A stretch of 64,000 nucleotides of DNA from positions 62,001 through 126,000 of IMG/VR virus record IMGVR_UViG_3300017963_000197; one strand, written 5' to 3'. The position numbers were made by a program, and so were the translations under genes. This document shows positions 1 through 64,000 of this stretch, piece by piece. Within the stretch, counting starts at the first letter, position 1; the number at the start of each line of letters is the position of its first letter. The notes beneath the pieces are model-generated. The model made no database searches, had not been told where the DNA came from, and saw only the letters and a list, made by a program, of their open reading frames with translations. Source of the stretch: a virus.

Positions 1-6291: not shown

Positions 6292-6551
6292 TATGGTCCC
6301 GACACACCTGTTCCTTTCTTCTTGTCCCACTTACGAAACTCGTTCCAGGAGTCGAAGTGGCGTCTCGTCACACCCTTGAAATACTTCCACATATCACTCG
6401 CTTTGAACTTGAACGGGCCGCTGACAGCGGCAGCACAATAACCACCGGAACAGGTGTATTCCCACTCGCCGGTCTCTTTATTCTCGACACTGCCGAATGT
6501 GTCGCCCCCGCAAACGGGACACGAAAACTCTGTCCTGTGTTGAGTGATCAT
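6291..6551 (-). CDS. zinc-ribbon protein, 86 aa
   Basis: CPVCGG near residue 11 and CSGGYC near residue 34 form a zinc ribbon. The C-terminal half is basic and aromatic (MWKYFKGVTRRHFDSWNEF). It overlaps both neighbours by a few nucleotides. Probably a nucleic-acid or protein-binding adaptor of the operon; the role is unknown. Confidence 0.6.
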   Translation of the reverse strand: MITQHRTEFSCPVCGGDTFGSVENKETGEWEYTCSGGYCAAAVSGPFKFKASDMWKYFKGVTRRHFDSWNEFRKWDKKKGTGVSGP

Positions 6552-6751
6552 GGTCTCCGACGATACCCCAGCGACTCCTGGGTGTGTGGTGTTAGCTCCA
6601 GGGCGATCTCGAAACTGGTACTAGAATGGGAAGAAGCGACTACAGCCACCTCAGGAGGGTTGGCCAGCTTCTTGGCTTGGTCGATGGCCTGAACAAGTTC
6701 GCGAACGGTTTGCTCCGTAATCTGAACAGTTGCGCCCTTCAGGGTAGTCAT
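6548..6751 (-). CDS. hypothetical small protein, 67 aa
   Basis: ATG 6751 overlaps the upstream stop (ATGA). An N-terminal helix (TEQTVRELVQAIDQAKKL) is followed by a polar, strand-like region ending LGYRRRP. I chose the internal ATG over a longer reading because of this overlap. Family not recognised. Confidence 0.5.
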   Translation of the reverse strand: MTTLKGATVQITEQTVRELVQAIDQAKKLANPPEVAVVASSHSSTSFEIALELTPHTQESLGYRRRP

Positions 6752-7134
6752 AGCTTCTGCCACTCCGGGAACGGTCTTTCTTCCGACCGGTCCCACCAAC
6801 GGTAGCGGTAGCCCTGGAAGCCCCGAATCTTCTGGTCGATCGTGACAGCTACGGCGTCACCACCTCGAACCAGGGCAAAGCTGTCCTTGAAGTAGACGGG
6901 AACGTTCGTGTCGTAGCATACGGGGTCGTCGTCTATCCGTATCAACGGCGAGTATCCGATAAGGTGGCCGCTGTAGACCACATAAACACGGTCGCCGGGT
7001 TGCAGCTTCTTCGGCGGGCTGCCCCCCATGAACCAACCCCACTCCGTGCCGCTCCATTTGGCCCCGGCCGGGTCGCCCTCTGCAATCCAGCGCTTGAGTC
7101 CGAAAGACTTGGGCAACGTGACTACAATGTCCAT
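6748..7134 (-). CDS. PUA/ASCH/EVE-like small domain protein, 128 aa
   Basis: A pattern of short strands (MDIVVTLPKSFGLKRWIAEG, DRVYVVYSGHLIGYSPLIRI, DSFALVRGGDAVAVTIDQ) and Trp-rich ends (EWGWFMGG, YRYRWWDRS) resembles PUA-superfamily domains that sense modified bases. The resemblance is by eye and weak. Start and stop overlap the neighbours (TGATG), so it is translated with the operon. Confidence 0.45.
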   Translation of the reverse strand: MDIVVTLPKSFGLKRWIAEGDPAGAKWSGTEWGWFMGGSPPKKLQPGDRVYVVYSGHLIGYSPLIRIDDDPVCYDTNVPVYFKDSFALVRGGDAVAVTIDQKIRGFQGYRYRWWDRSEERPFPEWQKL

Positions 7135-7370
7135 CAGGCCGTTCTTTCGCGTAAAAGCTCCACGACCGCTTCGGCCTGATCCGGCGACAGTCCCTCAGGC
7201 CACAGTTCATCAAGCCTGAGCCATTCCCGCAAGACGTTTTTCTCGTCCTTCGAGATAACTATCTTCGTTTCCTGGGAACCCTCTTCTCTTGTCAGGACGA
7301 GGTCGCCACTGGATTTTTCGATACGCGCCAAAAGCCGGTTCCCCGGCTCACCTATAACAAACGAGGCCAT
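7134..7370 (-). CDS. hypothetical protein, 78 aa
   Basis: Begins MASFVIGEPGNRLLARIEKS and has a beta-strand N-terminus followed by an acidic helical end (LREWLRLDELWPEG, QAEAVVELLRERTA). The ATG at 7370 is chosen because the stop overlaps the next start and the upstream gene stops just before it. Not recognised. Confidence 0.5.
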   Translation of the reverse strand: MASFVIGEPGNRLLARIEKSSGDLVLTREEGSQETKIVISKDEKNVLREWLRLDELWPEGLSPDQAEAVVELLRERTA

Positions 7371-7372
7371 CT

Positions 7373-7591
7373 TTACTCCTTCAGCCCTTCGAGCAACCAG
7401 CGAAGATCCCGTAGATCCGAGTCGTCTACCATTAGCTCGAACACCTCGTCGGGGTCCGGCAAGACCCCCGCGAAGCAAATCCTGTGTTCTATGGAAGGTT
7501 CCGGCAGATGCCCGACACACGCATTGTCGCTCAACCGCTTGAACCGACAATCCGTGTGCGGACACCAACCAGGACGTTCCTGACCCGCCAT
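7373..7591 (-). CDS. Cys-rich small protein, 72 aa
   Basis: Cys/His residues (WCPHTDCRF, ACVGH, EHRICFAG) suggest a metal site in the N-terminal half. The C-terminal half is acidic and helical (DEVFELMVDDSDLRDLRWLL). It directly follows the ubiquitin-like gene, so it may be a partner in that pathway. Not recognised. Confidence 0.5.
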   Translation of the reverse strand: MAGQERPGWCPHTDCRFKRLSDNACVGHLPEPSIEHRICFAGVLPDPDEVFELMVDDSDLRDLRWLLEGLKE

Positions 7592-7595
7592 CGGC

Positions 7596-7862
7596 TCAAA
7601 CCCCGAAGGGCGTCTTCGGCCGAAGCTGAATCAGGTTGTAGGGACGTGCGTCGGTTGCGTTGAACCGATCCACGACGTAGTTACCCAGGTCGGGTGCCTG
7701 AGCCGGGATACCGGGAATGTCCCCGCCACGGATGGCTTCGGAGACCCACCCCTTCACGTCGTCGTCAGACGCAGCGAAGAGAACCGGGTCCGGAAGGTCC
7801 CCGTTCTGACCCCCGTAGGTGATGTTGACGCGAGCGTCGTTTTCGTTGATGTTGTCAGCCAT
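7596..7862 (-). CDS. ubiquitin-like protein candidate, 88 aa
   Basis: Size, strand/helix order (RVNITYGG hairpin, DDDVKGWVSEAIRGG helix, NYVVDRF, YNLIQLRPKTPFGV end) and a C-terminal strand finishing in Phe-Gly-Val suggest a beta-grasp ubiquitin-like fold. Its start overlaps the JAMM peptidase gene and an E1-like gene is in the same operon. A JAMM enzyme could remove the final Val to expose Gly for activation. The fold call rests mostly on context and the C-terminus. Confidence 0.6.
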   Translation of the reverse strand: MADNINENDARVNITYGGQNGDLPDPVLFAASDDDVKGWVSEAIRGGDIPGIPAQAPDLGNYVVDRFNATDARPYNLIQLRPKTPFGV

Positions 7863-8259
7863 GCTGCACCTCTCTTTCTAGCTCGTACCTCGATTCCTTT
7901 CGAAGTCTTGGTAGCCATATCGGCTGGTAATATTTGTTGAGATTGACGCGGTAGTCGTATTTGTCCGGGCCTTGCCAGACGATGTGAACGAGATGGGTGG
8001 AACTCGTGATCCACCAGATTATCCTCCGACCGAGAGCCGTCTCCACGCCGTTGAAGGTCGTAACGTCCTCGTAAGAGGGACCCGGCACCCCGGAGCCGGG
8101 GTGGCTGTGAGCAAATCCTAACACCCTGTCCCGGTTGTCCCAGATCACGTCCCAGAGCGTTCGGCTGTCTGGAAGGTAGGCCACGGACCGGTCCGTCGGG
8201 ATATGCCAGAACAGTGGCTTTCCCTCACGATCGACTAGAACTCCAGCTTCCACAGTCAT
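7855..8259 (-). CDS. JAMM/JAB-family metallopeptidase
   Basis: A canonical JAMM site is present: His51-Ser-His53-Pro, seven residues, Ser62, two residues, Asp65. The 134-aa length fits a single JAB/MPN domain as in prokaryotic deubiquitinase-like peptidases. These zinc enzymes process or remove ubiquitin-like proteins. The gene overlaps the ubiquitin-like gene by 8 nt. Phage tail-assembly JAB proteins usually carry an NlpC/P60 partner, which is absent, so a Ubl-processing role is more likely. Confidence 0.85.
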   Translation of the reverse strand: MTVEAGVLVDREGKPLFWHIPTDRSVAYLPDSRTLWDVIWDNRDRVLGFAHSHPGSGVPGPSYEDVTTFNGVETALGRRIIWWITSSTHLVHIVWQGPDKYDYRVNLNKYYQPIWLPRLRKESRYELEREVQHG

Positions 8260-8268
8260 TTCAATACC

Positions 8269-9210
8269 TTAGACGTGCCTGTAAACCACGAGTTGTCCCG
8301 TTCGCTCCGCTTCCAGGATAACGGACGGTAGGCTCTCAAGGGTCAGTAGGTCGTCTCCCTTCTCTCCGGTGTCATGATCTGTTAAACACACCCCAGAATC
8401 GATAATCCTAAGAGTTTTCTTGTCGCACGTACATTCGAACCGCCGCCGCTTGAGCCGGTACTTAACGATCATCTCGTTCTTGCGGTGCCCGGCACGTTGA
8501 TCCAGAAGCACAGCCCCGCCTACCGCTAAAGCGGCCTTTGCGGCCTCCTCGAAGTCCAGGAGAGCCATTTCCCGACGGCCAGCGCCGTCTCCCAGCTTCT
8601 CGACGATCTCGCGTCTACGGGCCTCCTTTTGACGCTCCTCTTCTTCCCGCTGGCGCTTTTCGGCAAGCTCCCGCCGACGCTTCTCTGCCTCCTTCCGTTG
8701 GAAGATCTCCATCCGGAAAGCGGCATCCAGGGCCGGGGAAACATCCTTGATGTCGGCCACGGAATCCTTGCCGTCCAGGTACGCCGTCAGAACGTCCATC
8801 TCCGGACCCAGCGGCATCTCTTGTTGCATGAAAAAGAGCGGGCCGTCCTCACACATACGCCCGGCAGAGACGTACACGAACCGGTCCAGAAACGGCTCGA
8901 TCAGGTGGACGCGCTCCGCGTTGGCCACGATATCCGCGATCTTCGGCTCAACTCGAACGTCACGCGGGACCAGCCTGTCTCCGACCAAATAACCCATGAC
9001 CTTACCCATGAGCAGATCAGTGTCAGAATCGTCGGCCTGTCGGAGAACACGCGCCCGCCGACCGTTCAGGGAGAAGACTACCCAACCGTGCTCATCCGGC
9101 AAACGGCCGTCGATGGTCCACTGTCGTGAACCCGACCGGAGAGACCTACCCCCGACCCATGGCGAAACCAGGGTTTCATCCTTAGTCTGTAGTAGGTCTC
9201 TCCAAGTCAT
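8269..9210 (-). CDS. coiled-coil protein heading the Ubl operon, 313 aa
   Basis: An N-terminal beta-rich region (residues 1-150) is followed by a highly charged coiled coil (about 168-210, Lys/Arg/Glu-rich). The C-terminal domain has two close Cys (FECTCDKKTLRI) and a third (GVCLTDHD). No family is recognised. As first gene of the E1/Ubl/JAMM operon it could be the target, scaffold or an E2-like partner; that is inference. The ATG lies 8 nt from a GGTGTAATA element without a ribosome site. Confidence 0.6.
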   Translation of the reverse strand: MTWRDLLQTKDETLVSPWVGGRSLRSGSRQWTIDGRLPDEHGWVVFSLNGRRARVLRQADDSDTDLLMGKVMGYLVGDRLVPRDVRVEPKIADIVANAERVHLIEPFLDRFVYVSAGRMCEDGPLFFMQQEMPLGPEMDVLTAYLDGKDSVADIKDVSPALDAAFRMEIFQRKEAEKRRRELAEKRQREEEERQKEARRREIVEKLGDGAGRREMALLDFEEAAKAALAVGGAVLLDQRAGHRKNEMIVKYRLKRRRFECTCDKKTLRIIDSGVCLTDHDTGEKGDDLLTLESLPSVILEAERTGQLVVYRHV

Positions 9211-9218
9211 GGTTCAAC

Positions 9219-9227
9219 TATTACACC
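9219..9227 (-). promoter_or_regulatory. GGTGTAATA promoter element of the Ubl operon
   Basis: GGTGTAATAGTTGAACC directly precedes the ATG at 9210, leaving only 8 nt. This is the clearest leaderless arrangement in the window. Confidence 0.6.
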
Positions 9228-9241
9228 GGTTAGAGTTAGAA

Positions 9242-11110
9242 TCAAGCTGCCCAAGCGGGCTTGGTCAGCAACTCAGTGTTGAGGATGAGATCGACCAGCG
9301 ATACTCTGGGAGCCGCCGCCTTTCTGGACGCCTTGCCCACCGGAGTAGCCGCGATCAGGTCTCTGATGGTGCGGGGAATCGCGTACGGGTCCGCGAAGAT
9401 CCCCTCGTCGATCATGAAGCACGGGATACCGAGATTGGCCGCCGTGTCCTGGACCGCCGTGTAGCCGCGAGTGCCGCCTACCTTGAGGAACCCGAAAGCA
9501 ACCGGGTTGAGGCCGGAAGACCTCACGGAATCGGAGAAGTCGTACGCCTCTTCGTCGCCCACGAAGATGAAGATCACGTCTTCATCGTCCTCAGGCTTGA
9601 AGGACTGGAGTACCCTGACGCCCGCTCCGTAATCGGTGCCGCCGCCCGCCCTGAAACCACGGAAAGCTTGCTCGACACCAGCCGACGAGTTCTGCTTGAT
9701 CTTCACAACACGACCGGAGGTGTTGAACACCGACACGTGAGTCCGCTCCAGGGGGAACCCCTGTAGGAACTGGGTCAGGTACCGCTTAGCCGTCGGAATG
9801 GCCTTGTGCATGGAGGACGAAACGTCCACACAGAAGTAGATTCTCTGGCTATTGAGCACCTCTGCGACGGCCTTCTTGACAGCGTTGTCGGCCGCCTCCG
9901 ACAGCTTCTCCTGGGTCTTCTTGGACTTGACACGCTGGGCGATGTTGGCCGCCCGCATGTCTTCGGCCTCCTTGACCGCCGTCTCCCACCGAACCCGGAT
10001 GTCCTGGACATCCAACAGTCCAAGCTCTTCCAGAGTCGGGGTCGCGATGATCAGGTCCTTGTTGGACAGGGACCCGACCTCGATGGCAGCCGCCATGACA
10101 GCCCTGGTCACACCGTCCTTGGGCAGAAGACCCACGACCCGCTTCCAGTTCGGCCGGTCCTGGGTGATCTTCTCGCAGATCTGCTCTTCGGTCAGACCCT
10201 CCCAGGATTCCGCCGCCTTGACCTCCTGGCCGATGGCGATGCTCCGGTGCCCCTCCTTGGACTGCGCTTGCTTCCAACGAAGGGTCTCGAAGAACTTGCC
10301 GGTGTTCGGCTTGTATCCGACCTTACGGGCCAGATCCATCACCGTACGCCGGAAGCCCGCGTTGACCAGACCTTCCAGCATCTTGGGGTTCTCTTCCCGG
10401 TACCGTAGCCACTTCTCCACGGCCTTGGGCCAACGACCCAGGAACGGCTTACGAGCGGACTTACCGAAACCGAGATCCCGGTTGATCTTGGCGACGGCCG
10501 GTAGGCTCAGAACATCGTGGACCCTCATGAGCAACTTCGGGTTGAAGCTGACCTTGCCGTCCTTGCCCTTGGTGGTGATCAGGAACATGGCCTCGCCAAC
10601 GTCACGGTAGTCCTCGTCGAGGAACGCGACCTTGCCCTTGTCCAGGACCGGATCACCCTTACGGGTTTGAACGAGCATGAAGGCTGCCAGGATGACCTTG
10701 AGGTCCCGGTGCTCCTGGCCGTATGCGTAGGAGGCCCACTTGGCCGCGAACTCGTTATCGAGATTCCAGACTTCCGCGACCTGCTTGTAGACCCACTCAA
10801 CAACGTCCGGGTACAACCCGGCCGGTTGGTACTTGCCTACAACCCGACGACCGTCCCGAACACGCCCGTCATTGCTGAGCTTGCCCAGCTTGACCTTGGT
10901 GCTCTTGCGGCCGACCTTACGCAATTCGTAAACGATCTTGTCGCCGTTCTCCTCTACGTGAGTGACCGGCAACCACTTAGAACCCACGACCGATCCGGTG
11001 TCGGTAACTGCGATACCAGCACGGTTGTGGACAGCATGGCCCGAGTGAGAGAGGACCGTCTGTAGGATTCTCTCAGCCGGTCCGAGATTCTCGTTTTGCA
11101 TGTTATCCAT
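9242..11110 (-). CDS. rsr: Ro60/Rsr ortholog (TROVE + vWA domains)
   Basis: Ro60 proteins are ring-shaped HEAT-repeat (TROVE) proteins with a vWA domain that bind Y RNAs and misfolded RNAs. Here the N-terminal ~370 residues are helical and basic, as in TROVE. The C-terminal vWA domain has a MIDAS (DVSSSMHK, about residue 427), GGGTD and FVGDEEAYD. At about 620 aa it is longer than most bacterial Rsr (about 530). ATG 11110 is preferred; GTG 11125 and ATG 11101 are alternatives. Upstream are two GGTGTAA elements. The candidate Y RNAs at 4.7-5.2 and 29.7-30.5 kb are the expected partners. Confidence 0.93.
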   Translation of the reverse strand: MDNMQNENLGPAERILQTVLSHSGHAVHNRAGIAVTDTGSVVGSKWLPVTHVEENGDKIVYELRKVGRKSTKVKLGKLSNDGRVRDGRRVVGKYQPAGLYPDVVEWVYKQVAEVWNLDNEFAAKWASYAYGQEHRDLKVILAAFMLVQTRKGDPVLDKGKVAFLDEDYRDVGEAMFLITTKGKDGKVSFNPKLLMRVHDVLSLPAVAKINRDLGFGKSARKPFLGRWPKAVEKWLRYREENPKMLEGLVNAGFRRTVMDLARKVGYKPNTGKFFETLRWKQAQSKEGHRSIAIGQEVKAAESWEGLTEEQICEKITQDRPNWKRVVGLLPKDGVTRAVMAAAIEVGSLSNKDLIIATPTLEELGLLDVQDIRVRWETAVKEAEDMRAANIAQRVKSKKTQEKLSEAADNAVKKAVAEVLNSQRIYFCVDVSSSMHKAIPTAKRYLTQFLQGFPLERTHVSVFNTSGRVVKIKQNSSAGVEQAFRGFRAGGGTDYGAGVRVLQSFKPEDDEDVIFIFVGDEEAYDFSDSVRSSGLNPVAFGFLKVGGTRGYTAVQDTAANLGIPCFMIDEGIFADPYAIPRTIRDLIAATPVGKASRKAAAPRVSLVDLILNTELLTKPAWAA

Positions 11111-11154
11111 CCGATCTGCCCGCACATTTGAGGGCGGGTTTCCTCTTGGTGTAC

Positions 11155-11204
11155 TATTACACCGCCTCGCGAAATCAGTTTTGCCGTATTCTGACTGTTA
11201 CACC
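11155..11204 (-). promoter_or_regulatory. Tandem GGTGTAA elements upstream of Ro60 gene
   Basis: GGTGTAATA at 11155-11163 and GGTGTAACA at 11196-11204, both on the minus strand, lie 45 and 86 nt from the Ro60 start. The gap is shared with the divergent plus-strand gene at 11246. Confidence 0.5.
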
Positions 11205-11245
11205 GGTAAATCTGATTCCTAAAGATTTATTTTAACTCTCTGGGT

Positions 11246-11551
11246 ATGGACGCTGAAAAAGTCATGACCCGGTACCTGGAGAAGACGGGCCTGGAGTTAG
11301 ATTCTGACACCCGTGTGGGATTTAAGTACTCGCCAAAAGAGTCAAAAAAGTCCAAGGTTGAGCGAGTCATGCGGCTCATCAGAGACAAGACAGGTATTGG
11401 CCGTAAGGTTGCGGAGGACATTGCCAACGCGATCGTCAGGGGACGAGATGTAGTTCGGCTGACCTTCCAGAAGAAATGGCCTATGGTCGAAGGTGTGATA
11501 GAAGGTCCCCGTGGAACCTTACCCCTGGAAGAGGCTCAGGCGACACTATAA
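11246..11551 (+). CDS. hypothetical protein with KVMTRY N-terminal tag, 101 aa
   Basis: The N-terminus MDAEKVMTRYLEKTG matches a tag family found on other small proteins here ([KR]-V-[VM]-x-R-[YF]). The body is strongly basic and helical (SPKESKKSKVERVMRLIRDK, IGRKVAEDIANAIVRG). First of three plus-strand genes joined by stop/start overlaps. Possibly a packaged DNA-binding protein; function unknown. Confidence 0.6.
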   Translation: MDAEKVMTRYLEKTGLELDSDTRVGFKYSPKESKKSKVERVMRLIRDKTGIGRKVAEDIANAIVRGRDVVRLTFQKKWPMVEGVIEGPRGTLPLEEAQATL

Positions 11552-11862
11552 TGGATCACTTACGCTGGAAGACCGGATACTCTGGGTATGACGAGGAGTT
11601 CCTAGATGAACTGGTTGACGACAAAGAGTTAAGAAAGGCGATCAGCGACTTTCTCAAAGGGATCACCTCAGAGGGCCAGAAGCTCAACAAGCTCATGGAA
11701 CGGCGTATAAAACACCTTGCGGACAACATGACCGATTGGGACAAAGTCCCCACCAAAGACGTGGTCCGCTACCTCCGACAGTACATGAAGCACGAGTTCG
11801 GGGAAGACGACCTTGCGAAAGCCCTGGCAAAGGGCATTATTACCGGGGAAGGCTTCTTCTGA
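11551..11862 (+). CDS. hypothetical protein with MDHxRWK N-terminal tag, 103 aa
   Basis: The ATG overlaps the previous stop (TAATG). N-terminus MDHLRWKTGYSGYDEEF belongs to a second shared N-terminal tag (also at 12.9, 13.5 and 20.2 kb). The rest is a helical, charged protein ending in KALAKGIITGEGFF. No domain recognised. Confidence 0.6.
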   Translation: MDHLRWKTGYSGYDEEFLDELVDDKELRKAISDFLKGITSEGQKLNKLMERRIKHLADNMTDWDKVPTKDVVRYLRQYMKHEFGEDDLAKALAKGIITGEGFF

Positions 11863-12167
11863 TGCCCAAGAGCGAACAGGTTGTAGAACGATTCCTAACA
11901 GCCGCCCCAAAGAGCGTCAGTATCGAGGACATCAGGGACTTCATCAAAAAAGAGAGAACCTGGATGGATCTCGAAGAAGAGGATGACAAGTCCCTGTTGT
12001 ATACAACGAGAGATCACGGGGACATGGAGAACGACGAGCCGGGCCGGGAAGACCTGAACCACGCAAAAGCCTTGGGCAGGGCTGTCCTTAGAGAGTTCGG
12101 TCGCGCCGTCAAGGTCGAACTCGACTACATAGACGAGTGGACCCAACTCACAATCGAACTACGCTAG
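11862..12167 (+). CDS. hypothetical protein with QVVERF N-terminal tag, 101 aa
   Basis: Begins MPKSEQVVERFLTAAPKS, again the V-V-x-R-F tag type, with a TGATG overlap to its upstream neighbour. It is acidic with a central DLEEEDDKSLLYTTRDHG and a C-terminal strand region (VKVELDYIDEWTQLTIEL). Family unknown. Confidence 0.6.
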   Translation: MPKSEQVVERFLTAAPKSVSIEDIRDFIKKERTWMDLEEEDDKSLLYTTRDHGDMENDEPGREDLNHAKALGRAVLREFGRAVKVELDYIDEWTQLTIELR

Positions 12168-12178
12168 GTGTTAGAACC

Positions 12179-12254
12179 GGTCGGCCCGGTGGGAGTTGAA
12201 CCCACGGTCTTTCGATTATCGGTCGAATGCTTTGGCCAACTAAGCTACGGGCCG
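12179..12254 (-). tRNA. tRNA-Ile (GAT) with C33
   Basis: Acceptor CGGCCCG/CGGGCCG, anticodon arm TTCGA-CCGATAA-TCGAA and T arm GTGGG-TTCAACT-CCCAC all pair. Position 33 is C instead of the near-universal U. The 5' end overlaps the end of the next gene by 10 nt. Confidence 0.85.
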
Positions 12255-12835
12255 GTAATAAAGTCTAGCCACTCAGACACCTGATCTAACTCGTCGAGGG
12301 TTTGCCCTCCCTCATCTAACCAGGATCTATAAACCAAACGTAACTGTGAGGCGGCCTCTGCCAGGACATCCGGCTTCGGTCGCGGTATCTTCTTCGGAGG
12401 CGGTCCAGGGAGCCGGTCCGTAACGTCCCACTCAATGACCATCCGCCCTGTAATCTTACAACTCCGGGTACCCGTCTCGTATATCAGACCACGTGCTCTC
12501 AACTCCGATAGCCGGGTACGGGTGTTCCAGTTGATGCCTTGCTTGCCTTCGGACTTCAGGTCCTCGTCGATCGAGATGAAACACTCCGTGCCTGTCATCG
12601 GGCCTTTGTCGTAGAGCTTGGCGTAAATGCGCTGACAGGAGCGATTAACTGTCCCGTCCTCCATGACCGCCTCGTAGGCCAGGGCGCTCGTGAGCCGCCC
12701 ATGAGTTGGTTGTTGGACGGGCCGTCGGACAGGTTCCGGAGCTTTGACGGGCGCTGGTTCGATGGAAGGAGACTCAAGATCCTCTGGCTCCAGGCACCAG
12801 GAACAACCCGCCCCGCCACACATCTCGCATTCCAT
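12245..12835 (-). CDS. putative DNA-binding protein (zinc knuckle + winged-helix-like), 196 aa
   Basis: The N-terminus CEMCGGAGCSWC forms a tight zinc knuckle, followed by a proline-rich linker. The central part (LTSALAYEAVMEDGTVNRS ... INWNTRTRLSELRARGLI) reads like a winged helix. The tail is helical. A GGTGTAAAA element (12842-12850) ends 6 nt before the ATG, so it is probably leaderless. A regulator or replication-associated role is possible but not shown. Confidence 0.55.
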   Translation of the reverse strand: MECEMCGGAGCSWCLEPEDLESPSIEPAPVKAPEPVRRPVQQPTHGRLTSALAYEAVMEDGTVNRSCQRIYAKLYDKGPMTGTECFISIDEDLKSEGKQGINWNTRTRLSELRARGLIYETGTRSCKITGRMVIEWDVTDRLPGPPPKKIPRPKPDVLAEAASQLRLVYRSWLDEGGQTLDELDQVSEWLDFITGP

Positions 12836-12841
12836 AACGAT

Positions 12842-12850
12842 TTTTACACC
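12842..12850 (-). promoter_or_regulatory. GGTGTAAAA promoter element
   Basis: It sits 6 nt upstream of the ATG at 12835 on the minus strand. Confidence 0.5.
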
Positions 12851-12890
12851 ATGTCGCCTTGTAATCGTTTGTTAGTTTGGGCTTTGTAAC

Positions 12891-13235
12891 GTGGACCACT
12901 CGATCTGGAAGACCGGGGCAATGAACCCCCCAGAGCTTCACCGCTTTCTGCAAGAAGCCCTGCTTAGCTACTGCCGCCTAGTTGTCAAAGAACTGGCCAA
13001 GCTGTCGGGGTGGAAGTTCCACGAGTCAAACTGGAAGGCTGTTCTCGTCATCGATCCTGACCCCGGCGCGAAGCGGGAGATCATGGTCACGGCGCACCAG
13101 GACACCCCACTCAAGTCAAGCCTCTCGGCCTATTTGGAGGCTCCCGGTGACGCCCAAGACTCGTTTACCCTCAAAGCCGTGTCGCCCCGTAAGGACGCCA
13201 AAGTAATCTGGGAATACTTCTCCCAGAACTTCTAG
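12891..13235 (+). CDS. hypothetical protein with MDHSIWKTG tag, 114 aa
   Basis: GTG start at 12891 gives MDHSIWKTGAMNPPELH, a member of the MDHxxWKT tag group. The remainder is alpha/beta, with a strand VLVIDPDPGAKREIMVTA and a C-terminal KVIWEYFSQNF. No ribosome site is visible. Function unknown; the shared tag suggests the same destination as its tag relatives. Confidence 0.6.
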   Translation: MDHSIWKTGAMNPPELHRFLQEALLSYCRLVVKELAKLSGWKFHESNWKAVLVIDPDPGAKREIMVTAHQDTPLKSSLSAYLEAPGDAQDSFTLKAVSPRKDAKVIWEYFSQNF

Positions 13236-13237
13236 CT

Positions 13238-13311
13238 TGGTGCGCGTAGAGAGATTCGAACTCCCATGACTCGCTGATCGGGCGAGCGCCTTGCCATTAG
13301 ACGATACGCGC
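13238..13311 (-). tRNA. tRNA with anticodon loop CCGATCA (GAT, C33)
   Basis: Acceptor GCGCGTA/TACGCGC, encoded CCA, anticodon stem CTCGC/GCGAG and T arm are well paired. The body (TCGTCTAATGGCAAGGC) is Gln/Gly-like, yet positions 34-36 read GAT (Ile) with C at 33. Amino-acid identity is uncertain. Confidence 0.75.
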
Positions 13312-13322
13312 ACTAGGCCCCT

Positions 13323-13391
13323 GTGAGGCTCATTTGCCGACCGGAGTCTCCCTGAGAGGGGGAGCTTTTGACCGACCGGTTTTTGCCTCAC
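13323..13391 (-). ncRNA. Structured RNA candidate between tRNAs
   Basis: GTGAGGC and GCCTCAC close a 69-nt element with inner repeats CCGACCGG and an inner hairpin TCTCCC/GGGGGA. The minus strand contains GACTCCGGTCGG, similar to the ACTC-stem module of the Y RNA-like RNAs. Confidence 0.35.
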
Positions 13392-13427
13392 GGCTTCTCA
13401 TATCACCACCGGGGCACAGTGGTAGCC

Positions 13428-13514
13428 GGTGTCAGCGAGAGGAATCGAACCTCCACGGGATTGCTCCCACCAGATCCTTAGTCTGGCGCGTCTGCCTAGT
13501 TCCGCCACGCTGAC
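13428..13514 (-). tRNA. tRNA-Leu (AAG)
   Basis: Acceptor GTCAGCG/CGCTGAC, long variable arm, anticodon arm CCAGA-CTAAGGA-TCTGG. Anticodon AAG with unmodified-coded A34 is rare in bacteria. Confidence 0.88.
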
Positions 13515-13539
13515 ATTCTTCTGATAAGCTAACAGTTAC

Positions 13540-14736
13540 GTGGACTCACGCTGGAAAACCTCGTCCGCCCTCCCTACCGAGATAAGGGAGCACCCCTTAC
13601 TTAAGGCCGCTTCTAACAAGACGGCCACGTGGTGGAGAGGCGAATCCTTCCCCGACCTTGGTACCCATTTCGACAAGGGGCCAGCCACGTGGGCGGGCCT
13701 TGGACTTCTACGAAAGGCCCTCGAAGGAGGGGAACCCGTCCGGCAAGCCACCTGGGAAGGGAACCTGATTGTCCCCCACAAGGACTTGATCGAAGCCACG
13801 AAGAAGATACTGAATGTTCGGCCTCTGTACCTCACGGACTTTGGCAATAACAACGGTGTCGTACTTCTGGGTTCCGAGGACACCTGGGTCAATATCCGGC
13901 AAAGCGAGAGGGGCCAGACAGCGGATGTCCAAATCGTTACATCCAGCCTTGAAGACGCCCTCAAGTCCGAAAAGCTCTTCAACGCTTGCATCCAGCCGGA
14001 CGACCCCCGGAAGGGGTTAGTGTTTGCGCTGACCAAGTGCATGACCGGGTACAGCCTTACCCGACTCGGTACTGCGGGCACACCGTTAGAAAGGGGTAAC
14101 TACACGGACGCGGTCCTTGCTGACTATGACCACGTCGTCGCGGACCTCAAGACTCCAGGCCCGTGTGGAAGGCTGATTATATTTTCAGGATCTCCCGGCA
14201 CCGGAAAGACTTTCCTGGTCCGCGCCCTTCTGACAGAGGTTCCCAACGCCGCCTTCGTCCTCATTCCTCCTCAGATGGTGAGCGACCTTGGTGCTCCGGA
14301 ACTGTTGCCCGCTCTCCTCAACGCCAAGAACGAGATCAACGGCCCCATCATTCTCATCCTCGAAGACGGAGACAAGGCTCTCGTCAAGCGTAAGGATGGG
14401 GACATGAACACCATCTCGTCCCTTCTGAACCTGGGGGACGGTATCCTGGGGTCCATCATGGACATCCGGATTCTCGCCACCACGAACGCCGAGACCCTGG
14501 AGATGGACCCGGCCACCCGCCGTAAGGGGAGGCTTTGCCGTCACATACAAATCGATGCGTTGCCAGCCGAACAAGGCTCACAGATTGTCCAACGGCTCAC
14601 CAACAATCCTTACACATTCAAGGGCGATACGGTCCTTGCCGACGTGTACAGCGCCGCCCGTGAAAAGGGTTGGAAGCCAGCGGAAGTTGTGCCGCCCCGG
14701 CCAGAGGCGCGTCCCGAAATAATCGGTGTGTTATAG
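13540..14736 (+). CDS. AAA+ ATPase with MDSRWKT N-terminal tag
   Basis: The GTG start gives MDSRWKTSSALPTEI, linking it to the MDHxRWK tag group. The C-terminal half is an AAA+ module: Walker A GSPGTGKT (about residue 217), Walker B ILILEDGDK (about 270), sensor-1 LATTNAETLEMD and a following RRKGRLCRHI arginine region. The N-terminal 200 residues are unlike known domains and may bind substrate. AAA+ proteins remodel proteins or DNA; the target is unknown. Confidence 0.88.
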   Translation: MDSRWKTSSALPTEIREHPLLKAASNKTATWWRGESFPDLGTHFDKGPATWAGLGLLRKALEGGEPVRQATWEGNLIVPHKDLIEATKKILNVRPLYLTDFGNNNGVVLLGSEDTWVNIRQSERGQTADVQIVTSSLEDALKSEKLFNACIQPDDPRKGLVFALTKCMTGYSLTRLGTAGTPLERGNYTDAVLADYDHVVADLKTPGPCGRLIIFSGSPGTGKTFLVRALLTEVPNAAFVLIPPQMVSDLGAPELLPALLNAKNEINGPIILILEDGDKALVKRKDGDMNTISSLLNLGDGILGSIMDIRILATTNAETLEMDPATRRKGRLCRHIQIDALPAEQGSQIVQRLTNNPYTFKGDTVLADVYSAAREKGWKPAEVVPPRPEARPEIIGVL

Positions 14737-14765
14737 AACGTTGTCAGTCTGTTACACGGTGAAGA

Positions 14766-14793
14766 CTGGGTTCGACTCCCAGCGGTCGCCCCA
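14766..14793 (+). tRNA. tRNA 3'-end-like fragment (T arm + CCA)
   Basis: CTGGG-TTCGACT-CCCAG is a perfect T arm, followed by CGGTCGCC and CCA. No matching 5' acceptor strand exists upstream, where the ATPase gene ends. It is the only tRNA-like T arm on the plus strand; possibly a remnant. Confidence 0.35.
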
Positions 14794-14807
14794 TGAGTGA
14801 CCCCACC

Positions 14808-15229
14808 CTAAATTCCAGTGTATTGCCCCCGCGCATATGTCCTGATCCTATGACAACAAGCGCACACAACGTCGCACTTTTTCGTTTCCTCTAAAATCTC
14901 TTCCATGCTTCTGTTGTAGACCAAGCTGCTTATAGTGCCCGTTTTTTCGTTTTCCTCTCTGTGATCAAAATCCATTGCGATCGGTGGGAAAGAGTTTCCA
15001 CAGTCCGCGCACGGTTTGTCTTTTAATTTGTCCACCAACGCTCTAACCCTATCTCTATGTCTAGCTGCTTTGTCTACATAATACTGCCTATTCTCCTCGT
15101 AGTGTTTTTTTAGATACGCCCGGTGGCACTTCTTACACGACTGATGACGGCCGTCTTTCTTAGCTCGATTTTAGAAAATTGCTCTGTGTCTTTCCGCTCC
15201 CCACACACCGTGCATCTCTTGGTCGTCAT
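14808..15229 (-). pseudogene. HNH endonuclease interrupted by a frameshift
   Basis: From ATG 15229 the frame reads MTTKRCTVCGERKDTEQFSKI. About nt 15165 it must shift by one base to continue as AKKDGRHQSCKKCHRAYL and then the HNH core (PCADCGN, MDFDHREENEKTG, VCACCHRIR). Together these make a typical Cys-rich phage HNH protein of about 140 aa. Either a disabling one-base change or recoding near TTTTCTAAAATC explains it. The 3' part alone (14808-15038) could still be read from an internal start. Confidence 0.65.
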
Positions 15230-15262
15230 ACTACGAACCATAACACAGATCCGTATCAATAG

Positions 15263-15333
15263 CTCGGGCGGATGGAATTGAACCACCGTCTCTAGGGCCA
15301 GAACCTAGCGTACTACCATTGTACGACGCCCGA
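15263..15333 (-). tRNA. tRNA-Gln (CTG)
   Basis: TCGGGCG/CGCCCGA acceptor, discriminator G, anticodon arm CTAGG-TTCTGGC-CCTAG. Confidence 0.92.
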
Positions 15334-15339
15334 ATATCT

Positions 15340-15413
15340 TGGCACGGGTGGCTGGAATCGAACCAACGTTAACCGGGTCAAAGCCGGTCGCTCTGCCATT
15401 GAGCTACACCCGT
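15340..15413 (-). tRNA. tRNA-Gln (TTG), second type
   Basis: Acceptor ACGGGTG/CACCCGT, discriminator G, encoded CCA, anticodon arm ACCGG-CTTTGAC-CCGGT. The body differs from the tRNA-Gln at 3.4 kb. Confidence 0.88.
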
Positions 15414-15414
15414 A

Positions 15415-15502
15415 TGGCGGAGAGCAGAGGAGTCGAACCCCACACCCGTGAAGGTGCCCATTGGTTAGCAACCAAGTTCCGCGCCACGCGAATTTACTCT
15501 CC
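15415..15502 (-). tRNA. tRNA-Ser (GCT)
   Basis: GGAGAGT/GCTCTCC acceptor, GCCA end, long variable arm (GGGCACC...GGGTG), anticodon loop TTGCTAA. One nt separates it from the preceding tRNA-Gln. Confidence 0.92.
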
Positions 15503-15528
15503 AAAAGATTTGATAAGACTACAGAGGC

Positions 15529-15921
15529 ATGGAAAAGATAGCCTCACCCAAAGAGCTTGCCGCTGAACTCCAACGGATTCTGGCCTACACGGAAACCGCC
15601 GAACCCAGCCGTGAGAAAATAGCCGCCGACCTGAAGGCTCTGGCCAACAGGGTGGCTTTCCCAGCCCGTAGAACCAAAGGCCCTTCGTTCGGCCAAGAGG
15701 GGTGGGAACCAAAATATGACAAGAGCCTCCGGAGAAAATACCAGAGGGCCATGCGAGGAGTTGACGCCTATCTCGAAAAAGCTCGTGAACTAGCCATCGA
15801 GATGGGTTTCCCGCCCGACGAAAAAGAGGGGCAGGATATGAATCCAGCCGGGGCGCTTTGGGAAGCAATGGGAAAGGCCCACCGTACCTACAAGTGTAAC
15901 ATCTACTGGATGATCGATTAG
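15529..15921 (+). CDS. hypothetical helical protein, 130 aa
   Basis: Begins MEKIASPKELAAELQRILAY. Mostly amphipathic helices (REKIAADLKALANRVAF, KYQRAMRGVDAYLEKARELAIEMG), with a Cys near the C-terminus (KCNIYWMID). It lies between divergently oriented Ser tRNAs and its stop touches the next tRNA. No family recognised; a virion or DNA-associated structural role is possible. Confidence 0.55.
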   Translation: MEKIASPKELAAELQRILAYTETAEPSREKIAADLKALANRVAFPARRTKGPSFGQEGWEPKYDKSLRRKYQRAMRGVDAYLEKARELAIEMGFPPDEKEGQDMNPAGALWEAMGKAHRTYKCNIYWMID

Positions 15922-16006
15922 GCGGAGAGCAGAGGAGTCGAACCCCAGGCCCGAAGGCTCGCACAGATTTCAAGTCTGGCCCCACACCGTTGCAGGTTTA
16001 CTCTCC
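15922..16006 (-). tRNA. tRNA-Ser (TGA)
   Basis: Shares acceptor GGAGAGT/GCTCTCC and T arm with tRNA-Ser(GCT). Anticodon arm CCAGA-CTTGAAA-TCTGT, long variable arm. Its 5' end directly abuts the ATG of the plus-strand gene at 16007. Confidence 0.92.
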
Positions 16007-16651
16007 ATGTATAGTTACGATCGACGGTTCGCCAAATACATCGTTGAAACACGTTCACGTAAGCCTGGGATCAACGACGATGGTACCGTCACTGTGCTCC
16101 ACGGAACCTCAACCATCAACGCCGCCCTGATTCGTGAACAGGGATTCAAACCCTTTGACGCCATGGACGTGGCGACCGTGGTGGCCGAAGCGTACGGCCT
16201 TAAGCCTCGTGATATCTACGACAGTGTTTACTTCGAGTTCCCTAGAGGGCGTCGGGATGTCAACAAGGTGTTTTTCACATCGTCTCCTGAGACCGCACAA
16301 GTACACGGAGTCCCCGAATCAATCCAGGACGCCCTGACCGCTGTATGGGCCGCGAAACACCCAGAATGGTCGCAGCAAGACGCCGCTACAAGAGACGACG
16401 TGAGAAAACGAGAGAAGCACAGGAAAGAGTGGATCAGAAAAGAAGCACAGAGGTTTGGAAAGCCGGAAACCCTCGCCGTCACGTTGCCGTGGGAAGTAGT
16501 GGGAGACAACGCCTTTGGGAAGAAGCTAAGTCTCGAACGGTACCTGGAAATCGTTGGCGGCCCGCAAGACTGGGACGACCTCTTACACAACTTCTCACTC
16601 CCGATATCGGCGTTGCGGGGCACCACCGTCAAGATAGCCCCTTACCGTTAG
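16007..16651 (+). CDS. ADP-ribosyltransferase-like protein with MYSYDRR tag
   Basis: After the tag MYSYDRRFAKYIVE comes an ART-like pattern: TVLHGTSTINAALIREQGF (His32-Gly-Thr, NAD-pocket start), VFFTSSPETAQVHG (about 90-103, the TSSP/A..YA-type strand) and LAVTLPWEVVGD. Phage ARTs such as T4 Alt modify host RNA polymerase and are packaged with DNA behind an N-terminal capsid-targeting peptide. The shared MYSYDRR tag fits that, by inference. Catalytic Glu is not assigned. The ATG touches the neighbouring tRNA gene, leaving no leader. Confidence 0.6.
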   Translation: MYSYDRRFAKYIVETRSRKPGINDDGTVTVLHGTSTINAALIREQGFKPFDAMDVATVVAEAYGLKPRDIYDSVYFEFPRGRRDVNKVFFTSSPETAQVHGVPESIQDALTAVWAAKHPEWSQQDAATRDDVRKREKHRKEWIRKEAQRFGKPETLAVTLPWEVVGDNAFGKKLSLERYLEIVGGPQDWDDLLHNFSLPISALRGTTVKIAPYR

Positions 16652-16735
16652 CGGAAGACAGAGGATTCGAACCCCACACCTTTCGGTGCCCACTGATTTC
16701 GAGTCAGGGCCGATACCGATACCGGATTGTCTTCC
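16651..16735 (-). tRNA. tRNA-Ser (CGA)
   Basis: GGAAGAC/GTCTTCC acceptor, anticodon arm CCTGA-CTCGAAA-TCAGT, long variable arm. Confidence 0.92.
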
Positions 16736-16736
16736 C

Positions 16737-16811
16737 TGGTAGGCACGGGCAGAGTTGAACTGCCAACCCCTACCGTGTCAAGGTAGTGCTCTTCCGTTGA
16801 GCTACGTGCCT
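16737..16811 (-). tRNA. tRNA-Val (GAC)
   Basis: AGGCACG/CGTGCCT acceptor, encoded CCA, anticodon arm CTACC-TTGACAC-GGTAG. Confidence 0.92.
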
Positions 16812-16812
16812 A

Positions 16813-16884
16813 TGGTCGCAACGAGGGGAATTGAACCCCTGCGAACCGGCGTATGAAACCGTCCTCCCTCCATGGGTCGTTGCG
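16813..16884 (-). tRNA. tRNA with CAT anticodon (Met or Ile2)
   Basis: CGCAACG/CGTTGCG acceptor with C1-G72, so not a typical initiator. Loop TTCATAC gives CAT, encoded CCA. A lysidine-modified Ile identity cannot be excluded. Confidence 0.85.
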
Positions 16885-16891
16885 AAGAACC

Positions 16892-17185
16892 CTATGCTTT
16901 CCAACGGCCTTGACCGCCAGCGAGCCGTGTGACGGAAGAAGCATGTATTTCCGCGATCATTTCCGAGACTTTGTTGGCAACTTTGTCCGGTAAGGAGGGG
17001 AACTGATAGTTTCCCTCTGGCTCCTTGCCGAAGGGTACGGAGACATTCAACTGATGAGTGAGTACACGCTTCGGAGTTTCTTCGGAAACACTTATGATGT
17101 AGTCGTTGGAATCACGTACTCGTTGCGGCGAGCGTGACACTTTGACTTTGAAGTTGACCCTAACGGAAGCCTTCAAAGAATCCAT
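16892..17185 (-). CDS. hypothetical protein, 97 aa
   Basis: From ATG 17185 it reads MDSLKASVRVNFKVKVSRS. A beta-rich N-terminal half (VNFKVKVSRSP, DYIISVSEETPK, LNVSVPFG) is followed by a helix (DKVANKVSEMIAEIHASS) and a Gly/Arg end. I preferred this internal ATG because upstream residues read as low-complexity. Not recognised. Confidence 0.5.
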   Translation of the reverse strand: MDSLKASVRVNFKVKVSRSPQRVRDSNDYIISVSEETPKRVLTHQLNVSVPFGKEPEGNYQFPSLPDKVANKVSEMIAEIHASSVTRLAGGQGRWKA

Positions 17186-17208
17186 ACCAACGGCGGAATA
17201 ACAAAAAC

Positions 17209-17415
17209 TTAGTAAATGTCCCACCAGATGGTGGGCGGGTGCCGGTCTTGGATATCGTCGTACCGCCCGTGGGCCATCAATTCTCGAACCTTGGCCCGGT
17301 GCTTCTGCCAGTAAGCTTTCCGGTACGGGATAAGAGACGGAGGTGTCCGCCGCCAGCCTTTGCCTTCTTTTCTAGGGTTATGCTTAGCGAGTTTACGCCT
17401 ATAATTTCGGTGCAT
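17209..17415 (-). CDS. small basic protein, 68 aa
   Basis: Strongly basic (MHRNYRRKLAKHNPRKEGKG, YRKAYWQKHRAKVREL) with a Trp-rich C-terminus (PPTIWWDIY). The KAYWQKHRAKV segment resembles the N-terminal linker of nearby HNH proteins, so it may be an HNH remnant or a nucleic-acid binder. Followed by a terminator-like hairpin on the upstream side. Confidence 0.45.
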   Translation of the reverse strand: MHRNYRRKLAKHNPRKEGKGWRRTPPSLIPYRKAYWQKHRAKVRELMAHGRYDDIQDRHPPTIWWDIY

Positions 17416-17422
17416 TCGTCCT

Positions 17423-17451
17423 CCAACAGGTCATCACTAATGACCTGTTGG
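17423..17451 (-). terminator. Hairpin terminator
   Basis: CCAACAGGTCAT/ATGACCTGTTGG forms a perfect 12-bp stem with a 5-nt loop downstream of the membrane-anchored zinc protein gene. Confidence 0.65.
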
Positions 17452-17486
17452 GGGCTTCTGGCTCCAAATCCTCATAGGGTTCTCCG

Positions 17487-17792
17487 TCAAAATGCAGACA
17501 ACACAAGGTGAATTAAACTGATAACTGTAAGAATGATGGCTGTCAAGAACAGCCAACTGTTCCCGTCTCTGCGCCAGCGCATGGCACACGCGCTACCGAA
17601 CTCGTGATCAACCATCTGTTTGCGGACCACCATGACCACCGACCCATCCTTACGGAGATCGGTTCTAGGTTCAGGGGCTATCGGGACGACATCAATCTGC
17701 CGCCAACAATACGAACACGTGATCTTGAAAGTCTCCCCCTCAAGATCCTTACGGTAGCCACCGCCGATCCACCCTGAGCCACGGCACTTCAT
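17487..17792 (-). CDS. tail-anchored membrane protein with zinc ribbon, 101 aa
   Basis: Cys pairs (MKCRGSG, ITCSYCWRQ) suggest a zinc site. A hydrophobic C-terminal segment (WLFLTAIILTVISLIHLVL) is a single transmembrane helix, so the soluble part probably faces the cytoplasm. ATG 17792 is chosen over ATG 17801 because the GGTGTAATG element then ends about 7 nt upstream, as at other genes. Role unknown; holin-related or host-membrane targeting are possibilities. Confidence 0.6.
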   Translation of the reverse strand: MKCRGSGWIGGGYRKDLEGETFKITCSYCWRQIDVVPIAPEPRTDLRKDGSVVMVVRKQMVDHEFGSACAMRWRRDGNSWLFLTAIILTVISLIHLVLSAF

Positions 17793-17798
17793 ACCGTA

Positions 17799-17807
17799 CA
17801 TTACACC
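17799..17807 (-). promoter_or_regulatory. GGTGTAATG promoter element
   Basis: It overlaps a potential upstream ATG. Spacing to the second ATG (17792) matches other leaderless genes here. Confidence 0.5.
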
Positions 17808-17812
17808 AAACT

Positions 17813-17889
17813 TGGACTCGGAGGCCGGACTCTAACCGACTGGGTTGTCAATCCCTGACAAGGGACCCACTATTCAACTTAGCTCCGAG
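17813..17889 (-). tRNA. Divergent tRNA-like gene
   Basis: Acceptor CTCGGAG/CTCCGAG, encoded CCA and T stem GTCGG/CCGGC pair, but the T loop is TTAGAGT instead of TTCGAGT. The anticodon hairpin TTGTCA-GGGAT-TGACAA has no U33 and the D arm is unclear. Identity cannot be assigned; a mimic or decaying tRNA. Confidence 0.5.
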
Positions 17890-17890
17890 A

Positions 17891-17965
17891 TGGCACCCCT
17901 GAAGAGAGTCGAACTCCCATCTTCCGGTCCGTAGCCGGACGCTCTGTCCGTTGAGCTACAGGGGC
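17891..17965 (-). tRNA. tRNA-Arg (ACG)
   Basis: GCCCCTG/CAGGGGT acceptor, GCCA end, anticodon arm TCCGG-CTACGGA-CCGGA. Confidence 0.92.
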
Positions 17966-17971
17966 TTGTAG

Positions 17972-18043
17972 CGTCCCCAGGAGGAATCGAACTTCCATCT
18001 TCGGTTCCGGAGACCGACGCTCTGTCCGTTGAGCTATGGGGAC
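17972..18043 (-). tRNA. tRNA-Arg (CCG)
   Basis: GTCCCCA/TGGGGAC acceptor, anticodon arm TCGGT-CTCCGGA-ACCGA. Confidence 0.92.
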
Positions 18044-18048
18044 TTGGT

Positions 18049-18123
18049 TGGCAGGGGCACTGGGAATCGAACCCAGATCAATGGCTTAGAAGGCCACCGC
18101 ATTGTCCATTATGCTATGCCCCC
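18049..18123 (-). tRNA. tRNA-Arg (TCT)
   Basis: GGGGGCA/TGCCCCT acceptor, GCCA end, anticodon arm GTGGC-CTTCTAA-GCCAT. Confidence 0.92.
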
Positions 18124-18124
18124 A

Positions 18125-18198
18125 TGGAGTCGCGGGTGGGAGTCGAACCCGAACCTCACCGGGGTTGCAACCCGGCACCATCCCAGATGGACCGCGAC
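18125..18198 (-). tRNA. tRNA-Cys (GCA)
   Basis: GTCGCGG/CCGCGAC acceptor, TCCA end, anticodon arm CCGGG-TTGCAAC-CCCGG. Confidence 0.9.
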
Positions 18199-18206
18199 AA
18201 AGGGTG

Positions 18207-18641
18207 CTAATCTAAAAAGTTCTCTAGAAGCGACTCAAGGTCGTCGAGTTCGAGGCGTCTCAAGGCCAGCCGGAAGTAGAAGGCTCCTGGGTCTCGTTCT
18301 AACTCCCGTTGAAGACCCTGGATGGCCTTCACGTGCCTGAGCAGTTCCTGGGCCTTGGGCTTCGTGGCTTGGATGGCCCGGCTCTGGTGTTGTATGTTTT
18401 CCCAGTCTCTCAGGTGCCTACGAAGGCTGGCCGCGAGGTGGTCGGGCTTCTTCATGTAGTAGGCCAACTCGCTCTTACGAGGCTTCTTGACGACCCCCAT
18501 GTCCTTGAACAACTTCCGGTAGAGGGGAAGCGCCCTGTCCATGTCCCTTTGGATGACGATATCGACTAACTCATCGATCCGCCTCTCCAGGTCGGCTTTG
18601 GTGGCCTCGAATGCTACGCGCCTGTCGTACCCATAGCCCAT
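18207..18641 (-). CDS. helical protein with MGYGYDRR tag, 144 aa
   Basis: ATG 18641 gives MGYGYDRRVAFEATK, aligning with the MYSYDRR tag group. The body is almost all charged helices (DLERRIDELVDIVIQRDMDR, HLAASLRRHLRDWENIQH, LRRLELDDLESLLENFL), likely a helical bundle. No enzymatic motif. The upstream reading (MVITVG) would bury the tag and is less likely. Confidence 0.6.
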   Translation of the reverse strand: MGYGYDRRVAFEATKADLERRIDELVDIVIQRDMDRALPLYRKLFKDMGVVKKPRKSELAYYMKKPDHLAASLRRHLRDWENIQHQSRAIQATKPKAQELLRHVKAIQGLQRELERDPGAFYFRLALRRLELDDLESLLENFLD

Positions 18642-18672
18642 GCCTACCGTTATTACCAAAAGAACACCGACT

Positions 18673-18990
18673 TTACTGACCCCCGCAGTAGCCCTGTTTT
18701 TGCTCTTTACAGGTTCGGGCCTTGGCGATCAGCCAATCGATATGACCCTTTATCCTCCCGATCGTCTCGTCCCACTCTTCGTCCTTCCGCTCGTTTTGTC
18801 TTTTCTTACAATCATCGAGCATCCGGCTCCAGTTATTAATGGCCGATCGGGTCTCTGCATGGGCCTCTTCGATCTCTTTTTCGGCCGCTTGCCGCGCTAC
18901 CTGGGCCTTGTTGTGGAGGTGGTAAATCGTACCGGTTTCCAGCATCACAAGGAGGGCCAGCGCCACGATAATTACGTTCTTCCAGTGCAT
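18673..18990 (-). CDS. spanin-like (Rz/i-spanin-type) membrane protein, 105 aa
   Basis: From ATG 18990 the protein has a short N-terminus, one transmembrane helix (NVIIVALALLVMLETGTI) and a long charged coiled coil (AQVARQAAEKEIEEAHAE, DDCKKRQNERKDEEW), ending in Cys-containing residues. This is the architecture of inner-membrane spanins that help disrupt the envelope at lysis. No endolysin or holin is adjacent, so the assignment is tentative. A GGTGTAATT element ends 7 nt upstream of this ATG, which argues against the longer reading. Confidence 0.5.
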   Translation of the reverse strand: MHWKNVIIVALALLVMLETGTIYHLHNKAQVARQAAEKEIEEAHAETRSAINNWSRMLDDCKKRQNERKDEEWDETIGRIKGHIDWLIAKARTCKEQKQGYCGGQ

Positions 18991-18996
18991 CCACGT

Positions 18997-19005
18997 AATT
19001 ACACC
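18997..19005 (-). promoter_or_regulatory. GGTGTAATT promoter element
   Basis: It lies 6 nt upstream of ATG 18990 and within the frame of a longer possible reading, supporting the shorter start. Confidence 0.5.
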
Positions 19006-19043
19006 GTCGGTAGCTGGCATCATACCCCTAGATCATACCCGCG

Positions 19044-19118
19044 TGGAGCGAGCGATGGGAGTCGAACCCACTTGGTGCTGCTTGGAAGGCAGCCGCCTGA
19101 CCGTTAGGCTACGCTCGC
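19044..19118 (-). tRNA. tRNA-Gly (TCC)
   Basis: GCGAGCG/CGCTCGC acceptor, TCCA end, anticodon arm GCTGC-CTTCCAA-GCAGC. Confidence 0.93.
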
Positions 19119-19119
19119 A

Positions 19120-19208
19120 TGGCGGAAGCAGGAGGATTCGAACCCCATACCCGTGAAGGTACCCACTGATTTCCAGTCAGGGCCGACACCAATGCCGGTT
19201 CTACTTCC
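19120..19208 (-). tRNA. tRNA-Ser (GGA)
   Basis: GGAAGTA/TGCTTCC acceptor, GCCA end, long variable arm, anticodon arm CCTGA-CTGGAAA-TCAGT. Confidence 0.92.
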
Positions 19209-19213
19209 CCGTG

Positions 19214-19372
19214 TTAGTATTTCCCCCTCAACGAGGGAAACCAGAAAGCCGCCCGTCGAATCGCTTCTAACATCTTACCTTCTGGTTTGACGACCTTTGC
19301 CCCAAGCGCTTTGGCCACCGCTTCCGGATCTATCTTAGGGGCTTTGGGACCCGTGTCTTTGACTTTCTTCAT
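19214..19372 (-). CDS. small basic protein, 52 aa
   Basis: A clear AGGAGGT ribosome site precedes ATG 19372. The product (MKKVKDTGPKAPKIDPEAVA ... FWFPSLRGKY) is lysine-rich with a helical middle and aromatic end. Too short for family assignment; well-formed translation signals make it a likely gene. Confidence 0.6.
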   Translation of the reverse strand: MKKVKDTGPKAPKIDPEAVAKALGAKVVKPEGKMLEAIRRAAFWFPSLRGKY

Positions 19373-19382
19373 TCTAACCTCC

Positions 19383-19457
19383 TGGTAGGCCGTATGAGAG
19401 TCGAACTCATGTCGCTCGCTTATAGGGCGAGTGCTCTGGCCACTGAGCTAACGGCCC
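19383..19457 (-). tRNA. tRNA-Ile (TAT) with C33
   Basis: GGGCCGT/ACGGCCT acceptor, ACCA end, anticodon arm CTCGC-CCTATAA-GCGAG. As in tRNA-Ile(GAT), position 33 is C. Confidence 0.85.
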
Positions 19458-19472
19458 GGTGTAGGGAACAGC

Positions 19473-19754
19473 ATGTCCAAAAAGAAGCTCAAAGAAGGCA
19501 CGTTGGAGATTTGCAACCTGCCCGACTTCTCCGAAATCCTTGGTTGTTTCACGCCGGGCGAAGAGGACGAGCACACCCACTTGGGAAACGTGCTCCAACG
19601 GATAACAGCCTGTGGCCGTTCTGTCGGAGACATGATGCCTTTCAGCCGGGACGTGGTCATCGACTGCCCTGACTGCGTGGCGGAGCTAACCCACCGGGGA
19701 AACGACCGAAAAGCCGCTAATCAGCCTTTCGGTGTCGTCACACACAAGGAGTAG
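19473..19754 (+). CDS. hypothetical protein, 93 aa
   Basis: A plus-strand GGTGTAGGG element at the 5' end of the tRNA-Ile gene lies about 9 nt before the ATG. The protein has scattered Cys (LEICNLPDF, CFTPGEEDEH, ITACGRS, VIDCPDCVAEL) that may bind metal. No family recognised. Confidence 0.5.
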   Translation: MSKKKLKEGTLEICNLPDFSEILGCFTPGEEDEHTHLGNVLQRITACGRSVGDMMPFSRDVVIDCPDCVAELTHRGNDRKAANQPFGVVTHKE

Positions 19755-19826
19755 AGCCTACACCTGGAATCGAACCAGGATCTCTCCCGTACCAGGGGAG
19801 TGCATTGGCCATTGTGCTATGTAGGC
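19755..19826 (-). tRNA. tRNA-Thr (GGT)
   Basis: GCCTACA/TGTAGGC acceptor, anticodon arm CTCCC-CTGGTAC-GGGAG. Confidence 0.92.
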
Positions 19827-19830
19827 GAAT

Positions 19831-20082
19831 TCAGGGACGCAGCCCAAGCAGGGATAGCGCCTCGTCCTCGTTCAACCAACCCCGCTGGCAACAAAAGCGG
19901 CCAGTGTCCGCGTCCAGAATAACGTGCTGTGCAGCGTCCACCATGGCTACGCCGACCCTCCAAAAACTCCACCGTCCGTAGTTATTGTGAGAGCAATTGA
20001 GCTTTTCGTCGCGTACTGCCTGTACCAACTGACAGAACTCTTCTAGCGTCGGCTCCCAAGCTTCACGTCTTTGACAGGGCAT
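19831..20082 (-). CDS. hypothetical protein, 83 aa
   Basis: Begins MPCQRREAWEPTLEEFCQLV. A compact mixed protein with aromatic NNYGRWSFWRVGVAMVDAAQ and a C-terminal CCQRGWLNEDEALSLLG. The ATG is 6 nt from a GGTGTAATC element (20089-20097) and lacks a ribosome site. Family unknown. Confidence 0.5.
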   Translation of the reverse strand: MPCQRREAWEPTLEEFCQLVQAVRDEKLNCSHNNYGRWSFWRVGVAMVDAAQHVILDADTGRFCCQRGWLNEDEALSLLGLRP

Positions 20083-20088
20083 GTTCTA

Positions 20089-20097
20089 GATTACACC
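20089..20097 (-). promoter_or_regulatory. GGTGTAATC promoter element
   Basis: Minus strand, 6 nt before ATG 20082, immediately beside tRNA-Leu(TAA). Confidence 0.5.
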
Positions 20098-20099
20098 GA

Positions 20100-20187
20100 T
20101 GGTGCGAGAGGCGGGAATCGAACCCGCACGACCTCTCGGCCAGAAGATTTTAAGTCTCCCGCGTCTGCCTAGTTCCGCCACTCTCGC
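20100..20187 (-). tRNA. tRNA-Leu (TAA)
   Basis: GCGAGAG/CTCTCGC acceptor, ACCA end, long variable arm, anticodon loop CTTAAAA. Confidence 0.92.
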
Positions 20188-20213
20188 AAATGGTTTTGTG
20201 TGATTATATAAAC

Positions 20214-20480
20214 ATGGACCACGACCGCTGGAAAGATAAGTCAGCCGCCCCGAAGCCAAGCGTAGAGCAAGCCGGTAAGGACGCCTTCAAACAACTGGAC
20301 GAGGCCATCAATCATATAGAAAAGGCCATCCCCCTCTTTACCGGCGCGAGAGACTACCTATCCGGCTGGTCCCACACCTTCCGGGAAATGCACAGAGACG
20401 TGGACCGCCTTGTAGGCGACGCGGAAGAGATAGAGCGCGACGCGAACAAGATCCGCATGGACCTCTGGAAATACCGTTAG
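20214..20480 (+). CDS. helical protein with MDHDRWK tag, 88 aa
   Basis: ATG 20214 gives MDHDRWKDKSAAPKPS, a member of the MDHxRWK group. The rest is one long amphipathic helical region (FKQLDEAINHIEKAIPLF, MHRDVDRLVGDAEEIERDAN), probably coiled coil. A TGTGATTATATAA stretch upstream may be its promoter. Function unknown. Confidence 0.6.
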   Translation: MDHDRWKDKSAAPKPSVEQAGKDAFKQLDEAINHIEKAIPLFTGARDYLSGWSHTFREMHRDVDRLVGDAEEIERDANKIRMDLWKYR

Positions 20481-20481
20481 G

Positions 20482-20805
20482 ATGGTTGAAGCCACCGTAG
20501 TTGCCGACCGGTACGCCGCCGCTAAGGTCAAGAAAATCAAGGACCAGGGGTGGGATATTACCGTCCCGGTCATCCAGGGGGCCGCTGCCGTCGATGGTGC
20601 TGTGGAAGTGTACGCCGAAAAAGACGGGGTAAAGCTGAAACTCCGCTACTGGTTCGAGCGGTATACCCGCCGTGTCTTTCTCAAGGCCGAAGGCGTCTTC
20701 AATGTGGCCATGCCTCGACAGAACCTCGAACGACAAATCCCGTCCGCCTTCAAGAAAATGATCCGACGCCACGTCCTGAGGCACATCGACAAGCTACCCA
20801 GATAG
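20482..20805 (+). CDS. hypothetical protein with VVADRYAAAK tag, 107 aa
   Basis: The N-terminus MVEATVVADRYAAAKVKK almost repeats that of the 34.7-kb protein (MVDPDKVVTRYAAAK). The body is alpha/beta (WDITVPVIQGAAAVDGAVEV, LKLRYWFERYTRRVFL) with a basic helical end. It follows the MDHDRWK gene by 1 nt. The shared N-terminus with unrelated bodies suggests a targeting peptide. Confidence 0.6.
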   Translation: MVEATVVADRYAAAKVKKIKDQGWDITVPVIQGAAAVDGAVEVYAEKDGVKLKLRYWFERYTRRVFLKAEGVFNVAMPRQNLERQIPSAFKKMIRRHVLRHIDKLPR

Positions 20806-20888
20806 TGCGAGAAGAGGGACTCGAACCCTCACGCCCTCTCGGACACCTGATTTTGAGTCAGGCGCGTCTGCCATTCCGCCACTCTCGC
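20806..20888 (-). tRNA. tRNA-Leu (CAA)
   Basis: GCGAGAG/TTCTCGC acceptor, long variable arm, anticodon arm CCTGA-CTCAAAA-TCAGG. Confidence 0.92.
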
Positions 20889-20925
20889 AAAATAATACTG
20901 AAAAGACTTATACGGAGATATAGAT

Positions 20926-21177
20926 ATGGACCCAAGAAAAGCCTTTGAGCAAGCTCTTACAGCCTCCAAACCTCTGGCCGAAGCCTTCGAGGAACTTGAC
21001 CGGGCCTCAGACCACGCCAATGGCCTACAACTGGCGCTCGTTAATGCTCGCCGCGTTATGAAAATGGAAGAGATTGACCGGAACGAGATAAGAGAGATCG
21101 AAAAGCTCACGCGCACCGCCGAGACCCTTCTGAGTGATGTAAACGACTTTAGATACAAGTTGAAGATGAAGTATTAA
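20926..21177 (+). CDS. coiled-coil protein with PRKAFE N-terminus, 83 aa
   Basis: Begins MDPRKAFEQALTASKPLAEA, resembling the 32.7-kb protein (MGKPRKAFEEALSKEA). The rest is a continuous helix (FEELDRASDHANGLQLALV, DRNEIREIEKLTRTAETLL). Its end overlaps the phosphopantetheinyl transferase gene tail-to-tail by 29 nt. A ribosome site GGAGATATAG precedes the ATG. Probably a small structural or packaged protein. Confidence 0.6.
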   Translation: MDPRKAFEQALTASKPLAEAFEELDRASDHANGLQLALVNARRVMKMEEIDRNEIREIEKLTRTAETLLSDVNDFRYKLKMKY

Positions 21178-21616
21178 CACACTCACATTCCGCCAACACA
21201 GCGACGGCTACAAACCTTCCGTGGTAGGCAAATGACTCTTGACCCCCTGGCATCCTAGAGGCCAGCAATCGAGCCTCTGTGTCCCGTTTGCCTATTGCCG
21301 TTATGGACCCAGCGGTCCAGGCGTGCGCGAAGTCATCGTTCGTCTCCACGCATACCTGAACCGTCTGACGCTTCCAATGAACCGCCACTTTATCCGCCCA
21401 TCCTTGTACCTCGAATAATACGGGGATGAACACCGCCGACGGGTCGAGCCTTTTACATGCCTTGTAGGCTGCTTCTTTACAGGCCCATAACCCCCACCGA
21501 ATGTGCCTGGACTCGATCAGTTGTTTCTCGGCTCTTGTAAAGATTCGAGAGTCGGAACGAGGATGCACTCGAAACGTTCTGGGGTCTCTCAGGTCTACGA
21601 TGTCGTTACCGACCAT
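21149..21616 (-). CDS. 4'-phosphopantetheinyl transferase / holo-ACP synthase family
   Basis: These enzymes transfer phosphopantetheine from CoA to a Ser on acyl carrier proteins. The metal-site motif VGNDIVDL (residues 2-9) and the W-x-x-KE-x-x-x-K motif (WACKEAAYKA, Lys47/Glu48) are both present. At 155 aa it is a single-domain form between AcpS and Sfp size. ATG 21616 is chosen because it starts exactly at the motif. Its partner ACP gene overlaps by 11 nt directly upstream. Confidence 0.9.
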   Translation of the reverse strand: MVGNDIVDLRDPRTFRVHPRSDSRIFTRAEKQLIESRHIRWGLWACKEAAYKACKRLDPSAVFIPVLFEVQGWADKVAVHWKRQTVQVCVETNDDFAHAWTAGSITAIGKRDTEARLLASRMPGGQESFAYHGRFVAVAVLAECECVNTSSSTCI

Positions 21617-21860
21617 CGAGCTTGGCCGCAATCATGTCGATAACGTGATGCATGTGCTTGAAAGTGACAACCTCTTCGTCCGTCAACTCGATCCCAAACT
21701 CATCCTCGAATTCCATAGAGGCGTCTACCATGTGGGAGGAATCGACCCCAAGCTCCTTTTTTAAATGTTGTTCGGGCGTCGCTGTTGGCATGGCTTCCGG
21801 CTCGTCCGAGTAAGGAGTAAGAATCTCGACCACCTTCTGTAAAATTTCATCCTTGCTCAT
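21606..21860 (-). CDS. acyl carrier protein
   Basis: An 84-aa acidic four-helix protein with the carrier motif GVDSSHMVDASMEFEDEFGI; Ser41 is the predicted phosphopantetheine site. The helix after the Ser (EFEDEFGIEL) is typical of ACPs. It sits between the ketosynthase-like gene (ATG overlap) and the transferase that would activate it. Substrate chemistry is unknown. Confidence 0.92.
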   Translation of the reverse strand: MSKDEILQKVVEILTPYSDEPEAMPTATPEQHLKKELGVDSSHMVDASMEFEDEFGIELTDEEVVTFKHMHHVIDMIAAKLDGR

Positions 21861-23116
21861 CACTTCTCCCATTTGCGTAACACAATCACGCTGTTCACAT
21901 CACCGAAGCCGAAGTTTGCTTTGAGTGCAATGTAGAGAGGCTTCTCCTCCGTTTGGTGGGGGACACGTTGATCCTCAATTTCGGGGATAGGATCTTCACA
22001 GTTTATCGAAGGGTGTATGAAATCGCCTCTCAACATGAGACAACAAGCGGCGACCTCGATTCCTCCCGCTGCCTGAAGCGTGTGACCCAAGAGAGACTTC
22101 GTTGAATGTATGTAAGGGAGGTCGGAGTCCCCGTAAACCTCTCGCCAACACCGTACTTCCAGGGCGTCTGCCATCGTGCCAGTCAGATGGCCGTTTATGA
22201 AGCTGACATCGAGAGGTCTGATTTTCGCGTTGACGAGAGCCTTTCGTATACAACGCTGGACGGCGTTCAGGTTTGGGGCCGTCATGCTGCCGCCCTCCCG
22301 TTGCGCCCCGCAGTTCGTGTGGTGTCCTAACACTTCGGCGTAGATTCGAGCACCTCTACGTTCCGCGCTTTCGAGTCTTTCGAGCACCACAACACCAGCC
22401 CCGCCGCTGGGCACGAGGCCGGTTGCCGACTTGCTCATAGGGCGGCTCGCTTTATGAGGCTCGTCCTTGTAGCCTTTCGCTGTCACACGTACAGCGTCCA
22501 GGGCCGCCCAGGCGTAGGGTCCGCTGCCTTCGGCCCCGCCGCACACCATCCTGTCGGCGTAGCCGTGTTGGATATGCCTCACACCATCCAGGATGGCCGC
22601 CAGCCCGGTAGCGCTCGTGGAACTGGCAGCGATTACCTTGTTCCCCAAACCTAGAAACTCAGCGGTACGGGCCACAATGCCTTCTGACAAGGTCCGGTGA
22701 ACATGCTTTGCACCCAGCCTACGCACGTTGCCTGAGACAACGGCCGGGGACAAATCTTCCGCCAAAGCGCGATGTCCGGCATGGCTCCCTGAGCCGATTA
22801 CGGCTCCTGAGTCCCAGTCAGGAGGCCCCTCTCCCAAAGGCGGGACCTCAAGCCCGGCGTCTTCCCATGCCTTGACCGCAGCGATACAACCATAACGGTT
22901 GACATCGTCCATGTAGGCCAACCGGTTTTTTGGGAAGTAGACTTCCGCCAACGTGTCCGTGGCCTCCGGGATACCCGCCACTTGGCACCGGAAGTTTTCC
23001 AAATCTTCGTGATAGGCGATTCCGGACCGACCCTCCCGCAGATTCTTTTCGAACTCGCCTAAAGTGTTACCAAGGGCGGTAACAACACCCAGCCCGGTGA
23101 TCACGACCCTTTCCAT
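21860..23116 (-). CDS. beta-ketoacyl-ACP synthase (FabF-type fold), Ser at nucleophile position
   Basis: The 418-aa protein has the thiolase-fold layout of FabF/KAS II: N-terminal RVVITGLGVVTALGN, NGHLTGT (His about 307), KSLLGH (Lys339/His344) and the C-terminal NFGFGDVNS loop. At the active-site Cys position, aligning on the downstream Gly of STSATG, the residue appears to be Ser (about 168). That would block normal condensation. It may act like decarboxylating (KSQ) or chain-length-factor homologs, or use Ser. First gene of an ACP/transferase operon. Confidence 0.9.
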   Translation of the reverse strand: MERVVITGLGVVTALGNTLGEFEKNLREGRSGIAYHEDLENFRCQVAGIPEATDTLAEVYFPKNRLAYMDDVNRYGCIAAVKAWEDAGLEVPPLGEGPPDWDSGAVIGSGSHAGHRALAEDLSPAVVSGNVRRLGAKHVHRTLSEGIVARTAEFLGLGNKVIAASSTSATGLAAILDGVRHIQHGYADRMVCGGAEGSGPYAWAALDAVRVTAKGYKDEPHKASRPMSKSATGLVPSGGAGVVVLERLESAERRGARIYAEVLGHHTNCGAQREGGSMTAPNLNAVQRCIRKALVNAKIRPLDVSFINGHLTGTMADALEVRCWREVYGDSDLPYIHSTKSLLGHTLQAAGGIEVAACCLMLRGDFIHPSINCEDPIPEIEDQRVPHQTEEKPLYIALKANFGFGDVNSVIVLRKWEK

Positions 23117-23123
23117 GTCGCGG

Positions 23124-23132
23124 TTCTACACC
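23124..23132 (-). promoter_or_regulatory. GGTGTAGAA promoter element of the ketosynthase operon
   Basis: GGTGTAGAACCGCGAC leads directly into ATG 23116 with a 7-nt gap; no ribosome-binding site. Confidence 0.5.
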
Positions 23133-23710
23133 GAATTATATGGTTCTTTACCTGACCACTGAGCCAATGTGATTTTGGACCGCCAAACGCCACCAATATG
23201 GGCGGCGATACTTCGCGGCGGCTGGTCCAGTGTGGCTCTTTCGTAAGTGACCATCAGCGACTCACCGGCCCACACAGGCGCGAGAGTATGCAGGTTTCTG
23301 AGCCACTGGCACGTTCGTACCAACAAGATGGATTGTGTTCTCAAGGCACCATGGTCGTCTGAGGGCAACGTCTTATAGTTGTCCATGGCGTAAGCTTCTT
23401 GTTCGTCGATCACCTTACGAGGCGTTGCCGCTCTCAGAGTATGATGCCTGATCATTGCTTCGGATGCTGGCGTAGGAAAGAGGTCTCTAACAGAGTCCAA
23501 GAACATGGCTTTGGCTCCGTCCGGGTTACACAGGGAGAACACGTGGAGCCAGTATTGAGGAAACCGGCGATTCAGGTTGTACCACTCCGCCATGGTATCG
23601 ACGCTGGGCTTCTCGACGAGCGTAACCCCATGCTCGCACCAGTAAGCGTCCGGCCCCTCCGCCCGTAGCGTTTTGAGCCTGTCAAGAAGCTCAGTGACCT
23701 GTGGTTCCAC
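23126..23710 (-). CDS. sulfotransferase-like or unknown enzyme of the acyl cluster, 194 aa
   Basis: The C-terminal third (SLMVTYERATLDQPPRSIAAHIGG) resembles the YE-x-L...dP...i..flG segment of sulfotransferases. The usual N-terminal PAPS-binding loop is not evident. A His-His pair (MIRHHTLRA) and WYNLNRRFPQYWLHVF lie in the middle. Its stop overlaps the ketosynthase operon promoter, so it is read through into that operon. Alternative: an unrelated helical enzyme. Confidence 0.45.
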   Translation of the reverse strand: MEPQVTELLDRLKTLRAEGPDAYWCEHGVTLVEKPSVDTMAEWYNLNRRFPQYWLHVFSLCNPDGAKAMFLDSVRDLFPTPASEAMIRHHTLRAATPRKVIDEQEAYAMDNYKTLPSDDHGALRTQSILLVRTCQWLRNLHTLAPVWAGESLMVTYERATLDQPPRSIAAHIGGVWRSKITLAQWSGKEPYNSV

Positions 23711-23712
23711 GT

Positions 23713-24372
23713 TTAGATAGGACCGCTGGGCTGGTACTCTATGATGGACATCTCGCAGAAGAGATCCACGGTGGCCGCTCCAGAACTCTGCGATTGGACT
23801 TCAATCTCAATGTTACCGCCCTTCCCCTTGTTCTTCGTTATGGAAATACGATAACCGTCCATCTCTTCGTAGTAGGTGGCTGTAGCGGTCAAAGTGGAAA
23901 CGCCAACGCTCATACGACCCATCGCACCGCCGCTTTTATAACAGGGGTAGTATGAAGGGCCATCGGGGGGAAGCATCGTTATTTGATACTTCATTGCCCA
24001 GATGCACGGATCATTGGCAAACACGTACGATAGAACGACGAGCGGTCCCTTGGAGAAACCTGGAATGACGTTGGTAACTCTGTCGATTTTCAGGATCGAC
24101 GGGGCAGCGTCAAGGGTGGTCTGATCGGTAATTGAATCGAGGGAAACCCCAATGTCGATCGGCGCTCCACCACCTGCGATCGAGCCGCCGCTCGTGATTT
24201 GGATCTCGTTACCGGCGTCGTCCTGGGTGAATAATTCGGCTATCCCGCTTACGTCCTTGGCGTACAACCTGTGGATGTTTGCCAAGACTCCCGGTGTGGC
24301 CTGTTCGGAAAGGTCTACCGGAACAGCCTCCTGACCGATAACGGTTCCTATTTCAGATTTCTTGACACCCAT
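23713..24372 (-). CDS. virion appendage/decoration-type protein, 219 aa
   Basis: The N-terminal region (LYAKDVSGIAELFTQDDAGN, then EIQITSGGS) closely matches that of the 488-aa fibre-cluster protein at 46.8 kb (VYSKNVGGVSELFAINDFGQ). The rest is beta-rich (ISITKNKGKGGNIEIEVQS, TVDLFCEMSIIEYQP), consistent with a jelly-roll-like virion domain. It lies outside the main fibre cluster, next to the lipid genes. Confidence 0.6.
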   Translation of the reverse strand: MGVKKSEIGTVIGQEAVPVDLSEQATPGVLANIHRLYAKDVSGIAELFTQDDAGNEIQITSGGSIAGGGAPIDIGVSLDSITDQTTLDAAPSILKIDRVTNVIPGFSKGPLVVLSYVFANDPCIWAMKYQITMLPPDGPSYYPCYKSGGAMGRMSVGVSTLTATATYYEEMDGYRISITKNKGKGGNIEIEVQSQSSGAATVDLFCEMSIIEYQPSGPI

Positions 24373-24430
24373 TGCTGCTCCATTTCTCTACAATGTGAGA
24401 TATGAACACGCGGATTTACAAAACAATAAA

Positions 24431-24517
24431 CGGTGCTGGGGACAGGAGTCGAACCTGCACGGTCTCTCGACCACTGGAGTCTGAGTCCAGCGCGGCTGCC
24501 TATTACGCCACCCCAGC
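24431..24517 (-). tRNA. tRNA-Leu (CAG)
   Basis: GCTGGGG/CCCCAGC acceptor, long variable arm, anticodon arm CTGGA-CTCAGAC-TCCAG. Confidence 0.92.
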
Positions 24518-24520
24518 ATG

Positions 24521-24590
24521 TTTCCTAGTAGGCCACATCCATTGGGTACCCTGAGTAGGATTCGAACCTACGTGGAACGCTACTAGGAAA
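24521..24590 (-). ncRNA. Stem-closed RNA containing only a tRNA T arm
   Basis: TTTCCTAGTAG and CTACTAGGAAA pair perfectly over 11 bp. Inside, CCAC/GTGG pairs, followed by T arm GTAGG-TTCGAAT-CCTAC and the palindrome GGGTACCC. No acceptor, D or anticodon arm exists. It fills the gap between two tRNAs exactly, so it would be released by their processing. Confidence 0.5.
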
Positions 24591-24667
24591 TGGTACGGGG
24601 AGCCGGGGTCGAACCGACGACTTCCTCCTTGTAAGAGAGGCACTCTGGCCAACTGAGTTATCCCCGC
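24591..24667 (-). tRNA. tRNA-Val (TAC)
   Basis: GCGGGGA/TCCCCGT acceptor, ACCA end, anticodon arm CCTCT-CTTACAA-GGAGG. Confidence 0.92.
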
Positions 24668-24700
24668 ATAAACTTATCGTCTCGGTGTATCAAAGCCGGT

Positions 24701-24883
24701 ATGGAACACCACGAGATGTTAAACCTGTTTGCCGAAATCTCGGTTCTGGCCGATGAGAGGGTAGGCACCCTTTCGAAAGAACAGAGACTGCGAAAGATCA
24801 TGGAGATCTGCGCTCAAGCCGGGATAGGGGTACCAGCTTGTATAGGAGCTACGGGACCCGCCTACCCGCCCGAAAGGAGCTAA
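24701..24883 (+). CDS. hypothetical small protein, 60 aa
   Basis: A GGTGTATCA element lies about 10 nt before the ATG. The first 40 residues form an amphipathic helix (MLNLFAEISVLADERVG, EQRLRKIMEICAQ). The C-terminus contains ACIGATGPAYPPERS. It is immediately followed, after a good ribosome site, by the decarboxylase gene. Not recognised. Confidence 0.5.
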   Translation: MEHHEMLNLFAEISVLADERVGTLSKEQRLRKIMEICAQAGIGVPACIGATGPAYPPERS

Positions 24884-24884
24884 C

Positions 24885-25961
24885 ATGTCAGATCAACCGA
24901 CCGTCATCGCCCTGAAAGAGCTTCTCAAGAAACACGAAGGCTGGAAGGCCCTGTTAGAAGACTCCATCTCAGAGGCCAAGAAAGAGGCCGTGAGGGGTGG
25001 GATTCGGGACGCCGACAAGTTCCCAGAAGGCTTGGAAGGCAAACACGGTTATTATCACTACCTGAACGAGATGGTCCAGTGGTGCCCCAGAGAAGACTAC
25101 GACAAGGAGTGCTTCTACATGCTGGCCAAGTTCTACTGGCTGTTAGACCAGCCGTCTGGCCGGAAGCTCCAAGAGTCGGACGAGTTCAATACCTGGATGC
25201 GTAACTTTGCCGACGACTGGGGAAGCTACCTGAACACAACCGACTCGGCCAAGTACATCCAGACCTTTATTGACGACCCGGCCTTCAATGCATGGCAGTA
25301 CATGAAGAACCCGTCGGGCTGGCTCACCTTCAACCAGTTCTTCGGCCGGGAAATCAGCCAGGGCCTACGTCCCGTGGCCGGTATGAAGAACGACGACATT
25401 ATCACATCCCCGGCCGACTCCGTCTTCAAGGAGAAGTTCCACATCACCGACGATGACGAGATCATCATAAAGCTCACCCACCGGTACAAGATCATCGACC
25501 TGTTGGAGGACAGTCCCTTCAAGGAGGACTTCCGGGGTGGCCTCTTCATGCATTCGTTCCTGGGTCCGAACGACTACCACCGGTTCCGTGCTCCCGTGGC
25601 CGGGACCGTCCTTGAGTGCCGGGCCATCCAACAGAACGTCTATCTGGATGTGCAAATCCGGGACGGACATTTCACCGCTCCGGACGGGGGTGGGTACGAG
25701 TTCACCCAGACCCGTGGGCTGATCATCTTCGACTCGCCCGTTGGCCTAGTGGCCGTTCTGCCGATCGGCATGGCTCAGGTCTCGTCCGTGAACATGACCG
25801 CCGTGGAAGGGGCCTATCTCCAGAAGGGTGAGGAGTTCGGCTACTTCTTGTTTGGCGGCTCCGACATTATCATGCTCTTCCAGGCCGACAGCGGGGTCGA
25901 GATCACCTGTGCGCCGGGCATCCACTACAACTGTGGGATGTGCGTGGGAGAGGTGCTCTAG
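24885..25961 (+). CDS. psd: phosphatidylserine decarboxylase family protein
   Basis: Pyruvoyl-dependent decarboxylases of this family convert phosphatidylserine to phosphatidylethanolamine. They self-cleave at a Gly-Ser. Here the conserved core LGPNDYHRFRAPVAGTV (about 224-240) and the C-terminal cleavage region EFGYFLFGGSDIIMLF (Gly-Gly-Ser about 323-325) are intact. WLTFNQFFGRE upstream matches the family. There is no obvious membrane anchor. A GAAAGGAGC ribosome site precedes the ATG. It may alter host lipids or decarboxylate another amino-acid conjugate; the nearby ACP/ketosynthase genes suggest acyl chemistry. Confidence 0.88.
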   Translation: MSDQPTVIALKELLKKHEGWKALLEDSISEAKKEAVRGGIRDADKFPEGLEGKHGYYHYLNEMVQWCPREDYDKECFYMLAKFYWLLDQPSGRKLQESDEFNTWMRNFADDWGSYLNTTDSAKYIQTFIDDPAFNAWQYMKNPSGWLTFNQFFGREISQGLRPVAGMKNDDIITSPADSVFKEKFHITDDDEIIIKLTHRYKIIDLLEDSPFKEDFRGGLFMHSFLGPNDYHRFRAPVAGTVLECRAIQQNVYLDVQIRDGHFTAPDGGGYEFTQTRGLIIFDSPVGLVAVLPIGMAQVSSVNMTAVEGAYLQKGEEFGYFLFGGSDIIMLFQADSGVEITCAPGIHYNCGMCVGEVL

Positions 25962-26251
25962 CGTTTCCGCCAGCCGCCGTTCGCTCTAGACCGCCAATAC
26001 TGAATCCAGTTAGTGCTACAGGTCTTGCACCGGTATAGCGAAGCATCTCGTATAGGTCGTCTGTCCCGCTCCAGGAGTCCCTTACAGTCAGGGCACTCGT
26101 ACCCCCCGTCTGTCTTGGTGGGCTGTTCTTCGGACCCGTACAAGCCAGCGTGGAGACGCCGACCCGGAGGGTGTTCGAGAGCCTCGAAAAGCCGGTTTGA
26201 CGCTTTCGCTACAGCGTCAGGATCGCTGAGTAATTTTGGTTTGTCGGACAT
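25958..26251 (-). CDS. zinc-ribbon protein, 97 aa
   Basis: From ATG 26251 (MSDKPKLLSDPDAVAKASNR). A helical N-terminus is followed by a four-Cys ribbon (YECPDCKG ... YRCKTCSTNWIQYW) and a basic end (RSRANGGWRKR). The upstream AATTATACCC may be its promoter. Its stop overlaps the convergent decarboxylase gene by 4 nt. Probably nucleic-acid binding. Confidence 0.6.
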   Translation of the reverse strand: MSDKPKLLSDPDAVAKASNRLFEALEHPPGRRLHAGLYGSEEQPTKTDGGYECPDCKGLLERDRRPIRDASLYRCKTCSTNWIQYWRSRANGGWRKR

Positions 26252-26261
26252 GGGTATAATT

Positions 26262-26367
26262 GATTGGCCTTGAAACGCACAATCTGGCCTGATCGGGACC
26301 AGCACGGGTGCCCTGTGCATCTTCACCCTACCCGGCACCGAATAGGGTACGTGTTCCAGGGCCAATC
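26262..26367 (-). ncRNA. Structured RNA candidate next to tmRNA
   Basis: GATTGGCC and GGCCAATC, 8-bp perfect complements, enclose about 90 nt with an inner GGTGCC/GGCACC pair and ACCCTA/TAGGGT hairpin. It begins where the tmRNA 3' end stops, so it may be co-transcribed or be the tmRNA trailer. Confidence 0.4.
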
Positions 26368-26369
26368 GG

Positions 26370-26747
26370 TGGAGTCGGCGGGAATCGAACCCGCGTCCGA
26401 AAGTGCTACTAATTACCACCTCTACGTGTGTAGCTCCATTTCGTGTCTTTGACAGGAACACCACCGGAGCGGGCAAAACCTGGGGGCGGCCTCACGGCTG
26501 CCACTTCCACCACTGGTCTAAACAACCTTGATTGAGGACGACCAGAGACTGCGCCTCAACTGCACCGGCTAATCGTCGCCCCATCCAAAGACGCCGGATT
26601 CTCTGGCGGGACGCCCTAGGCCGCGATGGCCAGGGGTGCTGCGTTATCGTTCGCAGTTATGTTTGAGCGGCTTGATAACCCGGCCAGCCGATCAACCGGG
26701 ACACGCAGTAGTAAATTCCACACCTCCGTCGAAACCTTTACGACCCC
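26370..26747 (-). ncRNA. ssrA: tmRNA (transfer-messenger RNA)
   Basis: tmRNA rescues stalled ribosomes and tags the nascent chain for proteolysis. The 5' end GGGGTCG pairs with 3' CGACTCC. The 5' region GTAAAGGTTTCGACGG and the 3' T arm CGGG-TTCGATT-CCCG are hallmark tmRNA sequences. The tag frame (26616-26654) reads ANDNAAPLAIAA then TAG. About 378 nt in one piece. CCA is not encoded (CCG). A GGTGTAATATAG element lies just upstream. Confidence 0.93.
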
Positions 26748-26762
26748 ATATGGGACAACCTA

Positions 26763-26771
26763 TATTACACC
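26763..26771 (-). promoter_or_regulatory. GGTGTAATA promoter element of tmRNA
   Basis: It ends 15 nt before the tmRNA 5' end. Because tmRNA is not translated, this copy shows that the element acts in transcription. Confidence 0.6.
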
Positions 26772-26779
26772 TCCCACAA

Positions 26780-26898
26780 GTTTTGTCATTTCGTCATTCC
26801 AACATTTCCACACTCAATGAAATAAGGCTCGAACCTTGGAAACAATGGAATGACAAAACTCCGACCAATCTAATTTTCGCGTGACACAATGACAAAAC
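26780..26898. repeat. Triple AATGACAAAAC repeat upstream of tmRNA
   Basis: The 11-mer occurs at 26849-26859 and 26888-26898 on the plus strand and inverted at 26780-26790. The arrangement between tmRNA and a tRNA gene suggests operator sites. Confidence 0.4.
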
Positions 26899-26902
26899 TC
26901 AG

Positions 26903-26974
26903 TGGAGAGGACGGGAATCGAACCCGCCAAAAGTTCCGTGCGAGGGAACCCCGACCCCATGTCTGTTCCTCCCC
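26903..26974 (-). tRNA. tRNA-Ala (CGC)
   Basis: GGGGAGG/CCTCTCC acceptor, short D arm (GAC/GTC), anticodon arm GTTCC-CTCGCAC-GGAAC. Confidence 0.87.
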
Positions 26975-26981
26975 TAATTTG

Positions 26982-27052
26982 TGGAGAGTAGGGGAATCGA
27001 ACCCCTCGCATCCGGCTTGCAAGGCCAGACCGACCCCTTGTCTGTACTCCCC
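26982..27052 (-). tRNA. tRNA-Ala (TGC)
   Basis: GGGGAGT/ACTCTCC acceptor, same short D arm as its neighbour, anticodon arm CTGGC-CTTGCAA-GCCGG. Confidence 0.9.
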
Positions 27053-27579
27053 TAAAACTCCTCTATCGGGGTTTCGTTGTAATGCTTCTTATTCTGAATC
27101 TGGATGGCCCCAGAAATTTTTTGCCCTGGCAGTTCAAGAGGCCCCGGCTTATACGTCAGGCCGATAGTAGGGAGCCAGAGCCTAAGAGCCTCCTCGCAAA
27201 GTCCTTCGTACGTTAGTATTTCCAAGTGCGCGTCCGTGGACCTGATGTCTTGTATGTTTCGAGCGATGGTCGCTGTCCTATGGAAAAGGAACTCTTGTTG
27301 GTTCCTCCTCATACTACGAAGATTGGCAACGGGTTCTCTTACCATGACGATACACACGACTTGTCCGTACCCTTTGCCTTTCAAGGCGGCCACCCAAGAG
27401 TCCAAGTCTTGGTGGAAGATGCATACGTAAGGCCCCTTTGCGTCAGGGATGTCTTCTACAGTTCCCGGTTGATTGGCACTGCCTTCTCCAGCACAACCGC
27501 AACGCACCAAGATGGAAGCGAGGAGGCGGTTCCCACTACATATAGGCCCGCATACCACGTAAGCTGTGTTGTTCTCCAA
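27052..27579 (-). CDS. sulfotransferase-like P-loop protein, 175 aa
   Basis: An N-terminal strand-loop VVCGPICSGNRLLASIL fits the 5'-phosphosulfate loop of PAPS sulfotransferases. IVMVREPVANLRSMRR fits the 3'-phosphate site (R-x-P...S), and LEILTYEGLCEEALRLWL the family C-terminal segment. I chose TTG 27579, 6 nt after AGGAGA. Starting further upstream would overlap the previous gene by about 30 nt. Substrate unknown; a small kinase is an alternative. Confidence 0.6.
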   Translation of the reverse strand: MENNTAYVVCGPICSGNRLLASILVRCGCAGEGSANQPGTVEDIPDAKGPYVCIFHQDLDSWVAALKGKGYGQVVCIVMVREPVANLRSMRRNQQEFLFHRTATIARNIQDIRSTDAHLEILTYEGLCEEALRLWLPTIGLTYKPGPLELPGQKISGAIQIQNKKHYNETPIEEF

Positions 27580-27589
27580 AAGCTCTCTC

Positions 27590-27856
27590 CTAACCAACCG
27601 CTTCCGCGATCCACTCGCCAAGCTGTGCCCGGCGTTCTAACTCTCTGGTTGTCTTGCTCAGAATCACACGAGCCGTTCTACGCTGTTTCCAGGTTAGGCC
27701 ACCGGCCCGTGCCCACCACTCGGGAGTCTCTTTCGTAAAGCCTCGCTCCCAAGGTGTTAGAGTTAACTCTTCGAACAGACGGTGCCTGGAGATCAGGATC
27801 ATGGCCCGACACAGGCCGCCGTCATCTAACTTCAATATCTCAGGGTGGTGCGCCAT
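27590..27856 (-). CDS. hypothetical protein, 88 aa
   Basis: MAHHPEILKLDDGGLCRAMI at the start, then a Trp-rich middle (LTPWERGFTKETPEWWARAG) and a basic helical end (KQRRTARVILSKTTRELERR). The ATG is 8 nt from a GGTGTAATA element (27865-27873). It is the first of two minus genes, the second being sulfotransferase-like. Not recognised. Confidence 0.5.
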   Translation of the reverse strand: MAHHPEILKLDDGGLCRAMILISRHRLFEELTLTPWERGFTKETPEWWARAGGLTWKQRRTARVILSKTTRELERRAQLGEWIAEAVG

Positions 27857-27864
27857 CCCCTCAA

Positions 27865-27873
27865 TATTACACC
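27865..27873 (-). promoter_or_regulatory. GGTGTAATA promoter element
   Basis: GGTGTAATATTGAGGGG precedes ATG 27856, combining the element with a purine-rich ribosome-like site. Confidence 0.5.
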
Positions 27874-27880
27874 GGAAATC

Positions 27881-27915
27881 GTCAAAACGCTAGTGCGAAA
27901 ATTCGCCGTTTTGAC
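27881..27915. repeat. Inverted repeat GTCAAAACG/CGTTTTGAC
   Basis: A 9-bp perfect inverted repeat with a nested GCGAAAATTCGC palindrome, just upstream of a GGTGTAATA element. The position fits an operator. Confidence 0.45.
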
Positions 27916-27981
27916 ACTCAAAACCGGCGCTATTGCGCCACCCATGTGTAATGAATTCAAGCCGATAGGGCTTGTAAATGG

Positions 27982-28227
27982 TCAACGCATGAACAACCCA
28001 CTGCGACTGTCCCGAAACTGGTTGACTCTTTTAACCGCCTTTAGAAGGTTCTTGGCGTCGTGGAGAACATCCTCCGAGAGACCCTGTACCGGGTCCCACT
28101 TCCCGTCCGAATCGCCCATCAAAGTCTCGTCCAGTTCCGCCAAGTTGCTCTTGAGGGACCGCATGGCCTTGAGAATAGCACCCTGTAGGCGTGGGATGGA
28201 CGCCGTCCGACGGTCGTAGGAGTACAT
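27982..28227 (-). CDS. small protein with MYSYDRR tag, 81 aa
   Basis: Begins MYSYDRRTASIPRLQGAIL. The rest is a predicted helical hairpin (LKAMRSLKSNLAELDETLMG, EDVLHDAKNLLKAVKRVNQF). Fifth member of the tag group and the shortest, so the tag makes up much of the protein. No known domain. Confidence 0.6.
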   Translation of the reverse strand: MYSYDRRTASIPRLQGAILKAMRSLKSNLAELDETLMGDSDGKWDPVQGLSEDVLHDAKNLLKAVKRVNQFRDSRSGLFMR

Positions 28228-28252
28228 GCTTTAGTGTCAACATAAGAAGATT

Positions 28253-28327
28253 TGGCGGGGATGACGAGGATCGAACTCGCCTCACCGGATCGACAATCCG
28301 GCCGCTTCACCAGATGCGTACATCCCC
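28253..28327 (-). tRNA. tRNA-Asp (GTC)
   Basis: GGGGATG/CATCCCC acceptor, GCCA end, anticodon arm CCGGA-TTGTCGA-TCCGG. Confidence 0.92.
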
Positions 28328-28332
28328 TTGGT

Positions 28333-28905
28333 TTACTTTCGGTTCGGCCGCCCACGACCTTTATTCAGAGCCTTATAAGTGGGCGTCAAAGCATGGCAGT
28401 TAGGGCATATCAATCTAAGATTCTCTTCAGTGTTGTTTTTATGGTCTCCGTCCACATGATCGACCTCAAGAGGTATCTTCTGACCCATCCACGTCTTTCG
28501 GCCACAACTCGCACATCTGTACTCTCTAGTCCGTAACAGATACCGGCGAATATTGGCTGAATTTTTGATATCTTCTAGTTTCTTCCGCCGACTGGAAAGA
28601 TGTACCCCCTCGTCGATACAGTCTCTACAATACTTGTTCTTACCCGACGGCTTGCCGCACGCAGCGCAATATCTCGGGTCCTTAATTACCCGGTGCCTCG
28701 TGAAGTTGACGTATTTACCCGCGCAGGAATGGTTACAAAATTTGCCATAGCGTTTCTCGTAAGGCAGAGGCTCCCCGCACAATTTACATTTAGGGGCAGC
28801 TTGTTCGTGTTTGCGTACGGCTTCGTCGTGCCTTTTTTGACGGCACTTGTCTAAGACTTTGCTAACCTTCGCGTAACCTTTCTTTCCCGCCGCGCTATGA
28901 TCCAT
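28333..28905 (-). CDS. HNH endonuclease with multiple zinc sites
   Basis: The 190-aa protein has N-terminal Cys clusters (CKLCGEPLPY, CNHSCAGKY, CAACGKPSGKNKYCRDC), then REYRCASCGRKTWMG and the HNH core PLEVDHVDGDHKNN...LICPNCHALT. It resembles phage and intron-type HNH homing nucleases. The ATG overlaps the last base of the tRNA-Thr gene, so the endonuclease sits exactly between tRNA genes. Confidence 0.88.
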   Translation of the reverse strand: MDHSAAGKKGYAKVSKVLDKCRQKRHDEAVRKHEQAAPKCKLCGEPLPYEKRYGKFCNHSCAGKYVNFTRHRVIKDPRYCAACGKPSGKNKYCRDCIDEGVHLSSRRKKLEDIKNSANIRRYLLRTREYRCASCGRKTWMGQKIPLEVDHVDGDHKNNTEENLRLICPNCHALTPTYKALNKGRGRPNRK

Positions 28906-28978
28906 GGAGCCGGTAGAGGGAATCGAACCCTCGTATCCTGTTTACAAGACAAGTGTTCTGCCATTGAACTATACCGGC
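28905..28978 (-). tRNA. tRNA-Thr (TGT)
   Basis: GCCGGTA/TACCGGC acceptor, TCCA end, anticodon arm CTTGT-CTTGTAA-ACAGG. Confidence 0.92.
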
Positions 28979-28997
28979 ATTCTCGTCACAATGTTAG

Positions 28998-29081
28998 TAC
29001 CGGGAACAGGAATCGAACCTGCACGCCCTTTCGAGCACCAGATCCTAAATCTGGCGTGTCTACCAGTTCCACCACCCCGGC
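28998..29081 (-). tRNA. tRNA-Leu (TAG)
   Basis: GCCGGGG/TCCCGGT acceptor with G-U ends, long variable arm, anticodon arm CCAGA-TTTAGGA-TCTGG. Confidence 0.9.
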
Positions 29082-29087
29082 ATAAAT

Positions 29088-29477
29088 TTATCGAGTTCTA
29101 CGTTCGCGCTCTCGTTCCCACTGCTTGAACAGGCGCTCCCCCTGTTTGAGACCGTTCTTCAAATCCCGCTCACCGCTTCGAATTCGAATCTCTTTCTCAC
29201 GCCGTCCGAACGACCCCTCGTAGTCGGCACCCTCGCTATAGTTGAGAGTAAGCTTTGCCGTCCCGTCTTCTAACAAGGAGTCCACGTTATCCAATGTAGC
29301 CGTTATATGGGACTCGTCTCCGTGCGACCCTTGCTTGGAATAATACATGATCCAGTAGCCGTCGTAGCTGGCTTCCCAAAACGAGCCACCAATTTTCATC
29401 AGTTCTTCGACCTTGTTCAGACGCTCTCGCGTATCTCCGGTCGCGAACCGTGCGGCTATCCGTGTTGCCTTGGTCAT
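29088..29477 (-). CDS. hypothetical protein with RIAARFA tag, 129 aa
   Basis: N-terminus MTKATRIAARFATGDTRERL resembles that of the ParB-fold protein at 62.3 kb (LRVAARFAARS). The middle is beta-rich and aromatic (SYDGYWIMYYSKQG, AKLTLNYSEGADYEGSFG) and the end strongly basic/helical (KQWERERERRTR). Function unknown; the shared N-terminus suggests common targeting. Confidence 0.55.
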   Translation of the reverse strand: MTKATRIAARFATGDTRERLNKVEELMKIGGSFWEASYDGYWIMYYSKQGSHGDESHITATLDNVDSLLEDGTAKLTLNYSEGADYEGSFGRREKEIRIRSGERDLKNGLKQGERLFKQWERERERRTR

Positions 29478-29510
29478 ACCAACCTAGGCTAACAAGAGAT
29501 TCTCTACTTG

Positions 29511-29583
29511 GGTTGACCGACGGGACTCGAACCCGCTCCTCCTGACCCACAATCAGGTGCTCTGCCAGTTGAGCTTCGGCCAA
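29511..29583 (-). tRNA. tRNA-His (GTG)
   Basis: TTGGCCG/CGGTCAA acceptor with C73 as expected for His, anticodon arm CCTGA-TTGTGGG-TCAGG. Confidence 0.88.
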
Positions 29584-29602
29584 AGGCTTGGTCTTACGAC
29601 CG

Positions 29603-29674
29603 GGCCTCCTGACGGGAATCGAACCCGCTAATACCTGACCCACAATCAGGCCGCTATCCATTTGCGTTCAGAAG
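29603..29674 (-). tRNA. tRNA with GTG anticodon (His-like), second copy
   Basis: CTTCTGA/TCAGGAG acceptor and the same anticodon arm CCTGA-TTGTGGG-TCAGG, but the discriminator is G instead of C, so histidine identity is doubtful. Confidence 0.75.
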
Positions 29675-29680
29675 GCATAG

Positions 29681-29824
29681 CCCCCGCTCCCGGAGTTGAA
29701 CCGGATTTGCATGTAAGAACCGCTGGATGCCTCCCGTGAAGGAGGCGAGTGAACAATCCTGAAGAGCATTTTTGCTCCAGCTTTAGCAGTGCTGGCGGGG
29801 GAACCACACCCCCAGTAAGCGGGG
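29681..29824 (-). ncRNA. tRNA-like RNA with large variable-arm insertion (GCT loop)
   Basis: Acceptor CCCCGCT/AGCGGGG; anticodon arm with loop CTGCTAA (GCT). A ~75-nt arm follows with TTGTTCACTC, hairpin GCCTCC/GGGAGGC, ATCCAGCGG and TTCTTACATGC, then T arm CCGG-TTCAACT-CCGG. It carries the ACTC-stem-TTACATGC module of the Y RNA-like set. Confidence 0.6.
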
Positions 29825-29832
29825 AAAGAGAA

Positions 29833-30027
29833 GGCAGACGACGAGTCAATGAACCCGTAGGCGGGCATCTTCATCGGGACCCCAGGAACCACACTCCGGT
29901 CTAAGACCGGCACAGGCACTCTGTGTTTCCTCTCGGGAACTCGCCCCGCACAGTGCCGTACGAGGCACGCATCCTGAGGGGATGAGATGAAACAGGACCC
30001 GAAAACGGGCATCTTCGTCGTTTGCCC
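29833..30027 (-). ncRNA. Permuted tRNA-like/Y RNA-like candidate, extended
   Basis: Ends GGGCAAACGAC and GTCGTCTGCC pair (one mismatch). Near the 3' end TTCATTGACTC matches the shared module. Inside are hairpins GTGCC/GGCAC, CTGTG/CACAG and CCGG-TCTTAGA-CCGG that could be T, acceptor and anticodon arms. A near-repeat GAYGAAGATGCCCG occurs near both ends. Confidence 0.5.
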
Positions 30028-30031
30028 TCTC

Positions 30032-30166
30032 TGGCGGGGCTTTGGGGAGTCGAACCCCAAAGAACGTGTAGACGTAACAAGGTTGCGTCCCTTTGTGTCA
30101 GATGCCTCTGACAGAGATGCGAGTATCGTGCGTCGAACAGTTTGGCGGCCTCCCGCCAAAAGCCCC
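30032..30166 (-). ncRNA. tRNA-like RNA with large variable-arm insertion
   Basis: Acceptor GGGGCTT/AAGCCCC, GCCA end, D-like hairpin GGCGG-GAGG-CCGCC and T loop TTCGACT are clear. Anticodon arm is unclear around TCGACGCACGA. The long arm has ATACTC and hairpin TGTCAGA-GGCA-TCTGACA. Confidence 0.55.
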
Positions 30167-30175
30167 TAAGTCAGT

Positions 30176-30320
30176 CCGCGTTCGAGTCGATCGACCTGTT
30201 TAGCGTTTGCTTGTTCCGTAGACAAGTGCCTGTACCAATTCGGCTATATTCCCGATGTGGAAATAGTGGGACTCGAACCCACATAACGTATGCATGTAAG
30301 ATCGTTCTGGATGAACGCGG
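30176..30320 (-). ncRNA. Circularly permuted tRNA-like RNA, Y RNA (YrlA-type) candidate
   Basis: Ends CCGCGTTC and GAACGCGG pair. Order inside: CTTACATGC, T arm GTGGG-TTCGAGT-CCCAC, acceptor 3' TATTTCC, A, short linker, acceptor 5' GGGAATA, D arm GCC...GGC, anticodon arm CTTGT-CTACGGA-ACAAG (ACG), then AACAGGTCGATCGACTC. It has the same layout as the RNA at 4838-4977, with different stem sequences that keep pairing. Confidence 0.75.
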
Positions 30321-30322
30321 AT

Positions 30323-30478
30323 TGGTCGGGACCCTAGGATTCGAACCTAGATTGCTTGTAAGCGCCGTGGAGGTGTTTCCTACTTTTAGGGAGCTATCCC
30401 ATATAAGAAACGAGTTACAGTGCTGGTCAGTATTGCTTCTGATTTACGTTCAGAATGGATGCCATCTCCATGGTCCCG
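30323..30478 (-). ncRNA. tRNA-like RNA with large variable-arm insertion (GTA loop)
   Basis: Acceptor CGGGACC/GGTCCCG with ACCA end, D hairpin GGA...TCC, anticodon arm TTCTGA-ACGTAAA-TCAGAA (GTA, C33). A ~90-nt arm follows with AACTC, stem GTTTC/GAAAC and CGCTTACAAGC, then T arm CTAGG-TTCGAAT-CCTAG. Confidence 0.6.
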
Positions 30479-30483
30479 ATATG

Positions 30484-30570
30484 CCGATCCTGTTAGGTGC
30501 CCGAAGACCCCGACCGTTTCAACGGTATGCACCGTCGAACGTTGTTGTCCGGGACCGGCGTCGGACGACA
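30484..30570 (-). ncRNA. Structured RNA candidate upstream of Y RNA-like cluster
   Basis: Contains a long imperfect hairpin (CGTTGT...GTCCG / CGGAC...ACAACG), ACGGT-GCAT-ACCGT and CTAACAGGATCG, the last resembling the shared AACAGGTCGATC segment. Fills the gap between tRNA-Gly and the cluster. Confidence 0.35.
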
Positions 30571-30574
30571 ACGT

Positions 30575-30648
30575 TGGTGCGGGTAGGGAGAATCGAACTC
30601 CCGTATCGTGCTTGGCAAGCACGCATTCTACCTCTGAATTATACCCGC
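30575..30648 (-). tRNA. tRNA-Gly (GCC)
   Basis: GCGGGTA/TACCCGC acceptor, ACCA end, anticodon arm CGTGC-TTGCCAA-GCACG. Confidence 0.93.
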
Positions 30649-30650
30649 AT

Positions 30651-30687
30651 GGCCTCGTTTTTCACCCCAGCGGCGAGGCCCCCGCTG
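30651..30687 (-). ncRNA. Compact H-type pseudoknot candidate
   Basis: On the minus strand CAGCGG, GGCCTCG, CCGCTG and CGAGGCC occur in that order, so two interleaved perfect stems (6 and 7 bp) form an H-type pseudoknot with a GGGTGAAAAA loop. Lies between tRNA-Pro and tRNA-Gly. Confidence 0.5.
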
Positions 30688-30721
30688 AACCAAACCCCGC
30701 CTTAAGAAGACGGACATAAGG

Positions 30722-30799
30722 TGGTCGGGATGGCCGGATTTGAACCGGCGACCCCCTGTCCCCCAGACAGGTGCCCTTGCCAGACTGGGCCACATCCCG
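30722..30799 (-). tRNA. tRNA-Pro (GGG)
   Basis: CGGGATG/CATCCCG acceptor, ACCA end, anticodon arm CCTGT-CTGGGGG-ACAGG. Only Pro tRNA seen in the window. Confidence 0.92.
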
Positions 30800-30800
30800 A

Positions 30801-30876
30801 TGGTGGCTGGGGTGGGAATCGAACCCACTACGCCCTGATTTTCAGTCAGGCGCTCTACCTTTTGAGCTACCCAGCC
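30801..30876 (-). tRNA. tRNA-Phe (GAA)
   Basis: GGCTGGG/CCCAGCC acceptor, ACCA end, anticodon arm CCTGA-CTGAAAA-TCAGG. Confidence 0.94.
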
Positions 30877-30879
30877 GTA

Positions 30880-30951
30880 GTGACCCTACGGAGAATCGAA
30901 CTCCGATCTGTGGAATGAAAGCCCACGGTTCTGCCATTAAACTATAGGGCC
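30880..30951 (-). tRNA. tRNA-Glu (TTC)
   Basis: GGCCCTA/TAGGGTC acceptor, anticodon arm GTGGG-CTTTCAT-TCCAC. Confidence 0.92.
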
Positions 30952-30954
30952 GAT

Positions 30955-31030
30955 TGGTACCCCTGACCGGACTTGAACCGGTGTTTGCGGCGTGAGAGGC
31001 CGCTGTCCTGGCCAACTAGACGACAGGGGC
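30955..31030 (-). tRNA. tRNA-Glu (CTC)
   Basis: GCCCCTG/CAGGGGT acceptor, ACCA end, anticodon arm GCGGC-CTCTCAC-GCCGC. Confidence 0.92.
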
Positions 31031-31035
31031 AAACA

Positions 31036-31110
31036 GGAGCCTACGACCGGGATCGAACCGGCCATTTCCTCATTACGAAAGAGGCGTCCCACCATTGAGA
31101 CTTCGTAGGC
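31036..31110 (-). tRNA. tRNA-Thr (CGT)
   Basis: GCCTACG/CGTAGGC acceptor, anticodon arm CCTCT-TTCGTAA-TGAGG. Confidence 0.92.
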
Positions 31111-31113
31111 GCG

Positions 31114-31184
31114 GCGGGCCAGTAGGGAATCGAACCCCATCCTCCGGATTTGGAATCCGGTTGGCTTCCATAGCCCCTGACCCG
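31114..31184 (-). tRNA. tRNA-Trp (CCA)
   Basis: CGGGTCA/TGGCCCG acceptor, short D arm, anticodon arm CCGGA-TTCCAAA-TCCGG. Discriminator is C, unusual for Trp. Confidence 0.85.
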
Positions 31185-31212
31185 TAAGAACGTTCGAGTT
31201 GCTTGAGCAGAT

Positions 31213-31287
31213 TGGTTAGCAAAATGGGATTCGAACCCATGCCTTTCCGGTTGATAGCCAGATGTCCTTCCACTGGACGATTCGCTT
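31213..31287 (-). tRNA. tRNA with ATC anticodon (Asp-like)
   Basis: AAGCGAA/TTTGCTA acceptor (one mismatch), ACCA end, anticodon arm TCTGG-CTATCAA-CCGGA. A34 in an Asp-box anticodon is highly unusual; the same ATC triplet appears in the tRNA-like RNA at 4979-5119. Confidence 0.75.
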
Positions 31288-31313
31288 GTATGCTCTGACA
31301 GATTGAACGCCCT

Positions 31314-31341
31314 TGGCGGTAAGCGAAGGAATCGAACCTTC
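31314..31341 (-). tRNA. tRNA 3'-end fragment (T arm + acceptor + CCA)
   Basis: GAAGG-TTCGATT-CCTTC, GCTTACC, G, CCA form a perfect 3' half. The expected 5' half is replaced by the end of the protein gene at 31340. Looks like an insertion or recombination scar in a former tRNA. Confidence 0.55.
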
Positions 31342-31699
31342 ATTGACCATCCTTACCTTCGTCGTCTCTCAAGTGGTCCCACAGCGTCGGCCTTTCTCCG
31401 ACCTCCACAGGCGTCGGCTCTGGGTCTGGCAGTGGCTTCGGGGTTTGAGCCTCCCACGCTAAATAAGGAGGGGGTATGATCGGCGCTGACGTGTCCGGAG
31501 GCACCGTCGAGAGAACCACATAACAAATGGTCCCGTCCGGCCCCTTCACACAAAGGTGGTGTTGCTCGTCCACGAAGATCTGCAACCCATTGCCCTGGAA
31601 GTTGTCTATATCAAACCTACCCACGGCGGTGATCGCAGCCGGTTGTTCGTCGGGAGGAATGTTACGATCAACCACACGATCGCGATCGTCATTAGGCAT
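31340..31699 (-). CDS. hypothetical proline-rich protein, 119 aa
   Basis: An acidic N-terminus (MPNDDRDRVVDRNIPPDEQP), a small beta region (LQIFVDEQHHLCVKGPDG, TICYVVLSTVP) and a proline-rich C-terminal half (PKPLPDPEPTPVEVGERP). The middle recalls the N-terminal 'FVDE...' module of the fibre-cluster proteins, so it may be a virion-associated small protein. The ATG is 7 nt from a GGTGTAGGA element (31707-31715). Its 3' end truncates a tRNA. Confidence 0.5.
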   Translation of the reverse strand: MPNDDRDRVVDRNIPPDEQPAAITAVGRFDIDNFQGNGLQIFVDEQHHLCVKGPDGTICYVVLSTVPPDTSAPIIPPPYLAWEAQTPKPLPDPEPTPVEVGERPTLWDHLRDDEGKDGQ

Positions 31700-31706
31700 G
31701 GCCCGA

Positions 31707-31715
31707 TCCTACACC
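31707..31715 (-). promoter_or_regulatory. GGTGTAGGA promoter element
   Basis: Minus strand, 7 nt before ATG 31699 and 2 nt from the tRNA-Asn 3' end. Confidence 0.45.
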
Positions 31716-31717
31716 GA

Positions 31718-31792
31718 TGGCTCCAGGGGAGGGAGTCGAACCCACGATGTACCGGTTAACAGCCGGTTGCCTTACCACTTGGCTACCCTGGA
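31718..31792 (-). tRNA. tRNA-Asn (GTT)
   Basis: TCCAGGG/CCCTGGA acceptor, GCCA end, anticodon arm ACCGG-CTGTTAA-CCGGT. Confidence 0.93.
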
Positions 31793-31799
31793 AAAAGAA

Positions 31800-31836
31800 G
31801 GGTGAGGAACCTTTTTGGGCCAAAAGGCCCTCACCC
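31800..31836 (-). terminator. Strong hairpin terminator
   Basis: GGGTGAGG/CCTCACCC with inner CCTTTT/AAAAGG forms a 14-bp interrupted stem. On the minus strand it is followed by TTCTTTTT, a U-run, ending the Tyr/Lys tRNA transcript. Confidence 0.65.
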
Positions 31837-31933
31837 CGTGAATCCGATTACTGCCGCTCGACCCGAAGATCGCACGACCGCAACCGTCTCACCGAAATCA
31901 TCAATTTTCAAAGAACAACGTCAACGCTTCTAC

Positions 31934-32008
31934 GGTGGGTGCAAAAGGACTCGAACCTTTTCAGACCAGCTTAAGAGGCTGGTGCCCGTCCAGTCGGGCG
32001 CTGCACCC
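31934..32008 (-). tRNA. tRNA-Lys (CTT)
   Basis: GGGTGCA/TGCACCC acceptor, anticodon arm CCAGC-CTCTTAA-GCTGG. Confidence 0.92.
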
Positions 32009-32015
32009 TATCTAT

Positions 32016-32090
32016 TGGTAGGGTCGGTGGGAATCGAACCCACAACCGTCGGGTTAAAAGCCCGCTGCTCTACCGTTGAGCCACGACCCC
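32016..32090 (-). tRNA. tRNA-Lys (TTT)
   Basis: GGGGTCG/CGACCCT acceptor, ACCA end, anticodon loop CTTTTAA. Confidence 0.92.
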
Positions 32091-32149
32091 ATAGTCGGGT
32101 TGCGGACTTTCGTTTTATTCGGCTCTTCATCGTTCTATCCTCTCTTTCT

Positions 32150-32238
32150 TGGTGGAGCGTGGTTGGAGTCGAACCACACACCCCGAAGGGAACGGGTTTA
32201 CAGCCCGTCAGCTTCTACCGGAAGCCTAATCACGCTCC
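32150..32238 (-). tRNA. tRNA-Tyr (GTA)
   Basis: GGAGCGT/ACGCTCC acceptor, ACCA end, long variable arm, anticodon loop CTGTAAA between GACGGG and CCCGTT. First gene of the tRNA array on its strand. Confidence 0.93.
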
Positions 32239-32708
32239 ATGAGTTCGTGCGCGTGGAGCGTAAATAAGATTCGTGTAATGGTTTTCGTAACATTGTGAAA
32301 ATTCTCCTTAAACGCCAAAGGCCACCTGGGTTTCCCTAGGCGGCCTTAGATCTCTCTCACGAGTAATAACTAATGGCCGCCTATGTATCCACCTCCAAAT
32401 TCTGGCGACTAATAAATTCGGAGGCGGGCATATGGGTCGTGACGCAACCGAGATATGCGGCTCCCAGGACGCACCACGACGCCGCAAGTTTCGCTTGCTT
32501 GGCGCGTATTGATAATGTGGTCCGGGAAGTCATTGTCTTAACTCACTGGTTACTCGTACAAGATATAAGTACACCTTGATGGGGTGTCTGGCAAGAGAAA
32601 TCGACGGCCTTATGTTCTTTTTTATTCAGACCCGCGAAATACCCAATGGTTATCGCTAGATGGCGTCAAGGACGCCTTGAGGCCGGTACATCCTTATATA
32701 GTAGGCCG
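32239..32708. other. Non-coding gap at the head of the tRNA array
   Basis: About 470 nt without a convincing gene. It holds a bidirectional hairpin (32318-32347, AAGGCC.CCTGGG/CCC.AGG.GGCCTT). Two short plus-strand frames (32373-32579 and 32584-32769) lack ribosome sites and recognisable products; the second also overlaps the end of the gene at 32709. Promoters for the leftward tRNA array probably lie here, but no GGTGTAATA element faces left. Confidence 0.5.
32318..32347. terminator. Bidirectional hairpin
   Basis: AAGGCC-A-CCTGGG, loop TTT, CCC-T-AGG-C-GGCCTT; imperfect 12-bp stem with A/T flanks. Confidence 0.5.
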
Positions 32709-33014
32709 TTACCTCGATAGCCGTTTGATGCTTTCCCGAACAGCTTCTCTAACTGCCTGGAGCAAGTAGATAGGCTTGGGGGTGGGCCGTAGTGGATCGC
32801 CGTTCGCATCGACATAGATGTCCAGACTCTCGCCAGTGTTGGACTTGATCATCACCAAGTATTGATCCACCTCAAGCGGGCCGTTCCGTCTGTACGCGCC
32901 GAAGGAGTAGTCAGGGATGACCGTGACATCCAACTTGACGGAGAACTTATCTCGCTTGACGGGGGCGGCCTCTTTGGACAACGCCTCTTCAAAAGCCTTA
33001 CGTGGTTTACCCAT
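32709..33014 (-). CDS. hypothetical protein with PRKAFE N-terminus, 101 aa
   Basis: MGKPRKAFEEALSKEAAPVK resembles the 20.9-kb protein's N-terminus (PRKAFEQAL). A beta-rich core (FSVKLDVTVIPDYSFGAYRR, QYLVMIKSNTGESLDIYVDA) and a helical end follow. It lies directly after the repeat-containing virion protein gene. Not recognised. Confidence 0.55.
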   Translation of the reverse strand: MGKPRKAFEEALSKEAAPVKRDKFSVKLDVTVIPDYSFGAYRRNGPLEVDQYLVMIKSNTGESLDIYVDANGDPLRPTPKPIYLLQAVREAVRESIKRLSR

Positions 33015-33023
33015 CTACGCCTC

Positions 33024-34058
33024 CTAAGTCACCGTGGCGTTGGCGGTCACGCTCGAATCGCCGTCCATAGTTGAGACGCCATCGTAAGCGACTTCAGCGT
33101 CCGCGCCCACAGTGGAGTCACCGGCCATGGTCGGAGCATCACCGTACTTCACGGTGGCCCCAGCCGCAACGCTGGAAGCACCAGCCATGGTGGAACTCTC
33201 TTCATCGTATATGTCGATGTCCATCGCCGTGGACGAGTCGCCAGCCATGGTCGAAATCGCGTCAAAGACTACGGACCCGTCCGCACCGACGGTGGAGTCA
33301 CCGGCCATAGTCGTGTCACCACCCAACACCAGACTGATGTCAGCGCCGACGGTGGACTCGCCCGGCATATTGGCGTTGCCCTGATGGATCTCTTCTTCTT
33401 CGACCACGGCTCCGGGGACGACCTCGAATGTTACAAGCCCGCCTACCTGGACCTTACCCACAGTGCCTGTGAACTCGGTGAGTCCCAGCCCACTCAAAGT
33501 GGTCCCAACATATAACACCGTGGGCGTGAACGGGTCCCACGAGGCCACGTCTGGATACCAGACCGCAACGTTATTGTTAAATTGGAAAGCCGCCTGATCG
33601 TCAGCGTAAACAAGATGATCGGCGTCCCACGCGAACTGGATCTCGATAGGAGTTCCTTCCAGGATGGGAGGCCCCATCACACCGCTCTTGCCTACAGAGA
33701 ACCCCATATTGTCCACAATGATGCCGTAAGGGACGTTGTTGGGGTCCAAAGCCACTCCTAACAGCCGGGTTGGAGGGCTGCCGTCCGTGGTGGCCACCCC
33801 CAGAAAAGCCACGGCCTGATTACCACCGGGCGGCCCAGCGGTGCAGTTGATCCGCATGGTCCCCCGTCGGCCGGTAAGCCTGTACCCTCGTGGGCCAGCT
33901 AGTGAGTGTTGACCCACACCACGGGCCATGACAGAGCCACCGGGCAACTGTTGGGCGACAACGACGCCCCCATAAGTTCCCGGTCCCCCTCTCGGGGTGA
34001 CTACGCTTACATCCATGATGTAGCCAGCGGGCGAAAGGATGGAAAATCCGTCTTGCAT
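33024..34058 (-). CDS. virion protein: lectin-like domain plus C-terminal repeat solenoid
   Basis: The N-terminal ~220 residues look like a concanavalin/LamG-type beta-sandwich (AVAFLGVATTDGSPP, IEIQFAWDADHLVYADDQ, FTGTVGKVQVGGLVTF). The last ~110 residues contain six imperfect ~20-residue repeats built on S/T-MAGDSTVGAD..V, typical of short beta-solenoid stalks. Such proteins decorate capsids or tails and bind glycans. It starts divergently from the metalloprotease gene. Recombination between repeats could vary its length. Confidence 0.7.
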   Translation of the reverse strand: MQDGFSILSPAGYIMDVSVVTPRGGPGTYGGVVVAQQLPGGSVMARGVGQHSLAGPRGYRLTGRRGTMRINCTAGPPGGNQAVAFLGVATTDGSPPTRLLGVALDPNNVPYGIIVDNMGFSVGKSGVMGPPILEGTPIEIQFAWDADHLVYADDQAAFQFNNNVAVWYPDVASWDPFTPTVLYVGTTLSGLGLTEFTGTVGKVQVGGLVTFEVVPGAVVEEEEIHQGNANMPGESTVGADISLVLGGDTTMAGDSTVGADGSVVFDAISTMAGDSSTAMDIDIYDEESSTMAGASSVAAGATVKYGDAPTMAGDSTVGADAEVAYDGVSTMDGDSSVTANATVT

Positions 34059-34098
34059 AACTACTCTTTTCCAAAAGAACTTTTGCGGTTACGTAAGC

Positions 34099-34716
34099 AT
34101 GGCCCCTGTGTTCACCGAAGATGTCCAGCAATTGCTCCGTCAGGCGTCTGACGCCCCCGTGAGCCAGACTTTTAGCTGTGACGTATTCGACGACCCTGAA
34201 TGGAACGATTTTGTAGAGTTATGGGCACCTCGTATCCATAAATTCGTGGAACACGCTCTCGGACCGTACGGGACAGAGCCTAAACCCAATATTCTCAAGG
34301 TTAGCGACGGATTCCACTCGTCCGGGGCAAACGCCAGTTTCAACATCGTGACAGGGCAAATCAGGCTGGCTAACACCCTAGGAGGCAAGCCGGGCGTACT
34401 CTTAGAAAAACTAACTCACGAGATGATTCACGGCTCCCTGTCCAAATTCCCAGAAGGCGATCCGTTCTATGAGGAGGGTTGGGTCGATTACACTGTCTGG
34501 GTCATGGCGCACGCCCCGTGCTGGGAACCTTACAACGAGGACATGCTCGCGGCGGCTTCTAACAACATCAAAGTGCGTCGAGAACGAGCCATGAAAACCA
34601 ACAGCGATTATGACCGTAAGCGCTGGACGGGCGGCTTCTACGCCTCCGTGGCCTTCGGCTCCCATATCGTGGCCATGCTCCGAATGAAGAAAGAAGAGGA
34701 CAATTTAGTATGGTAG
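34099..34716 (+). CDS. HExxH zinc metallopeptidase-like protein
   Basis: His106-Glu-x-x-His in LEKLTHEMIHGSLS is the catalytic zinc site, and EEGWVDYTVW about 20 residues on offers the third ligand Glu, the minigluzincin pattern. The N-terminal part is helical. I chose ATG 34099 (MAPVFTEDVQQ), since GGTTACGTAAGC before it looks like a promoter variant. It may cleave a host or virion protein. The next gene overlaps its end by 7 nt. Confidence 0.8.
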   Translation: MAPVFTEDVQQLLRQASDAPVSQTFSCDVFDDPEWNDFVELWAPRIHKFVEHALGPYGTEPKPNILKVSDGFHSSGANASFNIVTGQIRLANTLGGKPGVLLEKLTHEMIHGSLSKFPEGDPFYEEGWVDYTVWVMAHAPCWEPYNEDMLAAASNNIKVRRERAMKTNSDYDRKRWTGGFYASVAFGSHIVAMLRMKKEEDNLVW

Positions 34717-35141
34717 ATCCTGACAAAGTCGTCACCCGCTACGCTGCCGCCAAGACTAACGATCCCGATCGGGTTAGAAAGCAGATCGACCGGGAGGCAG
34801 ATAAGGCTCTCCGCGAGGTCGCCAAGGAGTTAGACTGGAAACTCAAAAAGACCGGTTGGGGCAGAGACGGCGACGAGTGGGAAGCACATCTGAAGGATCT
34901 CGACTTCACCTGTAAGATATTCATTTTCATGATCGAAGAGGACGACGACGAGTTTCAATACTCGTTTATGACAGAGATGCGCGGCCAGCGAAGAGAAAAG
35001 GCCAGGGCCGTGCAATATGTCTTGCAGAAGAAGCTCAAGGAGGGAGACGTTTGGGAGGACCCCGACAAATTCCTCCGGTTCATAAAATACGAATTGGCGG
35101 ACGCCTTTATCGAAGCCTCGGAAGCGTCTGAGTACGATTAA
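34710..35141 (+). CDS. hypothetical protein with KVVTRYAAAK tag, 143 aa
   Basis: N-terminus MVDPDKVVTRYAAAKTNDPD is almost the same as in the 20.5-kb protein. The rest is charged helices with a central strand pair (CKIFIFMIEEDDDEFQYSFM) and an acidic end (IEASEASEYD). Translationally coupled to the metallopeptidase. Function unknown. Confidence 0.6.
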   Translation: MVDPDKVVTRYAAAKTNDPDRVRKQIDREADKALREVAKELDWKLKKTGWGRDGDEWEAHLKDLDFTCKIFIFMIEEDDDEFQYSFMTEMRGQRREKARAVQYVLQKKLKEGDVWEDPDKFLRFIKYELADAFIEASEASEYD

Positions 35142-35674
35142 GCCCCGTCGGCCAACTCGGCCAACTCGAAGGGTGTCATCTGGGCCGAGAAAACTGTTTC
35201 GCTTCCGTCGGGCTTGGCGTCACACCCGGCCAGGAAAGCCCTCCATTGCCGGTCCGGTGGTTCGAATCCTAACACCCCAGCCCTGTAGACCCACACCCTG
35301 ACCACGGGTATTGTGACTTTTGCGAACAGGTAGGCCAGCTTTCTTCTGTCAATGAGGGTACCCAGGAGAACCCCCTGGTACTCGACCAGCACCTCCCCGG
35401 ACGGGATCAAAGCCAGGGGCGGAGTCCCGGCCCATTCCTTGATCCTCGTCAAATCTAGCTCGGTTGGGTCGGCGGCCGGTTGCGTCAGCATCTCTTCCAG
35501 GTCCTCGTGGTACTCCTTACTCGCCTTGGCCCCCGCCGTTTTTACAGCCAAGAGTACGTGACCGTCCGTAGCCACAGACCATGTGGTACGACCCAACTTG
35601 AGAGAAAACGGGAGCGCGTGCCACCTCTCCGTACCCATCGAAAAACGCATAAGCTGTGAAAGTAAAGCACTCAT
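35138..35674 (-). CDS. hypothetical protein, 178 aa
   Basis: Strand-rich protein (SLKLGRTTWSVATDGHVLLA, GEVLVEYQGVLLGTLIDRR, VTIPVVRVWVYRAGVLGF) with a TDGH segment like those in small phage clamp- or inhibitor-type proteins, though I cannot place it in a family. It overlaps the previous plus-strand gene tail-to-tail by 4 nt. The C-terminus LAELADGA is acidic. Confidence 0.5.
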   Translation of the reverse strand: MSALLSQLMRFSMGTERWHALPFSLKLGRTTWSVATDGHVLLAVKTAGAKASKEYHEDLEEMLTQPAADPTELDLTRIKEWAGTPPLALIPSGEVLVEYQGVLLGTLIDRRKLAYLFAKVTIPVVRVWVYRAGVLGFEPPDRQWRAFLAGCDAKPDGSETVFSAQMTPFELAELADGA

Positions 35675-35701
35675 TTGAAATTGTTATATGGAGGAGTAAT
35701 T

Positions 35702-35890
35702 ATGGACCCGACCGAATCTCTTAACATCATACTCAACGGCTTGGAAGCGCTACAAGATCACCCGGACGACCAGGATCTGAAATCGGACATAGCCGGGCAT
35801 CTTACGAATCTAGCCGAATGGTTGGCCAGGGGAGGCGCGGGACCCGACGCCGAAGAGGCGTTCAGGAAAGCAGGGTATGTCCAGGGTTAG
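35702..35890 (+). CDS. small acidic helical protein, 62 aa
   Basis: ATG 35702 follows a GGAGGAG ribosome site. The product (MDPTESLNIILNGLEALQDH ... EEAFRKAGYVQG) is a helical, TPR-like pair of helices. The start 27 nt upstream is poorer. No family. Confidence 0.55.
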   Translation: MDPTESLNIILNGLEALQDHPDDQDLKSDIAGHLTNLAEWLARGGAGPDAEEAFRKAGYVQG

Positions 35891-36282
35891 GTGTGGGGTA
35901 ACGTCTTGATTTCCGATATCTCGTCCGTCAACTGTATCTGGTAGGGCGTGCTACCGACCAGCCTACTCAATATATCCCTCCGTTCTCGGATCTCCTGTGT
36001 GACAATGGCCTCTGTTAGCTTTCCCTTCTTGGAAAGTTCGCGCAATGTCTCGATCGATAACATATTAGACTCCTCTACGATCATGCGGGCCGCGAGTTTC
36101 TGACGCTCGAAAACCTCTCCCAGACGTAACCGGCCGATTTCCTCAATCTCCCCGGACAATATAGAAGGATATAACCCGCCTACCATTTGCTTCATCAGTT
36201 CTATGCGTTCCTGGATTTCGCCGTCAGCAACATCGATTAGCTCCTGAGTGCCAAGCTCGCGCAACTTCTCAATGGTCCTCAC
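35887..36282 (-). CDS. hypothetical helical protein, 131 aa
   Basis: Two similar halves each begin with TIEKLRELGTQELIDV / SIETLRELSKKGKLTEA and continue with QERIELMKQMVGGLYPS / RERRDILSRLVGSTPYQ, suggesting an internal duplication. Overlaps the MT-A70 gene by 4 nt, so it may act with it. No known domain. Confidence 0.55.
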   Translation of the reverse strand: MRTIEKLRELGTQELIDVADGEIQERIELMKQMVGGLYPSILSGEIEEIGRLRLGEVFERQKLAARMIVEESNMLSIETLRELSKKGKLTEAIVTQEIRERRDILSRLVGSTPYQIQLTDEISEIKTLPHT

Positions 36283-36998
36283 CGTTCCTCCTGAGGCAAT
36301 TCTTCCACGAGGCGCATAACTTCTTGTGCAACTTCTAACTCCCGGAGCCTTTCCCGGAGCTTAGGTGAGTGGGCTTGGATCGCTGGCATGGGGCCTTCTG
36401 ACTCCAACCCCCACGCATCCCAGCCCCTGTATTGGAACCGGGCAAACAATTCGATACGAGGGATGTCTCCGAACAACTCCTCGATACGTTCCCTGGCCTC
36501 CGGAGGCTTCTCGGAATGCCGGGGCGGCCTAGGGGCGAAGATCAGTTGTCCCTGGCTCTCCGTTTCGAGAGGCAACGTCCGCCCCTTTGCCTCAGTGGAC
36601 CCTATAATAACCAACTCCGACTCTTCGGGAGGCTCCGTCGAACCAACGATTACCAGTTCCGTTGTCGGCTTGACGAAGGAGGGTCTGACCCCCTGTCCTT
36701 TAATTATACGCCCGTCCTTCGTGGTCTTGATCCAGATGTAACCAATACCACGATAGAAGAAGTCCCACATCCGCAGTAGGTCCACGGCTTCGTCCAGCTT
36801 GGGGCCGGTCGCCCACATGAAGATAACACCAGGAGGATCGATAAGGCTGTGAACCGGGAGCTTCACAAGCTCGTCGAAGGGCATCATATTGAAGTGCTTG
36901 CCCGCCGCCTGATCCTTGTCCGGGTCTCCATAGTAATCCCACGGAGGGTCCAGGTATATGAGCTTATAACGCCCGGCGAGCGACGCGAGTTCAATCAT
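36279..36998 (-). CDS. MT-A70-like adenine methyltransferase
   Basis: Catalytic DPPW lies at residues 17-20 after the strand YKLIYLD, as in MT-A70 family N6-adenine methyltransferases. A C-terminal EELFGDIPRIELFARFQYRGW matches the family's distal ELFAR...GW motif. The 239-aa length is normal. It overlaps the next methyltransferase gene by 8 nt. Both probably modify phage DNA against restriction. Confidence 0.88.
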   Translation of the reverse strand: MIELASLAGRYKLIYLDPPWDYYGDPDKDQAAGKHFNMMPFDELVKLPVHSLIDPPGVIFMWATGPKLDEAVDLLRMWDFFYRGIGYIWIKTTKDGRIIKGQGVRPSFVKPTTELVIVGSTEPPEESELVIIGSTEAKGRTLPLETESQGQLIFAPRPPRHSEKPPEARERIEELFGDIPRIELFARFQYRGWDAWGLESEGPMPAIQAHSPKLRERLRELEVAQEVMRLVEELPQEER

Positions 36999-38484
36999 CT
37001 TGTTCCAAGTCGAACATCAATTCAAAAGCCTCTCGCTGAGAGGCTTCGTCGGCTTTGGTTTCCAGTTCCGGCTTCAAGGCCAACAAGCGTTTCCTCGCCA
37101 GCGCATGAGATTCTGGGTCCTTCTCGATACCTATGAAGTTACACCTAGAAGCGATGGCCGCCGCACACGTTGTCCCGGTTCCGCAGTAAGGGTCCAACAC
37201 AACACCATCTACAGGGGTCACGAGTTTGACAAGCCACTCCATGAGCTTCAACGGCTTCATGGTCGGGTGTTTGTTGTCTTCGTCGCCGGGCAACCATCCC
37301 CCACGCTCGCGTTTATTCACCTTAGCCGCGTACAGGAACGGCTCCTCAGGCTGGAACTGGCCGAAGTAATGAGGAGAGTCGGATTTCTGACGCTCCAACG
37401 CCTTGGCAGGGCACCCCTCCGCACACCTGTAGATAGGAAGCTCCTCCATGCCTTCGACGTCGCCGCGATGCTCAGAACTGTACGGATGCCCCGCTCCATC
37501 TCCAAACGGCTTCATGCCATCGTCAAAGCGGTTGATAACCGGAGCCTGTACTTTCTTATACCCTACGATCTTACAGCCGTCCGCATGTGTGACAACAAGG
37601 TTGGATGGCCAGCGCCCCTGATCCGTAAACGTAGCCCCAGTGCCGCGCCTGTAACCGGACCCGCCTTGTCCAACTCCCCACCCCTTTCCGTTTCTTACAG
37701 TACGAACTCCAGCCGTCGCTTGTCTTCGTCCGCTTGTTATTCTAGTGGCATCTATGTTGTATGCTCCGGTGCCGTGCGCCAATACATTGGAAGCCACCGT
37801 TGATTCTTCCAAAGGTTTCCGAAAAACGAGTATAGGCTCCCACGATGGCTTGAGTGCCGTACCCCAACCCTCCCACGCCCATGCTTCTTTCGTCGCAGGG
37901 ACTGTGATTGGAGCCTTGGACCAATCCATACGGTCACGCTCGTCGTGTCGCCCTTCTATCTCCCTCCAATTCTCGCTGATGGCGGCCGACGTACGCTTCT
38001 TCCCGTCGTATCTACCCCTAGGATCGTAGGTGCCCACCACCTGTCGTTTGGCCCCGGCCTCCTCATCGATGGCTTTTGATATATTACGGGACTTGGGGAA
38101 GCCTTGTCCGTAGACCCATTGCAGAACCGTACAGGCGAATTGCGAGGCCACTGTGTCCCGGTTCTCGAACCCAGCGGCTCTGATCCCCAAGGAGATGAGG
38201 TCAGAAGTCCGGGTCCCGCCAAAACTCAACAGGTGGCCGCCCGGTTTCAACACCCGGAAACACTCTTTCCACACGGAAACAGACGGGATGTGCCAGTCCC
38301 GGCCCATGAAATCCCCACCCGTATCGAGGTCGGAGTCTCCTGAGAGATAGGCTATAATCTCGTCGATTCCCGGTTCCCGGTCGCCAAGACCGTAAGGAGG
38401 ATCGGTGACAATAGAGTCCACGGAAGCGTCCGGCAGCGTCCGGAGAACCTCTAGACACGTCCCCAGTAGAATCGAGTTCAACAC
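36991..38484 (-). CDS. DNA (adenine/cytosine-N) methyltransferase
   Basis: Motif IV DPPYGL is at residues 28-33 and the SAM motif VLDPYCGTGTT at about 430, the beta-class order (DPPY first). The 497-aa size is larger than usual, with an insertion between motifs that contains RGTGATFTDQGRWPSN and a Cys-containing region (IYRCAEGCPAKALE). GTG start; an AGTGTAGTC element lies about 10 nt upstream. Target base not determined. Confidence 0.88.
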   Translation of the reverse strand: MLNSILLGTCLEVLRTLPDASVDSIVTDPPYGLGDREPGIDEIIAYLSGDSDLDTGGDFMGRDWHIPSVSVWKECFRVLKPGGHLLSFGGTRTSDLISLGIRAAGFENRDTVASQFACTVLQWVYGQGFPKSRNISKAIDEEAGAKRQVVGTYDPRGRYDGKKRTSAAISENWREIEGRHDERDRMDWSKAPITVPATKEAWAWEGWGTALKPSWEPILVFRKPLEESTVASNVLAHGTGAYNIDATRITSGRRQATAGVRTVRNGKGWGVGQGGSGYRRGTGATFTDQGRWPSNLVVTHADGCKIVGYKKVQAPVINRFDDGMKPFGDGAGHPYSSEHRGDVEGMEELPIYRCAEGCPAKALERQKSDSPHYFGQFQPEEPFLYAAKVNKRERGGWLPGDEDNKHPTMKPLKLMEWLVKLVTPVDGVVLDPYCGTGTTCAAAIASRCNFIGIEKDPESHALARKRLLALKPELETKADEASQREAFELMFDLEQDD

Positions 38485-38493
38485 TCGACCAGA

Positions 38494-39312
38494 CTACACT
38501 GAAATCGGAAAGTCCTTGAAGCTTTTCTGCAACAGGGCGTTGATCTTGGGCTTGTAGGTCATACCCCAGGACGCCTCTGTCAAGGGCTTGCCTTGCCGTG
38601 TGTAAGGGTCCGTCAGCTTGGACTCTATACCACGAGCAACGTCACCTATAATCTCACGGTCCGAATAACCCTCGATCAGAGATAGCTTTATGTAGAGAAG
38701 AGCGTCCGGATGGATGGCCTTCAATCTGGACTTGAGTCGGGGTAGTTGCCGCATGAGTTCTCGTTCGGCCGTCTCTTCATCGAACACCGGTATCTCGTGT
38801 CGGCGCTCCTGCCCCTGGCTGAAATAAACATCGCTGGTTTCCTTCTTCTTCCGAATGTAATTCTTGGTGTTCCACTCCAGCTTGTTCATCACGTACCGCT
38901 CGGCACTCCTGCGGGAGTATGATTCCTTCAAGGCGTCAGAACCGCCGCCTAAGAAGTCCACCAGAAAATCGAGCATGACTTGTTCAGTCACCTGGGGTCC
39001 CTGGTGGAACTTGGACATGAGCTTCCGAAAAACCGACTTGCCATACTCGCGCCCGTACCCACGTGGCAGGTAATTCGCGATCGGTTTCCGGGTAGCATCG
39101 AACTCAGAGGCTGGCTCCCCGTTGATATCAGGCATCCCATCCGTGATACCGTGGGCCAAGAATTCCCCGTAGATGGTCTTCCCAAACGCCTCTGTGGTGC
39201 TGACGGCCATACGAGAGAAGAAGTCTGCCAGCCGTACCGAAAAGGGCAAGGAGGCCCAGATCTGGCGGCGTAACGACCCCGAAGCCTGGATCAGGTGAGC
39301 AACTCGGTTCAT
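38494..39312 (-). CDS. sigma-factor-like protein, 272 aa
   Basis: The central region (VMNKLEWNTKNYIRKKKET) resembles sigma region 2. The C-terminal part (RLKAIHPDALLYIKLSLIEG, then YSDREIIGDVARGIESKL) looks like a region-4 helix-turn-helix. The N-terminal 100 residues are unlike known factors. It may direct host polymerase to phage promoters such as GGTGTAATA. Family resemblance is by eye and moderate. Confidence 0.5.
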   Translation of the reverse strand: MNRVAHLIQASGSLRRQIWASLPFSVRLADFFSRMAVSTTEAFGKTIYGEFLAHGITDGMPDINGEPASEFDATRKPIANYLPRGYGREYGKSVFRKLMSKFHQGPQVTEQVMLDFLVDFLGGGSDALKESYSRRSAERYVMNKLEWNTKNYIRKKKETSDVYFSQGQERRHEIPVFDEETAERELMRQLPRLKSRLKAIHPDALLYIKLSLIEGYSDREIIGDVARGIESKLTDPYTRQGKPLTEASWGMTYKPKINALLQKSFKDFPISV

Positions 39313-39339
39313 CTCACCCGAAGCATACTAACAAAAGAA

Positions 39340-40299
39340 CTAACTAAATTCGCGGGCTAACGGTCGCACCGTATCGATTACCGACTTACAGACCTTGGGC
39401 GGAAGCTCGGTATTTCTAAGGGCTTGCATAAGGGAAGCCCCGTTCTCCAACGACGTGAAGACCTTTGATTCGGTCTCCTTCACAGGCTTACAACCTTCCA
39501 GGCCGACCATGTGCTCGTGCAAGGTGTTAGAAAGCATCTGACGAGCCTCGTCAAGGGCGATCATGGTGTCAGCGTTTGCCGACTTATCGGGAAGGGTTGA
39601 CTCCCAAGCCGGTGCCTCCTCGTTACGCTTGTAAGCCGGGGGCGTGTACGGACGTTCCTTGTGCCGTCGCTCCTGGGTCCGACAGAAATTCGCGTAATGG
39701 TTCAAAACAGCCATAACCAGATAATTCTGGAACTGGGCCTTGGTCGGCTTCACCTCCGGGAACTTGAGATAACCCTCAGGACGACTTTCTCCTACAACAA
39801 CTCCGTCCTGGACATCACGGCCCATCTTCCGAAAGGTTTTCTCTTCCAGAGTCAGTCGAATCACATCCTCGAAAGCGACCAGCGCGGTCTTAGCGTTGTA
39901 GCCAAACAGGCCCTGGACCTGGAATTCCATCAAGTTGATCGGAGTGGGCATCCAGTGGCCCCTCTTCCGGGGACCCGGCTTACGGGTCCCGTCCTTTCGC
40001 TTCCGTGGTTGGCCTTTGTGGTAGGACCACATAGCCGATTCCCACTGTTGCCAGGAAACCCCCAGGAAATCACAGGCTTGCGTAGCCGATAAAACCTTCG
40101 GGGTCTGGCGTTGTATTTTTGCCTCGAATCGGAGAAGGAGCCGGGCTTCTATCAGCTTCATCCAGATGTACGAATGCAAGTCCTCGAAGTTTCTCTCGAT
40201 CTTGTTTGCCTTGAGAAGCACCGAATAGATAAGGCGTCCGTACTGCCGTTCCAACTCATCGTAATTCTTGGGTATAACTGACACGTGTGACGATGGCAT
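39340..40299 (-). CDS. sigma-factor-like protein, 319 aa
   Basis: ERQYGRLIYSVLLKANKIER, then NFEDLHSYIWMKLIE, fits region 2.1-2.2 of sigma-70 proteins. FQNYLVMAVLNHYANFCRTQERR fits region 2.3-2.4. A helix-turn-helix-like LSATQACDFLGVSWQQWESA is inserted between them and a helical end (ALRNTELPPKVCKSVIDTV) may be region 4-like. Upstream of it lies the 600-nt AT-rich gap. Could also be a replication-associated protein. Confidence 0.5.
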   Translation of the reverse strand: MPSSHVSVIPKNYDELERQYGRLIYSVLLKANKIERNFEDLHSYIWMKLIEARLLLRFEAKIQRQTPKVLSATQACDFLGVSWQQWESAMWSYHKGQPRKRKDGTRKPGPRKRGHWMPTPINLMEFQVQGLFGYNAKTALVAFEDVIRLTLEEKTFRKMGRDVQDGVVVGESRPEGYLKFPEVKPTKAQFQNYLVMAVLNHYANFCRTQERRHKERPYTPPAYKRNEEAPAWESTLPDKSANADTMIALDEARQMLSNTLHEHMVGLEGCKPVKETESKVFTSLENGASLMQALRNTELPPKVCKSVIDTVRPLAREFS

Positions 40300-40904
40300 C
40301 AGTGGGGTCCCCGGTATATGGCTCGCTAGAAACGAGGTAAAGGTTTAAACAATTGAAATGTAGCGGTGAATCAGTAGGACTACCTCAGGCGTTGGTTAGT
40401 CGTCAATAAATAAAATCGGTTGGTACACGATTTTTTGTGGTTAGATAGGAAAAATAAATTGATACGTTTTAATCTGTCTATGAATTCTTGTGTGACTTTG
40501 GTTGGTTAAAGGTTAAACAGCTTTTTGGGTTTAGGTTTTAGTTTTCGGTTTATTGGAGTCTCTGGTTTCAGTCCGTCATCGACGATGTCGATGGGAAGAT
40601 CTTTTAGCTCAACTCGATCTTCTCGTTACCTACTTCGCTGGATACTGGACTGGAAAGAGTTGATTTCCCTAAGTATCCCTCCGCCGACCACCCTTCCGTC
40701 TGCAACCCACTTCTACCGGTGACGAAAAGACGATCGGAGCATCCAACCTCTGATAGGTTGGCCAGAGCAGTTGGCCTTGTTCACCCTCCTAGGCTGCCTT
40801 AAGAGAGCGCCCTGCAAAGCAGGTATGGGGGCCTGAGGACGCCAAACCCATGCGGGTCAAACGGTTATACACCACGTTCCTGTCCGGTGGTGTAAAAAGG
40901 AAAC
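40300..40904. other. 600-nt non-coding region with AT-rich segment and hairpins
   Basis: The strand switch point between leftward sigma-like genes and a rightward gene. 40330-40560 is AT-rich (several TAAATAAAA and TTTTTTG runs). CATCGAC-GAT-GTCGATG is a palindrome at 40577-40593. CCAACCT-CTGAT-AGGTTGG is a hairpin at 40743-40761, followed by a TTGGCC repeat and CCTGC-AAA-GCAGG. The features fit a replication origin or a long structured leader. No gene is supported. Confidence 0.5.
40889..40897 (+). promoter_or_regulatory. GGTGTAAAA promoter element
   Basis: Plus strand, 7 nt before ATG 40905; AGGAAAC between them may also serve as a ribosome site. Confidence 0.5.
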
Positions 40905-41219
40905 ATGGGAAACACTTTTTTCGTGCTGACCGACCTCTCCGACTTCCGCGTCCAGGTTGGCGACTACGATTTCCTCCGGATAGGAGACAAGATAAGTCTG
41001 CGTTTTCGGCTGGAAAGAATGCACGACGGCCGTAGAGAAATGGCCGACGTAGACGGCGAGTTCCGTGTAGCGGCCGTGCAGATCGCCCACGGTCCAACAG
41101 GGTCCCGGCAGATCGCCCAGATCGCCGCTATCAACAAGCCCCCGTTCTGGAAAGCTATCAAGCTTTTGCCGCCCCGCGTTCTCCCCCCGGCACGCTTTCC
41201 CCCAACAGAAGTGAAGTAG
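40905..41219 (+). CDS. hypothetical protein, 104 aa
   Basis: MGNTFFVLTDLSDFRVQVGD, then a beta-barrel-like pattern (LRIGDKISLRFRLERMHDG, DGEFRVAAVQIAHG) and a proline-rich end. The hydrophobic/polar alternation suggests a small OB- or SH3-like barrel. It overlaps the opposite gene by 62 nt at the 3' end. Not recognised. Confidence 0.5.
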   Translation: MGNTFFVLTDLSDFRVQVGDYDFLRIGDKISLRFRLERMHDGRREMADVDGEFRVAAVQIAHGPTGSRQIAQIAAINKPPFWKAIKLLPPRVLPPARFPPTEVK

Positions 41220-41607
41220 CTCTATATGTTGGGCGTCCGTCCACCGGCTCTCCACGACAGGCTGTGCCTTCCGCGACGAGGGTGTCTACAGCGAAGGCCA
41301 GATTTGCTTTGACCGGGTCCTCGTGAAACCACTCAACGTGAAGTCGGCCGGTGGCGGTGATGACCTTGTTCTCTCGCAGCCGTCGATAAATCGTCCGGCA
41401 GAACTCCCGGTTCAGTCCGGTGGCCTTCGCGATCTTGTCGGCGTTGGTGGTCTGGCAGTAGAACATGGCCAGCATCGCCCGGCCGACCACTCTCCCGTCC
41501 CCAACGATCCGTAAATCGTTTAGAGTTTGTTCAATCTCTCGTTCAGACTTGAGATCAATTCGAGGTATTTGCGGACGACGTTTTCGGCCGTCTTTTCGGT
41601 TCGCCAT
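41158..41607 (-). CDS. winged-helix-like DNA-binding protein, 149 aa
   Basis: From ATG 41607: basic N-terminus MANRKDGRKRRPQIPRIDLK, then a helix-turn-helix (MFYCQTTNADKIAKATGL, NREFCRTIYRRLRENKVI) followed by a wing (TATGRLHVEWF), typical of replication or transcription regulators. The start overlaps the proline-rich gene by 88 nt in another frame. It may be a transcriptional regulator; target unknown. Confidence 0.6.
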   Translation of the reverse strand: MANRKDGRKRRPQIPRIDLKSEREIEQTLNDLRIVGDGRVVGRAMLAMFYCQTTNADKIAKATGLNREFCRTIYRRLRENKVITATGRLHVEWFHEDPVKANLAFAVDTLVAEGTACRGEPVDGRPTYRATSLLLGESVPGGERGAAKA

Positions 41608-41951
41608 CTTCTGAACGGACTCGGCTCGGGCACCTTGGGCAATTTCAGAGGCGGGACGGGCGGCACAGGCTTGGGCGGCACAGGCGGTTTCTCTGGTACC
41701 GGGGGGCGGATGGGCGCTGGCGGCGGGTCCACTGGAATCCTGGCCCTCTCTGGCTTCTGAGGGTACCGTGGCGGCTTCGGCTTCCCCCTCCATTGAGGTT
41801 CGCCCACCTCGTTCGGGCGGAGCTTCTGGAAGCGTTCTGGCTGTTCCTTGAGCGTTTCCGGCAGGACGTAGACGGTCCGACCCGTCTCCCGGTTCTTCAC
41901 GGGGATCTCTTCGGCCCAGCGAGCCAGGACACGGTGAAGAAGATCGCTCAC
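41520..41951 (-). CDS. proline-rich protein, 143 aa
   Basis: GTG 41951 (VSDLLHRVLARWAEEIPVKN) starts a helical N-terminus. About 70 residues of proline-rich linker follow (PVPEKPPVPPKPVPPVPPLK) and then a basic helical end (VVRKYLELISSLNERL). A GGTGTAGCA element (41975-41983) precedes it. An ATG at 41967 in another frame would give a nonsense-like product over the same DNA and is not preferred. Confidence 0.5.
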   Translation of the reverse strand: MSDLLHRVLARWAEEIPVKNRETGRTVYVLPETLKEQPERFQKLRPNEVGEPQWRGKPKPPRYPQKPERARIPVDPPPAPIRPPVPEKPPVPPKPVPPVPPLKLPKVPEPSPFRRWRTEKTAENVVRKYLELISSLNERLNKL

Positions 41952-41999
41952 CCTTACGTGAATCCATAAGAAGATGCTACACCGGGCCACTTAAAAGGC

Positions 42000-42028
42000 A
42001 AACGGTCCTCATACTCGGAGGACCGTTT
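42000..42028 (-). terminator. Hairpin terminator
   Basis: AAACGGTCCTC/GAGGACCGTTT, perfect 11-bp stem; second hairpin of a pair after the GHKL gene. Confidence 0.6.
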
Positions 42029-42051
42029 ACGCACACTGTATGATTTGGTTG

Positions 42052-42086
42052 GCCCTTTCTCGGGTGACGCTCCTCACAGAAAGGGC
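42052..42086 (-). terminator. Hairpin downstream of GHKL gene
   Basis: GCCCTTTCT/AGAAAGGGC 9-bp stem with a 17-nt loop. The interval 41991-42228 holds otherwise only a doubtful short plus-strand frame. Confidence 0.45.
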
Positions 42087-42228
42087 GGTTCGCTCTCGTA
42101 GCGGTCGATGACAATGTTCGCAGTGTGCGCGACAGCCGTATCTCGCTCGACGGTCCCCGGAGGAAAGATACAAACCAATATCAGCGGTGCCGGTACTGGT
42201 TCGATCGTCATTGGGGTGAAGAGCATCA

Positions 42229-43638
42229 TTAGTTCAGTTTGGCCTCGGTCTCGCCAGAAGCAGTCTCGCTGGCGCTTCGAGCGGCCGGGAAAGACCTAGC
42301 CTTTCTTGTGCGCCATGTCCGGACCCTGGCCGACCGGAGGTGGGCCACGATCTTACTCCAGATCTTGGCCATATTACTGGCGTGGTCGTAACTCCGATGG
42401 GAAACCTCTTCCACCAGGACTTCGAGCGCCTTGTCGCGGTCAGCGAGAATTCGTCTGGCGACGAAAACCTGATCCTTGTCGCTCTTGTACATCCCGCACT
42501 TTGCCTCAGACCGAAAATCCACTATGCGGATGTCGTCGGGGCTGAGCCGATCCACCCGGTCGATGAGAAAGACCGCGCTATCCAGATTGGCCTTTTCCTC
42601 GGGTTCGAGGTCGGCCCACGAGTAGAAATTCACGGCCTCGTTCTGGAGCGCCTTCTTGATGTCGTACAGGTCGCCCATCTCGTCGTCGAGAATGGCCTTG
42701 AGAGGTTTGTTCGTGACCAGAACGCTCTTCTTGCCCAGCGTCTCGACCTCCTGGCCGTCCAGAACGGTCTCGACCGCGATCGCGTCTTCCCCGTGGTCGG
42801 CCTTGAACTTGGCCACAACCTGCTCTTTGAGCTTGTCGTCCAGTTGGCTCGCTCCCCAGCTATCCAGGCCAGACAGGTCCCGGTGCTCCCCTTGGAGAGC
42901 CTCCATGAACGGAGCGATTAGCTCTTCCCGCTCGGCTGTGGAGTGTTGCCAGATCATCCGGGTTCGCCAGTGGAGATCGTGCCGCATGACCATCTTCCGG
43001 TCCCGATCCACCTGGACATCCTTGTCCAGATCGTAGCCGAACCGGATCTCCGGATCGTGCTCCACGAAAATCCCCTTCACGAAGATCTTCCTGGCGTACT
43101 CATTGTCCAGCAACAGAGCACCGTAGCTCGTGTTGATCCGAAGACGATCCTCTTTCTTCTTGAGGAACAAGAAGCACGCCTTCTTCTCTTCCCACCACTC
43201 CTTGTCGATGTTGCCGATCTCGACCTGAACACGCTCGACCGGCTTACGACCCTTGTCGATCCGGAACGTGAGCACGTCGGCCTTGAACTTCTCGGAGTGC
43301 TCGATCCGGGGCGTCCACACCTCCGAACCCGATCGGATCTTGACGGTGTGCCCGGCACGCAACAGGGCCAAGGTGCCGTCCTTCAACCCCTCTCCGAACT
43401 TGCCCCGGAGTTCATCGTTGTCGGCCTTGGTGGTATGGCCGTATAACAACGCCTCGTACGGAAGCGTGGTCCCCTTGTTCTCGATCACCAGCGTCTGAGC
43501 GTCGGCCCGATAACGCACGGTCAGCGGGGCATCGAATTCGTCGGCGGCGTCTGCCGCGTTTTGTAACAACTCCCGAACCCCTTCAAAGGTTCTCCAGTCC
43601 GGTAGGTGGTTGCTCTTGATGGATAGCTCAATTTTCAT
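42229..43638 (-). CDS. GHKL (Hsp90/MORC-type) ATPase with degenerate C-terminal metallopeptidase-like motif
   Basis: N-terminal ATP-lid motifs are present: GVRELLQNAADAADEF (N box), TLVIENKGTTLPYEALLYG (G1) and GKFGEGLKDG (G2). This is the Hsp90/MutL/MORC fold used for ATP-driven clamps. Near residue 413, VEEVSHRSYDH aligns with the HEFGHHYSSDH of the 59.1-kb paralog but lacks the first His, so that site is probably inactive. It ends in a basic tail. A GGTGTAACA element and GGAGGAGG ribosome site precede the ATG. Confidence 0.82.
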   Translation of the reverse strand: MKIELSIKSNHLPDWRTFEGVRELLQNAADAADEFDAPLTVRYRADAQTLVIENKGTTLPYEALLYGHTTKADNDELRGKFGEGLKDGTLALLRAGHTVKIRSGSEVWTPRIEHSEKFKADVLTFRIDKGRKPVERVQVEIGNIDKEWWEEKKACFLFLKKKEDRLRINTSYGALLLDNEYARKIFVKGIFVEHDPEIRFGYDLDKDVQVDRDRKMVMRHDLHWRTRMIWQHSTAEREELIAPFMEALQGEHRDLSGLDSWGASQLDDKLKEQVVAKFKADHGEDAIAVETVLDGQEVETLGKKSVLVTNKPLKAILDDEMGDLYDIKKALQNEAVNFYSWADLEPEEKANLDSAVFLIDRVDRLSPDDIRIVDFRSEAKCGMYKSDKDQVFVARRILADRDKALEVLVEEVSHRSYDHASNMAKIWSKIVAHLRSARVRTWRTRKARSFPAARSASETASGETEAKLN

Positions 43639-43655
43639 CCCTGACCTCCTCCTAC

Positions 43656-43664
43656 TGTTACACC
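43656..43664 (-). promoter_or_regulatory. GGTGTAACA promoter element
   Basis: It lies 17 nt before ATG 43638 with an intervening GGAGGAGG ribosome site, so this mRNA is leadered. Confidence 0.5.
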
Positions 43665-43710
43665 GGACCCTGGATAATTCAAAAGTTATTTTTAAAAAAG
43701 CCTAACTGTC

Positions 43711-44199
43711 ATGACCATAGATGCAGATCAGATACATAACGACCTCTGGCAGGGGTCAGCCCCGCCTACCGGAACCCATGTAAAAGACGCTGGTTTTACC
43801 GCACTCGTCCTGTGCGCCGACGGGTACCAACCCCCAGCTTCTGAGTTCCCAGGCGTCCAGGTTATCCACGCTCCTAACACCGACGACCCGACTGTACCGC
43901 CCAGGAGAGCCGACCTGAACCGGGCCTTACAAGCCGCTGGCCAAGCAGCCGAAATCTTAGAACAAGGTGGGAAAGTGCTCGTCACGTGCCGGATGGGGAT
44001 CAATCGGTCCAGTCTTGTGACGGCCCTCACCCTTCACAAACTGACAGGTATGTCCGGCTTGGAGGCTTGTGAACGGATAATGTCAAAGCGTTTGGCCCTG
44101 ACCAACCCTCAGTTCCTCAAGTGTCTTTCTCGGATTCCGGCTCGTCTGGATCTTGAAGGTAATCCCACAATAAGCCGCGTCGTTTCGACTCGTCCCTAG
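43711..44199 (+). CDS. dual-specificity (cysteine) phosphatase-like protein
   Basis: The P-loop VTCRMGINRSS (Cys93, Arg99) is the C-x5-R phosphate loop of protein tyrosine/dual-specificity phosphatases, with His replaced by Thr just before Cys. The N-terminal WQGSAPPTGTHVKDAGFTAL and the HAPNTDD segment match small DSPs. At 162 aa it is a minimal domain. It may act on phosphoproteins, RNA ends or nucleotides. Overlaps the next gene tail-to-tail. Confidence 0.8.
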   Translation: MTIDADQIHNDLWQGSAPPTGTHVKDAGFTALVLCADGYQPPASEFPGVQVIHAPNTDDPTVPPRRADLNRALQAAGQAAEILEQGGKVLVTCRMGINRSSLVTALTLHKLTGMSGLEACERIMSKRLALTNPQFLKCLSRIPARLDLEGNPTISRVVSTRP

Positions 44200-44701
44200 G
44201 TTCCATCACTTCCCGAAGAACCGTCAGCGCCTTACCGGCCGCCTTCTCTGTCATACCTTGGGATACGATGGTGATGCCCGTCTCGGAGGGAGCTAACACC
44301 ACGCCCTTGGGAACACCCTTTTCTTCCAACCTTTTGATGGCACACTCGGCGGTACGTATGACCTGCCTTGCCCGTGCCTCTTCTTGCCGGGCTTTGGCCT
44401 CGATGTCCAAACACTTGACAATGTGGTTGATGATCTTGTCTACCGGTAGGAGGCCCGCCTTGTTCTGCCGAAACCGTTTGATTTCCGTATGCTCGGTTTT
44501 CACCCGGAAAACGTGGATCATGCTCCCCATGACCTGGAGATCAAGGCGGACCTTGTCCCTACCGATATTAACAACAATCGAGTCGCGGCGAGAAGTGTCA
44601 AAAGGACCTAACTGCTCCTGCGTTCTATACATACGTCTGGTTCGACGCTGAACACCGTCCAGAATCTCCTGTTGCAGTTTAACAGGGTCCACCATCACCA
44701 T
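44117..44701 (-). CDS. hypothetical coiled-coil protein, 194 aa
   Basis: An N-terminal basic segment (QEILDGVQRRTRRMYRTQEQ) and a beta strand stretch (SIVVNIGRDKVRLDLQVMGS, MIHVFRVKTEHTEIKRF) are followed by a helical coiled region (IEAKARQEEARARQVIRTAE) and an acidic tail. Its ATG overlaps the upstream phosphatase stop by 1 nt, forming a pair. Not recognised. Confidence 0.5.
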   Translation of the reverse strand: MVMVDPVKLQQEILDGVQRRTRRMYRTQEQLGPFDTSRRDSIVVNIGRDKVRLDLQVMGSMIHVFRVKTEHTEIKRFRQNKAGLLPVDKIINHIVKCLDIEAKARQEEARARQVIRTAECAIKRLEEKGVPKGVVLAPSETGITIVSQGMTEKAAGKALTVLREVMEPRDESKRRGLLWDYLQDPDEPESEKDT

Positions 44702-45546
44702 CAGTCGTCACCGATGCACACCTTGTTAAAATACACCTTCTTCGGGTACACCTGGACGAACTCTGGGTCAGTTGGAAGCGACTGAGGCAAGACCATCGCG
44801 GTGAGCGGACCACCGTACGCGCACCCGGTGTCGATGCCGTAGCAACAGCCACCAGGAAACCGGTCGATACGAGGATTTTTAAAGTCGGCTACGGCGTGCC
44901 CGTAGATGACACTCTCCGGACCCTTCCATAGCTCGGTCCAGTAGACCATCCCGATGGCAGCGTCATCCAGAGTGGCCTCCCGTGTGAAAGCCGGGAGAAG
45001 CCGGGACGGACAACTGTCGAAGAATTTCTTAGGTAGTGACGTGAACGCCCGACGAGGAGTTCTTGACCCCTTCTTCCAACCGACGAACTTCCCCGTCTCG
45101 TCCACAAACCGAACCCGTAGAACGCCCTTCTTCTGATCCTCGAAGGAGAACATCGGCTCCAGGCCGCCATGGACCACGACCATACCGTTCTCAAGGTTCA
45201 GGGTCATCGGGAGATTGGCCATCCACTCCATCTCCTCGTCGGTGAAGGCCGCATTCTCGGCGGCCCGCTCCGGAGGAAACGGACGCATGGGATTCTTTTT
45301 ACCGGTGATTTTACGGACCGCCTCGTGCTTCCGCCACCGGATGTGCTTCTCCTCATGGTTCCCCATGACGACGGTAGCGCCGCACTCTCTGGCGAAGCGT
45401 ACACATCCGACGGAGTCAGGTCCCCGATCCACGAGGTCCCCAACCGAGACGAGCCTGTCCCTCCCTTTGGAAAAGGACAGTAATTTCAGTAGCTCACGGA
45501 ACTCATCGAGGCAACCGTGAACGTCGCCTATGACAATCGTACGCAT
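44701..45546 (-). CDS. PPP-family metallophosphatase (lambda/ApaH-like)
   Basis: All three metal motifs are present: GDVHGCLDE (7-15), GDLVDRGPDS (about 37) and GNHEEKH (about 62), plus HGGLEP further on and a C-terminal YGHAV. This fits the lambda phosphatase/PrpA/ApaH group. It could dephosphorylate host proteins or hydrolyse Np4N and capped RNA. A GGCGTAGTAC variant of the promoter element is 8 nt upstream of the ATG. Confidence 0.9.
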   Translation of the reverse strand: MRTIVIGDVHGCLDEFRELLKLLSFSKGRDRLVSVGDLVDRGPDSVGCVRFARECGATVVMGNHEEKHIRWRKHEAVRKITGKKNPMRPFPPERAAENAAFTDEEMEWMANLPMTLNLENGMVVVHGGLEPMFSFEDQKKGVLRVRFVDETGKFVGWKKGSRTPRRAFTSLPKKFFDSCPSRLLPAFTREATLDDAAIGMVYWTELWKGPESVIYGHAVADFKNPRIDRFPGGCCYGIDTGCAYGGPLTAMVLPQSLPTDPEFVQVYPKKVYFNKVCIGDD

Positions 45547-45592
45547 ATCTGTACTACGCCGGGCGGGTGTAAAACCAAAAGATTAAAGCACC

Positions 45593-46189
45593 TTATGGGA
45601 TCGGTGCAACTTTGGGCGGCCTCAGGGAATAAAGAACCTCTTCGGCTTCGTGGTTGGCGACCGCCTTCCGCACCTTCTCAGGGACATCCTTACCATTCGA
45701 GATAGCCCAACGCACTAAGTTCGTATGAGCCTTGAGGAACGTCCCCACCGCCATAATATTAATGTGCTGGGTGGAGATGTCCAAAACTCTAGGAGTCTCC
45801 CGGAACCACTGCTCTACGAGCCTCGTAGCCAAACCTTGTCTTCGGTACCCGTCACGAACAATGATCTCATGCCAATGGCGAGTCATGTTGCCGGGAATTA
45901 CATAAGAGCCAATGATCAAGGCCCCATCAAACACAATGACCCCGGCTCTATTATCCCCCGTCAACGGGATCTCTGGGCATCGATCGTGAATCGGGAAGAT
46001 GCTCACCGCTTTCGAGGTGTCCGAAACCCCAAGCTGATAAGTGTAGGGGGTCCCCTCAAGAGGGCGTTTAGGCCCCTTAAAAGGAACCGTCGGTAACGAG
46101 ACCACATTAGGAACAGCACGCCTCAGTACAAAACAAGCGTAAAGTTCTCTTGGGGTTAACGTCCAACGATAGGCTATCTCAGACGCCAA
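45593..46189 (-). CDS. GNAT-family acetyltransferase (copy 2)
   Basis: Motif A IIVRDGYRRQGLATRLVEQ (R/Q-x-x-G-x-A/G CoA loop) and an N-terminal AYRWTLTPRELYACF match its upstream neighbour at about half the positions, indicating tandem duplication. I chose TTG 46189, overlapping the neighbour's stop, which aligns the two N-termini. An ATG 60 nt upstream in the same frame is possible. Substrate unknown. Confidence 0.75.
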   Translation of the reverse strand: MASEIAYRWTLTPRELYACFVLRRAVPNVVSLPTVPFKGPKRPLEGTPYTYQLGVSDTSKAVSIFPIHDRCPEIPLTGDNRAGVIVFDGALIIGSYVIPGNMTRHWHEIIVRDGYRRQGLATRLVEQWFRETPRVLDISTQHINIMAVGTFLKAHTNLVRWAISNGKDVPEKVRKAVANHEAEEVLYSLRPPKVAPIP

Positions 46190-46814
46190 CGGAGCCTCGC
46201 CGCTGTAGCAGACGGCGGCGACTCCGGGCTGGCGCTCCCTCACGGGCATTCAGTTTCGCCATAATCTCCTGGGCTTCCGTTCCGGCAGCCACCGCATCCC
46301 TGACGTTTTGCGGGACAGGCTTTCCGGCAGCAACAGCCCAGGTTACAACATTGGAATGCGCCCTGATGAAAGTCTTACACGCCATGAAATTGATAGGTTG
46401 TTGGGTCGTATCGACAACGCCGGGGACCTCTTTTTGCCACTGCTCGATCAGCTTCGTACCCAACCCTTGTTGGCGGAACTCTTCCCGAACAATGATTTGC
46501 CTTACACCAGGGCCAACGTTACCTGAGATTATATAGGACGCGATAACGAAGTGTCCCTTGTAGATAATGACACCCGCTCTTCTATCACCCGAGAGCGGGA
46601 TGTTTGGGTACTCCGCATGAATCGGCGCTATGTCCGATGCCACAGAAGTATCAGAAACAGCGCACTGATACATGTAAGGTGTTCCCTCAAGAGGTCGCTT
46701 GGGACACGCGAAGGGAATCGTCGCCAATGCTGCGCGAGCCGTTGTGCTATGCACTGGCCTGAAACAGGCGTAAAGTTCTTTTGGGGTTAACGTCCAACGG
46801 TATGCTAGGGGCAT
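46179..46814 (-). CDS. GNAT-family acetyltransferase (copy 1)
   Basis: MPLAYRWTLTPKELYACFRP at the start and IIVREEFRQQGLGTKLIEQW (Q-x-x-G-x-G CoA-binding loop) define a GNAT enzyme of 211 aa. The following copy duplicates it with conserved order (PFACPKRPLEGTPYMYQ versus PFKGPKRPLEGTPYTYQ). It sits next to the fibre cluster, so it may modify virion or surface components; that is inference. Confidence 0.8.
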   Translation of the reverse strand: MPLAYRWTLTPKELYACFRPVHSTTARAALATIPFACPKRPLEGTPYMYQCAVSDTSVASDIAPIHAEYPNIPLSGDRRAGVIIYKGHFVIASYIISGNVGPGVRQIIVREEFRQQGLGTKLIEQWQKEVPGVVDTTQQPINFMACKTFIRAHSNVVTWAVAAGKPVPQNVRDAVAAGTEAQEIMAKLNAREGAPARSRRRLLQRRGSVGV

Positions 46815-46826
46815 CGATACGTCTCC

Positions 46827-48293
46827 TTAGGACGGGCCGGGCGGCTCAGGGAGGAACCCGGCGTCAATGGCAAGCGGTATCGGCAACGCAAAACCAAGGG
46901 AGGAGTCTAGCAGCCAAGTGCCCACACCATCGGAAATCAACCTAAGAGGCTCATAAGTTGACCACACAACGGCAGTCTCACCCGCCCCCAAATCTGGTGA
47001 GACAGCGTCTCCCGGCGCTGGCTGCACAACGACTACAGCACCGGAAGTACCCGTCTTCTTCTTGGCTTTCTTGGACAGGTAGTTAAGAAACGTTATGGCT
47101 TTCGTAGCGCTTTCGGGTGTGATCGGGGGTAGAGTCAGAATAACATAACCAGAAGTCGGACTATCGAGTCTGGGCGACCGCCCCGCCACCATGTCATAGA
47201 AGTCAACATCAACACGAACCGGCCCCCAACTCGCGTAGTCTTGCGTGTTATACAGAAGCCAAGACTGAGGGTCAGTGCCCATCACGACGCTCTCGGACTT
47301 CGGGTGATTCAAGATCCACGTCGTTCCAAAATATGTGACACCACTACTCACAGCCACCGCTATGCCACCCGGTTGGACCGCCCCCTCTTCAAAGGGCGAT
47401 GGGCGTGTCCAAGCCCCCGTCGCCACGGTCCAGACCCCATTTTCTATGGGGTCCGTCTGAGCCGAGAGAAGAACAACATCGTCCGCAGCAAGCACCTGAC
47501 CGTCTATAGTGCTCCCCTCCCCGGAAAGAGATGCAACGTTGGCCACGGCAACAACGTCGGCGGAGTCAACCGCTGGCGGTGCCGACTCGATAACAATAAC
47601 CCAATTCTGTGGATCATCGCCAACAGTTATAGGGACACCAGACGGGTTCCAGAAAGCCCAGCGTTGAGTTACCTCCGGTGGCCCCGGATCTGTCTCCATC
47701 TCGACTATGGCATCCTGAATCGCAGCGCCGGTATCAGCATCGGGAGCGCGGGTCCAGGCCCCCGACGCAACGATATAGATACCATTTGCTATTTGATCCT
47801 CCGTTTGGCTTAACGCACAAGCGCGAAGAACGCGATCACCAGCCGAAACCACGACGCCTTCTTTGTCCCCCTCACCGGAAAGGTCCGTTGTAGAATCGAT
47901 AAGAACCTGGACAACGTCAACGAGCGTTGGAACGGTGCTCGTGGCATCATACAACTCGCCCGGCGTATCGTCCTTCCACTTCATAGTCGCTGTGACGGCC
48001 GCTAAACTGCCACCGCTCGTGATTTGGACCTCTTGCCCGAAGTCGTTTATCGCGAAAAGCTCGGACACACCTCCAACGTTCTTCGAGTAGACCTTCGCAG
48101 AACCAGCGGTAGGGTCAGGAGCGTCCGGGAGAACGTTGTATTGACTGGGACCTCCCGCTGACGTGGCGGGAGTTATCACACCATCGGAGTCTTTGAGGGA
48201 AGGATTACCGTTCTCATCCACGAAGAATGTAAGGTGTGAGGGAGGTGGGGTTGGAACTCCATCACCGGGTCTCTTTTTCAATGCTATCGACAT
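46827..48293 (-). CDS. fibre-cluster virion protein with tandem beta domains, 488 aa
   Basis: The N-terminal module (IALKKRPGDGVPTPPPSHLT, then FFVDENGNPSLKD) is shared with the next two proteins. Then follows a second shared segment (VYSKNVGGVSELFAINDFGQ). The middle holds two repeats of about 85 residues, each with LSGEGD/LSGEGS, NGIYIVASGAWTRAP / NGVWTVATGAWTRPS and a DDPQNWVIV / TDPQSWLLY end, a beta-sandwich pattern common in tail-fibre-associated proteins. Likely an exposed adhesin or decoration subunit. Confidence 0.72.
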   Translation of the reverse strand: MSIALKKRPGDGVPTPPPSHLTFFVDENGNPSLKDSDGVITPATSAGGPSQYNVLPDAPDPTAGSAKVYSKNVGGVSELFAINDFGQEVQITSGGSLAAVTATMKWKDDTPGELYDATSTVPTLVDVVQVLIDSTTDLSGEGDKEGVVVSAGDRVLRACALSQTEDQIANGIYIVASGAWTRAPDADTGAAIQDAIVEMETDPGPPEVTQRWAFWNPSGVPITVGDDPQNWVIVIESAPPAVDSADVVAVANVASLSGEGSTIDGQVLAADDVVLLSAQTDPIENGVWTVATGAWTRPSPFEEGAVQPGGIAVAVSSGVTYFGTTWILNHPKSESVVMGTDPQSWLLYNTQDYASWGPVRVDVDFYDMVAGRSPRLDSPTSGYVILTLPPITPESATKAITFLNYLSKKAKKKTGTSGAVVVVQPAPGDAVSPDLGAGETAVVWSTYEPLRLISDGVGTWLLDSSLGFALPIPLAIDAGFLPEPPGPS

Positions 48294-48305
48294 ACAAGAC
48301 TCCCT

Positions 48306-48989
48306 CTAGATCTGTTCCGGCTCAATGTAGTGGTAATGTAGAACGGCCACCCAGGTGTCAGGAGTCTCCCCAAACGGAGTGCATACGACCCTGAATTTGA
48401 CGCCGAAAAACCGGCCACCCAACGGGCCAGCGTTAACTGTTGGCATGATCCATGACGGTGCTTGGTCTATCGAGCCTTGGCCAGCCGGTGCCACCACTAT
48501 AGGAAACACTGTGCCACCAGATCCTACATTCTTGACCTCGACGAACCGGCCGTCGTCAGGCGGTAAGGCTGTCGGTAGTTGCACGATCAGCCCCGGCCCT
48601 GCGGTGCTATCACATATAACAGTCTCGCCCAGCGTGGCCGGGTATCCAGCGGGGTGTGTGGCCACCGTAACGGGAACCGGAGTAAGAACAAGACTCTGTT
48701 CACTCCCTGGTACACCGCCACCTGCGGGACCTGTCGGCCCAGTCGCTCCCGGACTACCGGGAGATCCCGCTGGCCCTTGCGCCCCCGTCGGACCCGTAGG
48801 TCCCGGAGGGCCGCCCGTCGCGCCTGTTGGTCCTTGAGGTCCTGTCGGCCCAGTCGCCCCCACCGGCACAACACCGCCACCAGGGGTCTTGAACGCGGGG
48901 TTCCCACTTGGGTCAACAAAAAAAGCCACGTGTGCCGGATCAGGCGTCGGCACTCCAGCGGCAGGTCTCTTTCTTAGTAGTATGGCCAT
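48306..48989 (-). CDS. collagen-like repeat virion protein, 227 aa
   Basis: The shared N-terminal module (ILLRKRPAAGVPTPDPAHVA, then FFVDPSGNP) is followed by about 17 Gly-X-Y triplets (G-PTGPQ-GPTGATGGPP type, about residues 44-95), which form a collagen triple helix. A C-terminal beta domain (TPVPVTVATHPAGYPATLGE ... WVAVLHYHYIEPEQI) would trimerise. Typical of phage fibre shafts. Confidence 0.82.
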   Translation of the reverse strand: MAILLRKRPAAGVPTPDPAHVAFFVDPSGNPAFKTPGGGVVPVGATGPTGPQGPTGATGGPPGPTGPTGAQGPAGSPGSPGATGPTGPAGGGVPGSEQSLVLTPVPVTVATHPAGYPATLGETVICDSTAGPGLIVQLPTALPPDDGRFVEVKNVGSGGTVFPIVVAPAGQGSIDQAPSWIMPTVNAGPLGGRFFGVKFRVVCTPFGETPDTWVAVLHYHYIEPEQI

Positions 48990-48992
48990 ACT

Positions 48993-49565
48993 TTACCCGA
49001 GTTGCATCCAGTTTGCGCCGTCCGAACGAAGGATGATCCATTCGTAGTCCGTGTTGAGAACCGCACTCGCGGCACCGTCTATGGTCTCAATACCGGCCGT
49101 ATTCACCGTACACGCGAAAGTAGCCGCCGAAACCAGCTTGACCCATATCTCCCGGTCGGTGTTCCCGACCGCCGTGGGCAAGTTGACGGCGATAGCCGCT
49201 CCCGCCACATTCACCCTGACGAGTTCGCCTATCGACGCCGCGTAGGTAGGGCCGACTTGAACGGCTGTTTGGGCGACTGGAGAGCCGACGAGCAGCACAG
49301 CGCCCGGTGCCTTCCAAGTGGCCGCCGCTGGGGAGTCGGCTGTTAGAATACTTCCAAGCACGGGAGGCGCTGAAGCCGAAACATCAACGGGCGCTCCCGT
49401 TGTGGCCAACTCATCTGCCGTCCCGACACCGGACGGACGGACCGTGCCAGCGTCGTCCTTTGTCTTTAAAATATCGTCAGCACTGTCAACAAACAGGCGT
49501 AGTTGATCTGTTTGCGGAAGCGGAACGCTGGCAGCGCTCTGTTTCTTGATAGTGATCATACCCAT
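48993..49565 (-). CDS. virion protein with shared N-terminal module, 190 aa
   Basis: N-terminus MITIKKQSAASVPLPQTDQL, then RLFVDSADDILKTKDDAG, is a diverged copy of the shared module. The C-terminal half (GPTYAASIGELVRVNVAGAA, TFACTVNTAGIETIDG) is Ala/Thr/Val-rich beta sheet like the 227-aa protein's tail (AVNLPTAVGNTDREIWVKLV versus IVQLPTALPPDDGRFVEVKN). A shorter paralog lacking the collagen part. Confidence 0.7.
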   Translation of the reverse strand: MGMITIKKQSAASVPLPQTDQLRLFVDSADDILKTKDDAGTVRPSGVGTADELATTGAPVDVSASAPPVLGSILTADSPAAATWKAPGAVLLVGSPVAQTAVQVGPTYAASIGELVRVNVAGAAIAVNLPTAVGNTDREIWVKLVSAATFACTVNTAGIETIDGAASAVLNTDYEWIILRSDGANWMQLG

Positions 49566-49609
49566 AATTCAATAGCCTCCAAAGACTCCGCTCGATGAAT
49601 AACTTATCG

Positions 49610-50845
49610 CTATCCGTGTTCCACGACCTTCCCGGTCACACGCCAGTCGATGCTTTCGCCAGCGTCTCCGGTAACTTGAATAAGAATAGTGGGGCCACCG
49701 CCAGGAGCGGTAAGCGTTACATCCCAAGCAGCGGCTCCCGCGTCTTGGAAAGGCCCGTTGAAGAAATTAATGTCCTTGATTGTTACGGTTGCCGCCCCGG
49801 CTGCCCTGTGGGCAACAGCCGCGATCATGAAGAGAGCCGTGTCAGTGTTGGCGTTAGATTGGGCCTCTACCAGTATATCGAGGGCGATGATCCGGTTGTC
49901 AGACGCCGTTGTGTAAGAATAGATCGTGGTCGGAGCCGCAGTCGTCGTTATAACGGTATCGTCCACGAACGTTTGACCAGGGAGCGAGCTTTCCAGAGCC
50001 GCTATGATGTCAAAACCGTCATAAGGAGTGATGTCGATGATATCGCCATCAACCACCAAAGTTCCGTCAACAACCATCGATGACGTGTAGCCCATCTGGT
50101 CGTTCTCTTGGACAACACGCCGAGAACGAGTAGGAACGTACAGGATCGAGAAATTGTCCTCCGTGCGGCCCGGTGTGGCGTTCCCCTCCGATACCAAGTC
50201 GCCGCCGTCCCCAATGATTACGTCATCGACGTAAACCATGTCCTGCTTCTCAGGAATAAGCTGTTCGTCGGTTACTTCGGCCAGCGTATAACCACCGCCT
50301 CCGCCCTCTCCTGAAATAACCGTAAAGAGCAAAGGCGTAGTGTTAAGAGTGATCGGCGCGGCGGACGCCAGAATGTACAGTTTCGAGTTTGTGGTGGCAC
50401 CTTCCGGACCAGTCCCAACGACCATTCCAGGGCTTATCTGCGCGGAGTTCGCCATGTCCCCACGACGCTCCAGAATGAAGGGTAAGGACCCGCTGCCGAG
50501 TTGGGTGATAGTCCAAACCCCGTTATCCGCGTCAGCCGCCCCGTTGAGGAACAGAAACGAATCATTGAGATCCGGCGTCACACCATCTATGGCCGGGATA
50601 AGCCCAAAGGCATCAGCCGTGATGATATTACCTACACGAGTGTAAGCCGGAAGCGCCGCAGCCGACCCCATTCTAACAGCGTCTTTCCAGTCCTGGACGC
50701 CAGCCACCGGATAGACCGCGCCGAGATGATCCTTGAGCTTGAGAAGCCCGTCAGCTTGGTCTTTGAATAAACGGGCTTTTCCAGCGGCGGACGCTACCGG
50801 AATCGAGGTGGCAACTTCTTCTGTGAATTGGATGTTGGAAGCCAT
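49610..50845 (-). CDS. fibre-cluster virion protein, 411 aa
   Basis: The N-terminal module (SIPVASAAGKARLFKDQADG, LLKLKDHLGAVYPVAG) again resembles its neighbours. A segment with NGVWTITQLGSGSLPF and DSFLFLNGAADADNG matches the repeat of the 488-aa protein. The C-terminal ~150 residues form a further beta domain with WDVTLTAPGGGPTILIQVTG. Probably a tail appendage; domain shuffling with neighbours is evident. Confidence 0.7.
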   Translation of the reverse strand: MASNIQFTEEVATSIPVASAAGKARLFKDQADGLLKLKDHLGAVYPVAGVQDWKDAVRMGSAAALPAYTRVGNIITADAFGLIPAIDGVTPDLNDSFLFLNGAADADNGVWTITQLGSGSLPFILERRGDMANSAQISPGMVVGTGPEGATTNSKLYILASAAPITLNTTPLLFTVISGEGGGGGYTLAEVTDEQLIPEKQDMVYVDDVIIGDGGDLVSEGNATPGRTEDNFSILYVPTRSRRVVQENDQMGYTSSMVVDGTLVVDGDIIDITPYDGFDIIAALESSLPGQTFVDDTVITTTAAPTTIYSYTTASDNRIIALDILVEAQSNANTDTALFMIAAVAHRAAGAATVTIKDINFFNGPFQDAGAAAWDVTLTAPGGGPTILIQVTGDAGESIDWRVTGKVVEHG

Positions 50846-50849
50846 CTAT

Positions 50850-51437
50850 TCAAATCTCCAAAAGTATTAGTTCACCGACTGCGTCCAATTCCCCTTCGAG
50901 GTTGACACCACCAACAACGATCATCTGTTGGTACTGGGGGATGGTTACAATGTCCCCAGCGGGAACCGTTTCGTAACTGAAGTTATCGACCCCGCCCCCT
51001 CCGCCTCCCGCACGGATAAGAGGGTTCAACTTCGTGGACCAACCGTAATCTGTGTCCCCCTCGCGAGTCTCCGTAACAAATCCGACACGGGTGCTAAAAG
51101 CCGTGAGGGAGAAAAGGCCGAACGTGATCTCTATGGGTCCGCCCGTGCCCGTGACCCAACTCTTGAAACCTAACGCCCGCCCAGTTGCTGCGGGAAACAC
51201 ACACGTGACGACGGTCGTCGGAGTCGTAACTAAGTGTGTGCCAGGGTTGACATCGGTGAGAGGCGGAGCGGTGGATAGCTCATCGGTTCCGAAGATTTGA
51301 AGATACCATTCAACAACGCTTGTTGCGTCCTGTAGCTTGATACTAATCGTATTGCCCGGAGTTACATCCACTCCGTCCGTGGTCGGAACGAAAGGACCAA
51401 CTCCATCTTGAACTAGGCATACAGGGGAAAGAGGCAT
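50850..51437 (-). CDS. virion beta-domain protein, 195 aa
   Basis: ATG 51437 with a GGAGTG ribosome site (MPLSPVCLVQDGVGPFVPTT) is preferred over one 54 nt upstream. The sequence is nearly all beta (VTPGNTISIKLQDATSVVEW, VVTCVFPAATGRALGFKSWV) with a Gly-rich hinge (IRAGGGGGGVDNFSYETV). It lacks the shared N-terminal module and may be the first (partner) subunit of the fibre cluster. Confidence 0.6.
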   Translation of the reverse strand: MPLSPVCLVQDGVGPFVPTTDGVDVTPGNTISIKLQDATSVVEWYLQIFGTDELSTAPPLTDVNPGTHLVTTPTTVVTCVFPAATGRALGFKSWVTGTGGPIEITFGLFSLTAFSTRVGFVTETREGDTDYGWSTKLNPLIRAGGGGGGVDNFSYETVPAGDIVTIPQYQQMIVVGGVNLEGELDAVGELILLEI

Positions 51438-51529
51438 TTCACTCCAAGCGGACCGATAGATAAAAAACGGGTTATGCGAGCCTTTCCACAAGTTGCCGTT
51501 ACATAAGGAAAAATTTACGGGCCTCTCAT

Positions 51530-51538
51530 GGTGTAAGA
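51530..51538 (+). promoter_or_regulatory. GGTGTAAGA promoter element
   Basis: Plus strand, 6 nt before ATG 51545; the intervening AGGAAA may help initiation. Confidence 0.5.
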
Positions 51539-51544
51539 AGGAAA

Positions 51545-52120
51545 ATGGTCTACCCCGACTCCGAATTCATCAAACACGGTGAGTCCCTCATCACACCGTT
51601 TGACCCGAAACGAGTTCAGCCAGCCAGCTATGATCTGAGCCTGTATGAAGAACTGCTCGTCCCGAAGCCCGTAGGCCCGACCGGGACCCGACCCGTCAAC
51701 CGCGTGGTAGATCTACGCGAGGACAACCCTAAGAAACTCATAGAGTCTGTTAAAATAAAGGATCGGTACGAACTTATCCCAGGAGCCTGTGTCCTGGGTT
51801 CGACCGTGGAGACAGTCCATTGTCCTACAAACGCCGCCGCGAGAGTCGAAGGCAAGTCCAGTTTGGGACGGCTTTTCTTAGCGGTACACGTTACGGCCGG
51901 ATTCATCGATCCCGGCTTCAACGGCCAAGTGACCTTAGAGATCGTCAATCACGGACCCTGGACAGTGGTCCTTTGGACTGGGATGCCGATCGCCCAAATC
52001 AACTTTTCAACGCTTCTTTACACTTGCGACAGACCTTACGGGTCCCCGGTGTTGGACAGCCACTACCAGGGACAACGAGGGCCAACTGCCGCTGCGGGAG
52101 AACGGAGTAAGAAACGGTGA
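51545..52120 (+). CDS. dcd: dCTP deaminase / dUTPase-superfamily protein
   Basis: QPASYDLSL near residue 26, RVEGKSSLGRLFLAVHVTAG (about 99-118) and FIDPGFNGQVTLEI (about 119-132, catalytic Glu) match the Dcd active-site order. Enzymes of this family deaminate dCTP or hydrolyse dUTP to balance nucleotides during phage replication. At 191 aa the size is normal. A C-terminal basic tail ends RSKKR. The next gene overlaps by 4 nt. Confidence 0.88.
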   Translation: MVYPDSEFIKHGESLITPFDPKRVQPASYDLSLYEELLVPKPVGPTGTRPVNRVVDLREDNPKKLIESVKIKDRYELIPGACVLGSTVETVHCPTNAAARVEGKSSLGRLFLAVHVTAGFIDPGFNGQVTLEIVNHGPWTVVLWTGMPIAQINFSTLLYTCDRPYGSPVLDSHYQGQRGPTAAAGERSKKR

Positions 52121-52395
52121 GCGCAGTCTTAGAATTACCTTGCAAGAAATGTGGAAAGTCAACATCACACCAATATCAGGAATCTCCGGGTAGAGACCCC
52201 TCCTGGAATTGTGTGACCTGCGACCACAATGTGGAACCAAGGTTCGTACAACAGTTGATCGACTCCTCCGAAGATTGGAAGACGAGAGCTTTGCGAGCCG
52301 AAGGGCACCTCGAAACGAATCAAAAGGCGAAAGCCCGTGGCCGGGCGTGGGGCGGCAAAGCGCCAGACCGCTTCATGCGTTACAGATTTCGTTAA
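52117..52395 (+). CDS. zinc-ribbon protein, 92 aa
   Basis: GTG start inside the preceding stop (GTGA). CKKCGKSTSH and CVTCDHNVEP give a four-Cys ribbon. The C-terminal half is basic (NQKAKARGRAWGGKAPDRFM, RYRFR). Probably a nucleic-acid-binding accessory. Ends 4 nt into the opposite gene. Confidence 0.6.
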   Translation: MSAVLELPCKKCGKSTSHQYQESPGRDPSWNCVTCDHNVEPRFVQQLIDSSEDWKTRALRAEGHLETNQKAKARGRAWGGKAPDRFMRYRFR

Positions 52396-52784
52396 CGCCG
52401 GTCGTAAGTGGGGGCCGTCGTGTGGGCCGACATCGTACGTCGCGCCCTCAGGTAGGTGCCAAGCTGATTCAAGGACGGTAACGGCATCTCTGGGGTCAGT
52501 TCCCCCGGCTCGATGAACACGAGCTTCTCAAAATCGCTTTTCAGCTTGGAAACAGGTACCTTGGCCACAGCCGCCTCCAAAACCGGTACCACGTTTTCGT
52601 CCAAGACAATCGGGTTGTTCCTGACCCACTCCAACGGGTACCAATCAAGGTTGTCTTTATCGAAGCGTCCGACCCAGTACCCGTCTGTCACGAGCCAATC
52701 ACCACGACGGACCCTGGCCCGTTGACCCCCTTTTGGGCCAGTCAGGTTTTTGTCCCTCACCACAATATAAAAGCCTGAACGCAT
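52392..52784 (-). CDS. hypothetical protein, 130 aa
   Basis: From ATG 52784 (MRSGFYIVVRDKNLTGPKGG) the N-terminal half is a small barrel-like region with Trp-rich strands (RRGDWLVTDGYWVGRFDKDN, DWYPLEWVRNNP). The C-terminal half is helical. An in-frame TTG 18 nt upstream is an alternative start. A protective or DNA-binding fold is possible, but none is recognised. Confidence 0.5.
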   Translation of the reverse strand: MRSGFYIVVRDKNLTGPKGGQRARVRRGDWLVTDGYWVGRFDKDNLDWYPLEWVRNNPIVLDENVVPVLEAAVAKVPVSKLKSDFEKLVFIEPGELTPEMPLPSLNQLGTYLRARRTMSAHTTAPTYDRR

Positions 52785-52829
52785 GTTTTTGGTTTTTGAC
52801 AAAAGGAATGTTTAGGTAGCTGGGGGTGT

Positions 52830-53216
52830 ATGTGTAAGCCCTATATGGAAGACTTTTTCGAACTGGAAAGACGCGCCCGAGAGGCGGCCGACCAAAAAGT
52901 ACAACCGCGACAAGCCGCCCTGAAAGTAGGCGACTTCTTCGTCCGTCAAGCCCACGGGTTGACGGTTTACAGCGAAGTTCTGGACGCAGCCGCCCTTATT
53001 CTTGACGGGCGTGCGGTCGAGGACCTCACCGAAGAAGAACGAGAAGAGTACGAGGGTGTGCGTGACTCGTACAAGGAGATGGAAAATTATCGCTTCACTC
53101 GCTCGTACAGCCGCGTCTGTCCCAAAGGTGAGCTAGGTGACGTTCACGTGTCCACGGTATCTCGTGTGATCTCGCGTGAAGAATTCCGTGCCGCTCAGAA
53201 AAACGAGTGGGCATAG
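52830..53216 (+). CDS. hypothetical protein, 128 aa
   Basis: MCKPYMEDFFELERRAREAA starts a charged helix, followed by a strand region (VGDFFVRQAHGLTVYSEVLD), an acidic helix (DLTEEEREEYEGVRDSYKE) and a C-terminal strand (GDVHVSTVSRVISREEF). GGTGTATGTG overlaps the ATG, so the promoter may sit right at the start. Not recognised. Confidence 0.5.
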   Translation: MCKPYMEDFFELERRAREAADQKVQPRQAALKVGDFFVRQAHGLTVYSEVLDAAALILDGRAVEDLTEEEREEYEGVRDSYKEMENYRFTRSYSRVCPKGELGDVHVSTVSRVISREEFRAAQKNEWA

Positions 53217-53247
53217 ATCAAATAAGTTCTTTTGCGAACACTAAGGC

Positions 53248-53583
53248 ATGTTAGTGGATCTCTCTAATTATCCATCGACGAAAAAAGGGGTTGAGGCTCT
53301 TGTACAAGACCTAACCCCTACCATCGCTGATCTATGGAAAATAGAACGGGAAGATCACACGGATGATCTGGTAGCGATCATCGACGCCCACACCAATCGA
53401 GTTTCTCTGAAAGCGCGGACCGAAGTCCATAAGCAACTTAAGAAGTTTAATCCGAATGTAGACATCCTTAAGCGCATCGAGAAGCCCGCGTCGAAGCCGA
53501 ACGGCACCGTGCGAATCTGGACCATCATTGGGTTCTCCAATGGTAAGGTTTGCGCCCTTCCGATGGTGTTAGCTCGAAGCTAG
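53248..53583 (+). CDS. hypothetical protein, 111 aa
   Basis: MLVDLSNYPSTKKGVEALVQ, a helical N-terminal half with LWKIEREDHTDDLVAIIDAH, then a basic middle (KARTEVHKQLKKFNPNVDIL) and a strand end (VRIWTIIGFSNGKVCALPMV). Converges with the Fic gene, sharing 15 nt. Possibly a replication or regulatory protein; not recognised. Confidence 0.5.
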   Translation: MLVDLSNYPSTKKGVEALVQDLTPTIADLWKIEREDHTDDLVAIIDAHTNRVSLKARTEVHKQLKKFNPNVDILKRIEKPASKPNGTVRIWTIIGFSNGKVCALPMVLARS

Positions 53584-54174
53584 GACCGGTGGGCGTAGGC
53601 CCCATTCAGCACTAGGATGGTTTCGAATCACGTCCAAGTAAAACTCGCGCCCCTCCTCGCACGGGATGATCCACGGACTGACATCAACCAACAGTGCGTG
53701 GTTGACGAGTAGCACCCGTCCGACCTTCCCGTTGTACAACTCGTAAGGATGTATGTTCTCGAACTCGCTGTGTAACGACCAGAGTTCGTTCACTTTCCAA
53801 TTCAGGGTGACAGACTTCTTGGTTCGCAGAGCGTTGATCGTCCTTTGGACGGAACGATTCCAGGCCCACATACAATACGGAACATGCTGGGCCTCCAATA
53901 TAGGGTTGAGTCCAATTTTGACATTACGCTTACGGAGCTTCTCAGCTAAAGGGTGGTCCCGCAATAACAGCCTGTGCGTGGCGTGCGGTAATGCGAACCG
54001 GCTCTCGGCCGCCATCCGGATAGCATAGATAACAGCCTCCCGGTGCCCGTCGTAAACGAGAGTCCCAGGCTCGCTTGGACCCGGTTGCGGATCAATCATA
54101 TTCGACTCCACAATGAAGTCGTGGACCCAATCCTTGGTCAACTCGGCCTGATAGAGTAGTTCTGACTCTTCCAC
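53569..54174 (-). CDS. Fic/Doc-domain protein
   Basis: IHPYELYNGKVGR (141-153) fits the Fic motif H-x-F/Y-x-x-x-N-G-K-x-x-R; the usual Asp/Glu and first Gly are replaced, as in some Doc-like relatives. An upstream helix FALPHATHRLL and the motif-containing helix match the fold. Fic enzymes transfer AMP or phosphate to host proteins. It directly follows, by 1 nt, a ribbon-helix-helix-like gene, the order of a toxin-antitoxin pair. Confidence 0.7.
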   Translation of the reverse strand: MEESELLYQAELTKDWVHDFIVESNMIDPQPGPSEPGTLVYDGHREAVIYAIRMAAESRFALPHATHRLLLRDHPLAEKLRKRNVKIGLNPILEAQHVPYCMWAWNRSVQRTINALRTKKSVTLNWKVNELWSLHSEFENIHPYELYNGKVGRVLLVNHALLVDVSPWIIPCEEGREFYLDVIRNHPSAEWGLRPPVLASS

Positions 54175-54175
54175 A

Positions 54176-54469
54176 CTACCTCGGTTTTATAATCTTCCGT
54201 GGCGTTGTATCCCGTTTAGCCACTTGCATGAGGTGGCGAATCTCTCGTTCCTGGGTTTTTGTAGGCCCCCGGACAGTCAGTTGCGTAAGAGGTGTAGACC
54301 AGCCGTAATAACGTGCCTCTGACTTCAAACCCTCTTCCAGTATCCATTGTAGATAGGTCTGGTACCCTATCTCGTGGTAGGCCGCGCCTTGTCGTAACGC
54401 TTTGAGCACGTCAGGCTTGAGCCTTATTTTAACGTGTACCCTGGAAGCCGGTTTACGTTTTGACGCCAT
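54176..54469 (-). CDS. ribbon-helix-helix (CopG/BrnA-like) protein, antitoxin candidate
   Basis: From ATG 54469: basic N-terminus MASKRKPASRVHVK, the ribbon RVHVKIRLKPDVLKAL and helices QGAAYHEIGYQTYLQWILEE, a typical RHH DNA-binding core. It lies upstream of the Fic-like gene and probably represses the pair. ATG 54469 is chosen because a GGTGTAGAG element ends 7 nt upstream. Its start codon overlaps the divergent gene's ATG by 2 bp. Confidence 0.7.
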   Translation of the reverse strand: MASKRKPASRVHVKIRLKPDVLKALRQGAAYHEIGYQTYLQWILEEGLKSEARYYGWSTPLTQLTVRGPTKTQEREIRHLMQVAKRDTTPRKIIKPR

Positions 54470-55094
54470 GGACGACTCTACACCGCTGTTAGAAACAATG
54501 GAATACGGACAGCTTACTGTTGAAACCTTGGACGACGTGACCCCTCGATTGAGAGAGTTCACCGTCGATCTTATCAAGCGGCTCCGCGCCTGTGAAATCG
54601 ATGTGGAGACAACGACAGTTTACCTATTAAACTCCACGGACCATCCAATCGAAGTACCGTCCTCAGGGGACGGCGTTCCTATTGAGATGAATTTTGACGC
54701 GACGCTGCCGGTCTGGGCACCAGAACCCAGAGCGAGACTTCAAGCCAGTTTTAATCACGGGAGACGTTACTACTTCGTAGAACGGGGCAAGAAGGCCAGT
54801 AACGCCAAGTTCGCCATGGCCAGGGTGTTAAAACGCTTTCTCACAGAGATCAAGATAGAGGAACGTAAGCGGCGACTGGCAGTAGAAAAAGAAGAGAAAG
54901 CCGTCCAAGCAGCGCAGCGTTTCAAGGTCATGGCGGAAGAGCTTGGAATCCCCATGGCCGGGGACCCACCCCAGATTAAGAAGGGGAACGTCCAGGTATC
55001 GTGCCAGCCTCAAAAATCGACCGAAGTGCGCCTCTCCATAAGTATTCCCCACGCCCAAGCCGTTGAAATCATTACTAAATACATGAAAGAATAG
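54468..55094 (+). CDS. hypothetical protein, 208 aa
   Basis: ATG 54468 gives MDDSTPLLETMEYGQLTVET. N-terminal alpha/beta region, then a charged coiled coil (TEIKIEERKRRLAVEKEEKA, VQAAQRFKVMAEELG) and a C-terminal strand (TEVRLSISIPHAQAVEIITK). The start codon overlaps that of the RHH gene on the other strand, so initiation of the two may be mutually exclusive. Not recognised. Confidence 0.55.
   Translation: MDDSTPLLETMEYGQLTVETLDDVTPRLREFTVDLIKRLRACEIDVETTTVYLLNSTDHPIEVPSSGDGVPIEMNFDATLPVWAPEPRARLQASFNHGRRYYFVERGKKASNAKFAMARVLKRFLTEIKIEERKRRLAVEKEEKAVQAAQRFKVMAEELGIPMAGDPPQIKKGNVQVSCQPQKSTEVRLSISIPHAQAVEIITKYMKE
54476..54484 (-). promoter_or_regulatory. GGTGTAGAG promoter element of the RHH-Fic pair
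   Basis: It lies inside the first codons of the divergent plus-strand gene, 6 nt before ATG 54469. Confidence 0.45.
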
Positions 55095-55163
55095 ATTCCG
55101 CCTTAGGTTAATTACCGCCGCTGTGTAATTCCGGGTAGGAGAGAAGTTTTATGTTGGAGGCTT

Positions 55164-55712
55164 ATGGCGGAAAAGAAAGCTGAACAGGTGGCCTTGTTGG
55201 ACCTGGATGGTTCGCTGGCCGACTTCGACGCCCGCATGAAGGAGAAGCTGTTGGAGTTGCAATCGCCGGGTGAACCCACGGGTTCATCTGACTGGATAAG
55301 CGCCCGCAGAGATCTCATCAAACGACAACCTGGGTTCTGGATGTCCCTGGCTCCCATTCCCTTCGGTATCAGCCTCTACCATCTGTTGGGAGAACTGGGC
55401 TACACCCGGATGATCCTGACAAAAGGTCCGAGAACCAACACGGGTGCGTGGGCCGAAAAAGTGGCGTGGTGTCTTGAGCATGTCCCCGAAGCCGACATCA
55501 CGATCACTCAAGACAAGGGCCTTGTCTACGGCAAGGTGCTCTACGATGACTGGGTGCCGTACATTACCCGGTGGTTAGAATGGCGTCCGAGAGGCAAGGT
55601 GCTCATGCTCGACGCGGCCCACAACAGCGAATTTGAACACCCAAACGTGCTGCGTTGCTATCGAGACCCCCTCGAAACACAACGAAGCGAGATCCTGGAG
55701 TTTCTGAGGTGA
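55164..55712 (+). CDS. HAD-superfamily 5'(3')-deoxyribonucleotidase-like protein
   Basis: HAD motif I LLDLDGSLADF (11-21, nucleophile Asp13, Asp15), motif II/III region MILTKGPRTNTG and YDDWVPYI (motif IV) match NT5C-type nucleotidases, which dephosphorylate deoxynucleoside monophosphates. A TTGGAGG ribosome site precedes the ATG. Together with the dCTP deaminase-like protein it would shape nucleotide pools. Confidence 0.82.
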   Translation: MAEKKAEQVALLDLDGSLADFDARMKEKLLELQSPGEPTGSSDWISARRDLIKRQPGFWMSLAPIPFGISLYHLLGELGYTRMILTKGPRTNTGAWAEKVAWCLEHVPEADITITQDKGLVYGKVLYDDWVPYITRWLEWRPRGKVLMLDAAHNSEFEHPNVLRCYRDPLETQRSEILEFLR

Positions 55713-55715
55713 GTT

Positions 55716-56078
55716 ATGAACGCAAACAAGGACCCCGCCGAAAGGCGCGAACACCAATTCCCGTTGGGATCGTTGGTCAAAGTCAAGGTGGATTTGACGC
55801 AACGGAATACGGACGACAACATCAAAATCAATCTCGTCGGGGACTGCCAGCTATACATCGTCGGCCACCTCTTCGACAGTTCTGGTGAACCCTTCTACAT
55901 GGTCTCCGACCTGCCTGTGGCCTACCCGGTGGACGAAGACTCTCAAAGCTGGTCCCGGCTAACATTCAGTTCCATGGCCACAGTCCTGGAGTATTTCTTC
56001 GAGGACGAGGTGGAACTTCTCGACAAGAAACCTCGTACCCTCTGTCCGACCTTGCACAACTGGCTCGAAAAGGAGTAA
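55716..56078 (+). CDS. hypothetical protein, 120 aa
   Basis: Starts 3 nt after the nucleotidase stop with GGTGAGTT before the ATG. After a basic start (MNANKDPAERREHQFPLG) the sequence is beta-rich (SLVKVKVDLTQRNTDDNIKI, CQLYIVGHLFDSSGEPFYM) and ends helical/basic. Possibly a small barrel; not recognised. Confidence 0.5.
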   Translation: MNANKDPAERREHQFPLGSLVKVKVDLTQRNTDDNIKINLVGDCQLYIVGHLFDSSGEPFYMVSDLPVAYPVDEDSQSWSRLTFSSMATVLEYFFEDEVELLDKKPRTLCPTLHNWLEKE

Positions 56079-56081
56079 CAC

Positions 56082-56621
56082 ATGGGACTATCCGTTTACG
56101 TAAGAACCTATATCGCCGTGGAAGCGTCTCTGTCATCGTTTTTCACGGACACAGGGGAACGAACCGCCATCTGCACCCGGTACGAGTGTCACGAGGTCAG
56201 CGAGACCGCGAAGTTCTGCGAGCATTGCGGAGCAGCGGTAGGGCAAAAGGCCACAATGAAACCCACAGAAGCTTTCGCGGCTTTCTGTGAAAAGGCCGGG
56301 GCCACCCCAGAGAGCGCCTTCGAGCAACTGAAAGATGGTGATTGGGAGTGGTCTAACGACGAGGGAGAGAGCCACCCGGTCGGCTGGTACGCCGTCAATC
56401 CGGTGGAAGATTCCGAGAGCCGGGGAGAACGGCTCATGGCTCTGGGTGTCCGACTGGTGAACCACAACTTGGACGGGTGGGTCCGCGAAGCCAGGGTAGA
56501 CGAACTATCCTACACAGCCAGCGACCTCACGAAGCTCTCCAGGATCGTCCTCGAACTGATGTCCGAGTTAAGGATCGACGGCACACCCAAGCTATATGTC
56601 CAGGGCTATATGTCCTACTAA
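56082..56621 (+). CDS. zinc-binding hypothetical protein, 179 aa
   Basis: MGLSVYVRTYIAVEASLSSF is a strand-like start similar to the operon protein at 5.9 kb (MGYSIYVAARS). ICTRYECHE plus FCEHCGAAVG form a zinc ribbon at about 30-52. An acidic C-terminal half follows with DWEWSNDEGESHPVGWYAVN. AAGGAG ribosome site. It overlaps the long opposite gene by 4 nt. Confidence 0.6.
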   Translation: MGLSVYVRTYIAVEASLSSFFTDTGERTAICTRYECHEVSETAKFCEHCGAAVGQKATMKPTEAFAAFCEKAGATPESAFEQLKDGDWEWSNDEGESHPVGWYAVNPVEDSESRGERLMALGVRLVNHNLDGWVREARVDELSYTASDLTKLSRIVLELMSELRIDGTPKLYVQGYMSY

Positions 56622-58765
56622 CCTTCTGGCACTACCTCTAGGTCGTCGGGCTGGACTCTACTGACCCGCCTCCGGTCGCCCTCCTCCTCTTGTATCGTCA
56701 GACCCTTACTGGAGTGGTGGACGACCTTCCACAAAGTACCGGCAGCGTACCCTTCTTCTCCGGTGGTGGCGATTGCTCGAACGAGTCTCACCCGCTTGCC
56801 GAGAAATTTCTCATGCTGCTTCCGGCGTTCATAAGCTAAACGACCCGCCCATGTGCTGGTCTTTGGGGCTGGTTCCGGTGGCTCCGGTACCTTGCGGTTC
56901 CCAGCATGATACTCTTCGGCTTCCAGCAACCACGGTGCCCATTGTAGATACTCAGCGCGGGTACGTGGGTCTTCAAAGAACCGCCGAAAATCTCCCGGTG
57001 TGTAGGCGTCTACGTTGAACACTTGATCCTGGTCGATGGTCGCCGTTGTCCGGAACTTCTTGCCGTAGTTGTCGTAGGTCGTACCATCCCGGTGCCACGC
57101 ATACACACACCGTTTTTTACGAGGCTCGTACTTCGCGACTCGTTCAAGCATGGCGGGGCCTGGATTGCCGTACTGGTTCCGACGCTTCTCGCCATGCTCT
57201 TCGTCAGCGAGCCAAGCCCTATGCTGGCCCACAGTCACAGACCCCGTTTTGAGGCTCGCGTTCACCCGCTTGTGATACGCCGCGAAGTCTGGCTTCTCGC
57301 CTCCAACCAGGGCGCGGCTCGCGTCATAGACAAACTCCAAGGCTTGGCTGGAACCACCACGGGACCAGATCTTCCACGGAGGGTGGGGGTGCAAGACGGG
57401 CGACCGATCCAACAAGCCCTGAATGATGATACCGATCCGGTTATATTGCCGCATCTCGTCAGCGATTTTCTTTTGGATGTCGTCGTAGTAGATGTTGTCC
57501 GTCTCAAACGGCTCGTAGTTACGGCTGGGGTCGTCGGACCAGAAATGCGGAAGCCAAGGCTCCCTTTCGTCGAAGTCCTCGCCCGCTGCTTTGGCGGCTT
57601 TCTTGCGGTCCCTCCAAGCCTTGTGCTTAGCCTTATGTTCTCTCTTGGCTGTCTTGTGCTCGGCTTCTTTACGTTTGTGTTCCTCGATAAGCCCCTGATA
57701 CTGGTCATCGGTAATAATCTGATCGACTCTGCCCGCAAAGGTCTTCGCCCAAAGTTTGGTTCCCGCAGTCAACCAGTGGTGGTTGGTGTCTGGGAACAGT
57801 TGCTCACCAAACTCCAACTGAGTGTTCATGCGGTAAATCTTCTCGCCGTTCCGAATGTAGAGAAAGGTTAGCCTGTCAGCTTCCATTTCCGCGACGGCTC
57901 TAAAGAAATCGATGTACGAGTGGATTTCCCGGTACTTATCGTGCCGTCGGACTCGGAACGCCACGATGCAACGAGGGAAGGGTAGGATACGGTCGCGGTG
58001 TTCGGGTTGGGCGAGCCAGGAATCGAAAGCACGAAGATCTTTAAACTCCATACCCCCGGCTTGGTACTCAACAAGACACTCCTCGTCCATGTAGCACCGA
58101 CGCTGCATGAGCCTGATCTTCTCAGTCATCTTGGCAGGTTCGCCGTCAACGATCAGTTCTACCTCCTCGGTCAAACCCGCGTATAGTTCCACATTGAAGA
58201 TGCGATTCTCGATGAGGTCGAGCGCCCCTTTCATTTGCTTGACCTGGGCACGCATCGGAAGGGTCTCGGCTTTCATCCATTTTGCGAGACTCCTGTTGGC
58301 GTCTTCGATCTCCTTGAACAGTTCCGGGAGTTCCTGGTCCTTAGCCTTAATAAGAGCGGTCTTATAGGCACCCACGTCCACGTTGGTGTCGAGCTTGGCC
58401 AGGGCGTGTCCCTCAGACTCGCCCGAAGGCAAAGCGGCGGAGGAGCCAACCCCAAGGCGAGCAGTCAACGCTTCGACCTCTGCCATGAGACGGCGGACTT
58501 CTTCTTTCTGTCCGTGGATGTTTTGTTGAATCACCCGCGAAGCATCTGGTTCCAGGCGGCACTCGGAATGGAATTGATCCACATGGACACGCACGGTCGA
58601 GCCGTCGATGCTGGTGATCTCTGTGTAGTTAGATCCCAGATGTGTGACGCACCCTAACCACTCTTCATCGTCGTCTGTAACCCAATACCACTGGGCCAGT
58701 TTTGCGTCGTCGTCAACAACGGTCTCAGCCGTCGAAGAGTTATCTATCTTCTTGAGTTTGGTCAC
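56618..58765 (-). CDS. large unknown phage protein, 715 aa
   Basis: GTG start at 58765 (MTKLKKIDNSSTAETVVDDD); a GGCGTAGTAT promoter variant lies upstream. An N-terminal coiled coil (VIQQNIHGQKEEVRRLMAEV), a mixed central domain with RILPFPRCIVAFRVRRHDKY, a basic charged stretch (RKEAEHKTAKREHKAKHKAW) and a C-terminal domain with WKVVHHSSKGLTIQEEEGDR. I recognise no domain. Size and placement fit a virion or DNA-transaction scaffold; longest reading frame here. Confidence 0.6.
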   Translation of the reverse strand: MTKLKKIDNSSTAETVVDDDAKLAQWYWVTDDDEEWLGCVTHLGSNYTEITSIDGSTVRVHVDQFHSECRLEPDASRVIQQNIHGQKEEVRRLMAEVEALTARLGVGSSAALPSGESEGHALAKLDTNVDVGAYKTALIKAKDQELPELFKEIEDANRSLAKWMKAETLPMRAQVKQMKGALDLIENRIFNVELYAGLTEEVELIVDGEPAKMTEKIRLMQRRCYMDEECLVEYQAGGMEFKDLRAFDSWLAQPEHRDRILPFPRCIVAFRVRRHDKYREIHSYIDFFRAVAEMEADRLTFLYIRNGEKIYRMNTQLEFGEQLFPDTNHHWLTAGTKLWAKTFAGRVDQIITDDQYQGLIEEHKRKEAEHKTAKREHKAKHKAWRDRKKAAKAAGEDFDEREPWLPHFWSDDPSRNYEPFETDNIYYDDIQKKIADEMRQYNRIGIIIQGLLDRSPVLHPHPPWKIWSRGGSSQALEFVYDASRALVGGEKPDFAAYHKRVNASLKTGSVTVGQHRAWLADEEHGEKRRNQYGNPGPAMLERVAKYEPRKKRCVYAWHRDGTTYDNYGKKFRTTATIDQDQVFNVDAYTPGDFRRFFEDPRTRAEYLQWAPWLLEAEEYHAGNRKVPEPPEPAPKTSTWAGRLAYERRKQHEKFLGKRVRLVRAIATTGEEGYAAGTLWKVVHHSSKGLTIQEEEGDRRRVSRVQPDDLEVVPEG

Positions 58766-59071
58766 GGGGGCTTACCTATACTACGCCAGAAGCCCCAGGA
58801 ATCTAAGAAAAATATTTTCCCTTTAGATTACCAGGACTTCCGGTGTACTACCTGGGATTAACACACCTGACGACCGCAAACAATCCTGGAATCAGGTTGA
58901 CTTCGCAGGAACAGACCGGGACTAATAGAACTCTCAAACCACGGCTACTAGAACGCTCAAATTTATATAATCTATTCCCTGCGCCATTTTCGTCAATTTG
59001 ACTTTTTATATTATCTATGCTACACTTAAAAATAATGGAAGATCAGATCACACTCAAATCGGAGGAGAAAG
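58766..59071. other. AT-rich divergent intergenic region
   Basis: Holds the promoter of the GHKL-peptidase gene on the plus strand and, on the minus strand, the GGCGTAGTAT element for the 715-aa gene. The middle (58820-58990) has no gene or strong hairpin. Confidence 0.5.
58998..59026 (+). promoter_or_regulatory. Sigma-70-type promoter
   Basis: TTGACT (58998-59003), a 17-bp spacer and TACACT (59021-59026) match a host housekeeping promoter. This is the clearest -35/-10 pair in the window and suggests early expression of the next gene. Confidence 0.6.

Positions 59072-64000: not shown

Follow-up and report, generated by a model that had tools for sequence, protein, structure and literature searches.

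A phage operon encoding a free-standing ketosynthase with serine at the catalytic cysteine position, together with an acyl carrier protein and a compact phosphopantetheinyl transferase

Single acyl carrier protein (ACP) genes are known in phages. Our search, mainly of the open literature with subscription papers mostly outside its reach, returned reports of phage ACPs and of fabG-acpP-fabF, and none of the gene set described here. Beta-ketoacyl synthase (KS) domains with serine in place of the catalytic cysteine have been described in the loading modules of polyene synthases (PMC4540446; PMC12843615), where they are reported as decarboxylating and of reduced condensation (PMC12843615). The rule that serine means decarboxylase is nevertheless not secure, since the mutagenesis of NysA cited in PMC4540446 implicated S413, and not the active-site S170, in decarboxylation. 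Malonyl-ACP decarboxylases are unrelated enzymes, and the acetyl-ACP that they generate feeds FabB/FabF and GlmU (PMC8666670).

The DNA analysed here (the window, 64,000 bases) corresponds to bases 62001-126000 of the 173,051-base IMG/VR record IMGVR_UViG_3300017963_000197 and is matched base for base by one part of a longer assembly (IMGVR_UViG_3300028840_002431, 416,539 bases). The latter carries 599 called genes at 88% coding, among them many very large late genes read by eye as tail or virion proteins, a GroEL-like gene, and recombination and replication genes, and the window itself contains 42 tRNA genes and one tmRNA (ARAGORN). The window belongs to a huge tailed phage. A chimeric assembly or contamination with host DNA is unlikely, because the operon described below sits inside the phage tRNA array and is identical in the two contigs, which differ in length. 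Surface-modification-type genes, for example sulfotransferases, are found elsewhere in this phage.

Five genes form a minus-strand operon in the order ORF219, ORF194, KS, ACP and 4'-phosphopantetheinyl transferase (PPTase), on an island between tRNA-Leu(caa) (20805..20888) and tRNA-Leu(cag) (24432..24517), both also on the minus strand. ORF219 (23713..24372) and the GTG-initiated ORF194 (23126..23710) are separated by 2 bases and ORF194 and the KS gene (21860..23116) by 9, while the KS and ACP (21606..21860) genes, and likewise the ACP and PPTase (21149..21616) genes, overlap by a few bases; from this spacing we infer that the five genes could be co-transcribed. A scan for promoters and terminators gave no more matches than chance, and no flanking repeats marking an insertion of the operon were found. 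The codon usage of the KS, ACP, ORF194 and ORF219 genes lies inside the phage range, and that of the PPTase gene is unusually low for the phage, at the 2nd percentile. A sequence-only reading of the window had proposed a ketosynthase, an ACP, a PPTase and a phosphatidylserine decarboxylase (PSD)-family enzyme. These four genes are genuine and far beyond chance, as all of them exceed the curated Pfam cut-offs, and the proposed overlap, which groups an ACP with a dedicated activating enzyme and a member of the ketosynthase family within a single phage operon, was likewise borne out; that reading had overlooked the two upstream genes, the serine nucleophile of the KS and the separate placement of the PSD-family gene on the other strand.

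The KS, a protein of 418 aa, matches both the N- and C-terminal KS domains (PF00109, 3.6e-30; PF02801, 3.5e-25; both above curated cut-offs). At the position of the catalytic cysteine it has Ser168, encoded by AGC, where the bacterial relative described below has TGC, and the residues beside the nucleophile differ as well (SSTSATG in the phage versus SSACTTG in the relative). Cysteine occupies this position in 20 of the 20 other KS sequences compared, and serine in the phage protein alone (alignment, n=21). The Cys-His-His plus Lys active site of condensing FabB/FabF is thus broken by Ser168, and His310, Lys340 and His345 are all kept, so that the phage protein shows the cysteine-to-serine change with both histidines retained that marks KS-S domains; it does not, however, lie in a type I loading module, being free-standing with its ACP encoded by a separate gene. 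Because the catalytic cysteine has given way to Ser168, the phage KS probably does not work as a standard condensing enzyme, and the use that the phage makes of it probably differs from ordinary fatty-acid building. The two operon-bearing assemblies represent the same virus, and the Ser168 observation therefore rests on one lineage.

The 84-aa ACP (PF00550, 4.4e-5; PHROG 5934, acyl carrier protein, 2.4e-9; NCBIfam, 4e-13) has a phosphopantetheine-binding domain with the attachment residue Ser41 within GVDSS. Its ATG overlaps the stop codon of the KS gene, with a ribosome-binding-like GGGAGAAG upstream, and an alternative start at 21872 would lengthen it by 4 aa. The PPTase (PF01648, 5.5e-7) is compact, at 155 aa versus 224 aa for the enzyme of the related bacterial cluster, but it keeps the ACPS domain and all three motifs (GND at residue 3, WACKEA at residue 44, and SFAYHGRFVAVAV at residue 128), the first two corresponding to GxD and WxxKEA, and its C-terminal strand resembles that of the bacterial enzyme. 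Neither in the operon nor adjoining it was a malonyl transferase, ketoreductase, dehydratase, enoyl reductase or acyltransferase recognised, parts of the 416-kb genome being viewed by eye. A KS that makes acyl chains in the normal way thus finds no support, given the loss of the cysteine and the failure to recognise a malonyl transferase, ketoreductase, dehydratase or acyltransferase within or beside the operon.

Bacterial relatives were sampled within one phylum, entered via an Acidobacteriota locus (Thermoanaerobaculales). Among 247 genomes of that phylum a single KS stands out (397 bits, 48% identity; the next scores 202 bits), and the same one stands out in a second draw of 396 genomes, partly the same. 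It is encoded on contig 104 of an Acidobacteriota-phylum genome (G009; locus L067), within a full type II fatty-acid cluster in the order SDR reductase, FabH-like, FabA-like, FabZ-like, KS, ACP, PlsC-like and PPTase, the FabA-like gene exceeding one NCBIfam cut-off. Identities of the phage proteins to their counterparts are 48% for the KS, 37% for the ACP and 33% for the PPTase. A tree built from 21 KS sequences places the phage and L067 proteins as sisters with 100/100 support, on a long stem in the FabB part. Both have an FGFGDVN motif and lack one residue following the first active-site histidine (GHLTxT-MAD); the same deletion also occurs in one FabF, from Sphingomonas. Scans of IMG/VR with short peptide patterns, which miss distant relatives, returned only the same virus for the KS, ACP or PPTase. 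KS matches in a collection of "phages" were set aside, all being below 38% identity and the annotated ones of ordinary FabB/FabF type; some records in that collection are plainly bacterial.

In a collinear sibling phage (G002, 398,071 bases; median protein identity of 63% over shared genes), neither the KS, ACP and PPTase nor ORF194 is detectable, and the tRNA-Leu genes caa, taa and cag are clustered with no operon between them. Since the operon is missing from this sibling, it counts as accessory cargo within the tRNA array.

The PSD-family gene (24885..25961, plus strand) stands apart from the operon. Its product has PSDC and PS_Dcarbxylase domains (PF12588, 1.1e-6; PF02666, 2.7e-41; both above curated cut-offs) and the self-processing motif GGS at residue 324 (GGS/GST in the family), as expected of a pyruvoyl-dependent decarboxylase of the PsiD-type L-tryptophan decarboxylase/PSD family, and its best PDB matches are L-tryptophan decarboxylases, which are amino-acid decarboxylases. 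It differs in lacking a membrane anchor, with no transmembrane helix (maximum KD19 of 1.97, inside the core domain), and by these sequence features it is of the soluble PsiD-like type. The protein occurs in three phage contigs, being 74-83% identical in the two others, with 83% in the sibling G002 (398 kb) and 75% in a 32-kb fragment (G003), in neither of which a KS was found. Codon adaptation at the 99th percentile of the phage suggests that the gene may be highly expressed. The sequence-only reading had taken this enzyme as a partner of the ACP and KS genes, a pairing that we reject: the gene is on the other strand, past tRNA-Leu(cag) and tRNA-Val(tac), is retained by related phages in which the operon was not detected, differs greatly from the operon in codon usage and encodes a soluble PsiD-like protein. 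Neither co-transcription nor co-occurrence links the two into a functional unit, and we take the PSD-family gene to be unrelated to the operon and better conserved in this group of phages.

The explanation that we prefer, with about an even chance of being right, is that the KS-ACP-PPTase trio derives by capture from a bacterial cluster dedicated to type II fatty-acid synthesis and now serves as a cargo module in which the KS acts as a free-standing KS-S. The PPTase, judging from its intact motifs, would place phosphopantetheine on the phage ACP, which would then be loaded by a malonyl transferase of the host, none having been recognised in or near the operon. Since the condensing cysteine is lost and the His/His/Lys machinery for malonyl-ACP binding and decarboxylation is retained, the KS is most likely a free-standing "KS-S", and by analogy we favour an activity on the ACP of the phage itself, either decarboxylation or acyl transfer. 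It might convert malonyl-ACP to acetyl-ACP by decarboxylation, or it might take an acyl group over from that ACP and hand it via Ser168 to an acceptor. Either way the module could supply the phage with a private acyl-ACP pool, for which ORF219 or ORF194 would be the candidate acceptor. The serine may also be inert and the KS a scaffold or a decaying passenger.

An acceptor on the virus particle, which had been named among the possible targets, gains some support from ORF219. A 40-residue segment of this protein (residues 27-66) is 50% identical to part of a 488-aa protein encoded at 46827-48293 (in-genome E of 2e-7; hhalign probability of 94%), which matches PHROGs for virion structural (8.6e-28), head decoration (7e-20) and tail fibre (3.7e-17) proteins. 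On this partial similarity the product of the operon's first gene is probably a virion-surface protein of head or tail fibre-like type, and acylation of the virion is conceivable because the first gene is virion-like, although acylation itself is unproven. The trio could make or transfer an acyl group onto ORF219, and ORF194 could act as the transferase, as a chaperone or as a second acceptor. That the operon's first gene, 2 bp before ORF194, shares its anchor-like segment with a virion-type protein, in a phage with other surface-modification-type genes such as sulfotransferases, speaks for such a role; even so it seems unlikely, as no acyltransferase-like domain was recognised in ORF194, no acylation motif is known, the neighbourhood by itself is weak evidence, and the structure predictions are unusable (AlphaFold pLDDT of 37 for ORF219 and 42 for ORF194, too poor for structure searches). 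ORF194 is an orphan: it has no Pfam or NCBIfam match, its best PHROGs match reaches only E 0.063, and no meaningful match was found among PDB sequences and none among phage records; a first guess that its C-terminus is sulfotransferase-like got no support. The most specific form of the idea, in which the private ACP, the PPTase and a Ser-nucleophile acyltransferase of KS fold decorate the virion surface protein of the same operon with an acyl or polyketide-like group, is more doubtful again, and falls below the host-directed reading that follows. To our knowledge, an ACP-dependent modification system of a virus particle has no precedent.

It is somewhat less probable than virion acylation in general that the module acts on the host, with holo-ACP and a non-condensing KS serving as decoys that divert malonyl and acyl groups away from fatty-acid synthesis of the host and so slow or redirect membrane synthesis while the infection proceeds. 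The loss of the cysteine, and a phage ACP and PPTase with no recognised reductive or hydrolytic enzymes alongside, are what such a decoy would look like, but a decoy would have no need for His310, Lys340 and His345, all of which are kept.

We consider it quite improbable that the protein is still a ketosynthase, with Ser168 as a slower nucleophile and the trio extending host acyl chains towards an unusual lipid that host reductases would finish. The entire KS fold and the remaining active-site residues are preserved and the source cluster is a full fatty-acid cluster, yet all 20 compared relatives have cysteine, and KS domains with serine are described as having reduced condensation (PMC12843615). 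Least probable of all is a fragment that was acquired recently and is now being lost, with the cysteine-to-serine change as an early inactivating mutation. For it speak the absence of the operon from the sibling, the changed residues near the nucleophile and the 2nd-percentile codon usage of the PPTase gene. Against it, the five reading frames are intact and tightly packed over 3.2 kb, the KS and ACP genes have codon usage within the phage range, and the KS, at 48% identity to its relative, has kept every other catalytic residue.

If the preferred cargo module is functional, the virus would be repurposing rather than boosting fatty-acid machinery, by means of its own activating enzyme and a nucleophile-swapped ketosynthase. 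A free-standing Ser-KS is a directly testable enzyme, with a possible link to virion modification.

Compared with described systems, the Roseobacter prophages carrying fabG-acpP-fabF (PMC8224337) likewise have fatty-acid synthase genes in phage genomes, but their gene set differs, and the accessible portion of that report mentions neither a PPTase nor a nucleophile change. E. coli FabB/FabF share the fold and, by profile, the family of the phage KS, which lies on the FabB side; it is nevertheless only about 33% identical to E. coli FabB, lacks the cysteine and falls far below the NCBIfam equivalog cut-offs. The Acidobacteriota-phylum cluster has KS, ACP and PPTase in the same order as the phage, with a PlsC-like gene that is missing from the phage; its KS has the catalytic cysteine and sits among FabH-, FabA-, FabZ-, SDR- and PlsC-like genes, whereas the phage has the trio alone, with serine for cysteine, a shorter PPTase and two other upstream genes. 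The KS-S/KS-Q loading modules, such as those of nystatin (NysA), rimocidin (RimA) and natamycin, resemble the phage protein in the replacement of the catalytic cysteine (by serine) with the rest of the KS kept; they form part of modular type I synthases that carry an acyltransferase in cis, whereas the phage KS, known from sequence, is free-standing and FabB-like and is accompanied by a separate ACP.

On the minus strand, window 5254-8259 encodes, close to one another, a ThiF/E1-like protein (PF00899 match, 2.5e-22), an 88-aa ORF and a protein with a weak JAB-like protease match (2.6e-4, under the cut-off). All three are also kept by the sibling phage G002, and together they could possibly constitute a ubiquitin-like conjugation set.

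The window carries 42 tRNA genes across 2400-32236, all on the same strand and with short ORFs in between, together with a one-piece tmRNA (26368-26747; tag ANDNAAPLAIAA). Two HSP90/gyrase-type ATPase-like proteins were judged by eye at 42229-43638 and 59072-60559, the latter with a weak HATPase_c match (4e-4, under the cut-off). Outside the window, in the 416,539-bp contig G001 of the same virus (257444-259757; L018), neighbouring nicotinamide phosphoribosyltransferase-like and NMN adenylyltransferase/Nudix-like genes, also judged by eye, might represent an NAD salvage pair; neither has a match in G002.

Two sulfotransferase-family proteins are encoded on the minus strand of the window. The one at 27052-27579 shares 42% identity with the C-terminus of a G001 protein (328961-330307) and bears no more than a weak likeness to Stf0 (E 0.19), and that at 61355-61999 matches the PHROG galactose-3-O-sulfotransferase (6e-16).

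Follow-up and report, generated by a model that had tools for sequence, protein, structure and literature searches.

Two circularly permuted tRNA-like RNAs encoded by a giant phage are, with a probability of roughly 0.8, phage Y RNAs related to the bacterial YrlA. Both lie on the minus strand of the window, the 64,000 nucleotides of viral DNA analysed here, which correspond to positions 62001-126000 of an incomplete IMG/VR virus record of 173,051 bases. ARAGORN found 42 tRNA genes and a tmRNA in the window, every one on the minus strand. A near-identical relative is present on a 416,539-base record, and a megablast search of window positions 20000-32300 against phages returned no match.

Fold and covariation of the permuted RNAs

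The RNA at 30176-30320 is 145 nt long. On the minus strand its parts follow in the order T arm, 3' strand of the acceptor, short cap, 5' strand of the acceptor, D arm and anticodon arm, and both ends are paired through a closing domain. The features of this RNA and the position of the other permuted copy are as follows.

30176-30320, minus strand: permuted tRNA-like RNA, copy 2 (sequence, homolog covariation, copy comparison, covariance model, folding)
30313-30320, minus strand: Py', 5' strand of the outer closing stem, pairs with 30176-30183
30299-30305, minus strand: Px' (ACGATCT), 5' strand of the inner closing stem, with the conserved TACATGC next to it at 30292-30298
30282-30266, minus strand: T arm
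30265-30259 and 30253-30247, minus strand: acceptor, with cap ACATC
30244-30228, minus strand: D arm
30226-30210, minus strand: anticodon arm
30184-30197, minus strand: Px 3' strand (AGGTCG) and conserved internal-loop strand ending GACTC (anchored pairing tests, homolog covariation, folding)
30176-30183, minus strand: Py, 3' strand of the outer closing stem (sequence and homolog covariation)
4838-4976, minus strand: permuted tRNA-like RNA, copy 1, with anticodon loop CTAGAAA and ACCA after the acceptor

Read from 30320 to 30176, the sequence starts with CCGCGTTC (Py'), ATCCAGA, ACGATCT (Px'), TACATGC and ATACGTTAT, which lead into the T arm GTGGG-TTCGAGT-CCCAC. The middle consists of the acceptor strand TATTTCC, the cap ACATC, the acceptor strand GGGAATA, TA and the D arm GCC..GGC. 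The anticodon arm CTTGT-CTACGGA-ACAAG is then followed by CAAACGCTAAAC, AGGTCGATCGACTC (Px and loop) and GAACGCGG (Py). Except for the anticodon loop, the unconstrained minimum-energy fold was identical to the proposed structure (-45.3 kcal/mol, z -3.5), and 0/200 shuffled sequences folded as well. Unconstrained folding of the 4.8-kb copy also gave the permuted structure (z -5.0).

A first-pass annotation made from the sequence had proposed that the two copies share one permuted tRNA-like layout. Folding agreed with this, as did a covariance model (R2) trained on 17 other phage RNAs, from which both window copies and their closest relatives were left out. R2 scored the 30.2-kb copy at 107.5 bits and the 4.8-kb copy at 113.0 bits, and the next match in the window, at 40.9 bits, came from ordinary tRNA parts. 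Because tandem ordinary tRNAs cross-match R2 and the related model R1 at about 20-45 bits, only scores above this range were used. The stems of the two copies had also been said to differ throughout and still pair. Among 35 pairs compared, 13 had changed in both partners and 2 in a single partner, 19 were identical and 1 was lost. The 13 double changes uphold compensated change between the copies as internal evidence for a real fold; the claim went too far for the D stem, which is identical (GCC/GGC), and for the anticodon stem, which differs by 1 pair. Likewise, of the segments CTTACATGC and AACAGGTC..GACTC, described as conserved and unpaired, TACATGC and the internal loop GACTC fit that description, but the rest pairs as a second closing helix, Px (CGATCT/AGGTCG in the 30.2-kb copy, TGAATCT/AGGTTCA in the 4.8-kb copy).

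Covariation was then assessed in homologs, the check that had been suggested. The first scan pattern matched chiefly ordinary tRNA-Val; the homolog search used the T arm and acceptor pairing, with the D and anticodon stems unused, and the ends of the aligned sequences were trimmed at the Py stem. In an alignment of 22 V-type phage homologs with the window copies included (A4), standard pairs filled 88.8% of cells compared with 66.1% in shuffles and <48% when slid. Both sides had changed in 26/32 pairs, and covariation was seen in every stem. With the window copies and near relatives left out (A5), 92.2% of cells were paired and 30/35 pairs showed double change; for the outer closing stem Py the values were 97.8% and 8/8. 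Over 29 permuted RNAs, Py pairing was 8.9 versus 4.2 +/- 0.28 in shuffles (0/1000). Pairing at Px positions 3-7 was 4.2 versus 1.99 +/- 0.21 (0/5000) with anchors hand-set with pairing in view, and a separate test with rule-set anchors also gave 0/5000 shuffles. The spacers of the closing domain are near-constant in these RNAs, at 13-14 bases on both strands. These analyses confirmed the RNA at 30176-30320 as a real permuted tRNA-like fold.

Linear sister RNAs in the window and elsewhere

The window contains seven copies of the closing (Y) domain, two in the permuted RNAs and five located in the variable region of tRNA scaffolds that are not permuted. These five linear relatives, the second closing helix and the identity of the RNA go beyond the first-pass annotation. 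ARAGORN and Rfam both missed the linear genes that flank the permuted copies in the window.

30323-30478, minus strand: linear tRNA-like RNA, Y domain in the variable region, ends ACCA
30032-30166, minus strand: linear tRNA-like RNA without a clear anticodon arm, CTACACG before the T arm, ends GCCA, Y domain by eye
29680-29801, minus strand: linear tRNA-like RNA, Y domain (TACATGC), 5' acceptor assignment less certain
4979-5119, minus strand: linear tRNA-like RNA, Y domain (CACAAGC) by eye, ends TCCA
4690-4828, minus strand: linear tRNA-like RNA, Y domain (CACAAGC), ends ACC

In the linear RNAs the domain lies between the anticodon arm and the T arm and reads as 13 nt ending CTC, a Py hairpin (often GNRA), 13-14 nt and YACANGC. 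Px pairing in 49 linear candidates from all loci was 5.18 of 7, compared with 3.88 +/- 0.12 in shuffles. N73-C74 was found in 39/39 good linear copies, NCC in 21/39 and NCCA in 11/39. The order linear-permuted-linear is common to both window sites, and in locus L009 a linear copy is followed by a permuted one. From their sequences, the linear and permuted forms seem to be circular permutants of one RNA.

In loci L072, L129, L133, L151 and L251 the Y domain is located within the anticodon stem, and its deletion restores a perfect 5-bp stem in most of them. It looks as though the domain had been inserted into each of a number of tRNAs with many different identities. Two other tRNA-like elements occur in the window. 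At 24530-24605 (minus strand) an orphan T arm, GTAGG-TTCGAAT-CCTAC, lies within an inverted repeat of 11 bp (TTTCCTAGTAG / CTACTAGGAAA), with TCAGGGTACCCA after it, and no partner tRNA halves were found for it. At 31313-31357 (minus strand) there is a minihelix-like T arm and acceptor (GGTAAG, about 10 nt, T arm, GCTTACC GCC) without D or anticodon arms. Also amid the tRNA genes, the phage encodes a beta-ketoacyl synthase (21860-23116, minus strand) and a phosphatidylserine decarboxylase (24885-25961, plus strand).

The same genes could be read as permuted or interrupted tRNA genes, with the Y domain as a small intron. The tRNA halves would be joined by splicing, which for the permuted genes would yield a circle, and a working tRNA would be released by RNase P together with 3' processing, as with the permuted tRNAs of archaea and red algae. 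By eye, removal of the domain up to the point between TACAT and GC restores a perfect 5-bp anticodon stem and a U33 loop in L072, L129, L133 and L151. The N73-C74 and NCCA counts of the linear copies are consistent with such processing, as are NCCA after the acceptor in 9/32 permuted copies and an RtcB ligase in 11/29 RNA-bearing records. However, many permuted acceptors are capped by UUCG or other tight loops (<=6 nt in 13/32 copies), L180 and L223 hold copies without an anticodon arm, and L311 and L049 would, by eye, need another break point or none to restore the stem. Moreover, RtcB was not found in the other 18/29 records, the incomplete window record included. Because of the capped acceptors, the copies lacking an anticodon arm and the shifting break points, a mini-intron was not taken as the main reading and appears quite improbable beside the interpretation of these RNAs as Y RNAs.

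Phage tRNA arrays rearrange, and from this it could be argued that the copies are decaying tRNA genes or pseudogenes broken by rearrangement. U33 is kept in 17/26 linear copies with a clear anticodon arm, and the non-U33 loops of the remaining 9/26 would suit decay. This reading is refuted by the strong covariation in all stems. It is also at odds with the roughly 29 permuted and 39 linear copies that share the domain and its near-constant spacers, and is scarcely credible.

The Ro60-like protein and its association with the RNAs

The proposed protein partner of the RNAs is encoded in the window.

9242-11125, minus strand: 627-aa protein with C-terminal vWA domain, Ro60/TROVE-like (Pfam and profile comparison)

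The vWA domain was recognized by Pfam (PF13519, E 1.3e-7), and relatives of the protein were found in 20 viral loci. Profile A3, which represents the diverged protein family with a cyanobacterial plasmid homolog included, had as its top four PDB matches human RO60 (E 2e-10), the TROVE proteins 9l5y and 9kop (4e-9) and Xenopus Ro60 (6e-9). The alignments to human RO60, 9l5y and 9kop span TROVE and vWA, with 9l5y and 9kop aligned over 20-443. Since Pfam TROVE (PF05731) matches the protein of the window lineage in 0/28 records, the Ro60 assignment of this lineage rests on profile comparison. Pfam TROVE does recognize the protein of a second phage lineage.

Profile A1 detected the protein in 25/28 RNA-bearing viral records, which became 27/28 once A3 was run on the three misses. 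In the remaining record, G023 (392 kb), the RNA is present and no Ro60-like protein was detected. The controls were 31 large tRNA-rich viral records picked irrespective of the RNA. A1 matched one of them (1/31), which carries the RNA at 99 bits, and A3 detected the protein in 0/30 of the others. The R1/R2 score test assigns some protein-bearing records to neither side, and no P value is given because the RNA-bearing records come in part from related phages and the counts are not independent.

In the window the gene at 9242-11125 is 4.3 kb from one permuted RNA and 18.6 kb from the other. In loci L258, L260, L261 and L263 and in a Kovacikia plasmid (L267) the RNAs adjoin the gene. The latter, Kovacikia minuta plasmid pA, is a cyanobacterial megaplasmid with 33 tRNA genes beside the Ro60-like gene and a YrlA-like RNA (32.7 bits). 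Pfam TROVE genes were found in 4/30 control records, and in two of these (L308 and L311) they are flanked directly by permuted RNAs with the variant motif TTACTTCG where others have TTACANGC. Together with L312, these loci represent the second phage lineage, with TROVE or TROVE-like genes. Additional permuted tRNA-like RNAs, whose closing sequences differ again, were seen in L313 around 5577 and in L314, where no Ro60-like protein was detected.

The association with the protein is correlational, and the RNAs might instead be of the two-piece tmRNA kind, or some other tRNA-like RNA linked to the Ro60-like protein only incidentally. Permuted two-piece tmRNA has the same T arm-acceptor-gap-acceptor order, and a weak beta_tmRNA match (18.8 bits) was obtained. 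However, there is no above-cut-off Rfam tmRNA match at 30176-30320, an anticodon arm is present, and an ordinary tmRNA already exists in the window at 26368-26747. The tmRNA candidate was rejected based on the missing match at the site and the ordinary tmRNA elsewhere. As for an incidental link, the RNAs lie next to TROVE-type genes in both protein lineages. Such alternatives are considered unlikely, and a Y RNA remains the preferred identity.

Proposed function and relation to known Y RNAs

As Y RNAs, the permuted copies would consist of a tRNA-like body opened in the variable region, with both predicted ends of the processed RNA meeting in the Y stem. This stem would comprise Py as its outer helix, an internal loop that is conserved and reads ACTC on one strand, Px as its inner helix and then TACANGC. 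Judging from the sequences, the stem presumably binds the predicted Ro60/Rsr-like ring protein that the phage itself encodes (9242-11125). In YrlA the tRNA-like body gates Ro60 and anchors it to PNPase; by analogy the body of the phage RNAs may act as effector or tether, so that these RNAs would hold the Ro60 ring of the phage and offer a tRNA-like surface to a putative partner nuclease. In the five nearby linear RNAs the same Y domain is a variable-region hairpin, which would make them a circular permutant with the 5' and 3' termini of a tRNA. On this view the phage would produce a few kinds of Ro60-Y RNA particle in infected cells to deal with RNA that is damaged or misfolded, in all likelihood tRNA, with a presumed benefit to the phage.

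A more tentative proposal, and on balance a doubtful one, is that the same Y RNA exists as two natural circular permutants. The ends of one would lie in the stem that binds Ro60; the other would have the ends of a mature tRNA (N73-C74, in many cases CCA) and frequently a complete anticodon arm. This linear form could then be a tRNA mimic tethered to the phage Ro60 and directed at tRNA-processing, charging or tRNA-cutting enzymes, for example as an anticodon-nuclease decoy or sensor.

These results suggest that many large phages may run their own Ro60-Y RNA system beside their tRNA arrays, with several RNAs each, and that a protein subfamily missed by Pfam TROVE belongs to it. For Y RNAs it would mean a second topology as well as an anticodon arm, with implications for their origin from tRNAs. 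It also bears on why a phage would carry RNA surveillance in infection, when hosts cut tRNAs as a defence.

YrlA is composed of a basal stem that holds Rsr and a tRNA-like domain with D, T and acceptor arms; this domain binds PNPase and directs the nuclease to structured RNA (PMC8394870). The phage RNAs match Rfam YrlA (RF02553) in the order T arm, capped acceptor, D arm and in the pairing of their 5' and 3' ends in a Y stem (anchored tests, covariation, folding). A Ro60/Rsr-type gene adjoins the RNAs in several relatives and is 4-19 kb away in the window. Unlike YrlA, they have TACANGC and are opened in the variable region; each genome has several copies, a linear permutant occurs, and the anticodon arm is complete in most copies. 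This arm, with U33 in many copies, counts against the Y RNA reading. The YrlA model scored the window copy at 19.8 bits and phage RNAs with the anticodon-stem layout at 44.9, 41.0, 37.3 and 34.2 bits (E 8e-7 to 1e-3). No RNA in this set reached the Rfam cut-off of 69 bits, and they are therefore called a Y RNA-like variant rather than YrlA members.

The Salmonella rsr-yrlBA-rtcBA operon responds to cut tRNAs, and a decoy role has been proposed for its tRNA-like domain (PMC7790460). The phages resemble it in having a Ro60-type protein and Y RNAs in one genome, with RtcB in about a third of records; they differ in that RtcB was not found in most records and in their divergent vWA protein missed by Pfam TROVE. 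A TROVE protein has been reported in a small subset of jumbo phages and, in cells, as an RNA-repair platform with a tRNA-like partner, in the relevant passage of PMC7824862. Similarly, a passage of PMC7765460 notes a Ro60-like protein in a Vibrio jumbo phage and cites YrlA for several phages. Neither passage mentions these RNAs, the vWA subfamily or the linear form. The literature searched, which excluded the main Y RNA papers and so allows for an earlier description, contained no V-type permuted RNA with an anticodon arm and no linear permutant. The intact anticodon arm in a Y RNA-like RNA and the circular permutant with tRNA ends appear to be new.

Permuted tRNA genes and two-piece tmRNA share circularly permuted tRNA parts with the phage RNAs, but in the latter the acceptor is often capped, the ends lie in a conserved stem resembling a protein-binding site, no tag frame is expected, and there is no consistent splice point. 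Metazoan Y RNAs have an outer stem, an internal loop with an ACUU-like strand and an inner stem. These Ro60-bound RNAs would share the stem-loop-stem order of the phage RNAs and, unlike them, have no tRNA-like body.
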